The notes under the pieces were generated by a model, which searched no databases, had not been told where the DNA came from, and was given only the letters and a program-made list of their open reading frames with translations. Below, piece after piece: positions 1 through 64,000 of a stretch of DNA of 64,000 nt; position 1 is the first letter of the stretch; each line of letters starts with the position of its first letter. This stretch comes from Algoriphagus sanaruensis. GTDB lineage: Bacteria; Bacteroidota; Bacteroidia; Cytophagales; Cyclobacteriaceae. The stretch is taken from the NCBI RefSeq assembly GCF_001593605.1, contig NZ_CP012836.1:3042501-3106500 (forward strand), given 5' to 3'. The position numbers were made by a program, and so were the translations under genes.

Positions 1-766
1 TGTATTTGCCACTATTACTTCCGATTATTTTTTACCTGGAAATGGAGTTCTATTGCAGCGAGAACTAGGCCTTGATTCAATTGGAGCCTTGGATATCAGA
101 AATGCTTGCTCAGGATTCATCTACGCACTTTCAGTTGCTGATCAATTTATTAAAACTGGGATGTACAAGCATATCTTGGTGGTGGGCGCAGAGATTCAAT
201 CCTCTGCTCTGGATAAAAGCGATGAAGGACGATCTAGTGCCGTGATTTTTGCAGATGGTGCCGGAGCAGTGGTCTTAGGAGCTGTGGAAGAAAATGAATC
301 TGGAATCCTTAGTACCCATCTTCATTCTCAAGGAGCTTATGCTGAAGAATTGTATTGCATCGCGCCAAGCTCGAGTGGAAAGGTAAGGATATCTCAGGAG
401 ATGATTGACCGAGGAGATTTTTTCCTGAAAATGAATGGAAACGCAGTTTTCAAACATGCAGTGGTGAGATTTATGGAGGTTATTCAGGAGGCTCTTGATG
501 CCAATCATCTTCAAAAAGAGGACTTAGATTTACTGATTCCCCATCAAGCCAATCTGCGCATCAGCCAGTACATTCAGCAAAAACTTCAGCTACCTGACGA
601 AAAAGTATTCAACAACATCATGTACCTAGGCAATACCACAGCAGGAACCATTCCTATTGCCTTATCCCAGGCTTGGGAACAAGGCCGCCTGAAAAAGGAT
701 GATTTGATTTGCTTGGCAGCCTTTGGATCTGGATTTACCTGGGCATCTGCACTACTGAGATGGTAA
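1..766 (+). CDS. fabH: 3-oxoacyl-ACP synthase III (FabH/KAS III-like), 5' end outside window
   Basis: Condensing enzyme of the thiolase fold that joins an acyl-CoA primer to malonyl-ACP to start fatty-acid synthesis. The frame is open from the first bases of the window, so the N-terminal part is missing; a TTG at 53 is internal. The KAS III catalytic triad is visible: Cys in NACSGF (codon 107-109), His in IPHQANLR (codon 542-544) and Asn in LGNTTAGT (codon 632-634). The C-terminal FGSGFTWASALLRW is typical of FabH. Only one base separates it from the following unknown gene, so the two are probably co-transcribed. A secondary FabH paralogue serving a specialised pathway is possible, because the upstream context is not visible. 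Confidence 0.93.
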   Translation, partial: VFATITSDYFLPGNGVLLQRELGLDSIGALDIRNACSGFIYALSVADQFIKTGMYKHILVVGAEIQSSALDKSDEGRSSAVIFADGAGAVVLGAVEENESGILSTHLHSQGAYAEELYCIAPSSSGKVRISQEMIDRGDFFLKMNGNAVFKHAVVRFMEVIQEALDANHLQKEDLDLLIPHQANLRISQYIQQKLQLPDEKVFNNIMYLGNTTAGTIPIALSQAWEQGRLKKDDLICLAAFGSGFTWASALLRW

Positions 767-767
767 C

Positions 768-1331
768 ATGGACAATGCCCATCAGGTAATCGATTTAGAT
801 TTATGGATTGACTTAAGTCTGATTCAGAGGCAAAACCATCTTAAAAATCAATTTCAACAAATTCTTGAACGGGTCAGTGACTTTTTCCCTTCCGAAGATT
901 TAGTGAAAATCTATGGTAGATCTAAGGGTAAAAAGATTTCGAAAGGCAATGAGTTAGTAGGATCCCCCTATTTGGTTTTGGATCTTTTTCGGGACTTTGA
1001 CCCTTTAATGGGATTAAATTTCCGAATCCTTTGCTGGATGGGAAGAGGGTGTTTTTTGATGATTCTAGGCGGAAAAGAGGTGAAATTACCTACAGAAAAT
1101 CTTCTTTCCCAAGGATTTGCATTTGGTCTCGCCCAACAAAAATGGGATTTCGAAAAATTAATTTTGGAGAACTCAACCGCTAGATCGATGGATGTAATTC
1201 AAGCAAGCCAACAAGAATTCTCGCTTTGGATCAAGGAAGTTTCTTTGAAAAATTCCATTGATTTAAATTCCACTCTCCTTACTACTGAAGTAAAAAAAAT
1301 TCTTGATTATCTGGACCAAAGAAAAAAATAA
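768..1331 (+). CDS. Conserved hypothetical protein downstream of fabH
   Basis: A soluble protein of 187 residues with no signal peptide, membrane segment or motif I recognise. Its ATG lies one base after the fabH stop, so translational coupling is likely. The central part is hydrophobic and aromatic (LVLDLFRDFDPLMGLNFRIL, about residues 69-88) and could form the core of a small alpha/beta domain; the C-terminal third is predicted helical and charged. The coupling to fabH suggests a role linked to acyl-chain metabolism, but nothing in the sequence proves it. Confidence 0.7.
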   Translation: MDNAHQVIDLDLWIDLSLIQRQNHLKNQFQQILERVSDFFPSEDLVKIYGRSKGKKISKGNELVGSPYLVLDLFRDFDPLMGLNFRILCWMGRGCFLMILGGKEVKLPTENLLSQGFAFGLAQQKWDFEKLILENSTARSMDVIQASQQEFSLWIKEVSLKNSIDLNSTLLTTEVKKILDYLDQRKK

Positions 1332-1515
1332 GCTCTTATTTCCCTTAATTTTAAACTGAGTCCACAAAAGATCGTTCGGAGTATGTGAAACATGGGTATT
1401 CTTTCGTTAACGGAAAAACCCACCTCCATCTGATTATTCAACTTGAAGCGTTTCTTGTCAAACGATACGTTACTTGAGATTGAGGAAGCGAGACCTTATA
1501 AGAATTAATGAACCA

Positions 1516-3093
1516 ATGAAAAAAATCCTGCTTGTTGTTTTCGCGCTAACTTACTTCTCCACTTTTGCACAAAAGCCACAGCTCACAGTTCAATATACTC
1601 CTGACTCCACCATTATGGGAACAGGAGTAATTGAAGGTTCAGAACGAGAGGGACTTTGGAAATTTTACAACGTCAAATCCAACTTTTTAATATCTGAGGG
1701 CAATTTCAAAAATGGCAAGCGAGACGGCACATGGACCCTGTATTTTTCAAATGGGAAACGTCGAGAAATGGCCGATTACCGAAATGGGACGATCTCAGGA
1801 CCTGCAAAATACTTTGATCAAGAAGGTGCACTGATCAGGGAAATGATTTTTCAAGACAGTGTTTTGGTAGGGAAATATGTCGAGTATTATGGAAAAGCGA
1901 ATGCTCAGCCCTATGTAAGTCCAAGCCAAGTAAAGGTGGAAGGACAATATGAAAATGGCAAGAAATCAGGGCAATGGGTAAGCTTTTATGAATTCGGAGA
2001 AATTTATAAACGAGAATATTACGTCAATGGGCTTTTGGAAGGTCCTTATTTTGAATACAATCCAGAAGGAGATTTGATCGCAGAGGCAACAGCCATAAAG
2101 GGGGAATTTGAAGGACCATTTAAGCGGTATGCCTTTGGTGGTTTTGTATTTGAGTCTGGAAACTATAAAAATGGGAAAAAAGTGGGGGAATGGGTTCGAT
2201 ATTTTCCTGGAACACGAGTTTTGGAGTCCCAAGAAGAGTATGATTCCAACGGAAACCGTACTGGAACTTGGACCTATTACTACGAAAGCGGAAGGACTGC
2301 CCGAATAGAACGATACGAAAATGATATTGCTGTTGGAGTTTGGGAAGAATTCTACCCGAACAAGGCTTTATCCAAACGCAAAACCTATGAGCTAGGTGTT
2401 CCAGTAGGTGAATACGTAGAATATCATAGTACCGGGGACATTTCCGTAAAAGGCCAATATGAAAACGGAATGAAAAGCGGAATCTGGAAAAGCTATTTTC
2501 CAGATGGACAATTGTATTCTATCGGGGAATACAGAAATGACTTAAAAACAGGCCTTTGGAAGTATTTTAATAAAGTTGGAATTCTTATCGCCGAGGGTGA
2601 ATTTACCTTGGGCCTTGAGAATGGACAATGGTTTTACTACTACGATGGTGGTCAACTGAAATCGGTAGGTTCCTATCAACTCGGTTTTGAAAATGGCATT
2701 TGGGGACTTTTCTATGACAACAAGCAATTGACCCAAGAAGAATATTGGGATAATGGCCGACTCCAAAATGTGGGTGATTACTATAGCTATGACGGCAAGA
2801 AAACCTTGGAAAAGGGAACCCTAATTAATGGAAATGGAACCCGATTCACCTATTATATAGATGGTACCAAAGAATCAGAGGGAACTCTAAAAAATGGCAA
2901 AGCAGAAGGCTTGTGGATTTTTTACCATGAAAATGGAAGAAAGGCCTCCGAAGGAAACATGATTGATGGCAAAAAAGATGGGCCTTGGAAATATTACAAC
3001 GCCGCTGGAAGACTTTCGGAACTCATTCGATATAAGGATGATGAAATTGTCGAAGAGCAAAACCCCTTGTTGATTCCAAATTTGATTCCTTAA
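1516..3093 (+). CDS. Secreted YwqK/MORN-2 repeat protein
   Basis: I chose the ATG at 1516 rather than the in-frame TTG at 1474, because it gives a clean signal peptide (MKKILLVVFALTYFSTFAQ) with a cleavage site after Ala-Gln, usual for Bacteroidota. The mature protein is almost entirely tandem repeats of about 22-25 residues with the pattern NGKxxGxWxxYxxxGxxxxxxxY. This is the antitoxin YwqK / MORN_2 repeat, with roughly 18 units along residues 50-515. Such beta-hairpin repeats form long solenoids; in secreted proteins they are thought to mediate binding rather than catalysis. No partner toxin lies next to it, so a toxin-antitoxin role is unlikely. The following Lacal_2735 gene may share its transcript. 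Confidence 0.85.
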   Translation: MKKILLVVFALTYFSTFAQKPQLTVQYTPDSTIMGTGVIEGSEREGLWKFYNVKSNFLISEGNFKNGKRDGTWTLYFSNGKRREMADYRNGTISGPAKYFDQEGALIREMIFQDSVLVGKYVEYYGKANAQPYVSPSQVKVEGQYENGKKSGQWVSFYEFGEIYKREYYVNGLLEGPYFEYNPEGDLIAEATAIKGEFEGPFKRYAFGGFVFESGNYKNGKKVGEWVRYFPGTRVLESQEEYDSNGNRTGTWTYYYESGRTARIERYENDIAVGVWEEFYPNKALSKRKTYELGVPVGEYVEYHSTGDISVKGQYENGMKSGIWKSYFPDGQLYSIGEYRNDLKTGLWKYFNKVGILIAEGEFTLGLENGQWFYYYDGGQLKSVGSYQLGFENGIWGLFYDNKQLTQEEYWDNGRLQNVGDYYSYDGKKTLEKGTLINGNGTRFTYYIDGTKESEGTLKNGKAEGLWIFYHENGRKASEGNMIDGKKDGPWKYYNAAGRLSELIRYKDDEIVEEQNPLLIPNLIP

Positions 3094-3137
3094 AACACTT
3101 TCATTGCTAGTGGGTTTAGAAGTAAAATCAACAGCAA

Positions 3138-3305
3138 ATGTTCGGATTATTTAAGAAAAAATCAGAAAAGGAGATCCTTCAGAAGAAATACACCCAAATG
3201 CTCGCAGAAGTACATCGGCTTTCTCAAATCAATCGTGCCCAATCGGATAAATTGATGGCAGAAGCTGAGGAAATCGCCAAAAAGATTGATTCCTTGAAGG
3301 ACTAG
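3138..3305 (+). CDS. Lacal_2735 family small protein
   Basis: A frame of 55 codons from ATG at 3138 to TAG at 3303-3305. The product starts MFGLFKKKSEKEILQKKY and continues as one charged amphipathic helix (about residues 9-54) ending KKIDSLKD. The start, length and helix match the Lacal_2735 family, a tiny protein of unknown role common in marine Bacteroidota. It lies 44 bases after the MORN-repeat gene and is followed within 25 bases by a strong intrinsic terminator, which supports a real expressed gene. Function unknown. Confidence 0.85.
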   Translation: MFGLFKKKSEKEILQKKYTQMLAEVHRLSQINRAQSDKLMAEAEEIAKKIDSLKD

Positions 3306-3328
3306 GGAATTCTAATCAGCTTGATCTT

Positions 3329-3385
3329 AATCGGTTTGAACAGAAAAGGGATAAATCTCCTTTCAGTTCAAACCGATTTTTTTTT
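3329..3385 (+). terminator. Rho-independent terminator after Lacal_2735 gene
   Basis: A perfect 13-base inverted repeat: AATCGGTTTGAAC at 3329-3341 pairs with GTTCAAACCGATT at 3366-3378. An inner partial stem (AGAAAAGG/CCTTTC) extends it, and a run of nine T follows (3377-3385). It closes the MORN-repeat/Lacal_2735 unit. Confidence 0.9.
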
Positions 3386-3614
3386 GATCATTGAATCAAT
3401 TATCTCCAAAATTGAATGGATTGTCAAATCAGGATTTAGAATTTAGCTAGTGTTTTTTTAAAAGCTAAAACCCAGATTCTTTTTAAAATTCAACAGCTCA
3501 AAAAAAAATTAATCGAATTTCTTTTCACTTTTTCGGAAATCTTACTCTATTTTTTTAAAAAAGTATTGGCAGAAAATTAAAATTTCCCTTACTTGAGAGT
3601 CTTACTTTCTTCAG
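3386..3614. other. AT-rich intergenic region upstream of the ROK gene
   Basis: About 230 bases, strongly AT-rich with A and T runs, and no open frame of note. It must hold the promoter, and probably the operator, for the ROK regulator gene. A TTG near 3570 followed about 21 bases later by TACTTGAG is a poor match to the Bacteroidota promoter, so no site is assigned. Confidence 0.5.
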
Positions 3615-4862
3615 ATGAACTTAATCAATCCCAACGAAGTCATAGCCAAAATGGATGGCGTAGTAGAAATCAAATCCTACGTCAACAAGATAAAAATTAT
3701 CAAAAATTTATACTTGAAAGGTCCGAACACGGCCAGTGAAATCTGCAATGAGGTAGGAATTTCCCTACCCACAGTCAATTCCCTCCTGGCAGATTTGATG
3801 AGTTCTGGAGAAGTGATCAAGCAAGGACGAGCTGAATCTCAAGGCGGCCGCAAACCAGATTTGTATCGTCTTGCTCCGGATGCATTTTATGTCTTGTCCG
3901 TGGATTTATCAAAATTCTCCATCCGACTTGCCTTATACTCCTGCAACCATACCCAAGCTTTTGACAAGGAAGTCCATAAAATAACGCTAAATAACGAGCG
4001 GGAAACCTTTGATCAGCTCTGTACAACGATTGACCAATACATCGCCAAAACAGGCATTCCAACGAATAAAATTATTGCCATTGGATTTTCGATGCCTGGG
4101 CTAGTGGATTCCATAGCGGGTGTCAATCATACTTATCTAAAGTTTGGGAAGAAGAGTCTTCTTGAAAATCTGGAAGAGCGATTCAATAAAAAAATCTTCC
4201 TGGAAAATGATGCTCGCGCCATGACTTTGGCTGAATTTAAGTTTGGAGCTTCGCATTCTTACAAGAATGTTTTGGGATTATTTATCGGTTGGGGCATAGG
4301 ACTTGGGATCATTATCGATGGAAAAATCTATCAAGGTGCATCTGGCTTTGCGGGTGAATTTTCCCACTCCCCCATTTTTGAATCCAAGGAAGTAACTTGT
4401 ATTTGTGGCAAAAAAGGTTGCTTGGAGGCAGTAGCATCAGGTACCGCGATCGTCCGAATGGCTGAAGAGGCCATTGATTCAGACAAAGACAGTATCCTAG
4501 CCCGTATCGTCAGAGATCATCAAGGAGATCTTGAGCCAAGCGTAGTCGTGGAAGCTGCACTCGCAGGAGACCAAAGAGCCATTACCATTCTATCGGAAGC
4601 TGGCCTGGACCTTGGTCGAGGCATTTCAATGCTCATCCAGTTGCTGAATCCCGAGCTGATCATCATTGGAGGTTCTGTAGCAGAAGCGAATCAATACCTG
4701 ATTACTCCGATCCAGCAGGCACTCAATATCTATAGCATGGCCAAATCCCGAGAAAAAACCCAATTGGCCTTGTATCAACTAGGTGAAGATGTTGGATTGA
4801 TGGGGGGAGTAGCTGTGGTTAATGAAAAATTATTCGAGGACGTGATTAACCGGCTGGGATAA
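3615..4862 (+). CDS. ROK family transcriptional regulator (NagC/XylR type)
   Basis: A winged-helix repressor fused to a sugar-kinase-like ROK domain, expected to bind DNA and be released by a sugar or sugar derivative. Residues about 25-75 form the helix-turn-helix (TASEICNEVGISLPTVNSLL). The ROK domain follows from about residue 90: GFSMPGLVD, LENDARAMTLAEFKFG, a glycine-rich GWGIGLGIIIDG, and the zinc site with C262-x-C264-G-K-K-G-C. The usual GEIGH zinc-ligand motif reads GEFSH here and keeps its His. It lies 17 bases ahead of the secreted-protein genes, so it probably autoregulates that unit. The ligand cannot be read from the sequence. Confidence 0.9.
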   Translation: MNLINPNEVIAKMDGVVEIKSYVNKIKIIKNLYLKGPNTASEICNEVGISLPTVNSLLADLMSSGEVIKQGRAESQGGRKPDLYRLAPDAFYVLSVDLSKFSIRLALYSCNHTQAFDKEVHKITLNNERETFDQLCTTIDQYIAKTGIPTNKIIAIGFSMPGLVDSIAGVNHTYLKFGKKSLLENLEERFNKKIFLENDARAMTLAEFKFGASHSYKNVLGLFIGWGIGLGIIIDGKIYQGASGFAGEFSHSPIFESKEVTCICGKKGCLEAVASGTAIVRMAEEAIDSDKDSILARIVRDHQGDLEPSVVVEAALAGDQRAITILSEAGLDLGRGISMLIQLLNPELIIIGGSVAEANQYLITPIQQALNIYSMAKSREKTQLALYQLGEDVGLMGGVAVVNEKLFEDVINRLG

Positions 4863-4879
4863 AACCCAGCCTAATTTGA

Positions 4880-7800
4880 ATGAGAATAGCCATTTACCTG
4901 TTTTTCGGAAATTTATTTTTCTTTTTTAGCTCTTTACTCTGTGCCCAAAATCCAGAAAAAGCTTCCCTTATTTTTGAAAAACTTCCAGCCAAAAAAACAG
5001 GAATACAGTTTAAAAACCAGCTCAAGGAAGACGCTGATAACAACATTTTACGCTATGAATACTTCTACAATGGAGGCGGCATAGCAGTAGGTGATTTGGA
5101 CGGTGATGGTCTGGAGGAACTCTTTTTCACCGGAAATATGACCGGTAACAAACTTTACAAAAACCTTGGTCAACTGAAATTTTCTGATGTCACCAAATCA
5201 GCAGGGGTGGCAGGTAAAAGCTCCTGGACCACAGGAGTGAGTTTTGCAGATGTAAATGGAGACGGTCTCCTCGATATCTATGTTTGTTTTTCAGGCAAAG
5301 GCGATCCTGACTCTAGGAGAAATGAACTTTGGATTAATGAAGGAAATTTGAAATTCTCGGAGCAGGCAGAAAAATTTGGAATCGATGACCCCTCCCATTC
5401 TACGCAAGGATTATTTTTTGATTTTGACCGGGATGGAGATTTGGATTTATACCTGCTCAATCACAATGTAGAAGTGATCAATGAAATCCAATTTGATGAG
5501 GTAAGGGCTCGCCGACACCCTACAGCCGGCGATAAACTTTTTAGAAACGATCAGGGAAAGTTCATCGATATCAGCGAAAAAGCCGGGATCAAAGGAACCG
5601 GATTAGGATTTGGACTCTCCGTCATTTCCTCAGACATCAATGGGGATGATTGGCCTGACCTATTGGTAACCAATGACTACATCGAACCGGATTACCTCTA
5701 CATCAATAATCAGGATGGAACCTTCACTGATCGTTTGACAGATTATCTACAGCATATTTCCCACTTCTCCATGGGAGCAGATATCGCCGATCTCAACCAA
5801 GACGGAAGGCCTGAATTGTTTACCCTGGACATGCTCCCTGAAGATAATGAACGCCAAAAATTACTCTACGGACCGGAAAATTATGAGCAGTACAACTTGA
5901 TGGTCAATCGGAAATTTCATCACCAACTCATGCGAAATATGCTTCACCTCAACTTGGGGGATGGCAAATTTTCGGAAATCGCGCAGGTTGCCGGAATTTC
6001 AAATACTGACTGGAGTTGGTCAGCACTTTTTTTTGATGCGAATAACAATGGAGAAAAAGACCTTTTTGTCAGCAACGGCTATTACCGAGATTATACCAAT
6101 CGGGATTTTTTAAAGTACAAAGGTGACTATTACTTCAAGAAAGCAGTGGCGAAGGAAAAGGCAGACACCCTGCATTTGGTAACTTCCATGAGTTCTACTC
6201 CAATTCATGACTACTTATTTGAAAACCAAGGAAACATTCAATTCAAGGATATTTCAACTGTAGCAGGATTTGGAGATAAACTATTTTCCTCCGGTGCGGC
6301 TTATGTCGACTTGGATAGGGATGGAGATTTGGACCTAGTAGTCAATCATTTAAATGAGTCTGCGGGGATTTTTGAGAATAAGTCCAACTCTGGAAACTGG
6401 CTTGGAATTAAACTCATGGGTTTTGAAAAGAATCCCTTTGCTGTCGGAGCAAAAGTAAAAATCAACTTCGATGGTGGTATTCAATTTTTGGAAGCACAAC
6501 CCACACGAGGATTTCAGTCTTCCTCCTCTCCTATTCTTCATTTCGGGTTAGGAAAAGTAAATCAGGTAGATAGCATTCAAATCACTTGGCCAGATGGATT
6601 TCAGGAAGCCTTTTTGGCAACTACAATCAATCAAATTTTGACCTTGGCTTACCAAACTGGGAAACCCGTAAAACCGATCCAGCCTACCCCAACTCCTTGG
6701 CTCTTAAGCAAAGGAAACATTCTCGAATTCAATCCTTCTCAAAGTAAATTCAATGATTTCAAGCGGCAGCCCTTGTTGTTGACTATGCCCAGTCATTTAG
6801 GACCCATCCTAAGCCAGTCTGATTTAAATCAAGATGGAATCCCCGAACTCTTCATTGGAGGAAGTAAAGGGCACGCTGCACAAATCGTGACATTCACAGA
6901 AGGACAATGGACTTCCTATCGTGGATTCCGTTCGAGTGCCGATTTCACCGATGCCGTGGACATTTTTGAGGATTTTAACGGAGATGGATTCCCCGATCTA
7001 TACCTAGGAAGTGGCGGTTACCATGACTATACCAGCAGTGATCCAGCACTCAAAGACCGACTTTATCTCAATGATGGACAAGGGGTTTTGATTCCACAAG
7101 GTAACTTTCCAAACTATGCGATCAGCACAGGATCTGCTCTCGCTTTGGATTTAGATGGAGATCAAGATTTGGATTTGGTGATTGGAGGAAAAATTATTCC
7201 GGGAAGATATCCTGAGACACCAAATTCGAAAGTTCTTATTAATGATGGAAAGGGCATTTTTTCAGATCAAACTGATTCTTGGCTCCCTTCACCAAAAATC
7301 GGAATGGTGACAGCCTTACTTGAGGCAGATGTAAATGAGGATTCCAAGCCAGATATCCTTGTTTTCGGAGAGTTTATGCAACCTCAGGTTTTAGTGAATT
7401 CTGGTTCCTATTTGAAATTATCGACTGATTACTTTGAATCCGATTTGGGAGGATGGTGGAATACCGTACAACAAGTCGATATCGATCAAGATGGGGATTT
7501 GGATTTGATTGCTGGAAATATGGGTTGGAATATGCAGCTCAAAGCATCACCGGAGAAAGAAGTTCGATTGTATGCAGCAGATTTTGATCAAAACGGAAGC
7601 ATTGATCCAATTTTGGAATGTGTGATTGGGGAGGATCGCTATCCATTCCCAAGCCGGGACGAGCTGCTTGATCAGATGGTCAGTATGAGAAGCAAATTCA
7701 CCGATTATGCTTCGTATTCTACAGCCAAAATCCAAGACCTTTTTTCTAAGGAAGAATTGGAAAAAGCCCAACTCCTGAAAATCCAGACGTTCACTTCCCT

Positions 7801-8152
7801 AATTTTTGAAAACACCCCAGAAGGTTATAAATCAAGGCCTTTGCCTTTGGAAGCACAGTACTTCCCCATTTATGCCATTCATAGCACCGATATCAATCAG
7901 GACGGAAAGATGGATCTAATCCTCGGTGGAAATCAAAACCAAAGTCGAATCCGAATCGGAAAAATGGACGCTGGCTTTGGATTGGTCTTGTTGGGAGATG
8001 GAACAGGAAATTTTAACCCCTTAAATCCAGAGGATTCAGGACTTTCAGTTTTTGGAGATATCAAATCATTCGAAGAACTCCAGGTCAATGGAGAAAAAAT
8101 CCTAGTGGTAGGTATTAACCAACAGCCCATTCAAGTGTACCAGTTCAGATGA
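4880..8152 (+). CDS. Secreted FG-GAP/VCBS repeat protein with ASPIC/UnbV domain (CRTAC1-like)
   Basis: Signal peptide at residues 1-23 (MRIAIYLFFGNLFFFFSSLLCAQ), then a very large extracellular protein of about 1,070 residues. Two blocks of beta-propeller FG-GAP repeats carry many calcium-binding DxDxDG-type loops (DLDGDGLEELFF, DVNGDGLLDIYV, DFDRDGDLDLYL, DLDGDQDLDLVI and others). Between the blocks, at about residues 500-575, lies an ASPIC/UnbV domain (NWLGIKL, GAKVKI, GFQSSSSPILHFGLG, ITWPDG). Such proteins are surface or secreted and may bind glycans or proteins; no catalytic site is evident. It overlaps the next gene by ATGA, so the two are translationally coupled. Family assignment is firm and role unknown. 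Confidence 0.88.
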   Translation: MRIAIYLFFGNLFFFFSSLLCAQNPEKASLIFEKLPAKKTGIQFKNQLKEDADNNILRYEYFYNGGGIAVGDLDGDGLEELFFTGNMTGNKLYKNLGQLKFSDVTKSAGVAGKSSWTTGVSFADVNGDGLLDIYVCFSGKGDPDSRRNELWINEGNLKFSEQAEKFGIDDPSHSTQGLFFDFDRDGDLDLYLLNHNVEVINEIQFDEVRARRHPTAGDKLFRNDQGKFIDISEKAGIKGTGLGFGLSVISSDINGDDWPDLLVTNDYIEPDYLYINNQDGTFTDRLTDYLQHISHFSMGADIADLNQDGRPELFTLDMLPEDNERQKLLYGPENYEQYNLMVNRKFHHQLMRNMLHLNLGDGKFSEIAQVAGISNTDWSWSALFFDANNNGEKDLFVSNGYYRDYTNRDFLKYKGDYYFKKAVAKEKADTLHLVTSMSSTPIHDYLFENQGNIQFKDISTVAGFGDKLFSSGAAYVDLDRDGDLDLVVNHLNESAGIFENKSNSGNWLGIKLMGFEKNPFAVGAKVKINFDGGIQFLEAQPTRGFQSSSSPILHFGLGKVNQVDSIQITWPDGFQEAFLATTINQILTLAYQTGKPVKPIQPTPTPWLLSKGNILEFNPSQSKFNDFKRQPLLLTMPSHLGPILSQSDLNQDGIPELFIGGSKGHAAQIVTFTEGQWTSYRGFRSSADFTDAVDIFEDFNGDGFPDLYLGSGGYHDYTSSDPALKDRLYLNDGQGVLIPQGNFPNYAISTGSALALDLDGDQDLDLVIGGKIIPGRYPETPNSKVLINDGKGIFSDQTDSWLPSPKIGMVTALLEADVNEDSKPDILVFGEFMQPQVLVNSGSYLKLSTDYFESDLGGWWNTVQQVDIDQDGDLDLIAGNMGWNMQLKASPEKEVRLYAADFDQNGSIDPILECVIGEDRYPFPSRDELLDQMVSMRSKFTDYASYSTAKIQDLFSKEELEKAQLLKIQTFTSLIFENTPEGYKSRPLPLEAQYFPIYAIHSTDINQDGKMDLILGGNQNQSRIRIGKMDAGFGLVLLGDGTGNFNPLNPEDSGLSVFGDIKSFEELQVNGEKILVVGINQQPIQVYQFR

Positions 8153-9468
8153 AAAAAAATCAATTCACCTTTATTCTTTTCTTTCTTTCCCTGAGTGCTT
8201 GGGCTAAAAATCCGGATTTCAACTGGGCAAAAATTTATTCTGAACAACTCTTTTCGATCACTGAAGTCATGGTAACTGATGTTGCCAGTCCACCCGTGGC
8301 AGCCCGCATTTACGCTTATACTAATCTAGCTGCCTATTTAGCTGCCAAATCCGACGGACAATCCAGCAAAGCCCCTGATTTCCTTCCTCATTCCCTCATT
8401 TCTAAGCTTGAAAATCCCAGATTAGAACAGAAATTATCAAAAGAGTTTATTGGAATATATGCCATGCTTTTGGTTGGAGAAAAGGTAATGCCATCAGGAT
8501 ACCTTCTTCAAGAAAAGCAAGCCAACTTGAAAAAGTGGGCGATTAAAGCGAAAATCCTAACCAAAAAAAATCTGGAAGCCCATCTGAGAATTGCTCAGGA
8601 AATAGCTACCGAAGTTCTAGAAATTGCTAAGAAAGATGGATATATCCAGCTAACTGCTCTTACAAGGTATACCCCAAGTGAAGCTCCTGGATCCTGGTAT
8701 CCGACCCCTCCTGCGTATTTGCCAGCTGTGGAACCCGAATGGAGAACTATGAAAACGTTCTTCTTGCCAAATCTTTCTGATTTTGATCCTTTACCAATGG
8801 CTCCCTTTGACCTGAATCCCGGAAGCTCCTTTCGAAATCAATTGGATGAAGTCAAAGCCACAGTTTCAACCTTGACTACAGAACAAAAGCTAATTGCTAG
8901 CTTTTGGGATTGCAATCCTTTTGCAGTGGAGTTTTCGGGGCATATGGCCATAGGAATCAAAAAAATTTCACCCGGAGGACATTGGATCGGAATTACGGGT
9001 ATTGCAGCAATTCAATCAAATTTAGATTTTTTGGAAACAGCCTATATTCATGCCTTAGTTGGAATGACCCTTCACGATTCTTTTGTATCCTGCTGGAAAG
9101 CCAAATACGATACTAATCGAATTCGTCCTGAAACCATCATCAACGAGAAACTCGATCCTCAGTGGAAACCACTTTTGCAAACCCCACCTTTCCCCGAATA
9201 CACTTCCGGACATTCGGTGATTTCAACGGCTTCAGCTCGAATCCTGACTGCTTACTTTGGAGATAATTATTCATTTGTAGACACCTCAGAATTATACTTT
9301 GGACTCCCTGAGCGAGGGTTTTCCTCGTTTAATCAAGCCGCTTCAGAAGCTGCCATTTCACGTCTCTATGGAGGAATTCACTTTCGAGATGCCATTGAGA
9401 ATGGCGTAATTCAAGGAGAAAAAATTGCAGACTATATTCTTGATCAAACTCAATTAAAGCGTCCATGA
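8149..9468 (+). CDS. Secreted vanadium-dependent haloperoxidase / PAP2-family protein
   Basis: Signal peptide at residues 1-19 (ending LSAWA). The C-terminal half holds the three vanadate/phosphate-binding motifs of the PAP2/vanadium haloperoxidase superfamily: KAKYDTNRIRP (K-x6-RP, near residue 320), PEYTSGHS (SGH, near 353) and SRLYGGIHFRD (SR-x5-H-x3-D, near 404). The all-helical, roughly 420-residue mature form is the size seen for Bacteroidota vanadium-dependent haloperoxidase-like proteins. Whether it oxidises halides or is an acid phosphatase cannot be told from motifs alone. It overlaps both neighbours by 4 bases (ATGA), so the three secreted proteins are made together. Confidence 0.87.
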   Translation: MKKNQFTFILFFLSLSAWAKNPDFNWAKIYSEQLFSITEVMVTDVASPPVAARIYAYTNLAAYLAAKSDGQSSKAPDFLPHSLISKLENPRLEQKLSKEFIGIYAMLLVGEKVMPSGYLLQEKQANLKKWAIKAKILTKKNLEAHLRIAQEIATEVLEIAKKDGYIQLTALTRYTPSEAPGSWYPTPPAYLPAVEPEWRTMKTFFLPNLSDFDPLPMAPFDLNPGSSFRNQLDEVKATVSTLTTEQKLIASFWDCNPFAVEFSGHMAIGIKKISPGGHWIGITGIAAIQSNLDFLETAYIHALVGMTLHDSFVSCWKAKYDTNRIRPETIINEKLDPQWKPLLQTPPFPEYTSGHSVISTASARILTAYFGDNYSFVDTSELYFGLPERGFSSFNQAASEAAISRLYGGIHFRDAIENGVIQGEKIADYILDQTQLKRP

Positions 9469-10883
9469 TTCCCAGCTTTTTGCCCCTATTTCTACTGCTT
9501 TCGTTGATTCAGTTTTCGAAACCAGCGGAGAATAACCCTTCGAAACCCAATATCATTTTAATCTTTGCAGATGATTTGGCTTATGGGGATTTAGGAATTT
9601 ATGGAGCCAAGGGATGGAAAACACCAAACTTAGACCAATTGGCAAAGGATGGAACACGATTTACTCAATTTTACGTGCCACATGCGGTTTGTTCGGCCTC
9701 GAGAGCTGCATTACTAACCGGTGCATATGCTAATCGTCTGGAAATTTTTGGTGCATTGGATCATACTGCCAAACATGGATTAAATCCTGAGGAAACTACA
9801 ATTGCCGAAATGCTGAAAAGTCAGGGATATCAAACCGGGATGGTCGGCAAGTGGCATCTGGGACATCTCCCAGAATTCTTACCCACTCGGCAAGGTTTTG
9901 ATCACTACTTCGGTCTTCCCTATTCCAATGACATGTGGCCCAAGCATCCGGAGGCCAAAGATTATTACCCTCCACTACCTTTGATTGAACAGGAAGAAAC
10001 CATTGCCTTGATCGAAGACCAGCGAGAACTGACTACTTGGTATACCGCCAAGTCTTTAGAATTTATTGAATCCAACCAAAATGAGCCATTTTTCCTCTAT
10101 CTCGCACACAGCATGCCTCACGTTCCTTTGTTTGTTTCTGACAAGTTTAAAGGGAAATCTGCGCAAGGGCTCTACGGAGATGTGATGATGGAAATTGACT
10201 GGAGTATAGGAGAAATCCGAAAAAAACTAACTGAATTAGGCTTGGAAGAAAACACCCTTATCATTTTCACTTCAGACAATGGTCCATGGCTTTCTTATGG
10301 AGGTCATGCAGGTCTTACTGCTGGATTGAAAGAAGGCAAGGGTACTTCTTGGGACGGAGGGATTCGAGTTCCAGCTATTTTCACTTGGCCAGGAACTATC
10401 CCCGCAGGAGGTGTACAAACTCAAGCTGCGATGACCATCGATATACTTCCCACAATTTCAGAGATCACTCAAGCTCCACTTCCACACTTAACCCTTGATG
10501 GAAGTTCGATTTGGTCTTTGGTTCAAGGAAAGAAAGGTGAACCTATAAAGCCCTATTTTGCCTATTACAACACCAATGAACTTCAGGCGGTGATTTTTGG
10601 AAAATGGAAGTTGGTCTTTCCCCATACCTACCGAACTATTCCTGAGGGAACAATTCCGAGAAATGACGGACTTCCAGTCAAATACACTCAAATCAAATTA
10701 GAAGACCCTCAGCTTTATGATTTGTCCAAAGATTTGGGAGAATCGACCGATGTATCTCAAGCCAACCCTGAAATACTTAAACTTTTGAATGATTTTGCGG
10801 AGGAAGCCCGATTGGAATTGGGAGATGCCTTGACTGGACGGACAGGAACGGGAAACCGAAAAGCAGGAAGAATCCAGCCTTAG
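9465..10883 (+). CDS. Sulfatase (arylsulfatase A type), secreted
   Basis: Formylglycine-type sulfatase. A hydrophobic N-terminus (residues 1-20) looks like a signal peptide. NIILIFADDLAYGDLG supplies the metal-binding Asp pair (D36, D37). The sulfatase signature is CSASR at residues 76-80, where C76 would be converted to formylglycine; the usual third residue Pro is Ala here, a tolerated variant. GKWHLGH and TSDNGPW are further family motifs, and the length of 472 fits. It overlaps the haloperoxidase-like gene by ATGA and ends the operon. The substrate is probably a sulfated polysaccharide or sulfate ester taken from the environment (inference). Confidence 0.92.
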   Translation: MIPSFLPLFLLLSLIQFSKPAENNPSKPNIILIFADDLAYGDLGIYGAKGWKTPNLDQLAKDGTRFTQFYVPHAVCSASRAALLTGAYANRLEIFGALDHTAKHGLNPEETTIAEMLKSQGYQTGMVGKWHLGHLPEFLPTRQGFDHYFGLPYSNDMWPKHPEAKDYYPPLPLIEQEETIALIEDQRELTTWYTAKSLEFIESNQNEPFFLYLAHSMPHVPLFVSDKFKGKSAQGLYGDVMMEIDWSIGEIRKKLTELGLEENTLIIFTSDNGPWLSYGGHAGLTAGLKEGKGTSWDGGIRVPAIFTWPGTIPAGGVQTQAAMTIDILPTISEITQAPLPHLTLDGSSIWSLVQGKKGEPIKPYFAYYNTNELQAVIFGKWKLVFPHTYRTIPEGTIPRNDGLPVKYTQIKLEDPQLYDLSKDLGESTDVSQANPEILKLLNDFAEEARLELGDALTGRTGTGNRKAGRIQP

Positions 10884-10884
10884 C

Positions 10885-11247
10885 CTATTCCTTTCCTCGA
10901 ACTATTAAAAACCAATCTCCTTCCAAAGGCAGATACCCAAAGTCGTAACAATAGCAATACACATTACCTTTTTGATTGGTATAGGTGTGGGTGAAGTATT
11001 TGAAATTAAATCCCTCACGAACCAATTTTTCCCGGTTGGTTTTTGCCAAGTTTTCTCCCTCCGGGATCAGCATCGAAAGAATGTTCCGGTTCTTTTTCAA
11101 CAAATGATTGATGTTTCGGATGAGGTTGGTTTCCGCCGCATTCAGCTGGTTATTGTAGGTGTTTCGGCAAGAATCATCACAAAATTTCTTGTCGATTCTT
11201 CCTTGAATTGGTTTACCGCAATTGAGACAGGTTCGTTTTTGATCCAT
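10885..11247 (-). CDS. Small zinc-ribbon-like conserved protein
   Basis: 120 residues. The N-terminus carries a treble of cysteine pairs (CLNCGKPIQG, then FCDDSCRNTYNN), the pattern of a short zinc ribbon. The rest is an alpha/beta region rich in aromatic residues (YTNQKGNVYCYCYDFGYLPLEGDWFLIV). It resembles uncharacterised Bacteroidota proteins; zinc binding is likely, function unknown. It converges on the sulfatase gene with one base between the stops. Confidence 0.75.
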   Translation of the reverse strand: MDQKRTCLNCGKPIQGRIDKKFCDDSCRNTYNNQLNAAETNLIRNINHLLKKNRNILSMLIPEGENLAKTNREKLVREGFNFKYFTHTYTNQKGNVYCYCYDFGYLPLEGDWFLIVRGKE

Positions 11248-11305
11248 GAGTTAAAAAATTTATTAAGAATTTAGGAATTTAGTTCAGAAATCAAAAGATC
11301 ATCAT

Positions 11306-11914
11306 TCATTTTTTACCAATCAGTCGAATCACGGCCGAATCCCCAACATGATAAAGACCCTCCTCCAAGAATACGATATCTTCCTCGATCGAAAGATTGG
11401 CCACATCTGCAAAATCATCCATTAATTCGTCTCTGGAGAACAGCATGGCAGGATCTTTAGGCCCTCCGGCTTTTTCATTGACCGAATTGAACTGAGCATG
11501 GGCTTTTGAGAATCCCTCCAAAATGATCCAGCCTCCCGGTTTCAAATACTTCAACAGCTTTTGGTGAAATTCCTTTCGTTTGGCTGCTGGGAAATGAGCA
11601 TAAACCAAAATCAATGCGTCAAAGGATTCAAGTTTTTCTTGAAACTCGTTGAGATCGCAAACTTGGTAGTTGATTGATACGCCCTTTTCTTGCGCCAATT
11701 GAAGTGCCTTGTCTCGTCCGGCTTCACTCTGGTCAAAAGCCAAAACCTCCCATCCCAAGGTGGCAGCATATACCGCATTTCGGCCTTCTCCTTCCGCTGG
11801 GAAAAGGGCTTTTCCAGGAGGAATTTTGCCAAGCTGATCTTTCACAAATTGATTAGGCTCTTTACCGTAGGCAAAGTCCTGTTCACTGTATCGGGAATTC
11901 CAAAATTCTTTCAT
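11306..11914 (-). CDS. Class I SAM-dependent methyltransferase (TehB/TPMT-like)
   Basis: A 202-residue Rossmann-fold methyltransferase. The start MKEFWNSRYSEQDFAYGKEPNQF is the substrate-side signature of the TehB-like group. Motif I reads FPAEGEGRNAVYAA (about residues 38-51), with the acidic residue DQS at the end of strand 2 binding the SAM ribose. YAHFPAAKRKEF and GGWIILEGFSK follow as strands 4 and 5. This group often methylates small toxic anions or thiols, but the substrate is unknown here. It may be co-transcribed with the zinc-ribbon gene 58 bases downstream. Confidence 0.85.
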   Translation of the reverse strand: MKEFWNSRYSEQDFAYGKEPNQFVKDQLGKIPPGKALFPAEGEGRNAVYAATLGWEVLAFDQSEAGRDKALQLAQEKGVSINYQVCDLNEFQEKLESFDALILVYAHFPAAKRKEFHQKLLKYLKPGGWIILEGFSKAHAQFNSVNEKAGGPKDPAMLFSRDELMDDFADVANLSIEEDIVFLEEGLYHVGDSAVIRLIGKK

Positions 11915-12230
11915 TTACAATTTCTCAATTAGGGTCCTTTTTTAAAGCAAAGACAATTTCAATTAAAAAAATTCAGCTGGATTAGGAATACTTTCTTTCA
12001 AAAGAAAAATTCTAGATAGGTCATGTCTAAACCCACAGCAGTTCCAATTTCTCAAAAAGTGGAAAGATCCTTGTCATTTTTTAGAATGGACTTGCAGGCA
12101 TGAAAGTAAATAATCTGTAAATTTTACCAACAAACATCCTGAATGATAACAGGTTACTAAACAATCCAAGTTAACATCCAGTTTCGTACATGAATTTTCT
12201 ACCTATTCTACCAAGTTTAACAACTCAACC
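11915..12230. other. Divergent intergenic region, no gene seen
   Basis: 316 bases between two divergently transcribed genes (methyltransferase and DUF4136 lipoprotein). It is AT-rich, with no RNA gene or strong hairpin, and should contain both promoters. I found no clear TTG-N19-TAnnTTTG match. Confidence 0.5.
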
Positions 12231-12815
12231 ATGAAAGCAACTTCTACTCTTTGGCTTTTACTCTTTGTTCTTTTGACATCCTGTTTTTCTTCCAAGGATT
12301 ACGTCACTGATTACGACTACAATTACACTGGGTCATTCCGGAAGTATAAGACCTTTGCCTTTGTAAGACCTACTGAAATGGAAAATGAAACTTTGGTTTC
12401 TGTCCTCAATTCAACCATTGGTGCACGGTTGGGTTCTCAAGGGTTTCAAGAATTGGATAATAAACCGGACATGTTGGTGAGTTATAAAATTTTTACTGAC
12501 TCTGTCCGATATCGAGGTTATGTGCAGCCTGAATTTGACTATTGGCTAAACAGAACGGGACGTACCTACCGCAACGATGAAGGTGAAATCGAACGAGAAC
12601 AAGAAAAAGATGAAACTTACAACATGGTGAAATATGCCGAAAACAATGGTATGTTGGTAATTTATGTCATCGACTCCCGAAGAGGACATACCATCTGGCA
12701 AGGCTATACTGCTGCAGCTTTTGATCTTGAGTCTCCTACTTTTGAATCTGATATCACTCGAGCGGCTTATCGAGTGATGAATGAGTTTAAGATCATCAAT
12801 CGAATGATGCAATAG
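12231..12815 (+). CDS. DUF4136 domain lipoprotein
   Basis: The N-terminus MKATSTLWLLLFVLLTSC is a lipoprotein signal with lipidated Cys18. The mature part is a DUF4136 domain: DYDYNYTGSFRKYKTFAFVRP at its start, a GARLGSQGFQELDNKPDMLVSY core, and a C-terminal VIYVIDSRRGHTIWQGYTAAAF. Family members are envelope lipoproteins of unknown function. It is probably monocistronic, converging with the DUF1801 gene. Confidence 0.87.
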   Translation: MKATSTLWLLLFVLLTSCFSSKDYVTDYDYNYTGSFRKYKTFAFVRPTEMENETLVSVLNSTIGARLGSQGFQELDNKPDMLVSYKIFTDSVRYRGYVQPEFDYWLNRTGRTYRNDEGEIEREQEKDETYNMVKYAENNGMLVIYVIDSRRGHTIWQGYTAAAFDLESPTFESDITRAAYRVMNEFKIINRMMQ

Positions 12816-12830
12816 TTCAGGAAGGGTCTT

Positions 12831-13259
12831 TCAAATTTTACTCGGATATTTTTCCTTCATATACTGATAGCCCTTCGCAATGAGTTCTCGAAGTGCGTCT
12901 TGATTGACGGAGGAAAGTTTATTGATGTAAATGCAAGAAGCCCCAGTCTTTACTTTCCCAAGTTTTTCGATGGGAAAATCAAAATCTTGATGCATACAGC
13001 CAATGATGTACAGAGAAATGGCAGATTTTCTGGGTGAAAAACCTACGGTTAAAAAATCTCCTTCTCTCCCCGAATCATATTTGTAATGGTAGGTTCCAAA
13101 CCCAATGATGGAAGGTCCCCACATCACGGCTTTTTCTCCAGTGATTTCTTCCATCATTTTTTTCAGAACAAATGAATCTCCTCGTTTTTGAGGAGACTCG
13201 CATTGATTGATAAAATCATCAACCGATTCAGCAGTGGGTTGGGTTTTGTTTTCAGCCAT
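12831..13259 (-). CDS. DUF1801 (YdhG-like) domain protein
   Basis: A 142-residue soluble protein of the YdhG/DUF1801 family: an N-terminal helix around SVDDFINQCESPQKRGDSFVL, the characteristic MWGPSIIGFGTYHYKY stretch and GFSPRKSAISLYI, then the helical LGKVKTGASCIYINKLSSVN. These proteins are small, often stress-associated and biochemically uncharacterised. The stop of the upstream VOC gene (13262) lies two bases before this start, so the two form an operon. Confidence 0.88.
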   Translation of the reverse strand: MAENKTQPTAESVDDFINQCESPQKRGDSFVLKKMMEEITGEKAVMWGPSIIGFGTYHYKYDSGREGDFLTVGFSPRKSAISLYIIGCMHQDFDFPIEKLGKVKTGASCIYINKLSSVNQDALRELIAKGYQYMKEKYPSKI

Positions 13260-13261
13260 GG

Positions 13262-13651
13262 TCAGATTTGATAAAGTTCAATAGGTAAATCGTCAGGATC
13301 AGTAAAAAAGGTAAACTTCTTTCCGGTACTTTCATCAATCCGGATATCCTCCACCAAAATTTTTAAGTCGCGAAGCTTCTCTACTTCCTTTTCAATGTTG
13401 GAAACAGAGAAAGCCAAATGACGAAGTCCACAGGCTTCTGGCCTAGAAACTCGCTTGGGTGGATCAGGAAAGGAAAACAATTCAAGCAAATATTGGCCAT
13501 TTAACGCCAAATCCAACTTATACGAATCTCTTTCTTTTCGATAGATTTCTTGAATCACGGTGAATCCCAAAACTTCAGTGTAAAATTTTTTTGATCGCTC
13601 ATAGTCCGAACTGATGATGGCGATATGGTGGAGGTATTGGAGTTGAAGCAT
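13262..13651 (-). CDS. VOC family protein, YaeR/GloA2-like
   Basis: A 129-residue single-module-pair vicinal-oxygen-chelate protein. Metal-ligand positions are seen at HHIAIISSDYERSKKFYTEVLGF (His near the start), LLELFSFP (Glu), LRHLAFSV (His) and PIELYQI (Glu). The PPKRVSRPEACGLRHLAF and FFTDPDDLPIELYQ stretches match the YaeR (GloA2) group of lyase-like VOC proteins, whose substrate is not settled. It is coupled to the DUF1801 gene. Confidence 0.87.
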   Translation of the reverse strand: MLQLQYLHHIAIISSDYERSKKFYTEVLGFTVIQEIYRKERDSYKLDLALNGQYLLELFSFPDPPKRVSRPEACGLRHLAFSVSNIEKEVEKLRDLKILVEDIRIDESTGKKFTFFTDPDDLPIELYQI

Positions 13652-13676
13652 GGTGTTTTTTAGTTAACAGTCGACG

Positions 13677-13727
13677 GTCCACAGTCCACAGCTTTGGTCA
13701 GTTGACCATGGACTGTGGTCTGTGGAC
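13677..13727. repeat. GTCCACAGTCC hairpin repeat
   Basis: Between the S9 peptidase gene and the VOC gene lies a near-perfect inverted repeat: GTCCACAGTCCACAG at 13677-13691 and CTGTGGTCTGTGGAC at 13713-13727 (14 of 15 pair), with a smaller nested GGTCA/TGACC hairpin in the loop. Short CTGTGG/GTCCAC-type blocks also occur at 26615-26651. They look like an interspersed low-complexity repeat and could also act as a terminator for the VOC or S9 side. Confidence 0.6.
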
Positions 13728-13733
13728 AAAGAA

Positions 13734-15803
13734 TTAATCCATTAAATGTTTTTTCAGGAAGTCCGCTGTTAAATTTCCCACTCGCACCATATTACGCCAA
13801 AGCATCCAGTGGTGCGTGTCTCCAGGAATCAGGACCGATTCATAGGGCATTCCTTTTTCCTCAAATCTTCGAATCAAATCCGTAGTTTGACTGACACTGA
13901 CATTTCGGTCATCGTCCGAATGAATAAACAGCACTGGGCTTTTCCAGGTATCTAAATCCGCAATTGGTGAAGATTCCCAAGCAATCTTTTTCGCTTTTTC
14001 ATAATCAGAAGCTACCTCATAGCCTTCAGGCAAGGCATATCTTCCATCTAAATCGTGAACACCATGGATATCGACTCCTACTTTAAATAGTTCAGAATCT
14101 CTTGCCAAAGCCAGCGCAGTCAAATATCCACCGTAGCTCCCCCCATAAATACCAATTTTATTACCATCAACTTGGGACAATGCAGACAAATACTCCCCAG
14201 CAGCTTTGATATCCTGATATTCCACAGCTCCTTGGTGATATCCATAGGCAGGGCGATGAAATTCATAGCCATACCCTATGCCTAATCGGTAATTCACAGA
14301 AAGCACTACAAAACCCAATTCGGCTAGATATTGATTGAAGGCATAGGTATTAGAATAATAATCCATGTAACTCCAACCCAATAACATTTGCCGCTGAGGC
14401 CCTCCATGGACAAAAACAACTCCCGGCTTTTTGGCTGGACCTCCCTCCTTTTCAAATAACTGCCCGTAAACGGTGGTTCCATCGGGAGCCTTGAAGCTGA
14501 CTTGTTTAGGGCTAATCAATTTGCTTTGAGGAAAGTCGGCGGGAATGCTATTTTCTTGAAGAAGTGAGGATTGATCGCCATCAAGAATAGCAACCAGATG
14601 AGAGCGTTGAGGCGTGGCAGAGAAAAAGGCCAGTTTCCCCTGATTCCCTAAGGCCACGGGATAGGCTTCGATTCCATTTCCAGAGGTTTTCCAAGTCAAT
14701 TTTTTGGAAGCAATATCCAAAACGCCAATATGTCTTCGATCTAAATCCTCTTTTTCAGGTCCGGTATTACCAGAGAAAACAATGGTCTTACTATCCGAAC
14801 TGAGTTTGATTTGCTCGACCATGTAATTTCCAGGAGTTAGTGATTCTACTTTCTGAGTGGAAGTATTCAAAGCGAAAAGATGCTGCCATCCTTCGTGGTA
14901 GGATTCGAAGATTAACTCTTGATCACTCGGAAAAGCGAAAAAACCAGAACGATAGGATCCCCGAAGCGTCTCAGGGGCTTTCCAAAGCATTTTTCCTTCT
15001 CCAGATTGGACATCTGCAACCCAAATTTCCCAGGGAATATGTCTTGGTTCTAAAAGAGGAAATGCCGCTCCGGTACCGCCTTGGGTTTTGATAAATGCCA
15101 ATTGAGTACCATCTGGCGACCATTTGGGTTGGGAGTAACGATGAAAAGAAGGAGCAATCCAATGAATAGGAGTCTTAGCGTTTTCAAAAATCCCTATCAG
15201 CTGATGACCTCCACGATTAACAGTAAAAGCCAACTTTTTCCCATCCGGGGAAAATTCTCCACCGTTAACATTTCCTTTGATTTGAAAAAGTTGAGTAGGT
15301 TTTTCATTTCCCATCAAATCAGCTTTCCAAACCTGCCCTCCTTTGAGAAAAAGAACTTGATGCTGAGGCCCAAGGATAAAATCATCTCCTTCCACCATTA
15401 CCTCAGATTTTCGACTTGATAAATTTATTTTCCAAATTTCAACCTTGGGTAAGACTGGCAGATTTAAGGCATTTACAGTAGACGAGGCATTCCCTCCTCC
15501 ATGGTCTCCTCCTCGTACAAAGACCAACCAATTCCCATCTGCTGTGAATTTAAGGCTACTGATTTCCTGTCCATCATCCTCATTGAACTGGGTGAGTTTT
15601 ATGGGTGAAAAATCTGGACCTTCGGCTAGATAAATATTGCGTTTGCCTTGTTCATTCATGGCCCAAGCAATTTTTTCACCACTTGGAGAAGCAGTTAATT
15701 CCGAGGGGAAGGAAAATTTACCCACCTGCTCCATCGTGAAGGTTTGTGCAAAAATTAAAGCCGGGAACAGAAGGAGGATAAGGAAGAATAGGGATTTTTT
15801 CAT
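13734..15803 (-). CDS. S9 family serine peptidase (DPP-IV/acylaminoacyl peptidase type), secreted
   Basis: I chose the ATG at 15803 (MKKSLFFLILLLFPALIFAQ), which gives a proper signal peptide and starts two bases past the upstream stop; an extra five-residue start upstream is less likely. Residues about 25-420 form a WD40/TolB-like beta-propeller (repeated SPDGKKLAFT and SPDGTQLAFI blades). The C-terminal alpha/beta-hydrolase domain has the nucleophile in GIYGGSYGGYLT (near residue 554), the acid in HSDDDRNVSV (near 629) and the His in GDTHHW (near 661). It is expected to cleave short peptides in the periplasm. It is co-transcribed behind the PBP4-like gene. Confidence 0.92.
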   Translation of the reverse strand: MKKSLFFLILLLFPALIFAQTFTMEQVGKFSFPSELTASPSGEKIAWAMNEQGKRNIYLAEGPDFSPIKLTQFNEDDGQEISSLKFTADGNWLVFVRGGDHGGGNASSTVNALNLPVLPKVEIWKINLSSRKSEVMVEGDDFILGPQHQVLFLKGGQVWKADLMGNEKPTQLFQIKGNVNGGEFSPDGKKLAFTVNRGGHQLIGIFENAKTPIHWIAPSFHRYSQPKWSPDGTQLAFIKTQGGTGAAFPLLEPRHIPWEIWVADVQSGEGKMLWKAPETLRGSYRSGFFAFPSDQELIFESYHEGWQHLFALNTSTQKVESLTPGNYMVEQIKLSSDSKTIVFSGNTGPEKEDLDRRHIGVLDIASKKLTWKTSGNGIEAYPVALGNQGKLAFFSATPQRSHLVAILDGDQSSLLQENSIPADFPQSKLISPKQVSFKAPDGTTVYGQLFEKEGGPAKKPGVVFVHGGPQRQMLLGWSYMDYYSNTYAFNQYLAELGFVVLSVNYRLGIGYGYEFHRPAYGYHQGAVEYQDIKAAGEYLSALSQVDGNKIGIYGGSYGGYLTALALARDSELFKVGVDIHGVHDLDGRYALPEGYEVASDYEKAKKIAWESSPIADLDTWKSPVLFIHSDDDRNVSVSQTTDLIRRFEEKGMPYESVLIPGDTHHWMLWRNMVRVGNLTADFLKKHLMD

Positions 15804-15804
15804 A

Positions 15805-17103
15805 TCAATAGCGGTCATGAATCAGGTAAAGTACCTTTTGCAATTCGTTTCGAAGTTCGTTGGTCGGGATTTGGTAATTATTGAGCAAGCAGGAAAAATG
15901 GAGGATTTTACCACTTTTAGTCAGCAAGTACCCGCTCAAGGCCGTCGTCATACTGAGAGATCCTGTTTTAGCATAGATGTAAGGAGGTTGGCCTTCATCC
16001 GCCTTGTACCAGTTGCGGATCGTTCCGGACTCTCCACCTGCAGGGAAGTAGGCTTTGATTTTTTCCAAAGGAACCTCCTCCCGAATTTTTCCCAGAACAG
16101 CTATGATGGATCTAGGGGTAAACATATTGCGAGCCGATAGCCCTGAACCATCTACCCAGATCGGTTCATCCGGCAAATCCTTCAGCAAATTTTCCTTCGC
16201 ATAGGCAATAGCATCAGCAGTACTTAAGGTATTGTTTAACTGATCTGAAACCAGAAGCATTAATTGCTCAGCCAGGAAGTTATCTGAGATTTTCATCATC
16301 TGGGCATAGATGCTGTCAGCCGGAGCTGTGACAAGTTTTTGAGGCTCCTGTTCGAGATAGTTCCGAGAAAAAATTCGTGTGATTTGTTTTCCAGTAGCCT
16401 CCTCCAGCATGGTTTCTGTCAATTCTGCTGAAGTGATGAAGGGCACATCTCTTTGAAAAGTAATTCCATCCTTAGGAATGAAATATGAAATTTCATTTGA
16501 ATACTGATTTCTCAGAAATGTCAATCCTAAAGGTGGATCTTGTGCCGGAATTAAGTTGCTTTCAAACCGGCTTGGATAAGTATCAAATCCGGCTCGAATA
16601 CTATCTCCAGCAAATCTCACCACATTTCCATAGACCGGAAAAGCAGATCGTTCTGTTGCATAATAGTAAGGATACCAATCCCAAGACCAACCAGGTCCAA
16701 AAGCAGACACTTGCGAGAAATTGTCTACCAAAAACAGCTTTTTGTTACTCGCTTTCAGGAATTCGATAACTCGTTCATTTTTGAGGTCTGGATGTAACAG
16801 ACTAGGGTCTCCCGTACCCCAAAAGATCAGCGAATCTCCCCTTTCCAGATAATTCAATCCATTCACCAAACCATCTCCTAAAATGGAATAAGAGGCATAA
16901 AAAGTGAAAATCTTGGTATTGGAAGCTGGGATAAAATATTTGTCTGAATTGATGTCCACCAAGGTTTTTCCTTTCTCCGGATCCATCAGCATAAAGCCCA
17001 TATGACCTTTATCAAAGACTTCAGACCTTTTGATGGAAGAGTTGATTTTTTGAACTGTGCAGGAGGATAGGGCAATTAAAATCCCTACAAGGAGTTTCTT
17101 CAT
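15805..17103 (-). CDS. dacB: D-alanyl-D-alanine carboxypeptidase / PBP4-like (peptidase S13), lipoprotein
   Basis: A penicillin-binding protein of the S13 family that trims or cleaves peptidoglycan peptides. The signal MKKLLVGILIALSSC is of lipoprotein type. The three active-site motifs are present: SNTK with S61 and K64, SDN in KISDNFLAEQ (near residue 272), and KTG in YAKTGSLS (near 378), plus the family block DGSGLSARN. At 432 residues it is somewhat shorter than E. coli PBP4, so the non-catalytic domain is reduced. It lies directly upstream of the S9 peptidase gene, and a terminator separates it from the upstream pyrophosphatase gene. Confidence 0.9.
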   Translation of the reverse strand: MKKLLVGILIALSSCTVQKINSSIKRSEVFDKGHMGFMLMDPEKGKTLVDINSDKYFIPASNTKIFTFYASYSILGDGLVNGLNYLERGDSLIFWGTGDPSLLHPDLKNERVIEFLKASNKKLFLVDNFSQVSAFGPGWSWDWYPYYYATERSAFPVYGNVVRFAGDSIRAGFDTYPSRFESNLIPAQDPPLGLTFLRNQYSNEISYFIPKDGITFQRDVPFITSAELTETMLEEATGKQITRIFSRNYLEQEPQKLVTAPADSIYAQMMKISDNFLAEQLMLLVSDQLNNTLSTADAIAYAKENLLKDLPDEPIWVDGSGLSARNMFTPRSIIAVLGKIREEVPLEKIKAYFPAGGESGTIRNWYKADEGQPPYIYAKTGSLSMTTALSGYLLTKSGKILHFSCLLNNYQIPTNELRNELQKVLYLIHDRY

Positions 17104-17116
17104 TCCCTTAAAATAG

Positions 17117-17147
17117 AAAAAGCCATCCAGAAATCTGAATGGCTTTT
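17117..17147 (-). terminator. Terminator downstream of hppA
   Basis: On the minus strand AAAAGCCATTCAG pairs with CTGGATGGCTTTT around an ATTT loop (one G-T wobble), followed by T residues. It sits 20 bases past the pyrophosphatase stop and just before the dacB start, separating the two transcripts. Confidence 0.85.
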
Positions 17148-17167
17148 CGTAAGGGTTGGTTGTTTGT

Positions 17168-19387
17168 TTATTTGGTAATAGTGATGGTTTCAGTTTCGAT
17201 CTTTTTACCGTCTACCATCTTGATTTCTTTTTTCACTTCTTTCTTGATGATCTGCTCAGCATCGGCCATGGTATGATGACCTTTTTCAGAAATATGCGGA
17301 GCAATTACCAATGCCACGATAGACATCAATTTGATCAAAATGTTCATAGAAGGACCTGAAGTATCCTTGAAAGGATCACCCACAGTATCTCCAGTTACAG
17401 AAGCTTTGTGTGGCTCAGATTTCTTGTAGAAAGTCTCTCCATTGATCACCACACCTTTTTCGAAAGATTTCTTCGCGTTATCCCATGCACCACCGGCATT
17501 CGATTGGAACATACCCATCAATACACCGGATACCGTTACACCAGCTAACATACCACCAAGCACTTCTGGGCCGAAGGCAAATCCCACGATCAAAGGAGAA
17601 ATCAAGGCGATAGCTCCTGGAAGAATCATTTCACGGATGGAAGCTTTAGTGGAGATTTCCACACATTTTTCATATTCAGGCTTAGCCTTGTATTCCATGA
17701 TTCCAGGAATCTCTCTGAACTGGCGTCTTACTTCATTTACCATGTCCATTGCTGCTCTACCAACAGCAGCAATTGCCAAGGAAGAGAAGATAAAAGGAAT
17801 CATCCCTCCGACAAATAGACCCGCCAACACATCGGCTTTATATATATCGATCGCATCAATTCCAGCAATTCCCACGAACGCTGCAAACAATGCCAAGGAA
17901 GTCAATGCAGCAGAAGCAATTGCGAATCCTTTTCCAGTAGCAGCTGTGGTGTTACCAACAGCATCCAAAATGTCTGTTCTTCCACGAACTTCTTCAGGAA
18001 GCTGACTCATTTCAGCAATACCACCTGCGTTATCAGCGATAGGTCCGAAAGCATCGATTGCCAACTGCATCGCAGTAGTAGCCATCATACCTGCAGCAGC
18101 AATTGCCACCCCATATAGACCTGCAAATTCATACGCTCCATAGATACCCCCTGCCAAAACCAAGATTGGAAGTACCGTAGATTCCATCCCTACAGAAAGG
18201 CCGCCAATGATATTAGTCGCATGACCTGTACCAGATTGTTTGATGATGGTAAGCACTGGACGCTTGCCCATTGCCGTGTAGTATTCTGTAATGATTGACA
18301 TCAAAGTTCCTACGATCAAACCAAGGATGATGGCATAGAATACATCCATATTGGTAAACTCATACCCTCTAATGGAAAGTGTCTCAGGAAGCATGTGCAT
18401 TACCACGAAATAAGAAGCAATACCCGTGAAGATGATAGATGACCAGTTACCCATGTTTAGCGCTTTCTGAACATCTCCTTTGTCATCCTTAACTGTTACA
18501 AAGGCCATTCCCATGATCGAGAAGATGATTCCCAAACCAGCCAATACCATTGGCAATAGGATTGGTGCAATACCTCCAAAATTATCCACAGAAACGATTT
18601 CTCGTCCCAAAACCATGGTTGCAAGGATAGTTGCTACATACGAACCGAACAAGTCAGCTCCCATACCTGCAACGTCACCCACGTTATCACCTACGTTATC
18701 AGCGATAGTAGCTGGGTTACGCACGTCATCTTCAGGAATTCCTGCTTCTACTTTACCTACTAGGTCAGCTCCAACGTCTGCAGCTTTGGTGTAAATACCT
18801 CCACCTACACGAGCAAAAAGAGCAATGGATTCAGCTCCCAAGGAAAATCCAGCAAGAACCTCCAAAGCAGTTTCCATTTCCGTACCGTTTACACCTGCAC
18901 CTTGAGATACTACATACATGTTGTAGAAAATGATAAACAAAGAGCCAAGACCTAAAACGGCCAAACCAGCTACTCCAAGTCCCATCACTGAACCTCCGGT
19001 AAAGGAAACTTTCAAAGCTTGCTTCAAACTAGTTCTCGCAGCTTGAGTAGTTCTGACATTCGCTTTGGTGGCGATATTCATTCCGATATACCCTGCAAAC
19101 GCAGAGAATACAGCACCAATCACAAATGAAATGGCGATGACAGGGCTTGAAGTTTCAACCAAAGTACCTGACCATGCAAGTAGAACCCCTGCAATGATGG
19201 CGAAGTAGAAAAGGATTTTCCACTCAGCTTTCAAGAAGGCCATTGCACCTTTGGCAATGTAACCGGAGAGTTCCACCATGTTGGCATCTCCTGTGGCTTG
19301 CTTATTGACCCAGGCAGATTTTACTGCCATGGCTAGCAAACCCACCAGTCCCAGCGCAGGGACTACGTAAATCAGCGCTTGTTCCAT
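17168..19387 (-). CDS. hppA: Membrane-bound ion-pumping pyrophosphatase
   Basis: Integral-membrane enzyme that couples pyrophosphate hydrolysis to H+ and/or Na+ export. I chose the start [14 protein letters not shown] at 19387 (739 residues), because the promoter lies inside the longer frame upstream. About 16 membrane helices are present. Signature motifs: [18 protein letters not shown], the acidic [15 protein letters not shown] and the C-terminal [15 protein letters not shown]. The residue that sets cation dependence is Ala in [10 protein letters not shown], which predicts a K+-dependent enzyme. Whether Na+ or H+ is pumped is not decided by what I can see. The C-terminus carries a charged [19 protein letters not shown] tail. 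Confidence 0.95.
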
Positions 19388-19431
19388 AGTATATTTTATA
19401 AATCGATTTGGGTTATTGTAAAATAATTGGG

Positions 19432-19461
19432 CAAAGATAGAATTAATAGTCTTCCTGCCAA
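19432..19461 (-). promoter_or_regulatory. Bacteroidota-type promoter of hppA
   Basis: On the minus strand TTG (19461-19459) is followed after exactly 19 bases by TATCTTTG (19439-19432), a perfect match to the Bacteroidota sigma consensus TTG-N19-TAnnTTTG. It lies 44 bases upstream of the chosen hppA ATG and so supports that start. Confidence 0.78.
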
Positions 19462-19657
19462 TTCCATTTGTGAAGAACCTCAAATTCATCGATTGTCGAT
19501 TTCTAGGATCACCAAATAAAATGATGAAAATGGGAATTGGAGGATAATTCTGTCTAGGACACGATCTGTTTTTGTAGGCAAATTTTTAAAAGAAAAAAGT
19601 CAATGTGATACTTTCGTGAACATTTACTTTTAGTTTTCTTGACTCATTGGACTTAGT

Positions 19658-20356
19658 ATGAAAAAAATCCTTGTTGTCGAAGACGATCCCAATATCAATC
19701 AACTTTTGCTCCTTCATCTCCAAGATTTGGATTATCAAGTGGAAGTTTGTGATAATGGCAGGCGTGGATTCGAAAAAGCCCGATCCGAAGAACTTGATTT
19801 ATTGGTTTTAGATGTGATGCTTCCCGATATGGATGGAATCAGCATTTGTCAAAAGCTAAGGGCTTTGGAAGTCTTTACGCCTATTCTAATGCTTACTGCT
19901 AGGTCGGAGGAAATTGATAAGATCATGGGACTGGAATCTGGTGCAGACGACTATTTGACCAAACCATTTAAAATTCGCGAATTCTTAGCGAGGGTAAAAG
20001 CAATTTTGAGAAGACAGGAATTGATGCAATTGGCTTCTTCAAAAGAGAAGTCAATGCTCAGGTTTGGGCAGCTTGAAATTGATCTGGAAAAAAGAAAGGT
20101 GCTTTTTGAAAACAAGCGGGTTGAATTGACCCCAAAAGAATTTGATTTACTCTACTTGATGGCTAAAAATCCAGGAAGGAGCTATTCCCGAGGAGAATTA
20201 CTGGAATTAATCTGGGGATATGATTTCAGCGGGTATGAACACACCGTAAATGCCCATATCAATCGGCTGAGAGCCAAGATCGAAGCCGATGCAAATAATC
20301 CTTCCTATATCCTAACCACTTGGGGAGTGGGATATCGATTTAACGACGAACTCTAA
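19658..20356 (+). CDS. OmpR-family response regulator
   Basis: Two-component DNA-binding regulator. Receiver domain at residues 1-120: acidic pair D9/D10, phospho-acceptor D52 in LDVMLPDMDG, T80 in LMLTAR and K102 in TKPF. Winged-helix output domain at about 130-232: LTPKEFDLLYLMAKNPGRSYSRGELLELIWGYD, then HINRLRAKIE and WGVGYRF. The gene is followed 10 bases later by its histidine kinase. Confidence 0.95.
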   Translation: MKKILVVEDDPNINQLLLLHLQDLDYQVEVCDNGRRGFEKARSEELDLLVLDVMLPDMDGISICQKLRALEVFTPILMLTARSEEIDKIMGLESGADDYLTKPFKIREFLARVKAILRRQELMQLASSKEKSMLRFGQLEIDLEKRKVLFENKRVELTPKEFDLLYLMAKNPGRSYSRGELLELIWGYDFSGYEHTVNAHINRLRAKIEADANNPSYILTTWGVGYRFNDEL

Positions 20357-20366
20357 AGCTCCTACC

Positions 20367-21815
20367 ATGAAAAGTTTATATTGGAGAATATCGCTTTCCT
20401 TCATTTTGGTCTTGTTGTTAGTAGGGACCTCCTACGTTTACATCACCACCAAAAATGCCCAGGAGTACTATCAGGAAACCACCCAAAAACTCAATTCTGA
20501 CGTGGCCACATACTTGATAAAGGAAGTCAATCCTTTCAAAGACGGCCAGGTAAATGAAGAAGCGCTTGGGGTCATCATGCATTCCATGATGGCTGTGAAT
20601 CCAGGGATCGAAGTTTACCTTTTGAATCCTAAAGGTGAAATCCTTTCCTATGTGGTTTTGGATCAGTTGGTAAAATTGAAGTCAGTGGATATTAATCCGG
20701 TTAGGCAATTTATTCAAACTCAAGGGGAGGAGTTTGTTTTGGGTGAGGATCCAAGAAATCCAGCAGGATTTTCCGTTTTTTCGGCGGCACCTGTTTATGA
20801 AAATGATATCCTACTAGGCTATGTGTATATCACTTTGGAAAGTGAAAAATTTGATTCCATCAGTGCTCAGCTTTTGGGTTCTTACTGGATGAGAATTTCC
20901 CTAAATTCTGTCCTAATCACCTTAGTGGTTGGCTTATTGATTGGATTGGTATTGATCGCCTGGTTGACAAGACACTTGAGAAAAGTAGTGGATACCGTGG
21001 AGGAGTTTAAGGAGGGAAATCTTTTGGCTCGGGTTCCTGAATCTTCTTCAGATTCCGATTTAGCCATGTTGGGAAAAACATTTAATTCCTTGGCGGACAC
21101 CTTGGTTAAAAATATCGAAGAGCTGAAAAATGTGGATACTCTTCGCAAGGAATTGATTGCCAATGTTTCCCATGATCTTAGAAATCCTTTGGCTATTATC
21201 AATGGCTATGTCGAAACTCTACAAATAAGGGAGGATAAACTGACTCCTGAGGAAAAGTCGAAGTATTACAAAATCATACTTAACTCCGTAGATAAGCTGA
21301 CCAAACTGGTTGGGGACTTGTTTGATTTGTCAAAGCTTGATTCAGGCCAAATGCCCGTAAAGATGGAAAGATTGAAGATTCAGGAATTGATTTTTGATTC
21401 TAGCCTTAAGTATGAATTACTGGCAGGAACCAAGGAAATCCAGATTAAATCCAGCATTTGTCCTGATCTTCCACCTGTACAGGCAGACTTATATTTGATG
21501 GATCGTGTGATCCAAAATCTATTGGATAACGCGGTGAAATATACTCCCCAAAGTGGAGAGATTGAATTGGAGGCTTGTGCAGCTCCAGGAGGAGTTTTGA
21601 TCCGGGTGAAAAATTCTGGAACAGGTATCCCCAAAGAAGACTTAGATTCGATTTTTGACCGATACTACAAAGTGGATAAAGATTACAAAGGAATTGAAGG
21701 GTCTGGGCTAGGCTTGGCAATCGTCAAAAAAATCTTAGAGATCCATGGGACTCAGATTCAATTAGAGTCTGATTCTGAATCTTATACAGAATTCCAATTT
21801 GTCCTTCCAGCTTAA
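20367..21815 (+). CDS. Sensor histidine kinase partner
   Basis: Membrane kinase for the preceding response regulator. TM1 at about residues 7-25, a periplasmic sensor region at about 26-170, TM2 at about 172-195, then HAMP (TRHLRKVVDTVEEFKEGNL). The HisKA domain has the phosphorylated His in NVSHDLRNPL (near residue 269). The ATPase domain has the N box DNAVKYTP and G2 box GSGLGLAIVKK. The G1 box reads NSGTGIP, with Asn in place of the usual Asp that contacts adenine, a variant known from some working kinases. The signal sensed is not evident. Confidence 0.93.
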   Translation: MKSLYWRISLSFILVLLLVGTSYVYITTKNAQEYYQETTQKLNSDVATYLIKEVNPFKDGQVNEEALGVIMHSMMAVNPGIEVYLLNPKGEILSYVVLDQLVKLKSVDINPVRQFIQTQGEEFVLGEDPRNPAGFSVFSAAPVYENDILLGYVYITLESEKFDSISAQLLGSYWMRISLNSVLITLVVGLLIGLVLIAWLTRHLRKVVDTVEEFKEGNLLARVPESSSDSDLAMLGKTFNSLADTLVKNIEELKNVDTLRKELIANVSHDLRNPLAIINGYVETLQIREDKLTPEEKSKYYKIILNSVDKLTKLVGDLFDLSKLDSGQMPVKMERLKIQELIFDSSLKYELLAGTKEIQIKSSICPDLPPVQADLYLMDRVIQNLLDNAVKYTPQSGEIELEACAAPGGVLIRVKNSGTGIPKEDLDSIFDRYYKVDKDYKGIEGSGLGLAIVKKILEIHGTQIQLESDSESYTEFQFVLPA

Positions 21816-21835
21816 AAAATTGAATTCGAAGACAT

Positions 21836-21865
21836 AAAAAAAGCCGCCTCAAAGCGGCTTTTTTC
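21836..21865. terminator. Bidirectional terminator
   Basis: An A-run, AAGCCGC (21841-21847), a six-base loop, GCGGCTT (21854-21860) and a T-run. It works in both directions between the convergent histidine kinase and DM13 lipoprotein genes. Confidence 0.88.
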
Positions 21866-21881
21866 AGTTTTAGGGTATTTC

Positions 21882-22331
21882 TTAATTCAATGGAGCAAAG
21901 CCAAAAGGTATTGCAGCAGCTCCACACCAGATGATAGCATGTGTAAACTTTGAATCCGGAAGACCAGGCAATGCAAAGAATTGCTCCCCAGGTTTTCCCA
22001 CAATTGAAACCAATTGAAAGGTACTGGACGAATTTAGGTTAAGCGTTTGGGAAGTGGCTAAATACACAGTGACTGTTCCTGTGCTAAACTTAGTCGTGAA
22101 ATTTTCTGATAATCTCAGGAAGTATTTACCGGCATTATCCTTTACGATTGAAACCGTTCCGCGGGTGTTGGTAGAGCTTTGGGCCGTCAAGGTTCCTGAT
22201 TTAATAAGATCCAATTGTCCCATAACCATAGTCTTGTCATCAGGAGCATTAGGATTGCCATCCTCACTTATACAGCTTACCAAAAAGGAAAGTAATAGGG
22301 CTAGACTTGCGAGTTTTAGGTAATTTTTCAT
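21882..22331 (-). CDS. DM13-domain lipoprotein (copy 1)
   Basis: Lipoprotein signal MKNYLKLASLALLLSFLVSC with lipidated Cys20, then a DM13 domain (SGTLTAQSSTNTRGTVSIV, KYFLRLSENF, TGTVTVYLATS, FTHAIIWCGAAAIPFGFAPL). DM13 is predicted to bind a redox cofactor and carries one conserved Cys, here in IIWCG. It is the last gene of a four-gene run that starts with a second DM13 lipoprotein, with 11 bases to the Crp/Fnr gene. The two share the ending (I/L)WCG-x4-PFG-x-A-L, so they are paralogues. Confidence 0.85.
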   Translation of the reverse strand: MKNYLKLASLALLLSFLVSCISEDGNPNAPDDKTMVMGQLDLIKSGTLTAQSSTNTRGTVSIVKDNAGKYFLRLSENFTTKFSTGTVTVYLATSQTLNLNSSSTFQLVSIVGKPGEQFFALPGLPDSKFTHAIIWCGAAAIPFGFAPLN

Positions 22332-22342
22332 ATCTGATCGAG

Positions 22343-22954
22343 TTAAAAGGTTTCTAGATTTCTAAAAAGGATTCGGCCTCTGCTGTAGGTTATTTTGTTT
22401 TGGGATTTTAGTCCGGATAGGACCATGCTTACGGTTTGCCGGCTTGTGTCCGTCAAAATTGCCAAATCCTCATGTGTGACTGGAAGTTTGAGTAGGGTTT
22501 CCCCTCCAAAATTTCTTCCCATTCTTAAGGCAAGATCCTTTAGTGTAAGCTTTATTCTTTGCTCTGCATCCTGGAAAAGAATCCTTTCCAGTCTCGTTCT
22601 GGCCTGCAAGATTTCCAATTGAAGATTTTCAAGAATTCTCAACAATTTCAGATGACTAGGATCCTCAAATGGAATAAGCTCCACCACTGTATTATCTTCC
22701 AAGGCGATTGCTGAGTAGGTATGCTTTTTACCTAGTTCAGTTTCTACTAGTTCACCCATCAGTTCTCCCTGAATTTTGAAAGAAAGGATGGCCCTAGCTC
22801 CCGATTCATGTGAGCGGATAGTCTTTACCAATCCTGATTTGACAAGATAGTAGCCTTTGAATTCTTCATTTTGAAGAAAAACAAACTCATCTTTTTTTAA
22901 GGTTTTCAGGTATGGGAATGAGCGATTCATTCCAATTGGATTTACTTGATTCAT
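22343..22954 (-). CDS. Crp/Fnr family transcriptional regulator
   Basis: 203 residues: a cyclic-nucleotide-binding-like beta roll (about 15-115, EFKGYYLVKSGLVKTIRSHESGARAILSFKIQGELMGELV), a dimer helix (about 115-135), and a winged helix (about 145-203) with recognition helix TDTSRQTVSMVLSGLKSQ. There is no cysteine set for an Fe-S cluster, so it is not a classical Fnr. It overlaps the outer-membrane protein gene by ATGA and lies between DM13 genes, so it probably regulates this unit in response to a small molecule or redox state (inference). Confidence 0.9.
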   Translation of the reverse strand: MNQVNPIGMNRSFPYLKTLKKDEFVFLQNEEFKGYYLVKSGLVKTIRSHESGARAILSFKIQGELMGELVETELGKKHTYSAIALEDNTVVELIPFEDPSHLKLLRILENLQLEILQARTRLERILFQDAEQRIKLTLKDLALRMGRNFGGETLLKLPVTHEDLAILTDTSRQTVSMVLSGLKSQNKITYSRGRILFRNLETF

Positions 22955-23838
22955 GGTTGTTTGGGTTTCCGTTCGTAATAAAATCCCATGGATAAAGTTC
23001 CTGCTGAATAGAGGTTTTTCCTTTCAAAAAAGAAGTCAGCGTAATTACGGTAATTCAAAGACAGGTGGATTCCCTTGAATAGGGGTGCTGAAGCGCCAAA
23101 GCTATAGCTGGTATATTCGGTTCCGTCACCTCGTACGAAGTCTGTCGCAACGGGTACGTCTTGGGTTGAAGTCAAAGCATTGATTCGGCTGTTGATCCAA
23201 ACCAGATCAGCGATTTTATATCCCAATTCAACTCCTAAACCGATTTGATTGGTGAAACTGATATCCTGATAGGAAGTCCTATAGTTGTAGGCGCCGAATA
23301 GATTTCCGTAAAGGGGAGCATTCGGTAAGGAAAAGGAGGTAGCCAATGTAGTCCATACATTAAACTCACCGTCTCCGGAAGGTAAATTAATGGATTCAAA
23401 GTCATTGAGTTTGCTTTGAGCAAAGTTGTTTGCCTTACCAATTGGAAACTCAGGCGCTACAGAAATGGAAAGAGGCAGGTATTTTTTCAAAAGCGCTTGC
23501 TTGAATTCCAGTCTAAGATCTCCCAAGCCACTCACCGTCTCGGTTGAAGAAAATCCATTCCAAACCTGCAGAGGCCAATTCGCGATCACTGTAAGCTTAT
23601 CGGTTAGCCCATATTCTCCATAAAAAACAAGAGAATTCTGAGTGAATTGATTGGTTTTCAATTCTTCCCCACCTAAAGTGAAATAGTCGTCCGAGGAGAA
23701 TCTATTGAAGCTAAGTTGATAGAATCCCTCTTTTTTGGTTTTAGTCCAACCGCTTTGGGCCTGGATTGAGAAAGGGCTAAGTATGGCCAAAAGTCCGAGA
23801 ACAATCCCGGACTTTTGGATAAGTTGAAATTGATTCAT
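22951..23838 (-). CDS. Outer-membrane beta-barrel protein, transporter (MetA/phenol-degradation-like) family
   Basis: Signal peptide ending SPFSIQAQ, then 270 residues of alternating amphipathic strands ending in an aromatic strand (TLSMGFYYERKPKQP). The pattern GLTDKLTVIANWPLQVW, SGLGDLRLEFKQAL and ISVAPEFPIG matches the family of barrel proteins annotated as transporter / MetA-pathway of phenol degradation. It lies 3 bases after the DM13 lipoprotein gene and overlaps the Crp/Fnr gene by 4 bases. The permeated substrate is unknown. Confidence 0.78.
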   Translation of the reverse strand: MNQFQLIQKSGIVLGLLAILSPFSIQAQSGWTKTKKEGFYQLSFNRFSSDDYFTLGGEELKTNQFTQNSLVFYGEYGLTDKLTVIANWPLQVWNGFSSTETVSGLGDLRLEFKQALLKKYLPLSISVAPEFPIGKANNFAQSKLNDFESINLPSGDGEFNVWTTLATSFSLPNAPLYGNLFGAYNYRTSYQDISFTNQIGLGVELGYKIADLVWINSRINALTSTQDVPVATDFVRGDGTEYTSYSFGASAPLFKGIHLSLNYRNYADFFFERKNLYSAGTLSMGFYYERKPKQP

Positions 23839-23841
23839 TAG

Positions 23842-24291
23842 TTATTGAAGTCTGGCATTTCCGAATGGGATTCCTACCGAACCGCACCAAAGAATCACAT
23901 GAGTGTATTTGCTGGTAGATGTTCCAGTTGGAATAGTGAAGAAATTTTCTCCTGCTTTCCTAACTGGGCCCAAGGCTAATAAGTTTGGATTCCCGTTTGC
24001 CGGATCTGGTGTGAAGGTGGCTGAGGTGGAAAGGAAAACAGTTACAGTACCTGTTGCCAAAGCAGTGTTGAAACTTGAGCTGAAGGATAAAAACTCTTTT
24101 CCTTTAGAGTCTACACCTAAATTGGCTGAACCAGTTGAACCAGCTCCGTTTTGATCCACAAAAGATCCCATTCGCTGAATAGAAAGTGGACCTGAAGGAA
24201 CGGTTGGGTCAATTACTACCGGATCGGTATCATCAGAGCAAGAGACTAAGCCTAGAAAGGCAACGTAAAATAATAGGAGTACTTTTTTCAT
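23842..24291 (-). CDS. DM13-domain lipoprotein (copy 2)
   Basis: Lipoprotein signal MKKVLLLFYVAFLGLVSC with lipidated Cys18 and an acidic SDDTDP after it, then a DM13 domain (GSANLGVDSKGKEFLSFSS, GTVTVFLSTS, FTIPTGTS, YTHVILWCGSVGIPFGNARL). It is the first gene of the DM13-OMP-Crp-DM13 run. Probably envelope-anchored and redox-linked by analogy with the domain, but no experiment supports that here. Confidence 0.85.
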   Translation of the reverse strand: MKKVLLLFYVAFLGLVSCSDDTDPVVIDPTVPSGPLSIQRMGSFVDQNGAGSTGSANLGVDSKGKEFLSFSSSFNTALATGTVTVFLSTSATFTPDPANGNPNLLALGPVRKAGENFFTIPTGTSTSKYTHVILWCGSVGIPFGNARLQ

Positions 24292-24400
24292 GATAGTTAA
24301 AGTTTTGGTTGTTAGAATGATTCAAAACTCGGCTTAGACTATCACGAAATGTTCACGAAAAAATAAAGCTTTATTTTAGGGCTAAATAATTCATTTAGGA

Positions 24401-24679
24401 ATGAGTTTGGAGGATTTCAAAAAATTAAATAACCCATATTCCGATTTCTCCCCGGAATTATTGGCTCTTTGGCACGATGATAAAGGGAATTGGAACAAGG
24501 CACATGATCAAGTAGATCATCTTTCCGGAAAAGATGCTGCTCGGGTGCATGCATATCTCCACAGGAAAGAAGGAGACCTTTGGAATGCCGATTATTGGTA
24601 TCGCCAAGCTGGAATAGCTCGACCCAATCAGTCTTTAGAGCAAGAATGGGAATCCTTGGTTCGTTATTTTTTGAAGTAA
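24401..24679 (+). CDS. Conserved small protein with DDKGNW/VHAYLHRKEGD motif
   Basis: 92 residues, soluble. It contains the well-conserved string LWHDDKGNWNKAHDQVDHL, then VHAYLHRKEGD and NADYWYRQAG, seen in a family of small uncharacterised proteins across many bacteria. The several His and Asp residues could bind metal, which is speculation. The helix-rich sequence recalls a single TPR-like hairpin. Followed 30 bases later by a DUF4174 gene. Confidence 0.8.
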   Translation: MSLEDFKKLNNPYSDFSPELLALWHDDKGNWNKAHDQVDHLSGKDAARVHAYLHRKEGDLWNADYWYRQAGIARPNQSLEQEWESLVRYFLK

Positions 24680-24709
24680 ACAGCCCGGTCAAAAAAGAGT
24701 TAATTCTTT

Positions 24710-25093
24710 ATGATTTGGATGCTCTTTTTACTTCTGGTTAGTTTTCAAGAAACCCCTCAAAAACCAAAAGACTTGGTTTGGAAGTATCGGATTTTAATAA
24801 TTCAAGGAAGAAATGAACCTAAACTTTTTGAGGAAACGCTGAAAGCAGAAATCGAAGAACGGAAGCTCGCTTTATTTTGGTTTAGTGAGGGAAAACTCGA
24901 AAAAACAATTTATCCCAAACGCATTGATGAAGCCTCCTTTTTATCACTGATTGAAAAAAAAGAACGATGGATATTGATTGGGTTAGATGGTGGTAAAAAA
25001 GCCGTCGGAGTTGAAGATCCCGATTTTGAAACTTTGAAAAAGATCATCGACTCCATGCCGATGAGAAGGCTGGAGCGGTCAAGAAATGGATGA
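24710..25093 (+). CDS. DUF4174 domain protein, secreted
   Basis: 127 residues. The N-terminus (MIWMLFLLLVSFQ) is hydrophobic and looks like a short signal peptide. The rest is the thioredoxin-like DUF4174 domain: strand RILIIQGRNEPKLFEETL, RKLALFWFSEGK, WILIGLDGGKKAV, and the diagnostic ending IDSMPMRRLE. No CxxC is present, so it is not an oxidoreductase of the classical type. Function unknown. Confidence 0.87.
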   Translation: MIWMLFLLLVSFQETPQKPKDLVWKYRILIIQGRNEPKLFEETLKAEIEERKLALFWFSEGKLEKTIYPKRIDEASFLSLIEKKERWILIGLDGGKKAVGVEDPDFETLKKIIDSMPMRRLERSRNG

Positions 25094-25126
25094 GATCACC
25101 AAATTTTGATCAAAAACCCCCGAAAA

Positions 25127-25144
25127 ATACCTAGCGCTAGGTAT
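25127..25144. promoter_or_regulatory. 18-bp perfect palindrome ATACCTAGCGCTAGGTAT
   Basis: A perfect two-fold symmetric 18-mer flanked by AAAA upstream and TGTTTTT downstream. It can fold as a 7-bp hairpin with a GCGC loop and so could terminate the DUF4174 gene. Its perfect symmetry and its place 50 bases before the next gene also fit an operator for a dimeric regulator. Confidence 0.55.
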
Positions 25145-25193
25145 GTTTTTGCCTTTTTTTGCTTAATATCTTTAAGCCGATTCTATAAAGGCT

Positions 25194-25442
25194 ATGAAAT
25201 TCTTTTATCTATCTTCCAAACCAAACGGAAACGGAATTTTCGAAATTCACGAACGTGAGTGTCCACATATACCTGACGCTATAGACCGGGATTATTTGGG
25301 GCCATTCAACAATTGTCACGAAGCTCTCAATCGCGTCAAACCAACTAATCCTGCAGCATCAGTTTGTAAGCATTGTTGCGATGCGCCCAGCCAACCCATA
25401 TTTTTTTCTAAAAGAGGTCAAAGCGAGGACAAAAATTCCTAA
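25194..25442 (+). CDS. Small cysteine-containing conserved protein
   Basis: 82 residues: MKFFYLSSKPNGNGIFEIHERECPHIPDAIDRDYLG, then FNNCHEALNRV and SVCKHCC. The spacing of Cys and His (C-P-H, N-C-H, C-K-H-C-C) suggests metal binding, and the layout (ECPHIP... CHEAL... VCKHCC) is that of small uncharacterised proteins found in several phyla. It is a stand-alone gene upstream of the tRNA. No function can be assigned. Confidence 0.75.
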   Translation: MKFFYLSSKPNGNGIFEIHERECPHIPDAIDRDYLGPFNNCHEALNRVKPTNPAASVCKHCCDAPSQPIFFSKRGQSEDKNS

Positions 25443-25494
25443 TTGATTGTTAGGGTTTTGCTTATTGGCTGGCCAAAAAAGGAATTTAAAACTG

Positions 25495-25525
25495 TTCTCA
25501 AAACGGAAAGAAAATCATAATTTCG
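25495..25525 (+). promoter_or_regulatory. Putative promoter of tRNA-Pro
   Basis: TTC at 25495-25497, 20 bases, then TAATTTCG at 25518-25525: a one-mismatch fit in each box to TTG-N19-TAnnTTTG. The predicted start of transcription falls a few bases before the tRNA at 25535. Confidence 0.45.
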
Positions 25526-25534
25526 GAACCAATT

Positions 25535-25608
25535 CGGGGTGTGGCGCAGCCCGGTAGCGTACTTGCATGGGGTGCAAGTGGTCGCAGGTTCAAATCCTGT
25601 CACCCCGA
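25535..25608 (+). tRNA. tRNA-Pro (anticodon GGG)
   Basis: A 74-nt cloverleaf. Acceptor stem CGGGGTG (25535-25541) pairs with CACCCCG (25601-25607), discriminator A. The anticodon stem CTTGC/GCAAG encloses the loop ATGGGGT, giving anticodon GGG, which reads CCC/CCU proline codons. T arm GCAGG-TTCAAAT-CCTGT. The CCA end is not encoded. A strong terminator follows at once. Confidence 0.96.
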
Positions 25609-25610
25609 CA

Positions 25611-25653
25611 AAAACCAAAAAACCAACACATAATGCGTTGGTTTTTTGGTTTT
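25611..25653 (+). terminator. Terminator after tRNA-Pro
   Basis: A perfect 17-base inverted repeat starting AAAACCAAAAAACC (25611-25627) and its complement ending GGTTTT (25637-25653), 9-base loop. It ends the tRNA transcript and may also serve the opposite gene at 25703. Confidence 0.88.
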
Positions 25654-25702
25654 AGATCAAGGAGAAATTAATTGTTTATCCTTTCCTTGAACTCTTCCTT
25701 AA

Positions 25703-26296
25703 TTAATTCCGCTTCGGCAACACGCCCGAAAATGTCAGACCAATGGCATTCGCATTATAAGTCCCATTGAGTTCATCGGTGTAGGTCAGGACCGTATAAG
25801 AAAGACCTATTCCTTTATATGCAACTTCAAATACAGGACCTGCTGGACTTGTCAATGAAAAATCATTTCCTAGGCCTCCAGAATTAAATCGAATGGCCTG
25901 ATGACTAACGATCCCAGCCCCTACTCGCCAATGATCCTTAATCACCCAGTTTCCAGTTAAAATCAATGGGATTCGAGTCAATCGAATATGGGCATTATCA
26001 GCGGCAGTAGTCACATATTTAATCCCTACAGTTCCTCGAATCCGGAACTGTTCATGAGCGAATAGACTCAACTCCCCGCCTACTCCCACCGAAATTCCCT
26101 GACCTGCATTTACTCTTTGCGAGTCCCCATTTGTAAACCCAACGGTTGCCACGGCATCACCACCTAGTTCTAAGGCTCCATTCATCAAAAATCGAAGCTT
26201 AGGAATGGATTTTTCCTCTTGTGCTTTTGCGTTTTGAGCGAGTACTAGGAAAAGGGCCAATACTAAAAATTGGGCAGATAAAATTTTCTTGATCAT
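25703..26296 (-). CDS. Outer-membrane beta-barrel protein, unknown function
   Basis: Signal peptide MIKKILSAQFLVLALFLVLAQNAKAQ, then about 170 residues of amphipathic beta strands (RFLMNGALELGGDAVATVGF, GISVGVGGELSLFA, RIRGTVGIKYV, LILTGNWVI, WRVGAGIVSHQ, GIGLSYTVLTYTDEL). It resembles small 8-stranded outer-membrane barrels. It is monocistronic. Role unknown. Confidence 0.72.
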   Translation of the reverse strand: MIKKILSAQFLVLALFLVLAQNAKAQEEKSIPKLRFLMNGALELGGDAVATVGFTNGDSQRVNAGQGISVGVGGELSLFAHEQFRIRGTVGIKYVTTAADNAHIRLTRIPLILTGNWVIKDHWRVGAGIVSHQAIRFNSGGLGNDFSLTSPAGPVFEVAYKGIGLSYTVLTYTDELNGTYNANAIGLTFSGVLPKRN

Positions 26297-26885
26297 AGTT
26301 ATTTAAGCTTTAGAATAGAAAATTAAATAACCAGAAATTCAAAAAAAACAGGTCGAAATGGACAGAATTACGGATTTACTTGCGCGGAATATTATTTGGG
26401 AAAGTTTCAGAAAAAACACCGTTTAACTTCCTATTTAAATACCTAAAAATCAGGAATTAAAATGACTTTAGGTTCTTAGGTTTAAGTTAACCTCGAAGGG
26501 AAACAGGATAAAATTTTGTCTTGAAAAAAGAAATTAAAAGTGAGAGTTTTAAATATATGAATATCCGCAATTCTGCCAGTAGGTGAATTTCGGGTTCCGA
26601 TTGTTGCGGATATTCGTCCACTGACCACGGACGACAGTCAACAGCGAGTGAAATGGATCTTCAAACCCTCATTCATTGGGTTAGTGGTAAAAATGTGGAA
26701 AATCAGATTGAAATAGTTTGATTTTACTCTTTCCTTCAGGTTATAAAAAATAATGAATAGGGATCAAACCTACTTTTTGAGGACTCTTTCCTGGCGTATG
26801 TGGACCGTTTTATTCAGCGGATTAGTGCTTAATCTTCCTAGTTCTTGAGCGACTGAGAAAAATCTTTTAGAACAATTCTAATCGA
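26297..26885. other. Long intergenic region with inverted repeats, no gene
   Basis: 589 bases. It holds a 9-bp inverted repeat GTTATTTAA/TTAAATAAC at about 26300-26325, a perfect 12-bp inverted repeat at 26559-26615 and a short GTCCAC/GTGG-type repetitive stretch at 26613-26651. No convincing open frame is present. Confidence 0.55.
26559..26615. repeat. Perfect inverted repeat GAATATCCGCAA / TTGCGGATATTC
   Basis: The arms lie at 26559-26570 and 26604-26615, separated by 33 bases. There is no T-run, so it is not a typical terminator. It could be a structured RNA element, a regulator binding pair or the footprint of a small mobile repeat. Confidence 0.6.
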
Positions 26886-27326
26886 TCATACCAACTCTTT
26901 TCTAGCATCAGCAATCAATCCAAGAAGTACTTTTTGCTTTTCTTGATTTTCGGTAATCCACTGAACGCAGGGCTCAGGATAATCAAACATTTCAAAATCC
27001 AAATTGATGGATTTCGCCAATTTGAGGAAGATTTTACCCAAAAATCGCTGGTTTAATCCGTCGATTAGGGCTGCTATTTTCTTGTGTTTACTGGATTCAG
27101 ATCTTAGCTTCTTAAGCTTATCCATAAAAGTAAACACCTCCATTCGATAGCCTAATGCAAAACTTCCTCTGAAATCATAAAGAATGGAAAAGCCCTGATT
27201 AAAATCCCGATGTGCATACAATTCATCGACATAGTCAATCATATCCTTGAGTTGCACTGTCCCTTTGAAAAGAACTACAATGACCTCATGATTGGGGAAA
27301 ATTTGAATCCTATATTTCTTTTCCAT
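26886..27326 (-). CDS. Conserved hypothetical protein (SpoIIAA/STAS-like fold suspected)
   Basis: 146 residues, soluble. The pattern of strand KYRIQIFPNHEVIVVLFKG, helix QLKDMIDYVDELYAH, strand GFSILYDFRGSF, helix, strand KIAALIDG and a C-terminal helical segment (WITENQEKQKVLLGLIADARKEL) resembles the SpoIIAA-like/STAS group of small proteins. I see no phosphorylatable Ser in the usual place, so a regulatory role is unproven. It is monocistronic. Confidence 0.68.
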   Translation of the reverse strand: MEKKYRIQIFPNHEVIVVLFKGTVQLKDMIDYVDELYAHRDFNQGFSILYDFRGSFALGYRMEVFTFMDKLKKLRSESSKHKKIAALIDGLNQRFLGKIFLKLAKSINLDFEMFDYPEPCVQWITENQEKQKVLLGLIADARKELV

Positions 27327-27509
27327 AGGAAGAATAAAAAGGTGTTAATCCATGAACGAAAAGTACGTGAAATCAGGTAAATAAATTCTTAATTTCTTCT
27401 TAAGAATACTTCCATAGTAGTCAAATCTCCTTCAAGTGTGGATTTGAGATTAGCGGTCATTATCTGAATTTAAAACCTTAAAAAAGTATCCAAATCAACA
27501 TGTAAAACG

Positions 27510-28349
27510 CTAATCCATCCGCTCTCTAACCCAATCGGAAAGAACAGCTAAGGCTTTCTCCTGATCCAAATCGTTTAACAACTCGTGATATCCTCCCGGG
27601 AATATCTTCAGCGTTTTATCCTCAGAAGATATTTTTTCATAAAATTCCCGAGAGCCATTCGGATTCGTTAGTCGATCTGCGTCACCGTGAATAATCAGGA
27701 CTGAAAGTGAAAATTCTCTTGCCTCCCGCTGAATGGTTTGCATCAATTGATAGAGTTCATATCCGGTTCGGGCAGGAATGTTTCCTTGATACACCAATGG
27801 ATCTGTCTGGTATTTTTGGACTTCCTCCTGAATTCTGGAAATCCCTGAAATATCGAGTTTCAACACCTTCAATCTTGGAAATAATCGGTTGATCAATCCT
27901 GAAACTGCAATTAAAATTGGAGAAGTGCCCTCCGCTTCTTTGATCGCAGGACTACTCAAAAGAACTCCTTTCGCTTCTGGGCGGTATTTGATCACGTATC
28001 CCGCCACGAGTCCTCCACCCATGCTATGACCAAAAAGGAATACCGGTTTTCCAGGAAGGTAGTTTTGTACCTTCCCAAAAAGCGCATGCAGGTCTTTGAG
28101 ATAATCCTCAGCCGTATCCATATAGGCTGTAGGACCTTTTGGTGCTGATTTGCCATGACCGCGACCATCAAAGGTAAATACGGCTATTCCCAAGGAAGTC
28201 ATTTGCTTAACGAATCCCTCATACCTCCCACTATGCTCTCCAAGTCCATGAACCAATAATAAGCCGGCTTTTGAAGATTCTGGGATCCAAGCTTGGAGGT
28301 AAAGATTCAGCCCGTCATGGGAAGTATAGGAAGTTTCAAAGTGATTCAT
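27510..28349 (-). CDS. Alpha/beta hydrolase, monoacylglycerol lipase/lysophospholipase type
   Basis: 279 residues of the Hydrolase_4 group. Oxyanion motif VHGLGEHSGRY (residues 34-43), nucleophile S109 in FGHSMGGG, acid Asp in IIHGDADRLTNP and His in GGYHELLND. DGRGHGKS is typical of monoacylglycerol lipases. No signal peptide, so it acts in the cytoplasm or at the inner membrane face. It likely hydrolyses monoacylglycerols or lysophospholipids; the exact substrate is unknown. Confidence 0.9.
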   Translation of the reverse strand: MNHFETSYTSHDGLNLYLQAWIPESSKAGLLLVHGLGEHSGRYEGFVKQMTSLGIAVFTFDGRGHGKSAPKGPTAYMDTAEDYLKDLHALFGKVQNYLPGKPVFLFGHSMGGGLVAGYVIKYRPEAKGVLLSSPAIKEAEGTSPILIAVSGLINRLFPRLKVLKLDISGISRIQEEVQKYQTDPLVYQGNIPARTGYELYQLMQTIQREAREFSLSVLIIHGDADRLTNPNGSREFYEKISSEDKTLKIFPGGYHELLNDLDQEKALAVLSDWVRERMD

Positions 28350-28661
28350 AGCTTTAAATTGAAGAAATCAAGTTAATCGGAATTTCGAAATTCTCGCCAC
28401 GAATGTCTGTTCCTTGATTAAAACCCATAGGCACATAGCTTTTGACTTCGGAAACGAGACAGACTATCTCTATTTTCTAAGATTCTTAGATTTTGGCTTA
28501 AATCATAGTTCAAATAGATTCAAGGCTTTTTTTGGACATAACCTGATTACTTATGGTTACTATTTGGCTATGTGGTTTCTTTTTTGATACACCAATATTT
28601 AATGGTAGAATCTTAAAAACTATCTCCACTTGATACATCTTTAATTTCCCTACTTTTGATC
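28350..28661. other. Divergent intergenic region
   Basis: 312 bases, AT-rich, between divergent genes. Apart from the promoter-like site just before 28662, I see no repeat, RNA gene or strong hairpin. Confidence 0.5.
28630..28658 (+). promoter_or_regulatory. Possible promoter giving a near-leaderless DUF3820 mRNA
   Basis: TTG at 28630-28632, 18 bases, then TACTTTTG at 28651-28658, a full match to TAnnTTTG with a spacer one base short. It ends only three bases before the ATG at 28662, so the transcript would be nearly leaderless if the site is used. Confidence 0.35.
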
Positions 28662-28889
28662 ATGGATAAGCAAATTCTGATAGACCTCGTGACCCAAAGA
28701 ATGCCTTTTGGCAAATACAAGGGAAGGCTTCTTTGCGATATTCCAGAAGAATACCTCGTTTGGATGAAAGGAAAAGGATTCCCGGAAGGAAAATTAGGTA
28801 TGTGGCTTCACACCCTTTATGAAATCAGATTGAATGGCTTGGAGGGAATTCTAGCTGATCTTAAGCGAAACTATGGGTCACTAACGTAA
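28662..28889 (+). CDS. DUF3820 family protein
   Basis: 75 residues from the ATG at 28662 (MDKQILIDLVTQRMPFGKYKG); an in-frame TTG two codons earlier is less likely. The motif MPFGKYKGRLLCDIPEEYLVWMKGKGFPEGKLG is the DUF3820 core, a small domain also called a putative quorum-sensing-regulated virulence factor and related to exonuclease-associated domains. The biochemical role is unknown. Confidence 0.87.
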   Translation: MDKQILIDLVTQRMPFGKYKGRLLCDIPEEYLVWMKGKGFPEGKLGMWLHTLYEIRLNGLEGILADLKRNYGSLT

Positions 28890-28944
28890 AAAATTGAATG
28901 TCATTCGCTCAAATTGAACCGGTCTCCATTTTATTTCTCAATGC

Positions 28945-31194
28945 TTACCTGATTCGCATCAATTTCCATCCATCAATTTCGACCAACAATTCCCACTGCT
29001 TTCCGGCATCAAGCTCTGGCATGTTCTTTTTAGCCTTTGCAAGCCAAATCCCAGATTGATTGGTGGATTTTTGAATCCATTCCGGATTTTGCTTGAGATT
29101 GATCAGGTAAGACTTCCATTCTTCGGTCGATTCAAACTGGGTTTCACGATTTAAGCTTTCATCCCCATCATAAATAGAAATAATCGCTAAATCCGTTTGA
29201 AAATCAATGGAAGGCAAGCGCTTGTCATAAATCATGATTCGCTCTCCTGGCTTCGCATTTGAATTTATCCATTCAGCCACTCTTCGGGTATCATTAGTCA
29301 AGCCTGGATTTTGGGAGAAGAAGTAGGTTGACATTGCCAATAAACCCATTGAAAAGGCAAAGGCTGAAAGGAATGGCCGATCTTTTCCTCGGATTCCGGA
29401 TAAAAATAGGGTCACCAAAAAGGTCAAAGTCAACACCCAGATAAACCAAAACTTGGCATTGAGTACCAATCGATCTTCTACAAGTGGTGCTACCAAAAAG
29501 GCGGCAAGAAGTAGAACATGAAGCCCAAATTGGGCCTTTTCCCAAGTTCGCTGTTGTTTTTCAGTCAAATTTTCCCAAGCCAAAACTGCTCCTATCACCA
29601 ATCCAGCTACAACGGGAAGGATGTAAAGAATGAGTTTTGACGAACTAAGAGAAAAGAACAACACTGGAATCAGCACCCAAACCCAAGCGATTGCCAATGG
29701 AGAAGCAGGTAATTTCCATGCGTTCTTCCATTCTTTCACCAACAAAATAAACCATGGAAAAGCTGCAACTAGGAGAATTGCCCAGTAGTACCAAAATGGC
29801 TGACTCCGGCTAAATGTATCCGTGGCGAATCGCTCAATGGTATGCCGAAAAACAAAATAATCCAGGAACTGGGCGTCTTCTTTCCAAAGGAATACAAACC
29901 AGCTTAAGCCAATTCCCAACATCAAAATCAGTCCTACTCCCCAAGACCAGGTGAAAGAAAATCTTCGCTTATTCCGAATTCGATCCACCAAATCAACCAC
30001 AACAGGAACGATCCAAACCACAGGTCCTTTGGTCAAAAATCCGAATCCATAAGCCAAAAAGCTTAGTACCTGTGCCCAGCCTTGGGAGGTTTTTCGATAG
30101 AGAAGTGAAAAATACAATCCCGACAATACGAAAGTCGTCAAATACACATCGGTGGTTAATGCTCGGGTCCCAATCAATAAAATAGGCATGGAAGCATACA
30201 GCATGGAGGAAAGAAATGCTTTGCGCTCGTCTCCTATTAACAGCAGGGCGATTCGATAAACCAAAAATACTTGAAGCAGTGCTGCCAATTGAAGAAAAAA
30301 CCTTGCTGCGAAAGGACTTACTCCCAGCCATTGATAGGCCATGGCAGTAATCCAATAAGTGACTGGTGGCTTATGATAATGGTGAATTCCCATCAATCGG
30401 GGATGCATCCAATCTCCCGTCTCCAACATTTCCTTTCCAATCTCGGCATAACGGGCTTCACTCGATTCGGTTACCGACCATGCTCCCAAATTGAAATAAA
30501 GAACCAAGGCCATCACGGAAAGTAAAATCGGCAATCGATATTTTCCTAAACGATCGAGAAGGAACTGCTGCATTTGTTTGCGGTGAGTTTGCAACCATAG
30601 GTTACGCCCATACACCACTAATCCAAAAGCCTGACCTATAAATAAGACTGCATCTTTTCGAATGATCGCATAGCTCGCAATCATTAAGGCCCCAAAAATG
30701 GAAATCCACCAAAAGGACAAAGGAAAGAAAGATTCCTTTTTACGCTCTGAAGAATACCATTGAATTAAAAATCGGGAGGTAAATACCGCTTGACCAAGAG
30801 TGCCCCAAGTCAATAAAAATCCACTCATCTGATCGGCTCGGAGCATGGACATCAAATCCGGACCGTGAAAGACAAATAGGTAAATAAAAAACGTGGGCGG
30901 AAGGAGCCAGAAAACTCCTTGAAGCCATTTTGGAAATTGAGACCAGGCTCCTTGAAGCTGAAGATTTCGGATATACACCAAATACCCCAAAAGCTGTCCT
31001 CCTACAATGACCAAGTCATTTCTAAAAGTCCCATAGACCATCAAAAGAAATGAAGCAAATAAGCTGAGTTGCCAAAAAATAACCGGATTTTCTACTTTCC
31101 CCGACTTTTCACTTTTAATCAATTGGATCAAAAACCGGGCAGAGAACATGCCTTGCGCCAAAAAACCCAGACCTAAAAGTAGATTTTCGTTCAT
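28945..31194 (-). CDS. Fusion: two LAB_N domains plus ArnT-like GT-C glycosyltransferase
   Basis: I chose the ATG at 31194, which overlaps the upstream GT2 stop by ATGA; the frame is open further upstream inside the GT2 gene. The first part (about residues 1-190) holds two tandem LAB_N modules (FLAQGMFSARFLIQLIKSE and LGQAVFTSRFLIQWYSSE, each ending near GYLVYIRNLQLQ / GLVVYGRNLWLQ). From about residue 200 a GT39/ArnT-like GT-C enzyme follows, with the catalytic-loop motif ESSEARYAEIGKEML, then HYHKPPVTYWITA and about ten membrane helices, then a soluble C-terminal domain. It would move a sugar from an undecaprenyl-phosphate donor made by the coupled GT2 onto lipid A or another periplasmic acceptor (inference). 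Confidence 0.88.
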   Translation of the reverse strand: MNENLLLGLGFLAQGMFSARFLIQLIKSEKSGKVENPVIFWQLSLFASFLLMVYGTFRNDLVIVGGQLLGYLVYIRNLQLQGAWSQFPKWLQGVFWLLPPTFFIYLFVFHGPDLMSMLRADQMSGFLLTWGTLGQAVFTSRFLIQWYSSERKKESFFPLSFWWISIFGALMIASYAIIRKDAVLFIGQAFGLVVYGRNLWLQTHRKQMQQFLLDRLGKYRLPILLSVMALVLYFNLGAWSVTESSEARYAEIGKEMLETGDWMHPRLMGIHHYHKPPVTYWITAMAYQWLGVSPFAARFFLQLAALLQVFLVYRIALLLIGDERKAFLSSMLYASMPILLIGTRALTTDVYLTTFVLSGLYFSLLYRKTSQGWAQVLSFLAYGFGFLTKGPVVWIVPVVVDLVDRIRNKRRFSFTWSWGVGLILMLGIGLSWFVFLWKEDAQFLDYFVFRHTIERFATDTFSRSQPFWYYWAILLVAAFPWFILLVKEWKNAWKLPASPLAIAWVWVLIPVLFFSLSSSKLILYILPVVAGLVIGAVLAWENLTEKQQRTWEKAQFGLHVLLLAAFLVAPLVEDRLVLNAKFWFIWVLTLTFLVTLFLSGIRGKDRPFLSAFAFSMGLLAMSTYFFSQNPGLTNDTRRVAEWINSNAKPGERIMIYDKRLPSIDFQTDLAIISIYDGDESLNRETQFESTEEWKSYLINLKQNPEWIQKSTNQSGIWLAKAKKNMPELDAGKQWELLVEIDGWKLMRIR

Positions 31195-31925
31195 TTCCCG
31201 AGGTTGGAATTCAAATTCGATGCGTTTTTGATGCGATATTGAATCATTCTGGATGCCATCCATCGAACGGCTAAGGTATCGGCAATTGGACCCCAAAACC
31301 GATTTCGAAAGCTAAACTTACTGTAACCTGTGACTCTTGGAAAATGCTGAATTGGAACTTCAATTAAGCTTCCTCCAGTGATTTTAACCAATGCAGGAAT
31401 AAAACGATGCATTCCCTTGAAGAAAGGTAAGCTCTTCGCCACCTCTGTTCGCATCAATTTAAGCGGACAACCCGAATCCCGAACTCCATCCTTCAGCAAC
31501 CAATTACGAAATCCATTGGCAAATGAAGAGGTTAATTTCTTGGTAAGATTATCCTTTCTGCCCATTCGGTATCCAGTTACCAAATCATGGCTATGCATGT
31601 GATTTTCCAACTTCAAAAAATCTTCAGGATTGGTTTGCAAATCAGCATCCATATATCCTACCCAAGTGGAATTGGAGTGATCGATTCCTGCTTTCAGAGC
31701 TGTGCTTAATCCTCTATTTTCGCTTAGGGCTAAAAAACGAAAAGCAGCATGCTGCATACAAAGCGCCTTGATTTTGGAAAGACTGGAATCTGTACTTCCA
31801 TCATCTACCAAAAGCACCTCTACGTTTAATTTGGTTTTTGAAAAGTAGGTTTCGAATGCGGAAGGCAGTCGATCGATTCCCTCTTCCTCGTTAAACACAG
31901 GAATAATAATTACCAAATCAGCCAT
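31191..31925 (-). CDS. GT2 glycosyltransferase, ArnC/dolichol-phosphate-sugar synthase-like
   Basis: I chose the ATG at 31925 (MADLVIIIPVFNEEEGIDRL). Family 2 features: VDDGSTD, then YMDADLQTNPEDF (DxD-like metal site with the DLQ of polyprenyl-phosphate sugar synthases). A basic C-terminal part (GYSKFSFRNRFWGPIADTLAVRW) matches DPM1/ArnC-like enzymes without the two C-terminal membrane helices. It probably charges undecaprenyl phosphate with a sugar at the inner face of the membrane, feeding the coupled ArnT-like fusion. Confidence 0.9.
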   Translation of the reverse strand: MADLVIIIPVFNEEEGIDRLPSAFETYFSKTKLNVEVLLVDDGSTDSSLSKIKALCMQHAAFRFLALSENRGLSTALKAGIDHSNSTWVGYMDADLQTNPEDFLKLENHMHSHDLVTGYRMGRKDNLTKKLTSSFANGFRNWLLKDGVRDSGCPLKLMRTEVAKSLPFFKGMHRFIPALVKITGGSLIEVPIQHFPRVTGYSKFSFRNRFWGPIADTLAVRWMASRMIQYRIKNASNLNSNLGK

Positions 31926-32155
31926 AATGCAGGAATAAGAGGGCAAATTTTGTATTTATATCTTAGGATTACCAGATATGAGGCTTAAATTTTTCTTAAG
32001 TGGGAGATGAATTTGAGTTTTGGTAAAAATGGTAAATGGAATAAGAGACTTTTGGAAGTTTTGAAAAAGGACTTTTTCAGGGTCTAATTGGTAGAGGTAA
32101 ATCTGGTAATTCCGGTTAAAAAATATGAAGGGTTAATCCCACCGTAATGGAATGG
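31926..32155. other. Intergenic stretch before repeat array 1
   Basis: 230 bases without a gene or clear motif. It is AT-rich and includes the promoter region of the minus-strand GT2 gene. Confidence 0.5.
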
Positions 32156-33280
32156 AAGGTTTGTTCATATTTTAAAGAAATGGTTTCTCCACTATTTACC
32201 TGTCAGAGGAACTTTTTAGCCTTTTTTCTCTGGTACTTTTTTCCCCGAAAAAATCGGGGCAGGCTTTGATAAAAAAGTACCCAAAAAATCAAGATTCAAA
32301 AAAGCTCCCACCGCACAAGGCAGGTCGCTGGCCCGCTTTTGAATCTTCCCCACGCGCCTAAATAATTAACGAAAAAGCTCAATTGAATTAAAATCTGATG
32401 TTTTCCTAAATTCTTCATGCACCTTCCCTACAGCCTGGCCCAAGTCTAAAAACCGCCTGTCTTCAAGAGCCACATCCTTCACAATTTGAATTTCAATAGC
32501 ATTAATCCCTGATGATCGCTCTCTTTTTTGGGCACAACGTTACCCGATAATTGATTCTAACAATAACCCCATCGGGGTCATATTTGGGTAGCCCAGCGTT
32601 TCAACGCTGGGTCACAGAAAAATGCAATATGATAGGCGCTGGGATAATATTTCAATTTGAAAACCAAATCTCAATCCCAGCGCAATGGAAAAGATGGGTT
32701 GATTATAAATTTTTATTCAGGCCATTATAAAGATCAACCCGTCAATGGAACTTCCATCGTTCCCTCTCTTTGGTACTTTTTTCTTGATAAAAAAGTACCC
32801 AAAAAATCAAGATTCAAAAATGCTCCTACCGCACAAGGCCGGACGCTGGCCCGCTTTTGAATCTTCCCCACGCGCCCAAATAATTAACGAAGGTGCTCAA
32901 TGTAATTAATTCTGATGTTTCTCTGAATTCTTAACGCCTCTCCCCAGCCTCCAAAAATCGCCTGTCTTCTAGGGCCACATCCTTCACGATTTAAATTACA
33001 ATAGCTTTAATCTCTGATGATCGCTCTGTTTTTTTGATCACAACATTACGCGATAATTGATTCTAACAATGACCCCATCGGGGTCATATTTGGGTAGCCC
33101 AGCGTTTCAACGCTGGGTCACAAAAAAATGCAATATGATAGGCGCTGGGCTAATTATTTAATTTGGAAAAAAGAGTCAATCCCAGCGCAATAGAAAATAA
33201 TCTATTTCCAAATTCAAGGTTCAAAAAATGTGAATTGCAAATCCGAATACAATACCTAAACCCTGGAATTGTCGAGGAGG
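32156..33280 (+). repeat. Compound hairpin repeat array 1
   Basis: About 1.1 kb of non-coding repeats. Module S (32231-32357 and 32771-32873): GGTACTTTTTT/AAAAAAGTACC hairpin, then AAGATTCAAAA...TTTTGAATCTT around a GC-rich loop; the first copy has an extra CCCCGA/TCGGGG hairpin in its loop. Module T (about 32455-32565 and 32958-33069): starts CCTGTCTTC, ends TTGATTCTAACAATGA. Module H (32566-32690 and 33070-33195): GACCCC-ATC-GGGGTC, CCCAGCGTT-TC-AACGCTGGG and GCGCTGGG...CCCAGCGC. The H-to-H period is 504 bases. A decayed E module (ATTGCAAATCCGA) follows at about 33230-33275. The short open frame at 32657-32860 lies in the repeat and is not a gene. Confidence 0.85.
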
Positions 33281-33333
33281 GAAAGGATCAAAAAAACCGA
33301 TGTATTTCCATCTCTAAAACTTCGACATCGAAC

Positions 33334-34059
33334 TTATAAGATACTTTTCAAAAAATTTCGAGCTCGATCCAAATCCTCCTGAGTATCGATCGCTATAGCT
33401 TGATGGGTGGTTTCTACCATCTTGATTTTAACTCCACGTTCAATCAGACGGAGTTGCTCCAACATTTCTACCTCCTCCAAATAACCCTTCGGCCAGGTGG
33501 TAAATTCAGCCAGCAATTCCCTCGTATAGGCATAAACTCCAATATGTTTCCAATAGAACACATCACGGGCTTTTTCCCGATTAAATGGAATCGGTGAGCG
33601 TGAAAAATAAATGGCATTGGAATGTTCATCCACAACCACCTTGACTGCATTCGGATTATAGGATTCATCCTCAGAAATACGGCACATCAAACTAGCCATT
33701 TTAACCTTTGGACGATCAAAGGCTCTTACTAATTCGGAAAGAGAATGAGGATCTTGAAACGGCTCGTCTCCCTGCACATTAACAATCAAATCCGCATCGA
33801 CTACTTCCAAGGCTTCAGCTATTCTATCCGAACCGCTTTGATGGTTTTTAGCGCTAAAATAAACCTTGCCTCCCAAATCTAGGATTTGTTCCCGAATCAA
33901 CTCATGGTCCGTGACCACCCAAACTTCATCAAAAACACCTGTGGCTAAAGTGCTGATATAGGTTCGCTGAATAACCGAAATCCCTCCCAGGTCCTGAACC
34001 AATTTGGCAGGAAGTCGAGTCGAGGCATAACGAGCAGGAATCAGGGCGGCGGTTTTCAT
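33334..34059 (-). CDS. kdsB: 3-deoxy-manno-octulosonate cytidylyltransferase
   Basis: Activates Kdo as CMP-Kdo for lipopolysaccharide core or capsule linker synthesis in the cytoplasm. The start MKTAALIPARYASTRLPAKLVQDLGG holds the nucleotide-binding RxxSxRLPxK; NVQGDEPFQDP is the metal/CTP site; YFSRSPIPFNRE and HIGVYAYTRELL are further KdsB blocks, and QLRLIERGVKI closes the domain. The length of 241 is normal. It lies 8 bases behind the wzc gene, so it is part of the wza-wzc-kdsB operon. Confidence 0.95.
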   Translation of the reverse strand: MKTAALIPARYASTRLPAKLVQDLGGISVIQRTYISTLATGVFDEVWVVTDHELIREQILDLGGKVYFSAKNHQSGSDRIAEALEVVDADLIVNVQGDEPFQDPHSLSELVRAFDRPKVKMASLMCRISEDESYNPNAVKVVVDEHSNAIYFSRSPIPFNREKARDVFYWKHIGVYAYTRELLAEFTTWPKGYLEEVEMLEQLRLIERGVKIKMVETTHQAIAIDTQEDLDRARNFLKSIL

Positions 34060-34067
34060 GAATTGAT

Positions 34068-36530
34068 TTATCGGGTTCTAAACAATTTTCGAATTGATTT
34101 GATCAAATCAAATTTCTGCGACTTCTTGATTTTCTTCTTTTTTTGCTCGAGGTCGTCCCCGTAATAATTGTACATGTACTTATTATTCTGGGAGTACAAA
34201 TAGGTATTGCCATAGCCGTAATTGTAACCTTCATAGTGGTATCCGGAATTGATAATTCCATTGAATACCCCATAGACATTTCTAACCTGCTTGTTATTAA
34301 ACAAGTCATTAATCATGACTAAGTGATCCTTGATGGTATAATTCTGGCGGACTACATACAGGTTAATATCAAAGAGTCGCATCAAATCAATCGTTTCTGA
34401 TACCAAGCCCATTGGAGGAGTATCGAAAATCACGATATCAAAATGATCCTCCAGATACTTTAGAAACTCCAATAATTTGGGAGTTTGAAGCAATTCAGCA
34501 GGGTTAGGAGGAATCACACCAGAAGGCACAAAAAACAAGTTTTCATGCTGGGAAGGAATTACAATTTCTTCTGCTGAGATTTTCCCGATCAAATAAGTAG
34601 AAAGTCCAACTTTCTCCGTGTGGTTAAAATAAGAAGCCAATTTTGGACGTCTCAAATCCGCTCCGACGACCACCGTTTTTTTCGAGCCCAAAGCCATCGC
34701 CGAGGCTAGATTGAGGGAAGTAAACGTTTTTCCTTCCCCAGAAACTGAAGAGGTAACCAGGATTTTTTTGGTGTTTTTACCAGAGGCGAGGTAAGTAAGC
34801 GCTGATCTGAGCGATCTAAAAGATTCAGCTACAGCAGATTTGGGATGCTCCAAAACCACTTTGTTGGTGTCTTTGCTGCTGTATCCAATGACCCCCAATT
34901 GTGGAATCATGAAATGTTTTTTCAAGTCTCGTTGGTCCTTGATACTATCATCAAAAATATCTCTAAGAACCACAAAGCCAAAAGGTAACAAGAAGCCGAG
35001 AGCTATTGCCAATCCATAATTTTGAAGTTTGAGGGGGAATACTAAAGTTCCTTTTTTAGCTAAATCCAAAATGGCATTATCCGAAACGTTAGCTGCTCTA
35101 GCGATACCTGCCTCTGCCCGCTTCTCCAGCAAATAGGTGTATAAAGATTCCCGAAGCTTAAACTCTCTGAAAATAGCAGTGTACTTCGACTCAGACTCTG
35201 GCAAGGTGGCAAATTCGGCATCATATCCTCCAATCTCCCGAAGAATTTGCTGTTTTTGTTTTTGGGTATTGTCAATGAGATTTACAACGTTTTCAAACAA
35301 GGCATCTTGTACCTTATCCATCTGAACATCAATTTTGGTCACCTCTGGATGGTTTTCATTCACGGTTGCCAACAATTTTCTCCGATCCTGAGAAAGTGTA
35401 ACCAATGTTTGAATTAATCCATTGAGCAAAGGATCTGGAACACCAATCACAGAAGGCGCAATCACATCCGAATAATCTCGGGTCTTACGCTCCATGTAAG
35501 CCTTGATTTCTTCGAAATATTGTAATTGGTAATCCAACTCTGCACTTCGGTCATCCAAGGAATTCATTTTCCCCAAAATATTGGAAAACTCTGCAGAAAC
35601 ATCGAGCATCTTGTTTTCCACCTTAAATCGCTGCAGTTCCTGTTCCTTTTCTCGTAGTGAATCTTCCAAAAAACCGAGCTGCTCTTCGATAAAGGAAATG
35701 GTATTTTCTTGAATCTTATTTTTCTCATTCAAGTCATACTCTATGTACGTCTGCATCAAGGCATTGATGTAATCTCTACCTTTTTCTACCACTTTAGTGG
35801 TAGTGGTCAATTTTAAAACCGAAGAATATTCATTGGCCATGCTGACCTGAACAGATTTAGCCAACTTTTCCTCCAAAACTGTAGGATTGACCAGCTTAAA
35901 CAAAATCACATCACCCGTTCTCCCGGGATTAGTCAAAAAGACGGTGAATTTAGATCGTGCAGTTTCAATCTCTTGACCGAAGTTGTAGGTCTTATTTAAA
36001 ATAGATTCATCACTCGATGCCTGAGCAGAATTGACATCCAAAATGCTCAAATCAGCTTGAGTTAATCTAAAATTTTCTTCCGAAAGAATTTCGAGTTCTA
36101 CCGGAGTGTCTGTCACCTGGAGGTGATTCCAGTCTACCTCGAATCGAATGGGAGATCGATCATACAATTCAATATCCTTGATGTTGGTCTTGGCATAATA
36201 CTCGACATCAAAGTGAAGTTTTTTTAATGCCTCCCTAGCCATGTTTTTCGAACGGAGGCGAAGGATGTCATTCTCTAGATTAATACCGGAATTAAAAATA
36301 TTGGAACGGTCCAGGATCCGAGCTTCTGGAGAACTATTGGTCTTAATCACCAAAGACCCATTCACCTCATACTCGTCTACGGTATATCTGTGAAATAGAA
36401 ACGTGGCTGTAACAAAAAGAAAAATAAACAACACATACCACGGCCAATATCGAATGTACTTGGCAACGACGTACCGTATTTCGAGCGCTTTTTCTTCGTT
36501 ATCTAGCTGACTTAAATCCAGCTTCTCCAT
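34068..36530 (-). CDS. wzc: Wzc-like polysaccharide co-polymerase / tyrosine autokinase
   Basis: Inner-membrane protein controlling chain length and export of a capsule or exopolysaccharide. TM1 at about residues 30-50, periplasmic Wzz/coiled-coil region (about 50-490, with long charged helices at 265-300), TM2 at about 495-515. The cytoplasmic BY-kinase has Walker A SSVSGEGKT (near 595), Walker A' VGADLRRP (near 618) and Walker B VIFDTPPMG (near 700). A tyrosine-rich tail (YHYEGYNYGYGNTYLYS, then KYMYNYYGDD, near 755-790) is the autophosphorylation cluster. The Wza gene is directly upstream (stop and start one base apart). Confidence 0.93.
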   Translation of the reverse strand: MEKLDLSQLDNEEKALEIRYVVAKYIRYWPWYVLFIFLFVTATFLFHRYTVDEYEVNGSLVIKTNSSPEARILDRSNIFNSGINLENDILRLRSKNMAREALKKLHFDVEYYAKTNIKDIELYDRSPIRFEVDWNHLQVTDTPVELEILSEENFRLTQADLSILDVNSAQASSDESILNKTYNFGQEIETARSKFTVFLTNPGRTGDVILFKLVNPTVLEEKLAKSVQVSMANEYSSVLKLTTTTKVVEKGRDYINALMQTYIEYDLNEKNKIQENTISFIEEQLGFLEDSLREKEQELQRFKVENKMLDVSAEFSNILGKMNSLDDRSAELDYQLQYFEEIKAYMERKTRDYSDVIAPSVIGVPDPLLNGLIQTLVTLSQDRRKLLATVNENHPEVTKIDVQMDKVQDALFENVVNLIDNTQKQKQQILREIGGYDAEFATLPESESKYTAIFREFKLRESLYTYLLEKRAEAGIARAANVSDNAILDLAKKGTLVFPLKLQNYGLAIALGFLLPFGFVVLRDIFDDSIKDQRDLKKHFMIPQLGVIGYSSKDTNKVVLEHPKSAVAESFRSLRSALTYLASGKNTKKILVTSSVSGEGKTFTSLNLASAMALGSKKTVVVGADLRRPKLASYFNHTEKVGLSTYLIGKISAEEIVIPSQHENLFFVPSGVIPPNPAELLQTPKLLEFLKYLEDHFDIVIFDTPPMGLVSETIDLMRLFDINLYVVRQNYTIKDHLVMINDLFNNKQVRNVYGVFNGIINSGYHYEGYNYGYGNTYLYSQNNKYMYNYYGDDLEQKKKKIKKSQKFDLIKSIRKLFRTR

Positions 36531-36531
36531 A

Positions 36532-37359
36532 TTAAATTCCCCCTGTTACCAAATTTACGATTAAAAGTACTGATGCAAATATACCTCCAAACAAAGCCAA
36601 GGACGAAGTAAGATTATCGGCAGTTCCAACCTGTCTAATTTTCATCGGCTCGAGGTAAAGTATATCATTCGGCTGAATAAAGTAAAATGGACTCGCTAAT
36701 AAGGCTCTGTCATTTAAATTAATCTGATGAATTTTTACTCCATCCCCATATTGACGAATTAAAAACAACTTTTCCCGTTTTGCCAAAAGTGAGGTTTCGC
36801 CGGCTGTTGCCAAGGCATCAAAAATAGTCGCCCTGTTTTTATAGATGATTTTGACGCCAACGGAATTAAACTCTCCCAAGGTGGTATATCGAATTCCTGC
36901 CATCCGCAACCTTACATATACTTCCTCTTTAAAAAAGATATTGATTTTTTCTTGAACCAAATCTTTGGCCTGATCTTCTGTCAAGCCACCGATTTTGATT
37001 TTACCCAGTTTGGGAACTTCCACATAACCTTCCTCATCAATCGAAAACCCGTTCATATACAGAGGATCACTACCTCCTCCACCACCACCTACTCCTCCTC
37101 CAAAACCAATTCCCCCCATTTGCTGAGAACGCTGGAATGAAAACCCTTCCACCAATTCAGGATCTGAACTGGCAAAATCGATCTGCACAATATCAAACGG
37201 CTGGAGAACGTATTTGTAATCCACATCTGCAAATGGAATAAATTCATCCAACTTGTACGCTGTGCTATCCGAAAGATTTTGGAGATAAGTAATTCGCTTA
37301 TTGCTGATGCAAGAAGGTAAAGAAATGATCAGAAATAGATAAAAAACGATTTTTTTCAT
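36532..37359 (-). CDS. wza: Polysaccharide export outer-membrane lipoprotein (Wza-like)
   Basis: Lipoprotein signal ending SLPSC (Cys17). The poly-export domain (about residues 50-155: YKYVLQPFDIVQIDF, then FSIDEEGYVEVPKLGKIKIGGLTEDQAKDLVQEKI) is followed by a SLBB-type domain (about 165-245) and a hydrophobic C-terminal helix ending NLVTGGI. A glycine-rich stretch (GGIGFGGGVGGGGGGSDP) interrupts the export domain before NGFSIDEEGY, an unusual flexible loop. It is the first gene of wza-wzc-kdsB, with a matching promoter upstream. Confidence 0.92.
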   Translation of the reverse strand: MKKIVFYLFLIISLPSCISNKRITYLQNLSDSTAYKLDEFIPFADVDYKYVLQPFDIVQIDFASSDPELVEGFSFQRSQQMGGIGFGGGVGGGGGGSDPLYMNGFSIDEEGYVEVPKLGKIKIGGLTEDQAKDLVQEKINIFFKEEVYVRLRMAGIRYTTLGEFNSVGVKIIYKNRATIFDALATAGETSLLAKREKLFLIRQYGDGVKIHQINLNDRALLASPFYFIQPNDILYLEPMKIRQVGTADNLTSSLALFGGIFASVLLIVNLVTGGI

Positions 37360-37381
37360 TCAGTCCAAGGGTCTCTTGGAT

Positions 37382-37411
37382 CAAATATAGACAAATTTCC
37401 TATCCTTGGAA
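37382..37411 (-). promoter_or_regulatory. Promoter of the wza-wzc-kdsB operon
   Basis: On the minus strand TTC (37411-37409), 19 bases, then TATATTTG (37389-37382), a full match for the TAnnTTTG box and one mismatch in the upstream TTG. It lies 22 bases before the wza ATG. Confidence 0.65.
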
Positions 37412-37492
37412 TTTGCAATTGGCTCTAAAAAACTGATTGCTAAACTTCCCTTTTCGCATGGCTATTTTCTACCTTAGCCAATAATTCATCCT

Positions 37493-38416
37493 ATGAAATT
37501 CCGTTTCTCCAAGCCTGATGATATCCCTGCGATCGTGGATCTCCTTCGTAATAGCTTAGGTGAAGGGCTTATCCCAAAATCAGAATCACTTTGGACTTGG
37601 AAACATCTGGCAAATCCTTTTGGCCCCTCCCCGGTTTTAATTGCAGAAAGCGATCATCAAATCATAGGGGTAAGAGCTTTTATGCGGTGGAAGTTTGTTG
37701 AAAATGGAAAAGAAATCCATGCCGTAAGAGCGGTAGATACGGCGGTTTCTCCTTTGCACCAAGGAAAAGGATTATTCAAATCGCTCACTTTAAATCTTTT
37801 GGATGAATTAAAATCTGAAGGTTTGGATTTGGTGTTTAATTCCCCCAACAAACAAAGCACTCCCGGTTATCTAAAAATGGGCTGGGAAAAATATGGGAAG
37901 CTTCCGATCCATATTAAACTTCAATTCCCATCCAGTCATCCGGTTGCAGAAAGAAGCGATTGGGAAGCTATCCAAAGCCAACTTAATTTCTTGGAGAGTA
38001 CAGCTCCCCAAGAAGGAAGATCAACCCTTTGGCAACCAGGATACTTCAATTGGAGGTTTCGAGATTGCCCCATTTTCAAGTATCATTTTGTTACCGATTT
38101 CAAGGATCAACTCTTGATTTATCGAATCAAATCCCATGCTTGGGGTAAGGAATTTAGAATTTGTGATTGGATTGATTCTACCATTTCTTCCCCTGAGCAA
38201 AAAGTTAATTTTTTAAACCGAGTAAAGGAAGAAATTCAAAAATCCGGAGCAGCGTTAACAACACTTTCCGGACTTTCCACCACATATTCAAAAGGCTTAG
38301 GATTTTTGCCCTCTCTCAAACTTGGCCCTCTCCTTACCCTAAAAAAAGTAAACGAATCATTTACGGGTTTACATGAAAATTGGAAGTGGAGTTTAGGAGA
38401 TTTGGAGCTTTTTTAG
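37493..38416 (+). CDS. GNAT family N-acetyltransferase
   Basis: 307 residues. The GNAT acetyl-CoA-binding region is VDTAVSPLHQGKGLFKSLTLNLLDEL (Q/R-x-x-G-x-G/A type, about residues 83-108), followed by FNSPNKQSTPGYLKMGWEKYG. A second, less conserved half (about 160-307) may bind the acceptor. Placed inside the polysaccharide locus, it probably acetylates an amino sugar or other intermediate (inference). It is divergent from wza and convergent with the next membrane-protein gene. Confidence 0.8.
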   Translation: MKFRFSKPDDIPAIVDLLRNSLGEGLIPKSESLWTWKHLANPFGPSPVLIAESDHQIIGVRAFMRWKFVENGKEIHAVRAVDTAVSPLHQGKGLFKSLTLNLLDELKSEGLDLVFNSPNKQSTPGYLKMGWEKYGKLPIHIKLQFPSSHPVAERSDWEAIQSQLNFLESTAPQEGRSTLWQPGYFNWRFRDCPIFKYHFVTDFKDQLLIYRIKSHAWGKEFRICDWIDSTISSPEQKVNFLNRVKEEIQKSGAALTTLSGLSTTYSKGLGFLPSLKLGPLLTLKKVNESFTGLHENWKWSLGDLELF

Positions 38417-38434
38417 ACTTACCCACTTTTGGTC

Positions 38435-39997
38435 CTACAATCCTCCTTTTCGGCGGAAATAGGAAACTTCAAAAAATTGAAGAGATTCAGTTTTTGTAAG
38501 TTCAAAGGCATCCTCGGAAATCCGATTCATGAAATTTGCGATTTGAGGATCAGGTTCATCAAGGTAGGAGATCACTTTAAACGCTCCAATTTCTTTAAGA
38601 CTTGGGACTTGATTTCGCTGTAATATCTTTTGTTGAAATGGACTTCGGGCAACCCATCCCATAAAAAAAACATCATGGGAAGAATCCCTTAAATACAAGG
38701 ACTGGTAATTTTCTAGAGTGACCCATTCTAAAAATTGAAGTTGGCCCTGTTCGCTATTTTCAAGAATACTCAGAAGTTCTTTTTCCTTCTCTTGATCTTC
38801 CAATCCACCTTTGATGAACTGTACCGCATGAATCAAAAAGAATCCCAGCAATATCCCCGTGGATAATCGGTAATAGTTTGCACTTCGAATACTAGGCTTA
38901 TCCTCCAAAAAAAAGAAATACAAAAGAGGCAAAAAACAAAGGAATAAGACCCTCATAGGAAGGGTTAGAAAAATACTGAGTGCCAAAAGGGAAGAAATCC
39001 CAAGCAGTAAAACTTGGAAACGTTTTTTAGGTCTTAAAATCCCCATTCCAACAATTGCTAGCCAAATCAGTAAACCTGAATTAAATTTTTCAGAAAAAAG
39101 AGTTATGAAAGTCGTTTCAAGGATCAACTTGAGCCTTGGTAATTCAAATCGGATTTGGTCTAGGTTTTCTTTTAATTGAATTAAATCCTGTTCCTCTAGC
39201 TCCCCTTCAGCTGCAATCCATTGGGAAAAAAAGTAGTAAGGCGATGAGTCATCGAATTCTCCAAGACGCATTTTTTCCCGCATGACCGGATGATCAATTA
39301 CCGAAGCTCTCAAACGGTTAAAATGGATGTAATCTGAAAATTCAGAATGGCTTTGATGATAGAGTTGTGTTCCAATAAAAACCACCCCCATCAAAGCAAT
39401 AAAAAGAAATGGTTTGGTAGAAAGCATTTTAATAAACTCAAACTTTCTACTCACACAAAGTGCTCCCAAAAAACTTAGGCCAAGCAGTAGGCTTGCCTCC
39501 CATCGGATGAGTAAGGATAACCCTACCAAAAAAACACCTACCCATTCCTCCTTTTTTTGACCCTTCGAATGAAAAAACATCACCGCAAAGCGCATAAAGC
39601 CCGCAAAAGCAAGCCATCCAGCGACTAGTGTAAATTGCAGAAAGAAAGAAAAATGCAGCGTGCAGATCAGAAAAAAGGTACGCAACATCAGCTTTATGTC
39701 TGAGCTTAAATCAAGCTTATCCAGTGAGCTATTTAAACTTGAAAATCCAATAAAATTGAACAAAAACCATGTTGCTGCATACCAATTGAATAAAGGCTGA
39801 AGGATAAAAAGTTTGGAAAAAACCCATGAGATCAAGGGATGCAAGAACACAGCAAAATATTCAAAGTCCCCAGTATATCTTCCTGAGACCAACCATTGCA
39901 TCATGAAATCATCATTGGTTTGATACCTCCAAGGCAAAAACCAAGACAGTCCCAGTAAGAGTCCTACTCCCAAATTCCATGTTCGAACAGTACTCAT
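38435..39997 (-). CDS. Polytopic membrane protein, GT-C-like
   Basis: 520 residues with about 10-11 predicted membrane helices and a soluble C-terminal domain of about 130 residues. An early loop motif QTNDDFMMQWLVSG, right after the first helix, is in the place where GT-C enzymes carry catalytic acidic residues. It overlaps its upstream neighbour by ATGA and shares its layout. A lipid-linked-sugar transferase or polymerase role is plausible; the family is not recognised with confidence. Confidence 0.65.
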   Translation of the reverse strand: MSTVRTWNLGVGLLLGLSWFLPWRYQTNDDFMMQWLVSGRYTGDFEYFAVFLHPLISWVFSKLFILQPLFNWYAATWFLFNFIGFSSLNSSLDKLDLSSDIKLMLRTFFLICTLHFSFFLQFTLVAGWLAFAGFMRFAVMFFHSKGQKKEEWVGVFLVGLSLLIRWEASLLLGLSFLGALCVSRKFEFIKMLSTKPFLFIALMGVVFIGTQLYHQSHSEFSDYIHFNRLRASVIDHPVMREKMRLGEFDDSSPYYFFSQWIAAEGELEEQDLIQLKENLDQIRFELPRLKLILETTFITLFSEKFNSGLLIWLAIVGMGILRPKKRFQVLLLGISSLLALSIFLTLPMRVLFLCFLPLLYFFFLEDKPSIRSANYYRLSTGILLGFFLIHAVQFIKGGLEDQEKEKELLSILENSEQGQLQFLEWVTLENYQSLYLRDSSHDVFFMGWVARSPFQQKILQRNQVPSLKEIGAFKVISYLDEPDPQIANFMNRISEDAFELTKTESLQFFEVSYFRRKGGL

Positions 39998-41508
39998 TTT
40001 GAAAGAAGGTATTGGGTTTGATTACGGATAGTCCAAGAACCTAAGGTATCCGAATAATGCCAAGAATCTGGTAAACTATCGATAGGTTGATATATCAGAA
40101 GAGAAGGTTTATAATCCAAATTCCAAGAATCCATCAAAGATGCCTTATCCCAAAATCCTGGAGAAATTGGAATACTTTTCCCAAGCAAGAAAGAAATTCC
40201 AGGATTCCTATAGATACTCAAAAACTGGCTATCATTATTCAAATAAGAGGGCATTTCGCTTAAACATCCAAGCAATTCTTCATCTAATAGAATGATTGAA
40301 TTATTGGGTACCCGATAGACCGAATTACTTTGCCATAGAGGCTCCTCTAGCCCAAAAGGTTTCCACCAAACCCCCAAAAACACGCAGAATACGGCAGTAG
40401 AAGTAAAAATTGTAAGATTAAATGGAGTAAAATTTCGATTACTAATCCCAAAAATTGCCAAAATCCAGAAGCATGAAAAAAATATTCCTAATCGAAAAAA
40501 ATAAACATTACTCCCCAAATGGAGAATAAATGGCAAAGCAACTAAGAGTAGATGATGCGTCGTCACTCTTTCTCTAAACCTTCCAAAAACATACCCCAAA
40601 ACCGAGATAATAAACACTAAAACAAGATGATTCCATTCATCAGTAATATGCGTCAACCATGCCACCACCAATGAACTTACGAGTGCAATTCCCCATAGGA
40701 TTGGCTTTGTAAATTGCCCAACCAACAACCAAGGGATAAACAGTAAAAGCACCCAAAACCAACCCACCAAATTGATTTTAAGTAAGAGGGCTAAATCATG
40801 ATCCGTGCGAGAAATCGGCCCATTCCAAGACTGTTCAAATCGAGCAAAAAAGGAGTCGTTTAAAAAGAACTGAAACAAGGTTTCTAAAGCCAAAAAAGGA
40901 ATTACTAGGCCAATCCCTTGCTTCCAAGTACTCCAAGAGACCTTACTTTCATAAAGAATCAAGCCCATAGTAACCAAACCTAAACCCAAAGCAACAGTAG
41001 CTTTGACATACAGAAGGAGCGCCAAAAGCAACCCCAATTTTAAGGACTTTAGGATATTTGACTTTTCATCCAAAGAATAAAGCCAAGCCGAGACGAAGAA
41101 TAGGGCAAGCGAATTATAGGAAAGGGTTTGGGGCAAAAAACTATAACTAATAAACAAGCCTAATGCAGAAATCAAATACCACTCTAGTCCGCTAAATTGT
41201 GGATTCCTCTTCTTTGCCCAAGAGGCAATAAACCAAGCTCCAAGAATTACTGAGATTAGCCGAATCAATCTCAACTCAATCACTGAGAATCTAATCTGAA
41301 AAAGCTGATAAAACAATTTAAAAAATAGATCATAATAAGTCAGACCATAGCTGTTCTCCTGATTCGGATCTGCAAACAATGCATACAAGCCCTCATCTGA
41401 AATATCAAAGCCCCGATTGATCCCAAGTACCACCAGAAAAACTGATATCAATAAACCAGCAAGCAAAATCAAATGGTCAACCTTGCTAGTGCCGATAATC
41501 GATTTCAT
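39994..41508 (-). CDS. Polytopic membrane protein, GT-C-like
   Basis: I chose the ATG at 41508 (MKSIIGTSKVDHL); a TTG four codons earlier is possible. 504 residues with about 11-12 membrane helices. GFDISDEGLYALFADPNQEN in the first extracytoplasmic loop resembles the acidic catalytic loop of GT39/GT83-type enzymes, and a soluble C-terminal part follows. It is translationally coupled to the next gene, so the two may transfer sugars together at the periplasmic face. The substrate is unknown. Confidence 0.65.
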   Translation of the reverse strand: MKSIIGTSKVDHLILLAGLLISVFLVVLGINRGFDISDEGLYALFADPNQENSYGLTYYDLFFKLFYQLFQIRFSVIELRLIRLISVILGAWFIASWAKKRNPQFSGLEWYLISALGLFISYSFLPQTLSYNSLALFFVSAWLYSLDEKSNILKSLKLGLLLALLLYVKATVALGLGLVTMGLILYESKVSWSTWKQGIGLVIPFLALETLFQFFLNDSFFARFEQSWNGPISRTDHDLALLLKINLVGWFWVLLLFIPWLLVGQFTKPILWGIALVSSLVVAWLTHITDEWNHLVLVFIISVLGYVFGRFRERVTTHHLLLVALPFILHLGSNVYFFRLGIFFSCFWILAIFGISNRNFTPFNLTIFTSTAVFCVFLGVWWKPFGLEEPLWQSNSVYRVPNNSIILLDEELLGCLSEMPSYLNNDSQFLSIYRNPGISFLLGKSIPISPGFWDKASLMDSWNLDYKPSLLIYQPIDSLPDSWHYSDTLGSWTIRNQTQYLLSK

Positions 41509-41536
41509 GGAGGGGATCAAATGGAGAAATTTTGAA

Positions 41537-42523
41537 TTAGGTAGTTAGACTAGGTACCCCAATTAATTCCCCTACTTGGCCCATGGAAAGACTTTGCATC
41601 CCAAACCTATCACGGAGAGATTGGAAATGCTCCAAGACTTCCAACAATTCCTTCATGGAGCTTTGGGGATCATTTCCAAAGTTATGGGGGTGCCACCACA
41701 GGTGATAGGATTCTCCATTTCGGGCAGCTGCTTCCATCTCCTGTTTGATCCGATTTAATCGGAGTCGATTCATAATTCCTAATCCTTTTGGGCTAAAAGG
41801 CCTCAATATTCGAGAGGCAGGAAGGATTAAGGGTTCGTTGGGATACGCTTTCAACTCTTCAAGAAAAAAGGTACTTCGCTCACCCACTTCAAAAAAACAG
41901 TCTGCTGATCGGATGATTTTTTTTCCCAAATCTTCATGCTGGGTTTCCTGCCAAAACCAATTTTTAGGATTTCCACGAACCACTTCATAGCCTTCCTCCA
42001 AACAAATTCCTAAATAGAGTTCATTGATATGGTTTCTGGGAAATACAAGTGATTTTAAGCGTGTTTCAAATTTATCTTCTGCGATTCGCTGGGTAGCTTG
42101 AATGTCCTGCCGAAACTGCTCAGGACTTTGGCCCCGCATCAAGGTATAGTAATGCGCATAGGTATGGGATCCAAGCTCTTGTCCTGGAGTGTCCACTATC
42201 TGGCGAATCAGATCTGGAGCAAAATGAACTTCAGGTTTGATTCCATGCTGTTTGGCCCATTCATAAGCAGACAAATTACGATTCCGATAGGAAGGCTTGT
42301 ATTCAGGAGAGTAATACTTCCATTCCTCTTCATTTTCAGCAAACAGCATCCCAACCGTAGCCCAGGTTACGGCAATTTCATGCTTGGCAAAACTTTCCAG
42401 CATCTGAGGAATGACTTTTCGGGTATTGGAAAAATAATCAGGACGGTAGGTCGTACCCACCTTATCAAAAATCCCCCAAAGGAGTTCGAAGTCCAAGCTA
42501 ATAATCAGAGTACTGTTTTTCAC
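41537..42523 (-). CDS. Polysaccharide deacetylase (NodB-type) family protein
   Basis: 328 residues with no signal peptide. NodB motifs: D11 in IISLDFELLWG, H120 and H124 in GSHTYAHYY (metal triad), and VFPRNHIN in the place of the R-x-P-x-G loop. GESYHLWWHPHNFG supplies the C-terminal catalytic His region. It likely removes acetyl groups from a cytoplasmic or lipid-linked sugar intermediate. It precedes the two GT-C-like genes, separated by 28 bases, and repeat array 2 begins about 90 bases upstream of its start. Confidence 0.85.
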   Translation of the reverse strand: MKNSTLIISLDFELLWGIFDKVGTTYRPDYFSNTRKVIPQMLESFAKHEIAVTWATVGMLFAENEEEWKYYSPEYKPSYRNRNLSAYEWAKQHGIKPEVHFAPDLIRQIVDTPGQELGSHTYAHYYTLMRGQSPEQFRQDIQATQRIAEDKFETRLKSLVFPRNHINELYLGICLEEGYEVVRGNPKNWFWQETQHEDLGKKIIRSADCFFEVGERSTFFLEELKAYPNEPLILPASRILRPFSPKGLGIMNRLRLNRIKQEMEAAARNGESYHLWWHPHNFGNDPQSSMKELLEVLEHFQSLRDRFGMQSLSMGQVGELIGVPSLTT

Positions 42524-42612
42524 GGAGCAAAAAGCGTATGGATAAAAATAGGGGGATTTTTTGGTTTTAGAAATTGGGTTGGGTTTGGCTTAGCGTGATG
42601 TGCTGTCTTTTC

Positions 42613-43800
42613 GGACCCCATCGGGGTCAGATATGGATAGCCCAGCGTTTTAACGCTGGGTCAAATAGGTATGCGGAATAATGCGCGCTGGGCAAATAAT
42701 TCCAGTTGAAAAGCAAGAGTCAATCCCAGTGAAATGGAAAAGATTGATTGTAATTTTTTTATTCAGTCCATTCTCAAGATTAACCCGTCAGAGAATCCTC
42801 TATTCCCTTCTTTCTATGGCACTTTTTTCTTGATAAAAAAGTACCCAAAAAATCAAGATTCAAAAATGCTCCTACCGCACACGGCCGGTCGCTGGCCCGC
42901 TTTTGAATCTTCCCCACGCGCCCAAATTATGAACGAAGGTGCTCAATTGTATTTATTTCTGAATTCTTTACCCCTCACCCCTAACACCAAAAACCGCCTG
43001 TCTTCTAGGGCCACATCCTTCACCCCCCCAATCACAATTGACTATAATTTTGATGATCGCTCTCTTTTTTGGGCACAACGTTACCCGATAGTTGATTCTA
43101 ACAATGACCCCATCGGGGTCATATATAGGTAGCCCAGCGCTTTAACGCTGGGTTAAATAAATATGCGAAATGAAAAGCGCTGGGCTATTATTTCAATTTG
43201 GAAAACAAAACTCAATCCCAGCGCAATGGAAAAATTGGTTGATTATTAAATTTTATTCAAGTCATTCGTAAGATCAACCCGTCAAAGGAACTTCCATAGT
43301 TCCCTCTCTTTGGTACTTTTTTCTTGATAAAAAAGTACCCAAAAAATCAAGATTCAAAAATGCTCCTACCGCACATGGCCGGGCACTGGCCCGCTTTTGA
43401 ATCTTCCCCACGCGCCTAAATAATCAACGAAGGTGATCAAAGTATTTAATTCTGAATTCTTCACTTCTCTAGCCTGCCTCCAAAAACCGTCTGTATTCTA
43501 GGGCCACATCCTTCACGATCTAAATCCACTTTCAAATTGAAAATAAATGTTCGCTTTTCAATTTTACCCCATCGGGGTCAGATATGGGTAGCCCAGCGTT
43601 TTAACGCTGGGAAAATGATGTGAAAAATATGGATATGCGCTGGGCTAATATTTCAATTTGGAAAACAAAACTCAATCCCAGCGCAATGGATAGGCATAGA
43701 CAATTATCAATTTTTAAATTCATGGTTCAATGAATCCGGATTGCAAATCCGAGGATATTACCTCGAGATTGCAAATCTCGAGGAGCGAGATCTCGAGGAG
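42613..43800 (+). repeat. Compound hairpin repeat array 2
   Basis: Same family and orientation as array 1, in the order H-S-T-H-S-T-H-E. H modules lie at about 42613-42740, 43105-43232 and 43565-43690 (periods about 492 and 460). S modules lie at about 42817-42925 and 43311-43420 with GTACTTTTTT-type hairpins; the first has G-G-C-A in one arm, so its stem is imperfect. The T region is at about 43000-43105 and shorter at 43490-43560. The array ends with an E module at about 43737-43800 (GGATTGCAAATCC, then arms CCTCGAGATT/AATCTCGAGG). The open frames at 42734-43132 and 43730-43944 are repeat sequence. Confidence 0.88.
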
Positions 43801-43924
43801 CGAAGGAGCGAAAAAACAAACCCTAAATCACCTGACTCAAAAGCCAAAATCGCCTTACCGATCACTTCCTTTGATGAACTCCAAAAAAAATCCACATTTT
43901 TGCGAGGCCTAACCACAAATTCTC

Positions 43925-45070
43925 TTGGCAGAAAAACGAATTAAAGTACTTCATCTCATCAAAAGCCTTGGTCGAGGCGGCGCGGAAAAACTGATTCCAG
44001 AGACGGCCTTGGTCCATGATCAAGAAAAATTCGAATTTCATTGCCTTTACTTTTACCATCAGGAACAAAACATCGTCGATGAATTAATCGATGCCGACAT
44101 TCAAGTTCACTTAATCCCTTCCAGTAACCTGGGTTTATTTTTCCAAGTCAAAAAAGTTCGGGAGTTTATTATTCAGCATCAGTTTGATTTGATTCACGCC
44201 CATTTGCCCTGGGCTGGTATCCTCGCTCGATTTGTCGGTAAAAATCTTCAAATCCCCATTGTCTACACCGAACATAACACTTGGGACCGATACAATAAGG
44301 TTTCCTACTGGGGCAACAGACTTACCTTTAAGCAGCAGGATGTGGCAATTGCCGTTTCCAACGAGGTTGCGTTATCCATGCAATTAAATGCCCCTTGGGA
44401 TCCGTATCGAAAAGGGGGCAGGCTTAAAATAAAGGTGGTTCAAAATGGAGTCAATACAACGGCATTTACGAGATTAGAACAAAACTCAGATCAAGTAACC
44501 GCTCTGAAAAAGAAGCTTTCCATTCCAAAGAATGCTCCTGTGATAGGGAAAGTTGCTGTTTTCCGCTCGCAAAAAAGATTATGGCTTTGGGTTGAGCTAG
44601 CACTTCGAATTATAAAACAAAAACCGGAAACCCATTTTTTATTGGTTGGGGATGGGGAATGGAGAGGACGGATTGAAAAACAAATTCAGGAATCTGGATT
44701 TGGAGCTCATTTCCATTTGGTGGGAGTTCAAAAGGAAGTGATCCCCTATCTGAGTTGCATGGACATTTACCTGAGCACTTCCGAATTTGAGGGGCTACCC
44801 ATTGCCATGCTGGAAGCCATGTCCTGTAAAATCCCCGTAGTTGCCACAAGAGCAGGTGGAATAGGCGAAGTAATCCAACATGGCATACAGGGATTTCTTT
44901 CAGAAGTGGATCAATGGGAGGAATTGGAGGAATACTGTGTTAAACTTTGCAATGATTTGGAATTGCATCAAAATTTAGGGAATGAGGCTCGGCAGCGGGT
45001 CATTCAGAATTTTTCCATGATTCGTATGGTTAGTGAATTGGAAGATATTTATCGAAGAGTGTTGAAGTAA
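43925..45070 (+). CDS. GT4 family glycosyltransferase, isolated on the plus strand
   Basis: 381 residues, GT-B fold. N-terminal domain: VLHLIKSLGRGGAEKLIPE. C-terminal donor site: VGDGEWRGRIEKQI, LVGVQKEVIPYLSCMDIYLSTSEFEGLPIAMLEAMSCKIPVVATRAGGIGEVI, with the E-x7-E pair in EGLPIAMLE. An in-frame stop 15 bases upstream leaves TTG at 43925 as the only sensible start. Repeat arrays in the same orientation flank it on both sides, and it runs against all neighbouring glycosyltransferases. It could have arrived with, or been moved by, the repeats. Confidence 0.9.
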   Translation: MAEKRIKVLHLIKSLGRGGAEKLIPETALVHDQEKFEFHCLYFYHQEQNIVDELIDADIQVHLIPSSNLGLFFQVKKVREFIIQHQFDLIHAHLPWAGILARFVGKNLQIPIVYTEHNTWDRYNKVSYWGNRLTFKQQDVAIAVSNEVALSMQLNAPWDPYRKGGRLKIKVVQNGVNTTAFTRLEQNSDQVTALKKKLSIPKNAPVIGKVAVFRSQKRLWLWVELALRIIKQKPETHFLLVGDGEWRGRIEKQIQESGFGAHFHLVGVQKEVIPYLSCMDIYLSTSEFEGLPIAMLEAMSCKIPVVATRAGGIGEVIQHGIQGFLSEVDQWEELEEYCVKLCNDLELHQNLGNEARQRVIQNFSMIRMVSELEDIYRRVLK

Positions 45071-45159
45071 AGGGAAGTTTTTTTAAAGGTTGTTTTGATT
45101 CGTAGTCCTTAATCCGAATTTCAAATCATTCCCAATTCGAGGTTCGCTCTTTGATTAAT

Positions 45160-45966
45160 TTTCCCATAGGAATTGGTATATGGCCCAGCGTTTTAACGCT
45201 GGGTCACAGAAACATGGAAAATGATAAGGGCTGGGCTATTATTTCAATTTGGAAAACAAGACTCCATCCCAGCGCAATGGAAAGGAATAGACAATTATCA
45301 ATTTTCACATTCAAGGCTCAATCCATCCGGATTACAAATCCGAGGATATTACCTCGAGATTGCAAATCTCGAGGAGCATATTTATTTCTTAATAACCCGT
45401 CAGAGGAACCACCTTCGTTTCCTTTCTCCAAACTTTTGAAGCCAAAAGTTTGCAAAAGCTTGTGGCCTGAATCCAGTCTTCAAACTGGTTGAATTCTTCA
45501 ATCAAATCCTAGCCTTCCATCCAGTTTGATTTTTGGTGTCGGGTCTCGGCTAAATTCAGGCGGATCTCCCTCGAATTCTCGAGTGAGCTAACCTGAATAC
45601 TTCACGCCTCTACCCTTCCTCCAAAAACCGCCTGTCTTCTAGGGCCACATTCTTTACGATTCAAATCTCAATTGACTATAATCTTGATGATCGCTCTGTT
45701 TTTTGGGCACAACATTACCCGATAATTGATTCTATCAATGACCCCATCGGGGTCGGATATGGGTAGCCCAGCGTTTTAACGCTGGGAAAATGATGCGCAA
45801 AATATGGTAAAGGCGCTGGGCTAATATTTCAATTTGAAATCCAAATCTCAATCCCAGCGCAATGGAAATGAATGGACAATTATCAATTTTCAAATTCAGG
45901 GTTCAATCAAACCAGATTACAAATCCGAGGATATTACCTCGAGATTGCAAATCTCGAGGAGCGAAA
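45160..45966 (+). repeat. Compound hairpin repeat array 3
   Basis: Same family and orientation. H modules lie at about 45162-45282 (decayed first hairpin) and 45738-45866; E modules at about 45327-45377 and 45912-45962, each with CCTCGAGATT/AATCTCGAGG arms. Between them the leader AACCCGTCAGAGGAAC that precedes S modules is followed not by the usual S sequence but by a different hairpin, AAACTTTTG-AAGC-CAAAAGTTT (45430-45451), and a second stem region. A T region is at about 45630-45735. The open frames here are repeat-derived. The remaining bases between 45071 and 46083 hold nothing else I can name. Confidence 0.85.
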
Positions 45967-46083
45967 AGAGCGAAAAGAGCATAATCGCTCTGCTCAATCC
46001 ACCACCCTCAACCAATATTCCGGAAACAAAAAAGGTCGGAGAATTCCCCGACCTACACGAATTGATTTTAAATTCTTAAACCT

Positions 46084-47301
46084 CTAAATCGCCGCTTCAG
46101 CGAGTTCTCGTTTTCTTCGCTCCTCCTCCACAATGCGATTGTAAATTTCAGCCCGCTTCTTAATTCGATTGGTTTTCTCCCAATCCATAAATGCCACAAT
46201 CACAAAAAGCATAAAGTACATGATCTGGGATTTTTGCCGGATGATAATGCCCAAATTCGACATCACAAAGGTCATGGAAATGGAAATGGAAATGAACACC
46301 ACCCCAGCCATTTTTACCATCGCCGGGGCGATCCGGATATAATCGATAAAGCTCTTTTTCAAAATCCGGCTAAACATATAGATATAGAGGGCATTTTCAA
46401 TAGAAACTACAATTCCTAGTGCATTTGGGGAATCAATAAACAGTGGCCTAAACCAAAAAGTAAATAACTTCATAGGAAGGTTGTAGTTACTCATATCCAC
46501 TGCTGATCCTGCCGACTGTAGCCGTTGAGCGTTTAATGAGGTCTCCTCCTCAAAACTTTGTATAACGTTATTAGGATCATATCCTAAAAAAACCAACAAA
46601 TCCTCATACACATAAATACTCATTCCAATCGCAAACACCACCACTGCATACTTTTGGTAGAGAGGTACTTTTTCACGCCCCAAAACAAATCCTACCCCCA
46701 TTCCAATCAAGACCGCGAATAGAATATGGGGTCGAATCATGTAACAAATAAAACTTCCTAGAAGAATGAGAAAAATTCGCTTTTGAGGCCAGGACAATCC
46801 ATAAGTCAGAAATCCCAATCCCGCAAAAATATAGGCACCTTTTCCCAAAGATGCCGTCCAAAAATGCATATTCGGCAAAAACATAAAAATCGTAATTGCA
46901 TCCCATCCCTCAAACTTGGGATTGAAACGCAAATTCTCCTTCATAAAACAATAAAAGTAGACAAAGCCCCAAAAACCCACCCAGGTGGAAAGGAACATCA
47001 TCATATCATAATTGAAGCCCAACCATTTAGCAAATGGATAATTGATCCATTCAATAAATAAGGTTCCTGGCACAAAGGCATCAAACCAATTTTTGTAATG
47101 CTCATAACTTCGAAAATACATTATAGAATCAGACCTATTGACCTGGGCATAAGCCCAATAGACCAACCCAAAAAACATATGATACCAATACATTTGGTTT
47201 AATAGCCCTGCTTTCAACCATTTGTGTTCTTTTTGAAGGTTATTCAAAATCGGCTGAGAGACAAAAAAAAGCAGGATGACTAAGAGTACGGCGCCGAGCA
47301 A
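46084..47301 (-). CDS. Polytopic membrane protein of the polysaccharide locus, possible polymerase
   Basis: 405 residues with about 10 membrane helices and a charged C-terminal tail (KKRAEIYNRIVEEERRKRELAEAA). An in-frame stop lies 12 bases upstream of the TTG at 47301 and the first ATG is 37 codons in, so TTG is the likely start. NRSDSIMYFRSYEHYKNWFDAFVPGTLFIEW, then SLGKGAYIFAGLG, has the feel of Wzy/EpsG-like polymerases, which lack strong motifs. A polymerase or flippase-related role is inference from position only. Confidence 0.6.
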   Translation of the reverse strand: MLGAVLLVILLFFVSQPILNNLQKEHKWLKAGLLNQMYWYHMFFGLVYWAYAQVNRSDSIMYFRSYEHYKNWFDAFVPGTLFIEWINYPFAKWLGFNYDMMMFLSTWVGFWGFVYFYCFMKENLRFNPKFEGWDAITIFMFLPNMHFWTASLGKGAYIFAGLGFLTYGLSWPQKRIFLILLGSFICYMIRPHILFAVLIGMGVGFVLGREKVPLYQKYAVVVFAIGMSIYVYEDLLVFLGYDPNNVIQSFEEETSLNAQRLQSAGSAVDMSNYNLPMKLFTFWFRPLFIDSPNALGIVVSIENALYIYMFSRILKKSFIDYIRIAPAMVKMAGVVFISISISMTFVMSNLGIIIRQKSQIMYFMLFVIVAFMDWEKTNRIKKRAEIYNRIVEEERRKRELAEAAI

Positions 47302-47351
47302 GGGGACTATTGGTTAGTGACAATCAAATATAAAAAAGACAGGTGAATGTT

Positions 47352-47439
47352 GTTCGAGGTTCGGAGTTCAAGGTTCAGGGTTGGTCGAACTAGGAAATTG
47401 TATTTTGTTAGGGGTTCGAGGTTCAGGATTTAGGGTTCG
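47352..47439. repeat. Low-complexity GGTTC(A/G)AGGTTC repeat
   Basis: A run of near-direct repeats of GTTCGAGGTTCGG / GTTCAAGGTTCAGGG in the 208-base gap between the membrane protein and the last GT4 gene, interrupted once. It is probably an interspersed repeat remnant; no function seen. Confidence 0.5.
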
Positions 47440-47509
47440 GAAATGGGCATAATGTCGAAATGGGAAACTGAGGAATTACTTGTGTGAGCAAATAGTGAAG
47501 GGGAAAAGC

Positions 47510-48604
47510 TTAGGTTTGATTGAGAAGAGACTTGTAAAACTGCTCGAATTGGAGGGAGACTTGAGGGAGGGAGTATTGGGTGCAAACGAGCTGATGGGCT
47601 TGGTCTAAGATTTTTTGTTTGACTTCTTTTTCCATTGAGAATACTTCCTGAATGGCTTTTATAAAGGCATGGGAATCGTTTGGGGGGATACACCAGCCGG
47701 TTTCTCCAGTTTTAAGAACTTCAGGAATACCTCCTACGCTATAGGAAATTACCGGAATTTTACAATGCATCGACTCTAAAATCACTGCTGGCAATCCTTC
47801 AATTTTGGAGGGTAAAACCAATGCTGCAGCCTGACTTAAAATAGGAAAAGGATTGGATTGGTTGGGTAGTATGTAAACTCGATCTTCAAGTCCAAAATCC
47901 TTAATTTTTGATTTCAGGCTATTTTCTAAGTACCCTTTCCCCATAAATACCAAATTCAGATTTGGCCAAAGGTTCTGATTTTTATAGAAAATAGTCAAAA
48001 GCCATTCTGGGTCTTTCTCAGGAACAAAGCCTCCCATAAATAGCAAAAAGTTTCGAGGTAAAACTAGATCGCAAGGTTGATTGCTTAAATGGTCAATTTT
48101 CGGAAAATCAATCCCTATCGGGATGGTTTGGGTTTTCTTTCTATAGCTATAAAAATGAATCAAATCTATTCGAGTAGTTTCTGCTACTGAAACTACTCCA
48201 TGAGTTTGATTTAATAAAAAGCGATAATACTGTTTTTGCCAAAATGACTTAACAAATGGGCTCATCATATTCGCATTGCGATAGACCAATTGAAATTTAG
48301 TTTTTGCAATTTTTTTCACAAAAACACCATACCGAAGTGTTTCTGAAGCATTTGCTTGTACAATATCCGGCTGAAACGAATCGATAATACTTTTGAGTTT
48401 CCAAACCCCAATCCAATCCAGTTGGATCCCATCAGGTCTCTCCAAATGGTTGAATTCTCCAGAATAGTTCAAATCTTTTGTACCAGATAAAATACTAATT
48501 ACCAAAACTTCATGGCCTTTATTTTTCAATTGTTCTGAAAGTTGAAGGCTAAAAATTTCGGCTCCTCTCCGTTGAGGGCGAGTAAGCAACTGGAGGATTT
48601 TCAT
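47510..48604 (-). CDS. GT4 family glycosyltransferase
   Basis: 364 residues, GT-B. The start MKILQLLTRPQRRGAEIFSLQLSEQL gives the acceptor domain. The donor domain has LLFMGGFVPEKDPEWLL, FMGKGYLENSLKSKI and EGLPAVILESMHCKIPVISYSVGGIPEVL (E-x7-E). It shares residue order and the RGxEIFxxQLxxxL start with the gene just upstream (48601-49662), so the two are tandem paralogues. It overlaps that gene by ATGA and is the last gene of the long minus-strand unit. Confidence 0.9.
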   Translation of the reverse strand: MKILQLLTRPQRRGAEIFSLQLSEQLKNKGHEVLVISILSGTKDLNYSGEFNHLERPDGIQLDWIGVWKLKSIIDSFQPDIVQANASETLRYGVFVKKIAKTKFQLVYRNANMMSPFVKSFWQKQYYRFLLNQTHGVVSVAETTRIDLIHFYSYRKKTQTIPIGIDFPKIDHLSNQPCDLVLPRNFLLFMGGFVPEKDPEWLLTIFYKNQNLWPNLNLVFMGKGYLENSLKSKIKDFGLEDRVYILPNQSNPFPILSQAAALVLPSKIEGLPAVILESMHCKIPVISYSVGGIPEVLKTGETGWCIPPNDSHAFIKAIQEVFSMEKEVKQKILDQAHQLVCTQYSLPQVSLQFEQFYKSLLNQT

Positions 48605-49662
48605 AGTTGGGAATAGAAATTTAAAAATTCAAAAACCTTCTTTTTAAGGTTGAAGAAGGCTTTTGCTTTTTCGATATCCTTCCTACTCATTCTTAAATAT
48701 TCCTCATAATTGTTGTAGACTGAATTCATCGCCTCAATAAAACCTGCATCGTCATTTGGATCAATTAAAATCAGAGAGGGAAATTCTTTTTTGAGTTCTT
48801 GTATTCCTCCTATTCCATAGGAAATTATAGGTATTCCTAGACATAAAGCCTCTGAAATCACAGCTGGCATCCCTTCGATTAAACTTGGTAAAAGCAAAAC
48901 AGTTGGAATTGACACAATATGCCATGGAGCTGGTACTGCTCCCTGAACAGAAATCTGTGATTGGAGATTTTTTTCGCGCACCATTCTTTCAATTTCTTGC
49001 ATCAAAGGACCATCACCAACAAGCTGAAGATGCCCTCCAACTCCTAAATTCAACGCTTTTTGAAAAATCTCTATTAGGCTAAAGTGATTTTTTTCAGGGG
49101 TAAATCCACCGATATGAAGCCAGGTTAACTTTTGATGGCCCACCAATTGAACCTCAGGTATATGAATGCCGATTGTAATTACTTGATGAGGAAGTTTTGG
49201 GTTAAAAGTGTTTTCGATATCAGATTTACTATACTTAGAAACCGAAACCAATCCATTCATTCTACTCAGGAAAAAAGAATTTAGCTGCTTTTGGAAGTCA
49301 TTTCTGAGATAGTAACTCATGACCCCACCATTATTAAAAATCAATTTGGGTTTCTTGATAAAAAAAAAGGAAGCCAAGGCCAAAAACTTAAAGGTATCCC
49401 CTCCATTGGCTTGAATTATTTCTGCATCAAACGCCGAAACAATTTTTGCAAACTCTTTCCATTTCTTAGGATTCCAAACTGCCTTGGAGGACTTCAGACC
49501 TAGCGATTGAATTTCTCCTTCAAAGGGTAAATCAAATAAACCAGAGTATAGACAAACCAATTTTACCTCTAAACCCTGAGTGGTTAACTCCTGAGCAAGT
49601 TGCGAAGCAAAAATTTCCTGACCTCTTGCTTGTTGTTTATGGATTAAGAAAATAATCTTCAT
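48601..49662 (-). CDS. GT4 family glycosyltransferase (tandem paralogue)
   Basis: 353 residues, GT-B. MKIIFLIHKQQARGQEIFASQLAQEL, then WLHIGGFTPEKNHFSLIEIF, LVGDGPLMQEIERMV and EGMPAVISEALCLGIPIISYGIGGIQEL (E-x7-E). It overlaps its upstream partner (49659) and downstream paralogue by 4 bases each. It probably adds one sugar to a lipid-linked oligosaccharide at the cytoplasmic face; donor and acceptor are unknown. Confidence 0.9.
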   Translation of the reverse strand: MKIIFLIHKQQARGQEIFASQLAQELTTQGLEVKLVCLYSGLFDLPFEGEIQSLGLKSSKAVWNPKKWKEFAKIVSAFDAEIIQANGGDTFKFLALASFFFIKKPKLIFNNGGVMSYYLRNDFQKQLNSFFLSRMNGLVSVSKYSKSDIENTFNPKLPHQVITIGIHIPEVQLVGHQKLTWLHIGGFTPEKNHFSLIEIFQKALNLGVGGHLQLVGDGPLMQEIERMVREKNLQSQISVQGAVPAPWHIVSIPTVLLLPSLIEGMPAVISEALCLGIPIISYGIGGIQELKKEFPSLILIDPNDDAGFIEAMNSVYNNYEEYLRMSRKDIEKAKAFFNLKKKVFEFLNFYSQL

Positions 49663-51269
49663 TTTCTGGTATAAAAATCAACAATCCAGCGATCCCCTAA
49701 AGCATTCATCGTATGGAGCCCCAAATTTCCTTGATTTTCATCCGGCTCAATTCGGTAGGACTCTTCTTCATGATAGGAACTTAGGGTGAGTTGTTTTACC
49801 TCCATGACCCGTATTCGATGCCCATATCTTTTTTCTGAATCCTGTGCAGGTCGAAATAGCTTTCCATCTTTTTGAAACAAACTACCTGCAGGTCTGGAAC
49901 ATCGCACATCAGATACGATAGGATTTTTTGGATGGGAAATCCATTTGGGAGTAAATATGGATTCGGTATAATATAAATACAGCTCATCAAATGGAGAACA
50001 ACCAGGATGGGATTTTTGGTTAACAAAAAGCCAATACCCTTCCTCTGTTTTCCAAAGTGTAGGATCATATGCTTCTTCTTCGAAAATAAGTCCATATTTT
50101 TTCCAACTAAATGGAAAATCCCTTGCCTGATAGAGGAATAATTTCCCCGAATCTGCGGATTCTGGAATCATCCAATAGCCACCATCCTCTTTCCAAATAA
50201 AAGGATAGGAAAGGTGATAATCCTCTTCAATAACTGGAGTGAAATTTCCTTCTTCGTCAACAACAACGATATGTCCTTTCTTTTTTCTCTTATCAAACTG
50301 CTCTGCAAAAACCCAAACCTTATCCTCTTCCAAAATTGGAAATGGATCAGCTAAAAAGGACCTACTTCCTTTTTTTGGTTGAATCAGTTGAACTTCCGTA
50401 GTTAAAAGAACTTGATTTTTAAAAGACAAATTTGATGTCCAACCAATTTCCCAATGTGGGGTTTTAATTCGCTCTAATAACTTCCTTTTGAGATTTCGAG
50501 AGAAAAGATTGAGCCCTAATCCCAACATCGATCTGGTTTTAGGAGGCTTACGAATTGATGATGAAAAATTGGAAGTAGAAGATATATCCTTTCGCTTCCA
50601 ATTATTCGACCCCAAAGAGTTTAAACTTTGGATCACTCTTGCAGGAAAACTAGCGGACATCCAAAATATTCGATTGGCATTTCGCTGAACTGAAAGAGGA
50701 TCCGTTTGGGTGTGGGTTTGGTAAAGCATCTCTCCTTGGTCCAACTGTTCATTAATTCGCATCAAAACACAGCCTGTAGCTGGAATTTGGCACATTACTT
50801 CCCAGAAAGCTGGAGGCCCTCCTCGGTAAATACTTGGATCACCATGGTGAAAGGACCAAACTCCCAGCTTGGGGAGGTTAAGAATTTCACCCGAAAGAAT
50901 ACGAAATCCAAATCGAATAAGAATGTCAGAATTAAAAGTATCGATTCTTTTTAGATCATCCTCAGAAAAATTATCCCTGTATTTTTTTTGGATAGGATTA
51001 ACGGAAAGAATGGGAACAGTTTCAGGGATAATTTGAGAAAGTGGAACTTGTTTAAATGCATCCAAGGAATTTTTAAAAAGTATTCGATCTAATTTTCTGT
51101 AGATCCTATATAACACGGGAGAATTTCCTCCTGAAGGCCTTGGCGAATCATTAACCACGAAAACAGATATTTCTACCTTCCCAGTGGACAAAAGCTTCCT
51201 GATCGTCTCAGCTTGCCAAGCTTGAATAATCAAGGAATCCAAAAGAAAGCCTATTCTGTACAAAATCAA
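49659..51269 (-). CDS. Fusion of formyltransferase N-terminal domain and GINT1-like beta-propeller
   Basis: 536 residues. Residues about 1-210 resemble the formyl-transferase N-terminal domain: GVWSFHHGDPSIYRGGPPAFWEV is the place of the N-I-H-x-S-x-L-P-x-Y-R-G motif, with the His kept, followed by GCVLMRINEQLDQGEML. Residues about 290-536 resemble the glucosamine inositolphosphorylceramide transferase-like domain (ADPFPILEEDKVWVFAEQF, AYDPTLWKTEEGYWLFVNQ, HTMNALGDRWIVDFY). The only sensible start is TTG at 51269. It may formylate an amino sugar and bind or transfer a sugar; this is inference. Confidence 0.75.
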   Translation of the reverse strand: MILYRIGFLLDSLIIQAWQAETIRKLLSTGKVEISVFVVNDSPRPSGGNSPVLYRIYRKLDRILFKNSLDAFKQVPLSQIIPETVPILSVNPIQKKYRDNFSEDDLKRIDTFNSDILIRFGFRILSGEILNLPKLGVWSFHHGDPSIYRGGPPAFWEVMCQIPATGCVLMRINEQLDQGEMLYQTHTQTDPLSVQRNANRIFWMSASFPARVIQSLNSLGSNNWKRKDISSTSNFSSSIRKPPKTRSMLGLGLNLFSRNLKRKLLERIKTPHWEIGWTSNLSFKNQVLLTTEVQLIQPKKGSRSFLADPFPILEEDKVWVFAEQFDKRKKKGHIVVVDEEGNFTPVIEEDYHLSYPFIWKEDGGYWMIPESADSGKLFLYQARDFPFSWKKYGLIFEEEAYDPTLWKTEEGYWLFVNQKSHPGCSPFDELYLYYTESIFTPKWISHPKNPIVSDVRCSRPAGSLFQKDGKLFRPAQDSEKRYGHRIRVMEVKQLTLSSYHEEESYRIEPDENQGNLGLHTMNALGDRWIVDFYTRK

Positions 51270-51272
51270 AAA

Positions 51273-52748
51273 TCAGTGAGATTGACTTAATTGATGATAA
51301 AGGCTCTTCAAAACATCTTCATATTGTTTTGCAATTTTTTCAATATCAAATCGCTCTTCGGAGATTCTGCGAGCCTGAGTCCCCAAATTCTGCATTGCCT
51401 CAGGGTGCTCTATGGACCAAATTATTTGTTTGGCTAATTCCTCAATATTCTGAACTCGAAAGACCAGGGCCGTTTTTTTATCCTCAATCGCCTCTAAATT
51501 CATGGGGATATCTGAAGCTATAATGGGAATTCCTGCCATCATGGCTTCAACCAAGGCACCGGAAAAGCCTTCATACCAGCTAGGAAAGAGGAAGCAGTGG
51601 AATGATGTCCGATGTCCAATATCTGAAGTCCGATGTGCATTCCAATTTGAGATGAGAAGTTCCATCGGGTTGGAGATTCTACCGGGTAGGAAAACTGCAT
51701 TTTGGAGCTTGAGTTCTTGGATTAAGGTTTCCAATTGATTCCTATAGAGTCCCTCACCAAAGATGGTTAAGGTACAATCCGGATAGGTTTCATAGACTTT
51801 AGCAAAGGCCCGAATGGCATCTTGGAACCCTTTTCGTTCCAAAAGGCGGCCGTAGGAAATGAAGTTTCGGATTGGTTCGGACTCCCGAACAACAAAGCGA
51901 TCTGCAATTTCCATTAGAGATTGCTTCGGTCGTTCCTCCCTCGCAATGACGTCATCCGTCACAGGGATCCCTACAGAGTCGGGATATGCAGTCTCTTCGG
52001 GATTCGTCACTGCGCCTGCCCGCTGTGGAGGGAGGCTGCTATCTGATATTTCAGATTTTATATCGAAGCTTTCAGCTGCCGAAGCAGTCTCAACTGGAGA
52101 CGTCATTGCGAGGCTACTTTCCTTTAATTTTGAATTATCCTCTGGGCTTTTTGTAGCCGAAGCAATCTTTTCCTTTGGTTTCGAATTTTCTTCAAAAGAT
52201 TGCTTCGCTGCGCTCGCAATGACGGGTCGTCCTCGATATACCACCGAAATCTTACCGCGCTCTATTCCCAAAGTCTTCACATGCGAATCGGCCAAGGCAT
52301 GAGCATTAGCGATCCAATGACAAGGGATGCCTGCAGTCAAGCGGTCGACCCAATACACCACTTTGTATTTAAATCCCTTCTTATCTGTCCATGCCATAGG
52401 GGCATAACTGTCATTCACTAAGGTTCCCACCAAAGGAACTCCGGTAAAGAAGGATGCGATTCGAGTGATAATGTCGGCCCGCCATAGAGATGAAACCAAT
52501 AAATCGGGCTTTTCCTTTCTTATCAGACTGATCAAGCGGCTTACTGCCAAGGTAAAATGATAACCCTCGGGGATATTTAAAAAAAAGAGCCGGATACCGG
52601 CTCGTTCGTAAGCTTCTCTGAGGTCATGCTTGGGATAGAAATACACAAATCCCACATCCAACTCCTCCGAAAACCGAGAAAGGATCTCTAAGTGACTTCG
52701 TTCAGCTCCTGCATTAACAAGGGCGTCTTGGGTGAAAAGGATTTTCAA
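51273..52748 (-). CDS. GT4 family glycosyltransferase with in-frame repeat insertions
   Basis: 491 residues, of which about 370 are GT4. N-terminal domain at about residues 1-173 (MKILFTQDALVNAGAERSHL, ending ISVVYRGRP). Residues about 174-280 are not GT sequence: they read VIASAAKQSFEE, ASAAESF and VIAREERPKQS, the translation of a known interspersed DNA repeat. Residues about 370-384 (NAHRTSDIGHRTSFH) come from a second repeat. The donor domain resumes at ADRFVVRESEPIRNF and has EGFSGALVEAMMAGIPII (E-x7-E). The first insert sits at the linker between the two domains, so activity might survive. TTG start at 52748 overlaps the upstream stop as TTGA. Confidence 0.85.
   Translation of the reverse strand: MKILFTQDALVNAGAERSHLEILSRFSEELDVGFVYFYPKHDLREAYERAGIRLFFLNIPEGYHFTLAVSRLISLIRKEKPDLLVSSLWRADIITRIASFFTGVPLVGTLVNDSYAPMAWTDKKGFKYKVVYWVDRLTAGIPCHWIANAHALADSHVKTLGIERGKISVVYRGRPVIASAAKQSFEENSKPKEKIASATKSPEDNSKLKESSLAMTSPVETASAAESFDIKSEISDSSLPPQRAGAVTNPEETAYPDSVGIPVTDDVIAREERPKQSLMEIADRFVVRESEPIRNFISYGRLLERKGFQDAIRAFAKVYETYPDCTLTIFGEGLYRNQLETLIQELKLQNAVFLPGRISNPMELLISNWNAHRTSDIGHRTSFHCFLFPSWYEGFSGALVEAMMAGIPIIASDIPMNLEAIEDKKTALVFRVQNIEELAKQIIWSIEHPEAMQNLGTQARRISEERFDIEKIAKQYEDVLKSLYHQLSQSH
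51597..51641. repeat. TCCGATGT-type repeat inside the GT4 gene
   Basis: On the plus strand a run of GATGTCCGATGTCC and GAAGTCCGATGTGC blocks, in frame with the gene (encoding HRTSDIGHRTS). It falls between the end of one helix and the FLFPSW motif of the donor domain. Confidence 0.6.
51909..52229. repeat. AGATTGCTTCG/CGCAATGACG interspersed repeats inserted in a GT4 gene
   Basis: At least three copies of one repeat with ends AGATTGCTTCG and GCAATGACG: 51918-51951 and 52197-52224 in one orientation, 52101-52168 in the other, with diverged sequence between. The inserted block is about 320 bases, has no stop in the gene frame and extends the protein by about 107 residues. Confidence 0.75.
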
Positions 52749-53527
52749 TTGTTCAGTAAATTCTGTTTTTCCTTAATCTGTCTAAAATTTGCCATTCTTT
52801 TTATCCCTTGTAACATTCCTAAAGAAAAGGCGGCTATTGAAAATCTTCTTTTAAGCGGTTGTATCACCTTAAGTACAGCCAATCCTTTATTCCCAAAAGA
52901 ATCATTCAAATAAATCAGCTCCAAGCCTTTATAAACTTTTAACCACTTAAAAATCACACATTTCTCAGTATATCGTTCGGCATCATCCATAATTATCAAA
53001 CACCCCACACTCAAGAATGAATAAATATGATCCAATCCTCCTTCCCTCCCATAATAATACTGCGGACCATCAATAAAAACCATATGTACTCCTTTCCCCG
53101 TAAAATTTTTACTTGCAAGTTTGTACTTGGCATGAATTCCGAATCGGCTAAAAACAAATCGTAGCTTACCCAATTTAAAATTTAGCTTGTGAGGATCGAT
53201 CAAGTTTGTTACTGCTTTTGGCACTTTAAACCAATCTTTATTTTCTTCTATTGAAACAACTTCATAATTAGGATTAATCTTACCTAAAGAATAGTGAAAA
53301 ACGATAGTTGAATATCCAGCCCCAACTTCTACCACCTTGAATACTTTACGCGATCGAGTTATTTGGAGGATAGCTTCTGCTACTTTCTTATCAATAGACC
53401 ACCCCCCAGGTGCAGAATCCAAAACTAACAAGTCCTCATTAGAGGGATCTTTTAAATCAAAGGACAAGCCTTCATTAGAACAATTTGAGTTCAAATAATT
53501 TAGGACACTTTTCCTTACCCAATTCAT
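52745..53527 (-). CDS. Class I SAM methyltransferase-like protein
   Basis: 260 residues. A Rossmann core starts VVEVGAGYSTIVFHYSLG (about residues 65-82), with the acidic strand-2 end VSIEENKDW and HMVFIDGPQYYYGREGGLDHIYSFL, as in the Methyltransf_24 O-methyltransferase group. It probably methylates a sugar or another component of the glycan. It overlaps the upstream GT2 gene by ATGA and the downstream GT4 gene by TTGA. The base composition is more AT-rich than many neighbours. Confidence 0.78.
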   Translation of the reverse strand: MNWVRKSVLNYLNSNCSNEGLSFDLKDPSNEDLLVLDSAPGGWSIDKKVAEAILQITRSRKVFKVVEVGAGYSTIVFHYSLGKINPNYEVVSIEENKDWFKVPKAVTNLIDPHKLNFKLGKLRFVFSRFGIHAKYKLASKNFTGKGVHMVFIDGPQYYYGREGGLDHIYSFLSVGCLIIMDDAERYTEKCVIFKWLKVYKGLELIYLNDSFGNKGLAVLKVIQPLKRRFSIAAFSLGMLQGIKRMANFRQIKEKQNLLNN

Positions 53528-54423
53528 TTTATAGCAAATTTTTTATGAAGCAAAATTGCATTTGAAGTAGGCAGAACAGAAAAGAAAAAAAATAACAAAA
53601 GAGATTTTATAGGATAATTCATCTTTTTAAGATATTGAAAAGCCTTCCCTTTATCTCCGCTGTATAGACTCAGCCACATTGCCTTATGATACCACCATCG
53701 TTTCCTGATAGAATTTTTCTTAATAAGTATTTTATATTTTTCATTAATAAAATCGTAAGCCTTTGCTTGATGATGGTATGATTTCCGGACAGACTCATGT
53801 GTCCCGATCAAACAATTAACTCCCGTAAATTCCACTCCTAGACCTTCATAGTGTTGTGAAATTCTCAAAAAAAACTCACGGTCAACAGAGGCTCTTAGCT
53901 TGATTTCAAACCCGCCCAACTCTTCCAAAACACTTTTTGAAAAACATACTCCAGCGTTTGTCCCGATCCTTAATTGGTCAAAAAAAGTATCACTGGGGAG
54001 AACTTTCAATGGTTTCCAAAATTCCTCTTTTATGGAGCTACCCGACCTATTTACAAATCGTACTCCAGTCCAAAAAAATACAGAATTTGGATGATCATAA
54101 ATCGCTTGGGTTATTTTGTCCAGATAATCTGGCTCATACCAATCGTCACTGTCCAAATAGGCTATCCAGTCGTATGTTGAAGCTTTCCATCCTGTATTTC
54201 TGGCAATTGCATTTCCTTTATTTGTTGAATGACTTAGAATCTTAATTCTTGAATCAGAAAATGAGTTTACTACCGACATTGAATTATCTGAAGAGTAATC
54301 ATCCACTAGGATCAATTCCCAATTCGGACTAGTTTGATTAAGAACACTTGTAATAGCTTTCTCTAAAAATTTTTCCCTGTTAAAAAAAGGGATAACTATA
54401 GAGAAAAAAACAGGTTTCTTCAT
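53524..54423 (-). CDS. GT2 family glycosyltransferase
   Basis: 299 residues. GT-A motifs: FSIVIPFFNREKFLEKAITSVL, LVDDYSSDNS, NKGNAIARNTGW and AYLDSDDWYEPDYL (DxD-like). The acceptor half has FDQLRIGTNAGVCFSKSVL and GGFEIKLRASVDREFFLRI. A C-terminal hydrophobic stretch (SLLLFFFFSVLPTSNAIL) may sit at the membrane. Coupled by ATGA to the methyltransferase gene. Linkage and sugar are unknown. Confidence 0.9.
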   Translation of the reverse strand: MKKPVFFSIVIPFFNREKFLEKAITSVLNQTSPNWELILVDDYSSDNSMSVVNSFSDSRIKILSHSTNKGNAIARNTGWKASTYDWIAYLDSDDWYEPDYLDKITQAIYDHPNSVFFWTGVRFVNRSGSSIKEEFWKPLKVLPSDTFFDQLRIGTNAGVCFSKSVLEELGGFEIKLRASVDREFFLRISQHYEGLGVEFTGVNCLIGTHESVRKSYHHQAKAYDFINEKYKILIKKNSIRKRWWYHKAMWLSLYSGDKGKAFQYLKKMNYPIKSLLLFFFFSVLPTSNAILLHKKFAIK

Positions 54424-54427
54424 TCCC

Positions 54428-55309
54428 TTAAATATTCAAAGTTTTCCCTTTTATCCCACGGAGGTAATGCCAAAAAGCCAAGGTAATCATCCTGAAATTT
54501 TGAAGCCCATACCCCATTCCAAACTTGAAACCATAAAGTGATTTGGCAGCCCACTTTCCGATTAATCGCTTTCGCATAGTTGGTAAGGTTAGCGAATCTG
54601 ATATGAATAAAAGATTTCGAAGGCTGTAATATTCCCGTGCTAGGTTCTTTTTTTTCTTATAAAGCGGGCGATCAAAATGGGTACGATGATGATTTTCCCG
54701 AAGTGCCAAGAAAACTTCAGAGTTTACCAAGATTGCAAATCCCTTCCTGCTCGCCTTCAGGCAAAAATCCAATTCTTCAAATCCAAAAAACAAACTTTCA
54801 TCGGGTTTTAATCCAGACTTAATTATATCAGCACTCACCAACATGGACATTCCCCCTGCCACAAAATCCACCTCAACACAAGTTTTTCTTTCCAATAATC
54901 GAGATTGAATTCGCTTAACAACACCTTTTTTCCGATCAAAAAAATGACCAACAGAACCGATAATTCCACAGAAAGGATTTTCATCTCGAATGCTAAGGAG
55001 CTTCTCAAAGGTATCCGGAAAAAAAGGGGGGTCGTTATCATCCGCCCAAAGGATCCAATCTAGACCCTCCTTTTCGCACAATTCGAGCCCCTTGACTGCC
55101 GCACCTGCAGGACCTGCATTATATCCCATTTGGTAATACTTTATTCTAGGATCCAGCAAACTGGCAATCGCATGATCGGTCTCCAGATTTTCCGAGTTAT
55201 CGATCACCCAAATCAGTTCTGGCGCGACTGTTTGGGAAAACAGCTTTTCCAGCGTATCCAACAAGATTTGAGGACGATGGTAGGTAATCACAAATCCACC
55301 AAACCTCAT
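54428..55309 (-). CDS. GT2 family glycosyltransferase, rhamnosyl/galactofuranosyl-like
   Basis: 293 residues. FVITYHRPQILLDTLEKLFSQ, WVIDNSEN, NAGPAGAAVKGLEL and WILWADDNDPPFF (acidic DDND in the DxD place). Then GGMSMLVSADIIKSGL and FGFEELDFCLKASRKGF, typical of the GT2 group with rhamnosyl- and galactofuranosyltransferases. Four bases separate it from the downstream GT2 gene, and its start overlaps the upstream stop as ATGA. Confidence 0.9.
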   Translation of the reverse strand: MRFGGFVITYHRPQILLDTLEKLFSQTVAPELIWVIDNSENLETDHAIASLLDPRIKYYQMGYNAGPAGAAVKGLELCEKEGLDWILWADDNDPPFFPDTFEKLLSIRDENPFCGIIGSVGHFFDRKKGVVKRIQSRLLERKTCVEVDFVAGGMSMLVSADIIKSGLKPDESLFFGFEELDFCLKASRKGFAILVNSEVFLALRENHHRTHFDRPLYKKKKNLAREYYSLRNLLFISDSLTLPTMRKRLIGKWAAKSLYGFKFGMGYGLQNFRMITLAFWHYLRGIKGKTLNI

Positions 55310-56154
55310 CTCAAGCCAATTTCAGGAGTATAAATTTTCTTTGCCAAGGGAGGTAAATATGCCAATACAATCCTAAAAAGGGTGCTAATTTTTTTTGGCT
55401 TAAATTTCCAAGAGATCCATAAGTGCTTCCTTGCGGGTTCAAACCTGCCAAACCTCATTTCGATCACTCCAATATTTTGGTGGTAGAGGTGCTTGACATG
55501 TGCGTTGAGGTACTTGTCATGCTTTGCAAGAATACGCCGGATGGAATCCAGCATATTCTGTAAGTTTTTACTCCCTCCATTATGTGATTGATGGTAGATG
55601 AAATTCTCCTTTTCGATGTACTGCTTCTTCAAGGCAAGCTGATCCAAGCGAAAGAACAATTCGGTGTTTTCAGCAAATTTCAGAGCCTCATCATAGCCTC
55701 CCACCTTTTCAAAAATTGTCTTACGAATCATCCATGCCCCTGGAATCACTATCCCACGGTTGTTTTTGGATGCGGAGACAGAAGTTTCTTCTCCACTCGG
55801 GGACACCAGCCTCATGTTGCAATACACCAGGTCAGGTTCATTTTCCGTTCTGGAATAGAAATCCTTTAACCAAGATTCTGTCACGACATCGTCATCATCC
55901 AAGAAAATAAGGTACTCCGAGTTTGAATGTTGACATCCCACATTTCGGGCAGAACTCACGCCCAACTTTTCTCCTCTGTGAATGTACTTCATTTTTTCAC
56001 CCCAATTCGCAAGATCGCTTTTCGCCAAAGGCAATTTGCTATCATCCACCACGACTAATTCGACTTCCTCAGAAATCTGAAGCTTGAGCAGATTAATCAA
56101 GCGAATCAGTGCCTTAGGTCGGTCTAGTGTAGGAATGATTATGGAAATCTTCAA
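55306..56154 (-). CDS. GT2 family glycosyltransferase
   Basis: 282 residues: KISIIIPTLDRPKALIRLINLL, VVVDDSKLP, LGVSSARNVGCQHSNSEYLIFLDDDDVV, then GAWMIRKTIFEKVGGYDEALKFAENTELFFRL. The start codon is TTG at 56154; any later ATG would remove the first strand and nucleotide-binding loop, so TTG is forced. It follows the upstream GT2 by four bases and overlaps the next gene. Confidence 0.9.
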   Translation of the reverse strand: MKISIIIPTLDRPKALIRLINLLKLQISEEVELVVVDDSKLPLAKSDLANWGEKMKYIHRGEKLGVSSARNVGCQHSNSEYLIFLDDDDVVTESWLKDFYSRTENEPDLVYCNMRLVSPSGEETSVSASKNNRGIVIPGAWMIRKTIFEKVGGYDEALKFAENTELFFRLDQLALKKQYIEKENFIYHQSHNGGSKNLQNMLDSIRRILAKHDKYLNAHVKHLYHQNIGVIEMRFGRFEPARKHLWISWKFKPKKISTLFRIVLAYLPPLAKKIYTPEIGLR

Positions 56155-56158
56155 GCGT

Positions 56159-57169
56159 TCAAGTAGTATGTATCCAGAATTTTTTATTGGATTTAAGTTG
56201 GGAGAATAGTGCTCTGGCTAAAGAAAAATTATCCCGAAAAGAAGCCCAACGGGAAGTTAAAATAGCCATAGCAAGATCCCTTTCCCATGAGGTGGACGTA
56301 CCTGATCGAGTTATTCTATTTTTCAGTAAAAGTAACCCTGTCTTTAAAAATTGAAGAAAATAAGCCAACACAAACCTAGAAGAGGTGGACTTAGGATTTA
56401 GGAAAAACTGTCTATAGGCAAAAAGCAATGCACCTCCAGCGGCTGTACCTGACTTCATCTTGATTAAATAGTCTGTAGTCATTCGGGATTGTGGCATTGA
56501 ATGAAAAAACTTCAAGCTTTCCTTGTAATGAATTTCGTAGCCCATCAACTGCATCAGCCAGCAAAGCTCCAAATCATCCCCGGATATCGCCTGTGTTTGG
56601 GTTCGGCCTGTCAGGTAAAAGCCATACCCGGAATCTATCAAGTCCAGCAAGGGCTTTTTTCGAAAAAAGGCCGCCGCACCATAAACGTAACCTGGAATCT
56701 CCTGAATTTTTCCCGATCGCTCAGCCTGAGGACCTAAAGCAAAACTTTTTTGGTAGCGACTCAGCCAAGCTGGTTCAATCCCTTCCAAAACCGGAATTCC
56801 ATACCCTCCTAAGACCCCAAGATTAGGATTGGATTGGAACAGCTTGCTTCCCAAAGTTAGGTAGTCGGATGCCAAGGCATTGTCATCGTCACAAAATAAG
56901 AGTAAGTTATAAGTTGCCGATTTGATCCCTGTCAAGCGGGCATAAATCAAGCCTGCCTTGGGTTCAAAAATGTAGCTAGTTGGAAAATCAAAATGATCGT
57001 ATAGCAGGTAATGCTTCAACCACTCACCTGTGCCATCGGTAGAGGCATTGTCCACCAAAATCAATTCTTTGGGCACCTCAGGATCAAGCTTTTGAATTGC
57101 CTCTAGCGTAGCAGGCAGCCGATCTTTCCCGTTGAAGGTGCAGAGAATTATACTGACTCCCTCTCCCAT
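56159..57169 (-). CDS. GT2 family glycosyltransferase
   Basis: 336 residues from ATG at 57169 (a TTG one codon earlier is possible). VSIILCTFNGKDRLPATLEAI, LVDNASTDGTGEWL, KAGLIYARLTGIKSATYNLLLFCDDDNALASDYL with the DDDN metal site. Then GGYGIPVLEG, YGAAAFFRKKPLL and SGDDLELCWLMQLMGYEI. It lies three bases behind the GT8-like gene. Product linkage unknown. Confidence 0.9.
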   Translation of the reverse strand: MGEGVSIILCTFNGKDRLPATLEAIQKLDPEVPKELILVDNASTDGTGEWLKHYLLYDHFDFPTSYIFEPKAGLIYARLTGIKSATYNLLLFCDDDNALASDYLTLGSKLFQSNPNLGVLGGYGIPVLEGIEPAWLSRYQKSFALGPQAERSGKIQEIPGYVYGAAAFFRKKPLLDLIDSGYGFYLTGRTQTQAISGDDLELCWLMQLMGYEIHYKESLKFFHSMPQSRMTTDYLIKMKSGTAAGGALLFAYRQFFLNPKSTSSRFVLAYFLQFLKTGLLLLKNRITRSGTSTSWERDLAMAILTSRWASFRDNFSLARALFSQLKSNKKFWIHTT

Positions 57170-57172
57170 CAA

Positions 57173-58165
57173 TCAGACTCCGAAAATTCGGAAAATGCCA
57201 TTGGTCAGTTTGGATTTCAACTTGCGGCCTATCCGGTGCTTTAGTTCATTCGGTGGTTCTTTAAACTTCAGCAAAGGTTTTTTCTTGCTCAGGTTATCAT
57301 ATCCATTGGCCAACAGCTGTTTTTCGTAGTTGTCAAAAAGCTCCCTCAGCGCCCCTTCAGATTCCATATCAAACTCCGCAGATTGGATTCGTTCTGTCAT
57401 CGTAGCCGCTCCGGGTTTGAATCCACTGAAATGGAAAAACACCAAAGGAGTTTCGGGATCATTCACGAAATATTCTTGCTCGCTTTTTCCCAGCTTCCGC
57501 TCGCTGAGGTTCCACCAGGCCATATTCCAGCCGGGATGCTTTACAGAAATTATTCCCTTGAAAAAAAGTGGAGCTAAGTCCATCCATTTCTGATCCACAA
57601 AAATTCCCCGGCACTTATCCAACTTGCAGTGGGTGGTCAGGCGGTCCTTCCACCACTGAATGATTCGGTCAGTCTCAGCACTACGCTGCATACCGATGTA
57701 GCCCAAATTATTGTAACCATGCTTAAGCGAAGCCAATTCTCCACGGACGAGATGCTCAGGAAGGCGAAGCAAATTGGGAGTAAGCTGAATACTGGCTTCC
57801 GATGTCCATTCGCTATCCAGCAATTCCGGAGATTGGTAAAACAGAATGTCCGGATCGATGTAATAAATGCAGTTCACCTCCGGATGATTATGAAACAGGT
57901 ATTCAAAATAAAAGGGCTTCACCGCCGTATTGAACTCAATGATATTGTATTCAGCCAGCATGGTCTCAAACTCTGGATAGCCCAAGTCAAAACAAGGTAA
58001 AAACTCAACACCACACCAAGCGGAATAATCGATTTCAGGATGGATACGATCCACCAAGCCAATAATCAAACGAAGATCGGGATCAAAGGCCTTTAAGGAC
58101 TTGCCTAATGAAAGGGCGAAAGGCAGATAATTATTCGAGCAGAGGGTGAAGTACAAGGAGGTCAA
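57173..58165 (-). CDS. GT8-like nucleotide-diphospho-sugar transferase
   Basis: 330 residues. TSLYFTLCSNNYLPFALSLGKSL, VKPFYFEYLF and the DxD metal site IDPDILFY (D104, D106) recall GT8-type GT-A enzymes. HPGWNMAWWNLSERKLG and VFFHFSGFKPGA form the C-terminal acceptor region with conserved His residues. TTG at 58165 is the start; there is no ATG near the first strand. Family assignment is moderate, and donor and linkage unknown. Confidence 0.78.
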   Translation of the reverse strand: MTSLYFTLCSNNYLPFALSLGKSLKAFDPDLRLIIGLVDRIHPEIDYSAWCGVEFLPCFDLGYPEFETMLAEYNIIEFNTAVKPFYFEYLFHNHPEVNCIYYIDPDILFYQSPELLDSEWTSEASIQLTPNLLRLPEHLVRGELASLKHGYNNLGYIGMQRSAETDRIIQWWKDRLTTHCKLDKCRGIFVDQKWMDLAPLFFKGIISVKHPGWNMAWWNLSERKLGKSEQEYFVNDPETPLVFFHFSGFKPGAATMTERIQSAEFDMESEGALRELFDNYEKQLLANGYDNLSKKKPLLKFKEPPNELKHRIGRKLKSKLTNGIFRIFGV

Positions 58166-58176
58166 GGGGGGAATTA

Positions 58177-58980
58177 TTAATCTAAAAGGGGTTTCCGAAG
58201 GATGTATTTATAGTAAAGAATTCTGAAGAAAAAGGAAAAGGGCTTTGCTTGTATTCTAGTAACCAATCGATAGTATTGGCGATACCGCTGGTGGATCAAA
58301 TAACCATGTTTAGACCCAATATAGAAAAACATCCGCTTTCTTCTCTCCTCTACTAAAGAACCCATAACTGAACCTTTCCTTACCCGATAATCGAATAGTT
58401 GTTCTGGAATAAAATAAGACCTCCAAGAAGTTTGACCCATTCTAATCCATAGGTCCCAATCTTCAAATCCTATCAAATCTGGATGTTCATCAAATTCCCC
58501 CACTTCTAAAAAGGCCTCCCTCCTAACAAGGGTACACATATCAATGTAATTTCCTACTAATAACCTATCCATGGAATATTCAACAGTCTCAAAAACTTTT
58601 AAAGAATCTGATATATCCCCAAAAAAAGCGGGTCGACTATAAACCATACCAATACTTGAATCTTCGGTTAAAATTTTCAGGCTTTTTCCAAGGTATTCCG
58701 GACGGATTAAGTTATCGCTATCTAAAAAAAGGAGAAACTGTCCAGTTGAATGCTTGACACCTAGGTTTCTTGCTGAGGCTGGGCCAGCATTTTCTTTAGT
58801 TAATATCTTTAATGTAGGATCTGATTTTAAATCAGCTAAGACTTGTAAAGTGATTAAATCTGTAGAACCATCATCGACAATTAGTATCTCATAATCTTTA
58901 AAGACCGATTCAGAACAACTTACCAATGCTTCCAATAGAAACGCACCAGAATTAAAGCAGGGAATTATAATAGAAATCAT
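58177..58980 (-). CDS. GT2 family glycosyltransferase
   Basis: 267 residues: ISIIIPCFNSGAFLLEALVSC, LIVDDGSTD, NAGPASARNLGVKHSTGQFLLFLDSDNLIRPEYL (DSDN), LVRREAFLEVGEFDEHPDLIGFEDWDLWIRM. Compact GT-A enzyme with the ED/WD acceptor motif GFEDWDLW. The start overlaps the upstream GT2 stop as ATGA. Confidence 0.92.
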   Translation of the reverse strand: MISIIIPCFNSGAFLLEALVSCSESVFKDYEILIVDDGSTDLITLQVLADLKSDPTLKILTKENAGPASARNLGVKHSTGQFLLFLDSDNLIRPEYLGKSLKILTEDSSIGMVYSRPAFFGDISDSLKVFETVEYSMDRLLVGNYIDMCTLVRREAFLEVGEFDEHPDLIGFEDWDLWIRMGQTSWRSYFIPEQLFDYRVRKGSVMGSLVEERRKRMFFYIGSKHGYLIHQRYRQYYRLVTRIQAKPFSFFFRILYYKYILRKPLLD

Positions 58981-59891
58981 TTTAAAAAAGCATTCCCCTT
59001 CTTTGATTTGTTTCTAACAGAGATGACTTCAAACAAAAATGGTAAGAGCTTGAACCAAACAATAACTTCAAAATAATATTCATTCAATTTCAATTTCAAC
59101 AAATATATAAGTGATTTTTTAAATGAATTAAAAATAACTATGAAAAGGCTGTAAATAAAAGATGAATTAATATTTGTGAGTTTGGCAATCGTTTCAAAGA
59201 CTTCTCTTTTAACTTTCGTATTCCATCTCTGAGAAATAGTAATAGCTCCAGTAGAATAATGTCTGATTTTCGAATCCAAAATCAAATAATTTTTATACTC
59301 AAAAAATTTTAAACGATTGTAAAAATCAATATCCTCACAATAATGAGGAAAAATAGGATTAAAACCTCCAATTTTTTTCAATGTATCCACTGGAATAAGC
59401 CATGCAGCAGCATTTACAAAGCCTATTTCAATGCAAGATTCATTCTTGAAGAAGAAATTAGACAGTAGGTTTTTAGGGCCTGATCTTCGAAGAAAATATT
59501 CAAAAATAGGTTCTAAAGCATCTCCAGACCAACTTAAATGAAGCGGTGAAATAAAACCGAAGTCCTTAATTTTATTTGCCTGATCCAGTAATTTTTCAAT
59601 AGCATTAGGTTCAAGAATAGTATCTTGATTTAGAAAAAAAACATACTCATAATTATTTTCAATAGCATATTTAATTCCAATATTATTAGCTTTTCCAAAT
59701 CCAAGATTTTTATTGTTGCATATTAATTCAACATAAGGGAAATCATCTTTTATTATTTCTATAGAACGATCATTGGAGCAATTATCTATAATTAATACTT
59801 CTGTATTAATTGTTGAAAAATTGATTGAGTGAAGACATTCTTTAATGAATTTTGACCCATTATATGTAACAATTAAAATAAGAACTTTCAA
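58977..59891 (-). CDS. GT2 family glycosyltransferase, rhamnosyltransferase-like, AT-rich
   Basis: 304 residues: KVLILIVTYNGSKFIKECL, LIIDNCSNDRSIE, NLGFGKANNIGIKYAIENNYEYVFFLNQDTILEPNAI (NQDT as in rbL-like rhamnosyltransferases), then GFVNAAAWLIPVDTLKKIGGFNPIFPHYCEDIDFYNRL. The DNA is markedly AT-rich and the protein rich in Asn, Ile and Lys compared with its neighbours, a sign of recent arrival. TTG at 59891 overlaps the upstream stop as TTGA. Confidence 0.9.
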   Translation of the reverse strand: MKVLILIVTYNGSKFIKECLHSINFSTINTEVLIIDNCSNDRSIEIIKDDFPYVELICNNKNLGFGKANNIGIKYAIENNYEYVFFLNQDTILEPNAIEKLLDQANKIKDFGFISPLHLSWSGDALEPIFEYFLRRSGPKNLLSNFFFKNESCIEIGFVNAAAWLIPVDTLKKIGGFNPIFPHYCEDIDFYNRLKFFEYKNYLILDSKIRHYSTGAITISQRWNTKVKREVFETIAKLTNINSSFIYSLFIVIFNSFKKSLIYLLKLKLNEYYFEVIVWFKLLPFLFEVISVRNKSKKGNAFLK

Positions 59892-60736
59892 CTAATCTTA
59901 TTTTTAAGAGACTTTATCAAATCCCAAGGTTTAAAGATTGAATCAATCAACCGATACCGAAATCCGGATTTAAGTCTTTTGATTTTTGCAGCCACAATTT
60001 CCTCAACCATAATTTTCTCATTGATGGGATTGGTAAACAAGGAATCCATATCCAATGTAGCAATAGGTTGATTGGAACAGATGGCAACAAGGTATTCCGG
60101 ATGGAATCCTGCCCGGAGATCAAAGCCCTGAAAATCGCCTGTAAAAAACCGAAAAGATGTAGAACTAAAATCCTTGTCCACCATTAAGGATCCTTTCACA
60201 TATTTTTGTTGGATAACCTTGGCATTTTCAAAATAGCGGTGGATAAGATCCCGAAATTCCCATTCGTACAACTCCTTTTCATGAAAAGGATTTGAGTAGT
60301 TGACTTCGTCTGAGTAAACGGATTTTTCAGGCGTGGAAATGATCAAAATCCCATCGGGCTTCAAGACCCGCTTGATTTCTGCAAATGTTTGTTCGTGATC
60401 CGAGACATGTTCCAAGGTTTCAAAAGAAACAACTACGTCAAACGAGTGATCGGGACTGGGAATTTCCAGAATACTCCCTTGAATAAATTGTAAATTTTCT
60501 TTAGGATAAGAAGCCCTCGCATGGTCTATGGCTTCCTGAGCCAAATCCACTCCGATTACCTGGCTGGCTTCCTTGGCTAGCAAAAAACTTCCATATCCCT
60601 CCCCTGAGGCAATATCCAATACGTTTTTGTTTTTGACCATTTCTAGGCAAATGGCATATCGATGCAAATGCTCCATGGCGGTTTTATCCAAGGCTCCTGG
60701 CATCAACCGCTCTCCTGTAAATTTCAAGGAACTCAT
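59888..60736 (-). CDS. Class I SAM-dependent methyltransferase
   Basis: 282 residues from the ATG at 60736 (MSSLKFTGERLMPG), which overlaps the CmcI-like stop as ATGA; an upstream extension inside the neighbour is rejected. Methyltransferase motifs: NVLDIASGEGYGSFLLA (motif I), VIGVDLAQEAIDHA, SFDVVVSFETLEHVSDHEQTFAEIKRVLKPDGILIISTPEK. GERLMPG at the start is common in methyltransferases of surface-glycan loci. With the Wzt gene upstream it may methylate the end of a glycan chain (inference). Confidence 0.9.
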   Translation of the reverse strand: MSSLKFTGERLMPGALDKTAMEHLHRYAICLEMVKNKNVLDIASGEGYGSFLLAKEASQVIGVDLAQEAIDHARASYPKENLQFIQGSILEIPSPDHSFDVVVSFETLEHVSDHEQTFAEIKRVLKPDGILIISTPEKSVYSDEVNYSNPFHEKELYEWEFRDLIHRYFENAKVIQQKYVKGSLMVDKDFSSTSFRFFTGDFQGFDLRAGFHPEYLVAICSNQPIATLDMDSLFTNPINEKIMVEEIVAAKIKRLKSGFRYRLIDSIFKPWDLIKSLKNKIS

Positions 60737-61347
60737 CGTTTTTTTAAGAATCCTTTGGTGTTGAAGGTCGCACTTTCCCCAAAAAAGTTGACCCATTTCA
60801 AGTCTATGGAAAATTCAGGATGTTTTGGAAGAAACTCTTCAATGGCTTTCACAGGGCCTCCTCGATAGGTTTTTTTCCTATCCAAATCATCGATAATCCC
60901 ATCTTCTACAATCAAATAAGAGCCCTTAGTAACCAAAGGCGCAAACTTGGAAATCGCCTGAAGGGTGTTTTGGTAATAATGAGAAGAATCTTCAATAACC
61001 ATGATGGTCTCATAGCCAGATGCCAAATTCAAATCATAAGCATCCCAACCCTCATGAAAAGTGGAAATTCTGGGATGGGATTTGACTAAATCCGGGGCTT
61101 CATCAGTGATGTCAATGGTGTGAATCTTTCCTTTACCCATATTTTCCATCAAATCTGCCATATATAAGGCACTTCCACCTTTGTTGGTGCCGATTTCAAT
61201 CAGCAAGTCTGGCTGGATCTCAGAAAGAATCATCTGATACATCACATAGTCAAAAGGACATTTTACACAGGGAACCCCTCTGTAGGTAACCTGATGGTGG
61301 CCTTTGTCAATTCCTTCTAAGGAATAGGATTTTTTTCTTTTAAACAT
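60733..61347 (-). CDS. CmcI-like (cephalosporin hydroxylase family) methyltransferase
   Basis: 204 residues. YQMILSEIQPDLLIEIGTNKGGSALYMADLM (motif I EIGTNKGGSA), HTIDITDEAP, VIEDSSHYYQNTLQAI and GSYLIVEDGIIDDLD match the CmcI family. Members are SAM-dependent O-methyltransferases in glycan loci despite the hydroxylase name. Its start shares one base with the Wzt stop (TAATG). A joint role with the next methyltransferase in modifying an exported chain is plausible. Confidence 0.88.
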   Translation of the reverse strand: MFKRKKSYSLEGIDKGHHQVTYRGVPCVKCPFDYVMYQMILSEIQPDLLIEIGTNKGGSALYMADLMENMGKGKIHTIDITDEAPDLVKSHPRISTFHEGWDAYDLNLASGYETIMVIEDSSHYYQNTLQAISKFAPLVTKGSYLIVEDGIIDDLDRKKTYRGGPVKAIEEFLPKHPEFSIDLKWVNFFGESATFNTKGFLKKR

Positions 61348-62633
61348 TAGCTAACTGATTTTCTAATTTCATTCCAATTAAATTTTGGTCTCACTAGCCC
61401 TGGAAAATATCCCCCATAAATTCCTCTGGCAGAAGTTCCGTCTACTTGATCCACGATGGTGAGAGAAAGTATTTTTTCCTCGTGTTGATACACTATAAAG
61501 GGAGAATAACTCATCAAGGCAACGGAAAAATAAATAACTCCCTCTGTAAAAAAATGAGAAGGAATTTTAACAGAGGATGTATACGTGCCTTTCTGAAGAG
61601 GAGAGGGATTCACCATGTAGTCTACGTGATGGGAAGTAAATAAGTGATCTCCTTCCTCATTGTGTACATTGATCCCCGGTGAAACAGTCAATCCATCCTT
61701 ATTGACTTCAAAGGTTACTTCCACTTCCAGCTCTTGCCTTACATCTGCAAAGATTTTCAACACTTGTTGTTTGGATTTGACTTCTACTTTTCGAATAGAA
61801 ACTTCCTTTCCTTCCCCCTGCAAAAGGATCCTAGCACTAGTTTCATTTTCATGAGTACCCAAGTATTTCTTGATGGCTAAGCTTGGATTACCTTCAAAAC
61901 TCACAAGACCATTTTTTAAGACTAATACTCTGGAACAAAGTCTCGTCACAGCATCCATTTGATGGGAAACAAAAAGTACCGTTCTTCCCTGTCCTGCCAC
62001 CTCTTTCATTTTTCCCAAGCACTTTTTTTGGAATTCATAGTCCCCTACCGCCAAGACTTCGTCTATGATCAGAATTTCAGGATCTAGGTGGGCAGCCACG
62101 GAAAAGCCTAACCGGACTTTCATTCCGGAGGAATAAAACTTGACAGGCGTGTCGATAAACTTCTCTACCCCGGAGAAGTCGATGATTTCCTCCAGTTTGG
62201 AATCTATTTCCCGTCGGGTCATCCCGAGAATTGTCCCGTTCATGTAGATATTTTCTTTTCCACTGAGTTCGGGATGAAAGCCCGTACCTACTTCCAAGAG
62301 GGAGGCTACCCGTCCCTGGATTTCAATCTTTCCAGATGTCGGGTCGGTGATCTGGGAGAGTATTTTAAGTAAGGTGGATTTCCCTGCGCCGTTTTTCCCA
62401 ATGATGCCCAAAACCTCTCCTACCTGTACCTCAAAGGAAATGTCTCTCAAGGCCCAGAAAACGGAATCATCTTCTTGAGCAAATTGATTTAATTGGGTAA
62501 GTTTTTTTAGGTTATGAATAGGATACCTAAAGAAGCTTGAAATCTGTTCGACAAGGGTTTCAGGTGATTTTTCTCTAAGACTTATCCTATATCTTTTTGA
62601 CAAATTTGAAACAGAAATTATCGGCTTAGACAT
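61347..62633 (-). CDS. wzt: ABC transporter ATP-binding protein with Wzt C-terminal domain
   Basis: 428 residues. The nucleotide-binding domain has Walker A GIIGKNGAGKST (residues 77-86), the signature YSSGMKVRLGFS (near 167) and Walker B EILIIDEVLAVGD (near 190), then SHQMDAVTRL. The signature YSSGM is that of polysaccharide and teichoic-acid exporters. Residues about 265-415 form a Wzt-type beta-sandwich that recognises the cargo glycan. The permease partner (wzm) is not in the window and should lie beyond 64,000 or elsewhere. It overlaps the DUF5672 gene by 8 bases. Confidence 0.93.
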   Translation of the reverse strand: MSKPIISVSNLSKRYRISLREKSPETLVEQISSFFRYPIHNLKKLTQLNQFAQEDDSVFWALRDISFEVQVGEVLGIIGKNGAGKSTLLKILSQITDPTSGKIEIQGRVASLLEVGTGFHPELSGKENIYMNGTILGMTRREIDSKLEEIIDFSGVEKFIDTPVKFYSSGMKVRLGFSVAAHLDPEILIIDEVLAVGDYEFQKKCLGKMKEVAGQGRTVLFVSHQMDAVTRLCSRVLVLKNGLVSFEGNPSLAIKKYLGTHENETSARILLQGEGKEVSIRKVEVKSKQQVLKIFADVRQELEVEVTFEVNKDGLTVSPGINVHNEEGDHLFTSHHVDYMVNPSPLQKGTYTSSVKIPSHFFTEGVIYFSVALMSYSPFIVYQHEEKILSLTIVDQVDGTSARGIYGGYFPGLVRPKFNWNEIRKSVS

Positions 62634-63471
62634 TTTCTTCTCTTAATTTTAATTCACCATCAAATCCTATAAACTGCCTCCAAAATTGAGGTTCATATTT
62701 TCCCCAGCCATGACAACCAAAAGGTAATTGGTGATTGTTTAATCCAAAACAATGCAGAGGACATGCTTCAAAGCTAAAACACAAAGCATCGTTCAATCCC
62801 GCTACTTTAAACCAAGAAAATTTTCTGGGGATTACTTTGGACCAAAAGATATCCTCATTTTTATCTATTAAGGTAAAAATTCCTTTGAGCTTTGAAAAGC
62901 TAAACTCCTTGCAAGAATTGGAAAAGAACTTCCAAGAGTTTTTCCTTACCTCAACATATTTAAAATTATACTTAAAAACAATCCACAATCGAATCAGGAA
63001 ATATTTCCAATGAAACACCCGAATAAAATCATCGACCTTTCTCAATGAAAGTCCTCCATTCCCAACCCCTATAAATTCAATTTTATTTTCTATTTGTCTA
63101 AACCACGGGGCACCCACATAAGAATACCCTTTGGATAACCAATAATCAAGGTTTTCAGAAAAAACATAAGCATCCAACTGGAAAATAAGGATAAATTCAA
63201 AATCTGAAAATCGACTATAAAATTGATGACCCCTCAAAAACTTATTGTAACCATCCAAGGAATCAAAGAAATGCCTTGGGAAAAATTGGGTAGAAAAATT
63301 CTGGTCATGCTCAATGAATTCTTTCTCATACTGGCTTAAATCAAGACCAGGGTAGGTAAATACAATGATGTCAAACTTGGCTAAATTACTAAGACAGGAT
63401 CGTAAAGAAATTAACTCTTCTTTGCTAGGAGCCTGCTTATAAACTGGGATTAAAACTGCTAGCTTTTTCAC
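62626..63471 (-). CDS. DUF5672 family protein (probable glycosyltransferase)
   Basis: 281 residues from a GTG at 63471 (VKKLAVLIPVYKQAPSKEEL), which I prefer because it starts the first strand; a TTG at 63510 would overlap the GT10 gene by 20 bases. DUF5672 features: FILIFQLDAYVFSENLDYWLSKGYSYVGAPWF, GNGGLSLRKVDDFI, NEDIFWSKV and the C-terminal PFGCHGWGKYEPQFW. QLDAYVF carries an acidic residue in a DxD-like position, and members appear in glycan loci. Relatively AT-rich. Start uncertain. Confidence 0.85.
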   Translation of the reverse strand: MKKLAVLIPVYKQAPSKEELISLRSCLSNLAKFDIIVFTYPGLDLSQYEKEFIEHDQNFSTQFFPRHFFDSLDGYNKFLRGHQFYSRFSDFEFILIFQLDAYVFSENLDYWLSKGYSYVGAPWFRQIENKIEFIGVGNGGLSLRKVDDFIRVFHWKYFLIRLWIVFKYNFKYVEVRKNSWKFFSNSCKEFSFSKLKGIFTLIDKNEDIFWSKVIPRKFSWFKVAGLNDALCFSFEACPLHCFGLNNHQLPFGCHGWGKYEPQFWRQFIGFDGELKLREENV

Positions 63472-63490
63472 TTTAAAAAAATCCTTTTTA

Positions 63491-64000
63491 TCAATACCAT
63501 ACCCGTTCAAAGCCCCCTATTTTTCTCTTAATTTTACTTTCCCAAATTTTGGTCTGTCGGATACCCAAACCAATTGATTTTTTTATCCCTTTAGATCGGG
63601 TAATTTTTGGACCTTCAAACACCTGTTCAAAGAATATTAGGAGCCTTTCCTGATCAAAATATTCTGTCAATTGATTTCCATTAAAAATCGGTTGCTTAAT
63701 AAAATCCTGGTAGGCTTCTTCGTTTTCATTCAGTTCCTGGATTCGTTGGATCATGGCCTCATCGGAATCAAAATCATGCCGATTGATAATCCTTCCCGGA
63801 TTAAAATCTCTTTCTATGCAAGGACTTCCCCAATAAATGGGAATACATCCGGCAATAAAACAATCCATAATCTTTTCCGTCACGTAGCCTGGATATGAGC
63901 TGTTTTCGTAGGCAATACAGAATTTATAAGGCCTCATGAATTCAATTTTATTTGGAACCGGCCCCCCCACATTATTCATCACCTTACCGCCTGAGTCCAC
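63491..64000 (-). CDS. GT10 fucosyltransferase, C-terminal part (5' end outside window)
   Basis: The last 169 codons of a GT10 (alpha-1,3-fucosyltransferase-like) enzyme that runs past the window edge; the frame is open to base 64,000. The GT10 signature is clear: YKFCIAYENSSYPGYVTEKIMDCFIAGCIPIYWGSP (donor site, with E in YENS and the VTEKI loop), then RIINRHDFDS. A basic tail (GIKKSIGLGIRQTKIWESKIKRKI) may bind membrane. The reaction would be transfer of fucose or a similar sugar from GDP-sugar to the glycan. Confidence 0.93.
   Translation of the reverse strand: MDSGGKVMNNVGGPVPNKIEFMRPYKFCIAYENSSYPGYVTEKIMDCFIAGCIPIYWGSPCIERDFNPGRIINRHDFDSDEAMIQRIQELNENEEAYQDFIKQPIFNGNQLTEYFDQERLLIFFEQVFEGPKITRSKGIKKSIGLGIRQTKIWESKIKRKIGGFERVWY

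Follow-up and report, generated by a model that had tools for sequence, protein, structure and literature searches.

The GTAG-type REPs and REPtrons of RAYT (TnpA_REP) transposases are described as short palindromes with a GTAG-like foot that are intergenic, have species-specific co-varying arms, and lie beside Y1 genes (PMC3733652, PMC6006769). Bacteroidetes are absent from the phyla listed for GTAG repeats in PMC3733652. The arrays that we describe here, from a 64,000-nt window (the whole stretch of DNA that was analysed) of the Algoriphagus sanaruensis genome, are alike in these features, with a GTAG foot in part of the H copies, but differ in that the palindrome forms a single stem within a three-stem compound, which sits in head-to-tail units of 0.3-0.5 kb and is regionally confined in this genome. 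A comparable genomic setting is found in Thauera, a Betaproteobacterium. In Thauera sp. MZ1T, GTAG repeat arrays immediately flank clustered genes for EPS synthesis and transport (PMC3733652), and this earlier case of REP arrays beside exopolysaccharide genes makes the position of our arrays less surprising; the Thauera repeats differ in being GTAG-1 repeats with 5-bp stems, and no multi-hairpin unit is described for them in the relevant part of that paper.

Two further transposase classes enter the comparison. TnpA_Y1 subclass 1.2 is tabulated with REP 'no' and is generally without the typical IS200 end structures, while TnpA_REP subclass 2.6, from Bacteroidetes, is described with 'atypical secondary structures' that have copies elsewhere and is reported to lack the GT[AG]G foot (all in the portions of PMC6006769 that treat these subclasses). 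The arrays resemble BIMEs and REPINs in combining several types of REP with spacers in a tandem mosaic. However, BIMEs are described as alternating in REP orientation (PMC2817692) and REPINs as inverted pairs (PMC6006769), whereas the array units here all run head to tail, with every module match on the + strand and no inverted arrangement. Integron attC arrays come with an integron integrase and have single-gene cassettes between their sites, whereas these arrays mostly separate multi-gene blocks. Among the literature matches listed, there was no paper on this element.

Organization of the arrays

The arrays occupy gaps in a block of surface-sugar genes. Three fall within the window, at about 32190-33279, 42614-43786, and 45176-45962, all on the + strand. 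Their modules and one neighboring gene are given below, located by nhmmer unless another source is named.

32190..32366, +, S/T module, array 1, its S part with a nested CCCCGAAAAAATCGGGG palindrome (nhmmer and sequence)
32447..32560, +, F box module, array 1
32566..32691, +, H element with three stems, array 1 (nhmmer and model search)
32729..32884, +, S/T module, array 1
32951..33066, +, F box module, array 1
33071..33196, +, H element, array 1
33190..33279, +, degenerate E module, array 1
42614..42740, +, H element, first in array 2
42774..42929, +, S/T module, array 2
42987..43101, +, F box module, array 2
43106..43232, +, H element, array 2, best model score
43269..43424, +, S/T module, array 2
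43480..43585, +, F box module, array 2
43566..43690, +, H element, array 2
43694..43786, +, E module, array 2, reading TTTGCAA-N8-TAATATCC on the minus strand
43925..45070, +, group 1 glycosyltransferase gene between arrays 2 and 3 (Pfam PF00534)
45176..45283, +, H element without stem H1, foot ATGG, array 3
45285..45377, +, E module, array 3
45391..45464, +, S module, alternative form, array 3
45621..45734, +, F box module, array 3
45740..45868, +, H element, array 3
45870..45962, +, E module, array 3

The initial annotation had proposed four module types (H, S, T, and E) in the order H-S-T-H-...-E with a period of about 460-505 nt in arrays 1 and 2. All four are present and the order is kept, with 459-585 nt between successive units of the same array, but a conserved box, F (AAAAACCGCCTGTCTTCWAGGGCCACAT..., 18 copies), had been missed between T and H, so that the order reads (H)-S/T-F-H-...-E. 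Nor is S/T a single sequence: the slot is variable and holds alternative hairpins (GGTACTTTTTT.. or CCAACTTTTG..) as well as another T form. Across the window nhmmer recovered seven H, five S/T, five F, and four E modules. The H palindrome gave 14 matches there, seven sites each counted once per strand, whereas 100 shuffles gave none, and single-stranded DNA folding of five sample modules gave z-scores of -3.8 to -5.6. As first noted, no open frame is common to the copies; the ORFs of at least 100 aa that overlap modules (42734-43132 and 45151-45492) do not recur at other copies in the ORF listing.

At the scale of the 3.88-Mb genome, the three arrays originally seen belong to a set of ten (A1-A10), all in the same + orientation, spread over 98 kb. 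A model search placed 24 H elements in the genome, all on one strand and all inside this region, where they are distributed over ten intergenic gaps among polysaccharide genes, a multi-copy pattern like that of REPs. The arrays are thus confined to 2.5% of the genome. E had been thought to close the arrays, and it does so in seven of the ten; in A7 the E is followed by an H, A8 retains an E-like remnant only, and A5 has no E. Inspection of the array ends by eye revealed no common target motif of the kind that, together with fixed left and right end hairpins, characterizes an IS200/IS605-derived MITE.

Structure of the H element

Each H is a three-stem element (H1, H2, and H3) whose stems covary. 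Among 48 sequences, 89.1% of the cells in the three stems were paired and double changes occurred in 15 of 23 pairs, compared with 0 of 500 shuffles reaching this level and 27-48% in slid controls, although relatedness inflates the shuffle comparison and the structure was taken from one row, which favors the comparison with slid controls. T and the short S-T linker stem also covary (double changes in 8 of 13 predicted pairs), while covariation of the S hairpin was judged by eye. Stem H2 has a GTAG or ATAG foot, the stem CCCNNNGTT, and a TT or TC loop. It is a stable palindromic hairpin in which the stem is conserved and the arms are variable, and both arms vary jointly between species, as expected for REP families. 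In the alignment of the 24 copies of this genome, the foot is GTAG in 13, ATAG in 5, and [AT]TGG in 6; the last form is carried by five of the six array-first H copies and by the A7 copy after E, and by none of the other 17. An alternative H2/H3 pairing, suggested by the centroid structure of one copy from this genome, was absent in relatives on inspection. A similarity specific to the first or last copy in an array was weak once stem H1 was left out (150 of 5000 permutations).

Hairpins at Y1 transposase genes

The initial annotation found no transposase beside the arrays, and this holds for the whole 98-kb region, which contains no Y1 gene; the five Y1 transposase genes of the genome all lie outside it. 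It also drew a parallel with REP elements moved by RAYTs and proposed looking for a Y1 or RAYT gene flanked by the same hairpins. Such genes exist for H2 in a relative (G067) and for E in the genome of the window itself. The parallel needs amending in two respects, however, as the enzyme at H2 is no strict RAYT and the transposase links are limited to H2 and E, with none for H3, S, T, or F.

In G067, the hairpins that flank an IS200-like Y1 transposase gene on either side are identical, letter for letter, to H2 of the arrays. The sequence TAGCCCCGGGTTTTAACCCGGGG is found both within H elements of G067 (C6:240836, 540888, 546931, and 550094) and on the two sides of this tnpA gene (C7:336506 and 337140); TAGCCCACGGTTTTAACCGTGGG occurs in two H elements (C6:240559 and 438921) and beside the tnpA gene that carries the TAGCCCCGGGTTTTAACCCGGGG flanks (C7:337076). 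In the genome of the window, a generalized H2 pattern gave 11 exact matches, 10 in arrays and one about 80 nt upstream of the tnpA gene L035, whereas the reversed control pattern gave none. Here the link is in format only and the arms differ: the AGCG arms of the window's arrays have no exact match in the transposase flanks of this genome, and those of L035 have ACGG and CGGG. The flanks of two other tnpA genes, L202 and L207, have the same format as H2, while a second subclass 1.2-like TnpA of G067 (L215) has other flanks with no TAGCCC. The H2-linked enzymes are 143-148 aa long with the motifs DH[IV]H and YI.NQK.HH, like those of subclass 1.2. Judged by comparing these motifs with the published table, the enzyme adjoining H2-type hairpins is IS200-like with subclass 1.2 motifs and is not a RAYT in the strict sense. 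Unlike the published members of this subclass, the G067 gene has hairpins at its flanks that also occur in amplified form elsewhere in the genome.

More broadly, 17 of 19 weak H-model matches (E up to 1) in 34 Y1 loci lay within about 300 nt of the gene; the 19 come from seven loci, some being a single place counted on both strands, and hairpins near the gene are partly expected because the rest of these loci is mostly coding. H without a Y1 match was seen in G014 (24 H) and G059 (6 H), and Y1 without H in G062, G022, G031, and G002, so the two are not strictly coupled in occurrence.

For E, the motif TTTGCAA-N8-TAATATCC, searched with no mismatch over 242 loci after having been picked with both sites in view, is confined to the three E copies that arrays 2 and 3 contain (counting loci that overlap them) and to a site about 50 nt beyond the RAYT gene L039. 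Loop (TTTGCAA), spacing, and tail (TAATATCC) of E thus recur exactly beside a gene of the same genome, and the exact motif is present in three of the nine E copies. L039 scores above the RAYT cut-off (90.3 bits against 80) and carries NHIH and YIHQNP, like subclass 2.6; E likewise lacks a GT[AG]G foot. In contrast to what is described for subclass 2.6, E is embedded here as the tail of compound arrays.

Occurrence in relatives

The H model had matches in 48 of the 52 genomes examined from the genus and in 27 of 118 genomes in a family-wide draw, so that neither the element nor its covariation is peculiar to one genome. Relatives rebuild the compound with the same stems from different sequences. 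The F profile gave no match at E 0.01 or better in 20 stretches from relatives, and the exact F pattern had four matches in a contig database, all in unrelated phyla and taken as chance, the genome of the window and its near relatives possibly being excluded there. Among complete relatives, all 52 neighbor pairs at most 1.5 kb apart share a strand (G009 30, G087 13, and G021 9; G058 has none so close), and within 20 kb 83 pairs share a strand and one is opposite. With dnaA as origin marker, no consistent rule of orientation set by replication emerged: the cluster of the window is positioned roughly opposite dnaA, with minus orientation when the dnaA strand is taken as reference, while the far-side clusters of G021 are plus. 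A 750-base array piece had a single blastn match of 62 bases among 72,556 plasmids and none among 50,697 phages.

Interpretation and alternative explanations

We believe that the arrays are probably compound, non-autonomous REP-like repeats, assembled from the hairpins of two classes of Y1 (HUH) transposase, with H2 belonging to an IS200-like TnpA and E to a RAYT; the further hairpins (H1, H3, T, and S) and the F box surround these two. From the shared hairpins we infer that Y1 enzymes cut and moved the hairpins. Acting in trans, they would cut, or would once have cut, the hairpins as single-stranded DNA. Hairpins inserting beside or within one another could then have produced the compound units, after which same-orientation arrays may have grown and spread locally through duplication and recombination, into gaps of variable loci and chiefly the polysaccharide locus here.

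Covarying stems would also be expected if the hairpins acted as regulatory or terminator RNA in transcripts of polysaccharide operons, through attenuation, antitermination, or formation of mRNA ends, and in A1, A4, A6, A9, and A10 the stop codon of the right-hand gene is followed, after 28-56 nt, by E. Arrays 2 and 3 show a mild excess of promoter-like sites (15 against 8.0 expected, sd 2.8), scored with a sigma-70 consensus, which is perhaps ill suited to this phylum, but terminator-like sites in 42450-46150 show none (6 against 4.8 expected). Moreover, the + orientation holds whether the neighboring genes are tandem (eight arrays), divergent (A2), or convergent (A3), and elements in relatives also adjoin unrelated genes. 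No Rfam family reached its cut-off in the arrays, the best by E-value in a scan up to E 1 being Acido-Lenti-1 (23.5 bits against 37), and the whole window yielded only a tRNA at the gathering cut-off. An RNA function therefore seems improbable to us. The same-strand clustering in variable regions would suit sites of chromosome topology (gyrase or nucleoid-protein sites or supercoil barriers, a role that has been suggested for some BIMEs), yet the restriction to so small a part of the genome, the patchy occurrence across species, and the lack of a simple orientation rule relative to dnaA make such a role very unlikely. Descent from one larger transposon with a decayed coding gene would account for the compound units, the block-like arrays, and the [AT]TGG foot of array-first copies, but the lack of a recurrent ORF of at least 100 aa in the ORF listing, the rebuilding of the compound in relatives, and the lone 62-base match among plasmids and phages speak against it, and we give it hardly any credence.

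A further alternative is that the arrays are recombination seams, whose same-orientation repeats let polysaccharide and accessory cassettes be exchanged and which selection keeps at cassette borders. Gene adjacency was kept across 2 of 11 array gaps, compared with 7 of 11 other gaps of at least 100 bp and 15 of 20 shorter ones (22 of 31 others; three relatives pooled; one-sided Fisher 0.040 against long gaps and 0.003 against all), in a sample that is small and confounded, with non-independent rows. Around the arrays, homologues of the glycosyltransferase 3086425 and the deacetylase 3084037 shift in order and orientation (G067, G087, G065, G017, and the genome of the window), and H clusters of relatives border accessory modules (lanthipeptide-type dehydratase, DUF6266/DUF5675, and terpene-synthase modules, and others that, from their size, may be TonB-receptor-like). 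However, the gaps that the arrays fill are long ones between operons, in which gene order changes in any case, direct repeats leave single-gene inversions unexplained, and variable regions may simply tolerate repeats. We consider this explanation rather unlikely.

A candidate repeat partner is thereby at hand for IS200-like enzymes that have the motifs of subclass 1.2 and are tabulated as lacking a REP, and a single amplified unit is seen to combine hairpins tied to two classes of transposase. It also becomes testable whether arrays set the break points of a fast-changing polysaccharide locus. The more far-reaching proposal, that a Y1 repeat system partly based on the little-studied subclass 1.2 builds multi-transposase hairpin cassettes, seeds them in one direction in polysaccharide and accessory loci, and so sets seams for the exchange of surface-polysaccharide genes between lineages, we regard as speculative and doubtful.

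Sequence identity among copies was also compared as a sign of tandem growth within each array, which was not borne out. Identity within arrays (0.647) is close to that between arrays (0.641), and recent tandem duplication is therefore seen in just two neighboring pairs.

Hairpin Arrays at a Polysaccharide Locus

The Algoriphagus sanaruensis genome is a single contig (C1) of 3.88 Mb, of which the window covers positions 3042501-3106500, and every H, S/T, F and E module that we found in it lies between positions 3074690 and 3172924. Direct-repeat analysis together with three nhmmer rounds, covering 204 kb of this genome, identified 24 H and nine E modules as well as 20 listed S or S/T (19 of them above 30 bits) and 19 listed F (18 of them above 30 bits), all on the + strand; 16 minus-strand nhmmer rows are H palindromes in reverse reading. 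Whole-genome blastn returned 27 matches to a 410-nt unit (40 of 52 first-look candidates scored) and 24 to a 280-nt H-E piece (40 of 53 scored), all on the + strand and within the module stretch. R1, our covariance model of H, likewise recovered 24 H elements genome-wide, with 65 of 971 candidates scored; the listed elements all fall in this stretch. Grouping of the modules gave ten arrays (A1-A10) in ten gaps. In A8, an E-like remnant is joined to an F box at about position 5756 of locus L031 (3132256 in the genome).

Flanking genes are in tandem at eight arrays, divergent at one and convergent at one, with the array in + orientation in every case. A domain match was found for nine of the ten scanned proteins in or adjoining array gaps:

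Domain-scan matches in or beside array gaps
Cytidylyltransferase
Two Wzc-like proteins (AAA_31; one with GNVR and Wzz)
Poly_export protein
Polysaccharide deacetylase
Glycosyltransferases of three kinds
DegT aminotransferase

Between A9 and A10 (C1:3163928-3171058; L032/L033), five genes of 440-471 aa follow in succession, and the first and last, the two that were read, resemble each other.

Gene order was compared with that in stretches of three relatives containing 33, 33 and 18 orthologues, defined as reciprocal best hits of at least 35% identity and half the length; adjacency counted as kept when within 4 kb in the same order and orientation. Four named spurious ORFs and ORFs wholly inside an array were excluded beforehand. 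Adjacency was kept at 2 of 11 array gaps. Among the other gaps it was kept at 7 of 11 that measure at least 100 bp and at 15 of 20 that are shorter. The lower retention at array gaps is suggestive only, as the three relatives are non-independent and array gaps are long.

Structure of the Modules

The H element has three stems: H1 is ACCCC-ATC-GGGGT, H2 has the foot TAG followed by CCCAGCGTT-TT-AACGCTGGG, and H3 is GCGCTGGG ... CCCAGCGC, with AATGGAAA after it. Among 48 sequences (20 of the 24 copies in this genome plus 28 of the copies observed in relatives), covariation in all three stems exceeded shuffles and slid controls, both of them limited according to the tool. The H2 arms read AGCG in A. 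sanaruensis and AGGG, AGCT or CGGG elsewhere, with the partner arm changing along. By eye, H3 is the least variable part; the array read in the relative G033 has H1 and H3 and lacks H2. A TGG foot occurs in five of six array-first H copies and in the post-E copy of A7, and in 0 of 17 others.

The S/T structure showed double changes at 8 of 13 pairs (RNAalifold, 18 sequences). Another relative, G067, has the same H-S-T order as A. sanaruensis with different sequences and a period of 268-311 nt: its S is TTCTTTTTT/AAAAAAGAA or GTTCTTTTGG/CCAAAAGAAC, and its T is GACGCAGC/GCTGCGTC or GATTTGGC/GCCAAATC, where A. sanaruensis has GATTCAAAA/TTTTGAATC. Loops of S, T and H2 hold small nested palindromes, and the outer stem stays intact:

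Nested palindromes in loops of S, H2 and T
Window 32243-32259
L213:2195-2214
L212:16735-16895

No F box was found outside A. sanaruensis: the profile gave no hit at E 0.01 or better in 20 stretches of relatives, and the four exact-pattern hits in genome contigs belong to unrelated phyla and were taken as chance. The 0.5-kb unit that includes F may therefore be peculiar to this lineage.

Link to Y1 Transposases

Of the 52 genus genomes, 50 encode Y1_Tnp proteins; A. sanaruensis has five, none of which is near its arrays. In 4 of the 34 Y1 loci read (L035, L200, L202 and L207), TAGCCC/TTGCCC-type hairpins of H2 format flank the gene. The pattern TAGCCCNNNGTTTYAACNNNGGG had 47 exact matches in nine genomes and its reversed control had none; by coordinates against the elements and genes listed, at least 37 matches are in H and at least 4 have a Y1 gene no more than 150 nt away (one in A. 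sanaruensis, three in G067), with the other 6 matching no listed position. The H2 letters in G067 are identical in H elements and at the Y1 gene flank. The proteins of these four loci passed the IS200 cut-off and not that for RAYT, and they carry motifs printed for TnpA_Y1 subclass 1.2 (PMC6006769). Across the 34 loci, 22 have the YxxxQxxHH motif, 3 are other, 1 is class-2-like and 8 were left unscored.

The class-2-like locus, L039, passed the RAYT cut-off and has GGGTGAAGTTTGCAACTTCACCCTAATATCC about 50 nt beyond its stop; on the minus strand, the E modules of arrays 2 and 3 show CCTCGAGATTTGCAATCTCGAGGTAATATCC. Because shuffled sequence also yields the E motif at up to two mismatches (7 times in 1.22 Mb), we restricted this evidence to exact matches. 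Other Y1 genes in the genus (L184, L188, L189, L194 and L038) bear their own palindrome sets, for example CGTTCC-NNN-GGAACG and AAGTCTTCAGACTT. The genus thus seems to harbour several REP-like families side by side.

The compound units most likely originated and were amplified from Y1-recognised hairpins, a movement that we infer from sequence. Y1 enzymes would recognise the hairpins as single strands, and the hairpins would have been joined into compound units and then amplified. H2 and E would be the recognisable transposase hairpins within the units, and H1, H3, S, T and F may be passengers or parts for other enzymes. In complete relatives, neighbouring H elements up to 1.5 kb apart are on the same strand in 52 of 52 cases, and those up to 20 kb apart in all cases except one (83 same, 1 opposite); all ten A. 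sanaruensis arrays share one orientation. As orientation is uniform inside clusters, we prefer a model in which a single founder in each region gave rise to the copies by duplication and block spread; it fits better than independent insertions.

REP arrays and RAYTs are already known. In PMC3733652, REP arrays at exopolysaccharide genes are reported for Thauera. As far as our literature searches show, the three-stem H family with its compound arrays is apparently new, as is the finding of REP-like partners of enzymes that carry subclass 1.2 motifs.

Distribution in Relatives

R1 detected H in 48 of 52 genus genomes at least 90% complete, with up to 52 copies. In a family draw, H was found in at least 27 of 118 genomes (3 of the 27 from Algoriphagus) and at least 19 of 76 genera, and in an order draw in at least 6 of 98 genomes (four from the genus, two weak); these distant counts are lower bounds because R1 was built from genus sequences and filtering was stricter in the large searches. 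In the relative G009, 30 of 52 H copies share a strand within 145 kb of a homologous polysaccharide region. Other H copies in relatives adjoin accessory modules:

Accessory neighbours of H copies
Lanthipeptide-type dehydratase with a LytTR/histidine-kinase pair
DUF6266/DUF5675
Terpene synthase

The arrays read in G067 and G033 lie partly or wholly outside recognisable polysaccharide genes (blastp against the window's region), and the strict confinement seen in A. sanaruensis is therefore not universal.

In several relatives a gene pair is found repeatedly close to H clusters; one gene encodes a protein of about 248 aa (often starting MAKQAG) and the other a DUF5675-like protein (L164:727-1903 in G009; L098, L106, L107, L109, L111, L173 and L224). 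In some of these relatives it is accompanied by a LytTR/histidine-kinase pair and an ORF of about 860 aa, which proved to be a lanthipeptide-type dehydratase where scanned. This gene set may be a dispersed peptide-product system. Another recurrent module next to H clusters combines a terpene synthase, a DUF6266 protein and a 200-aa protein that has no Pfam match (L168:11518-14285 in G009; L224:7809-10574 in G065).
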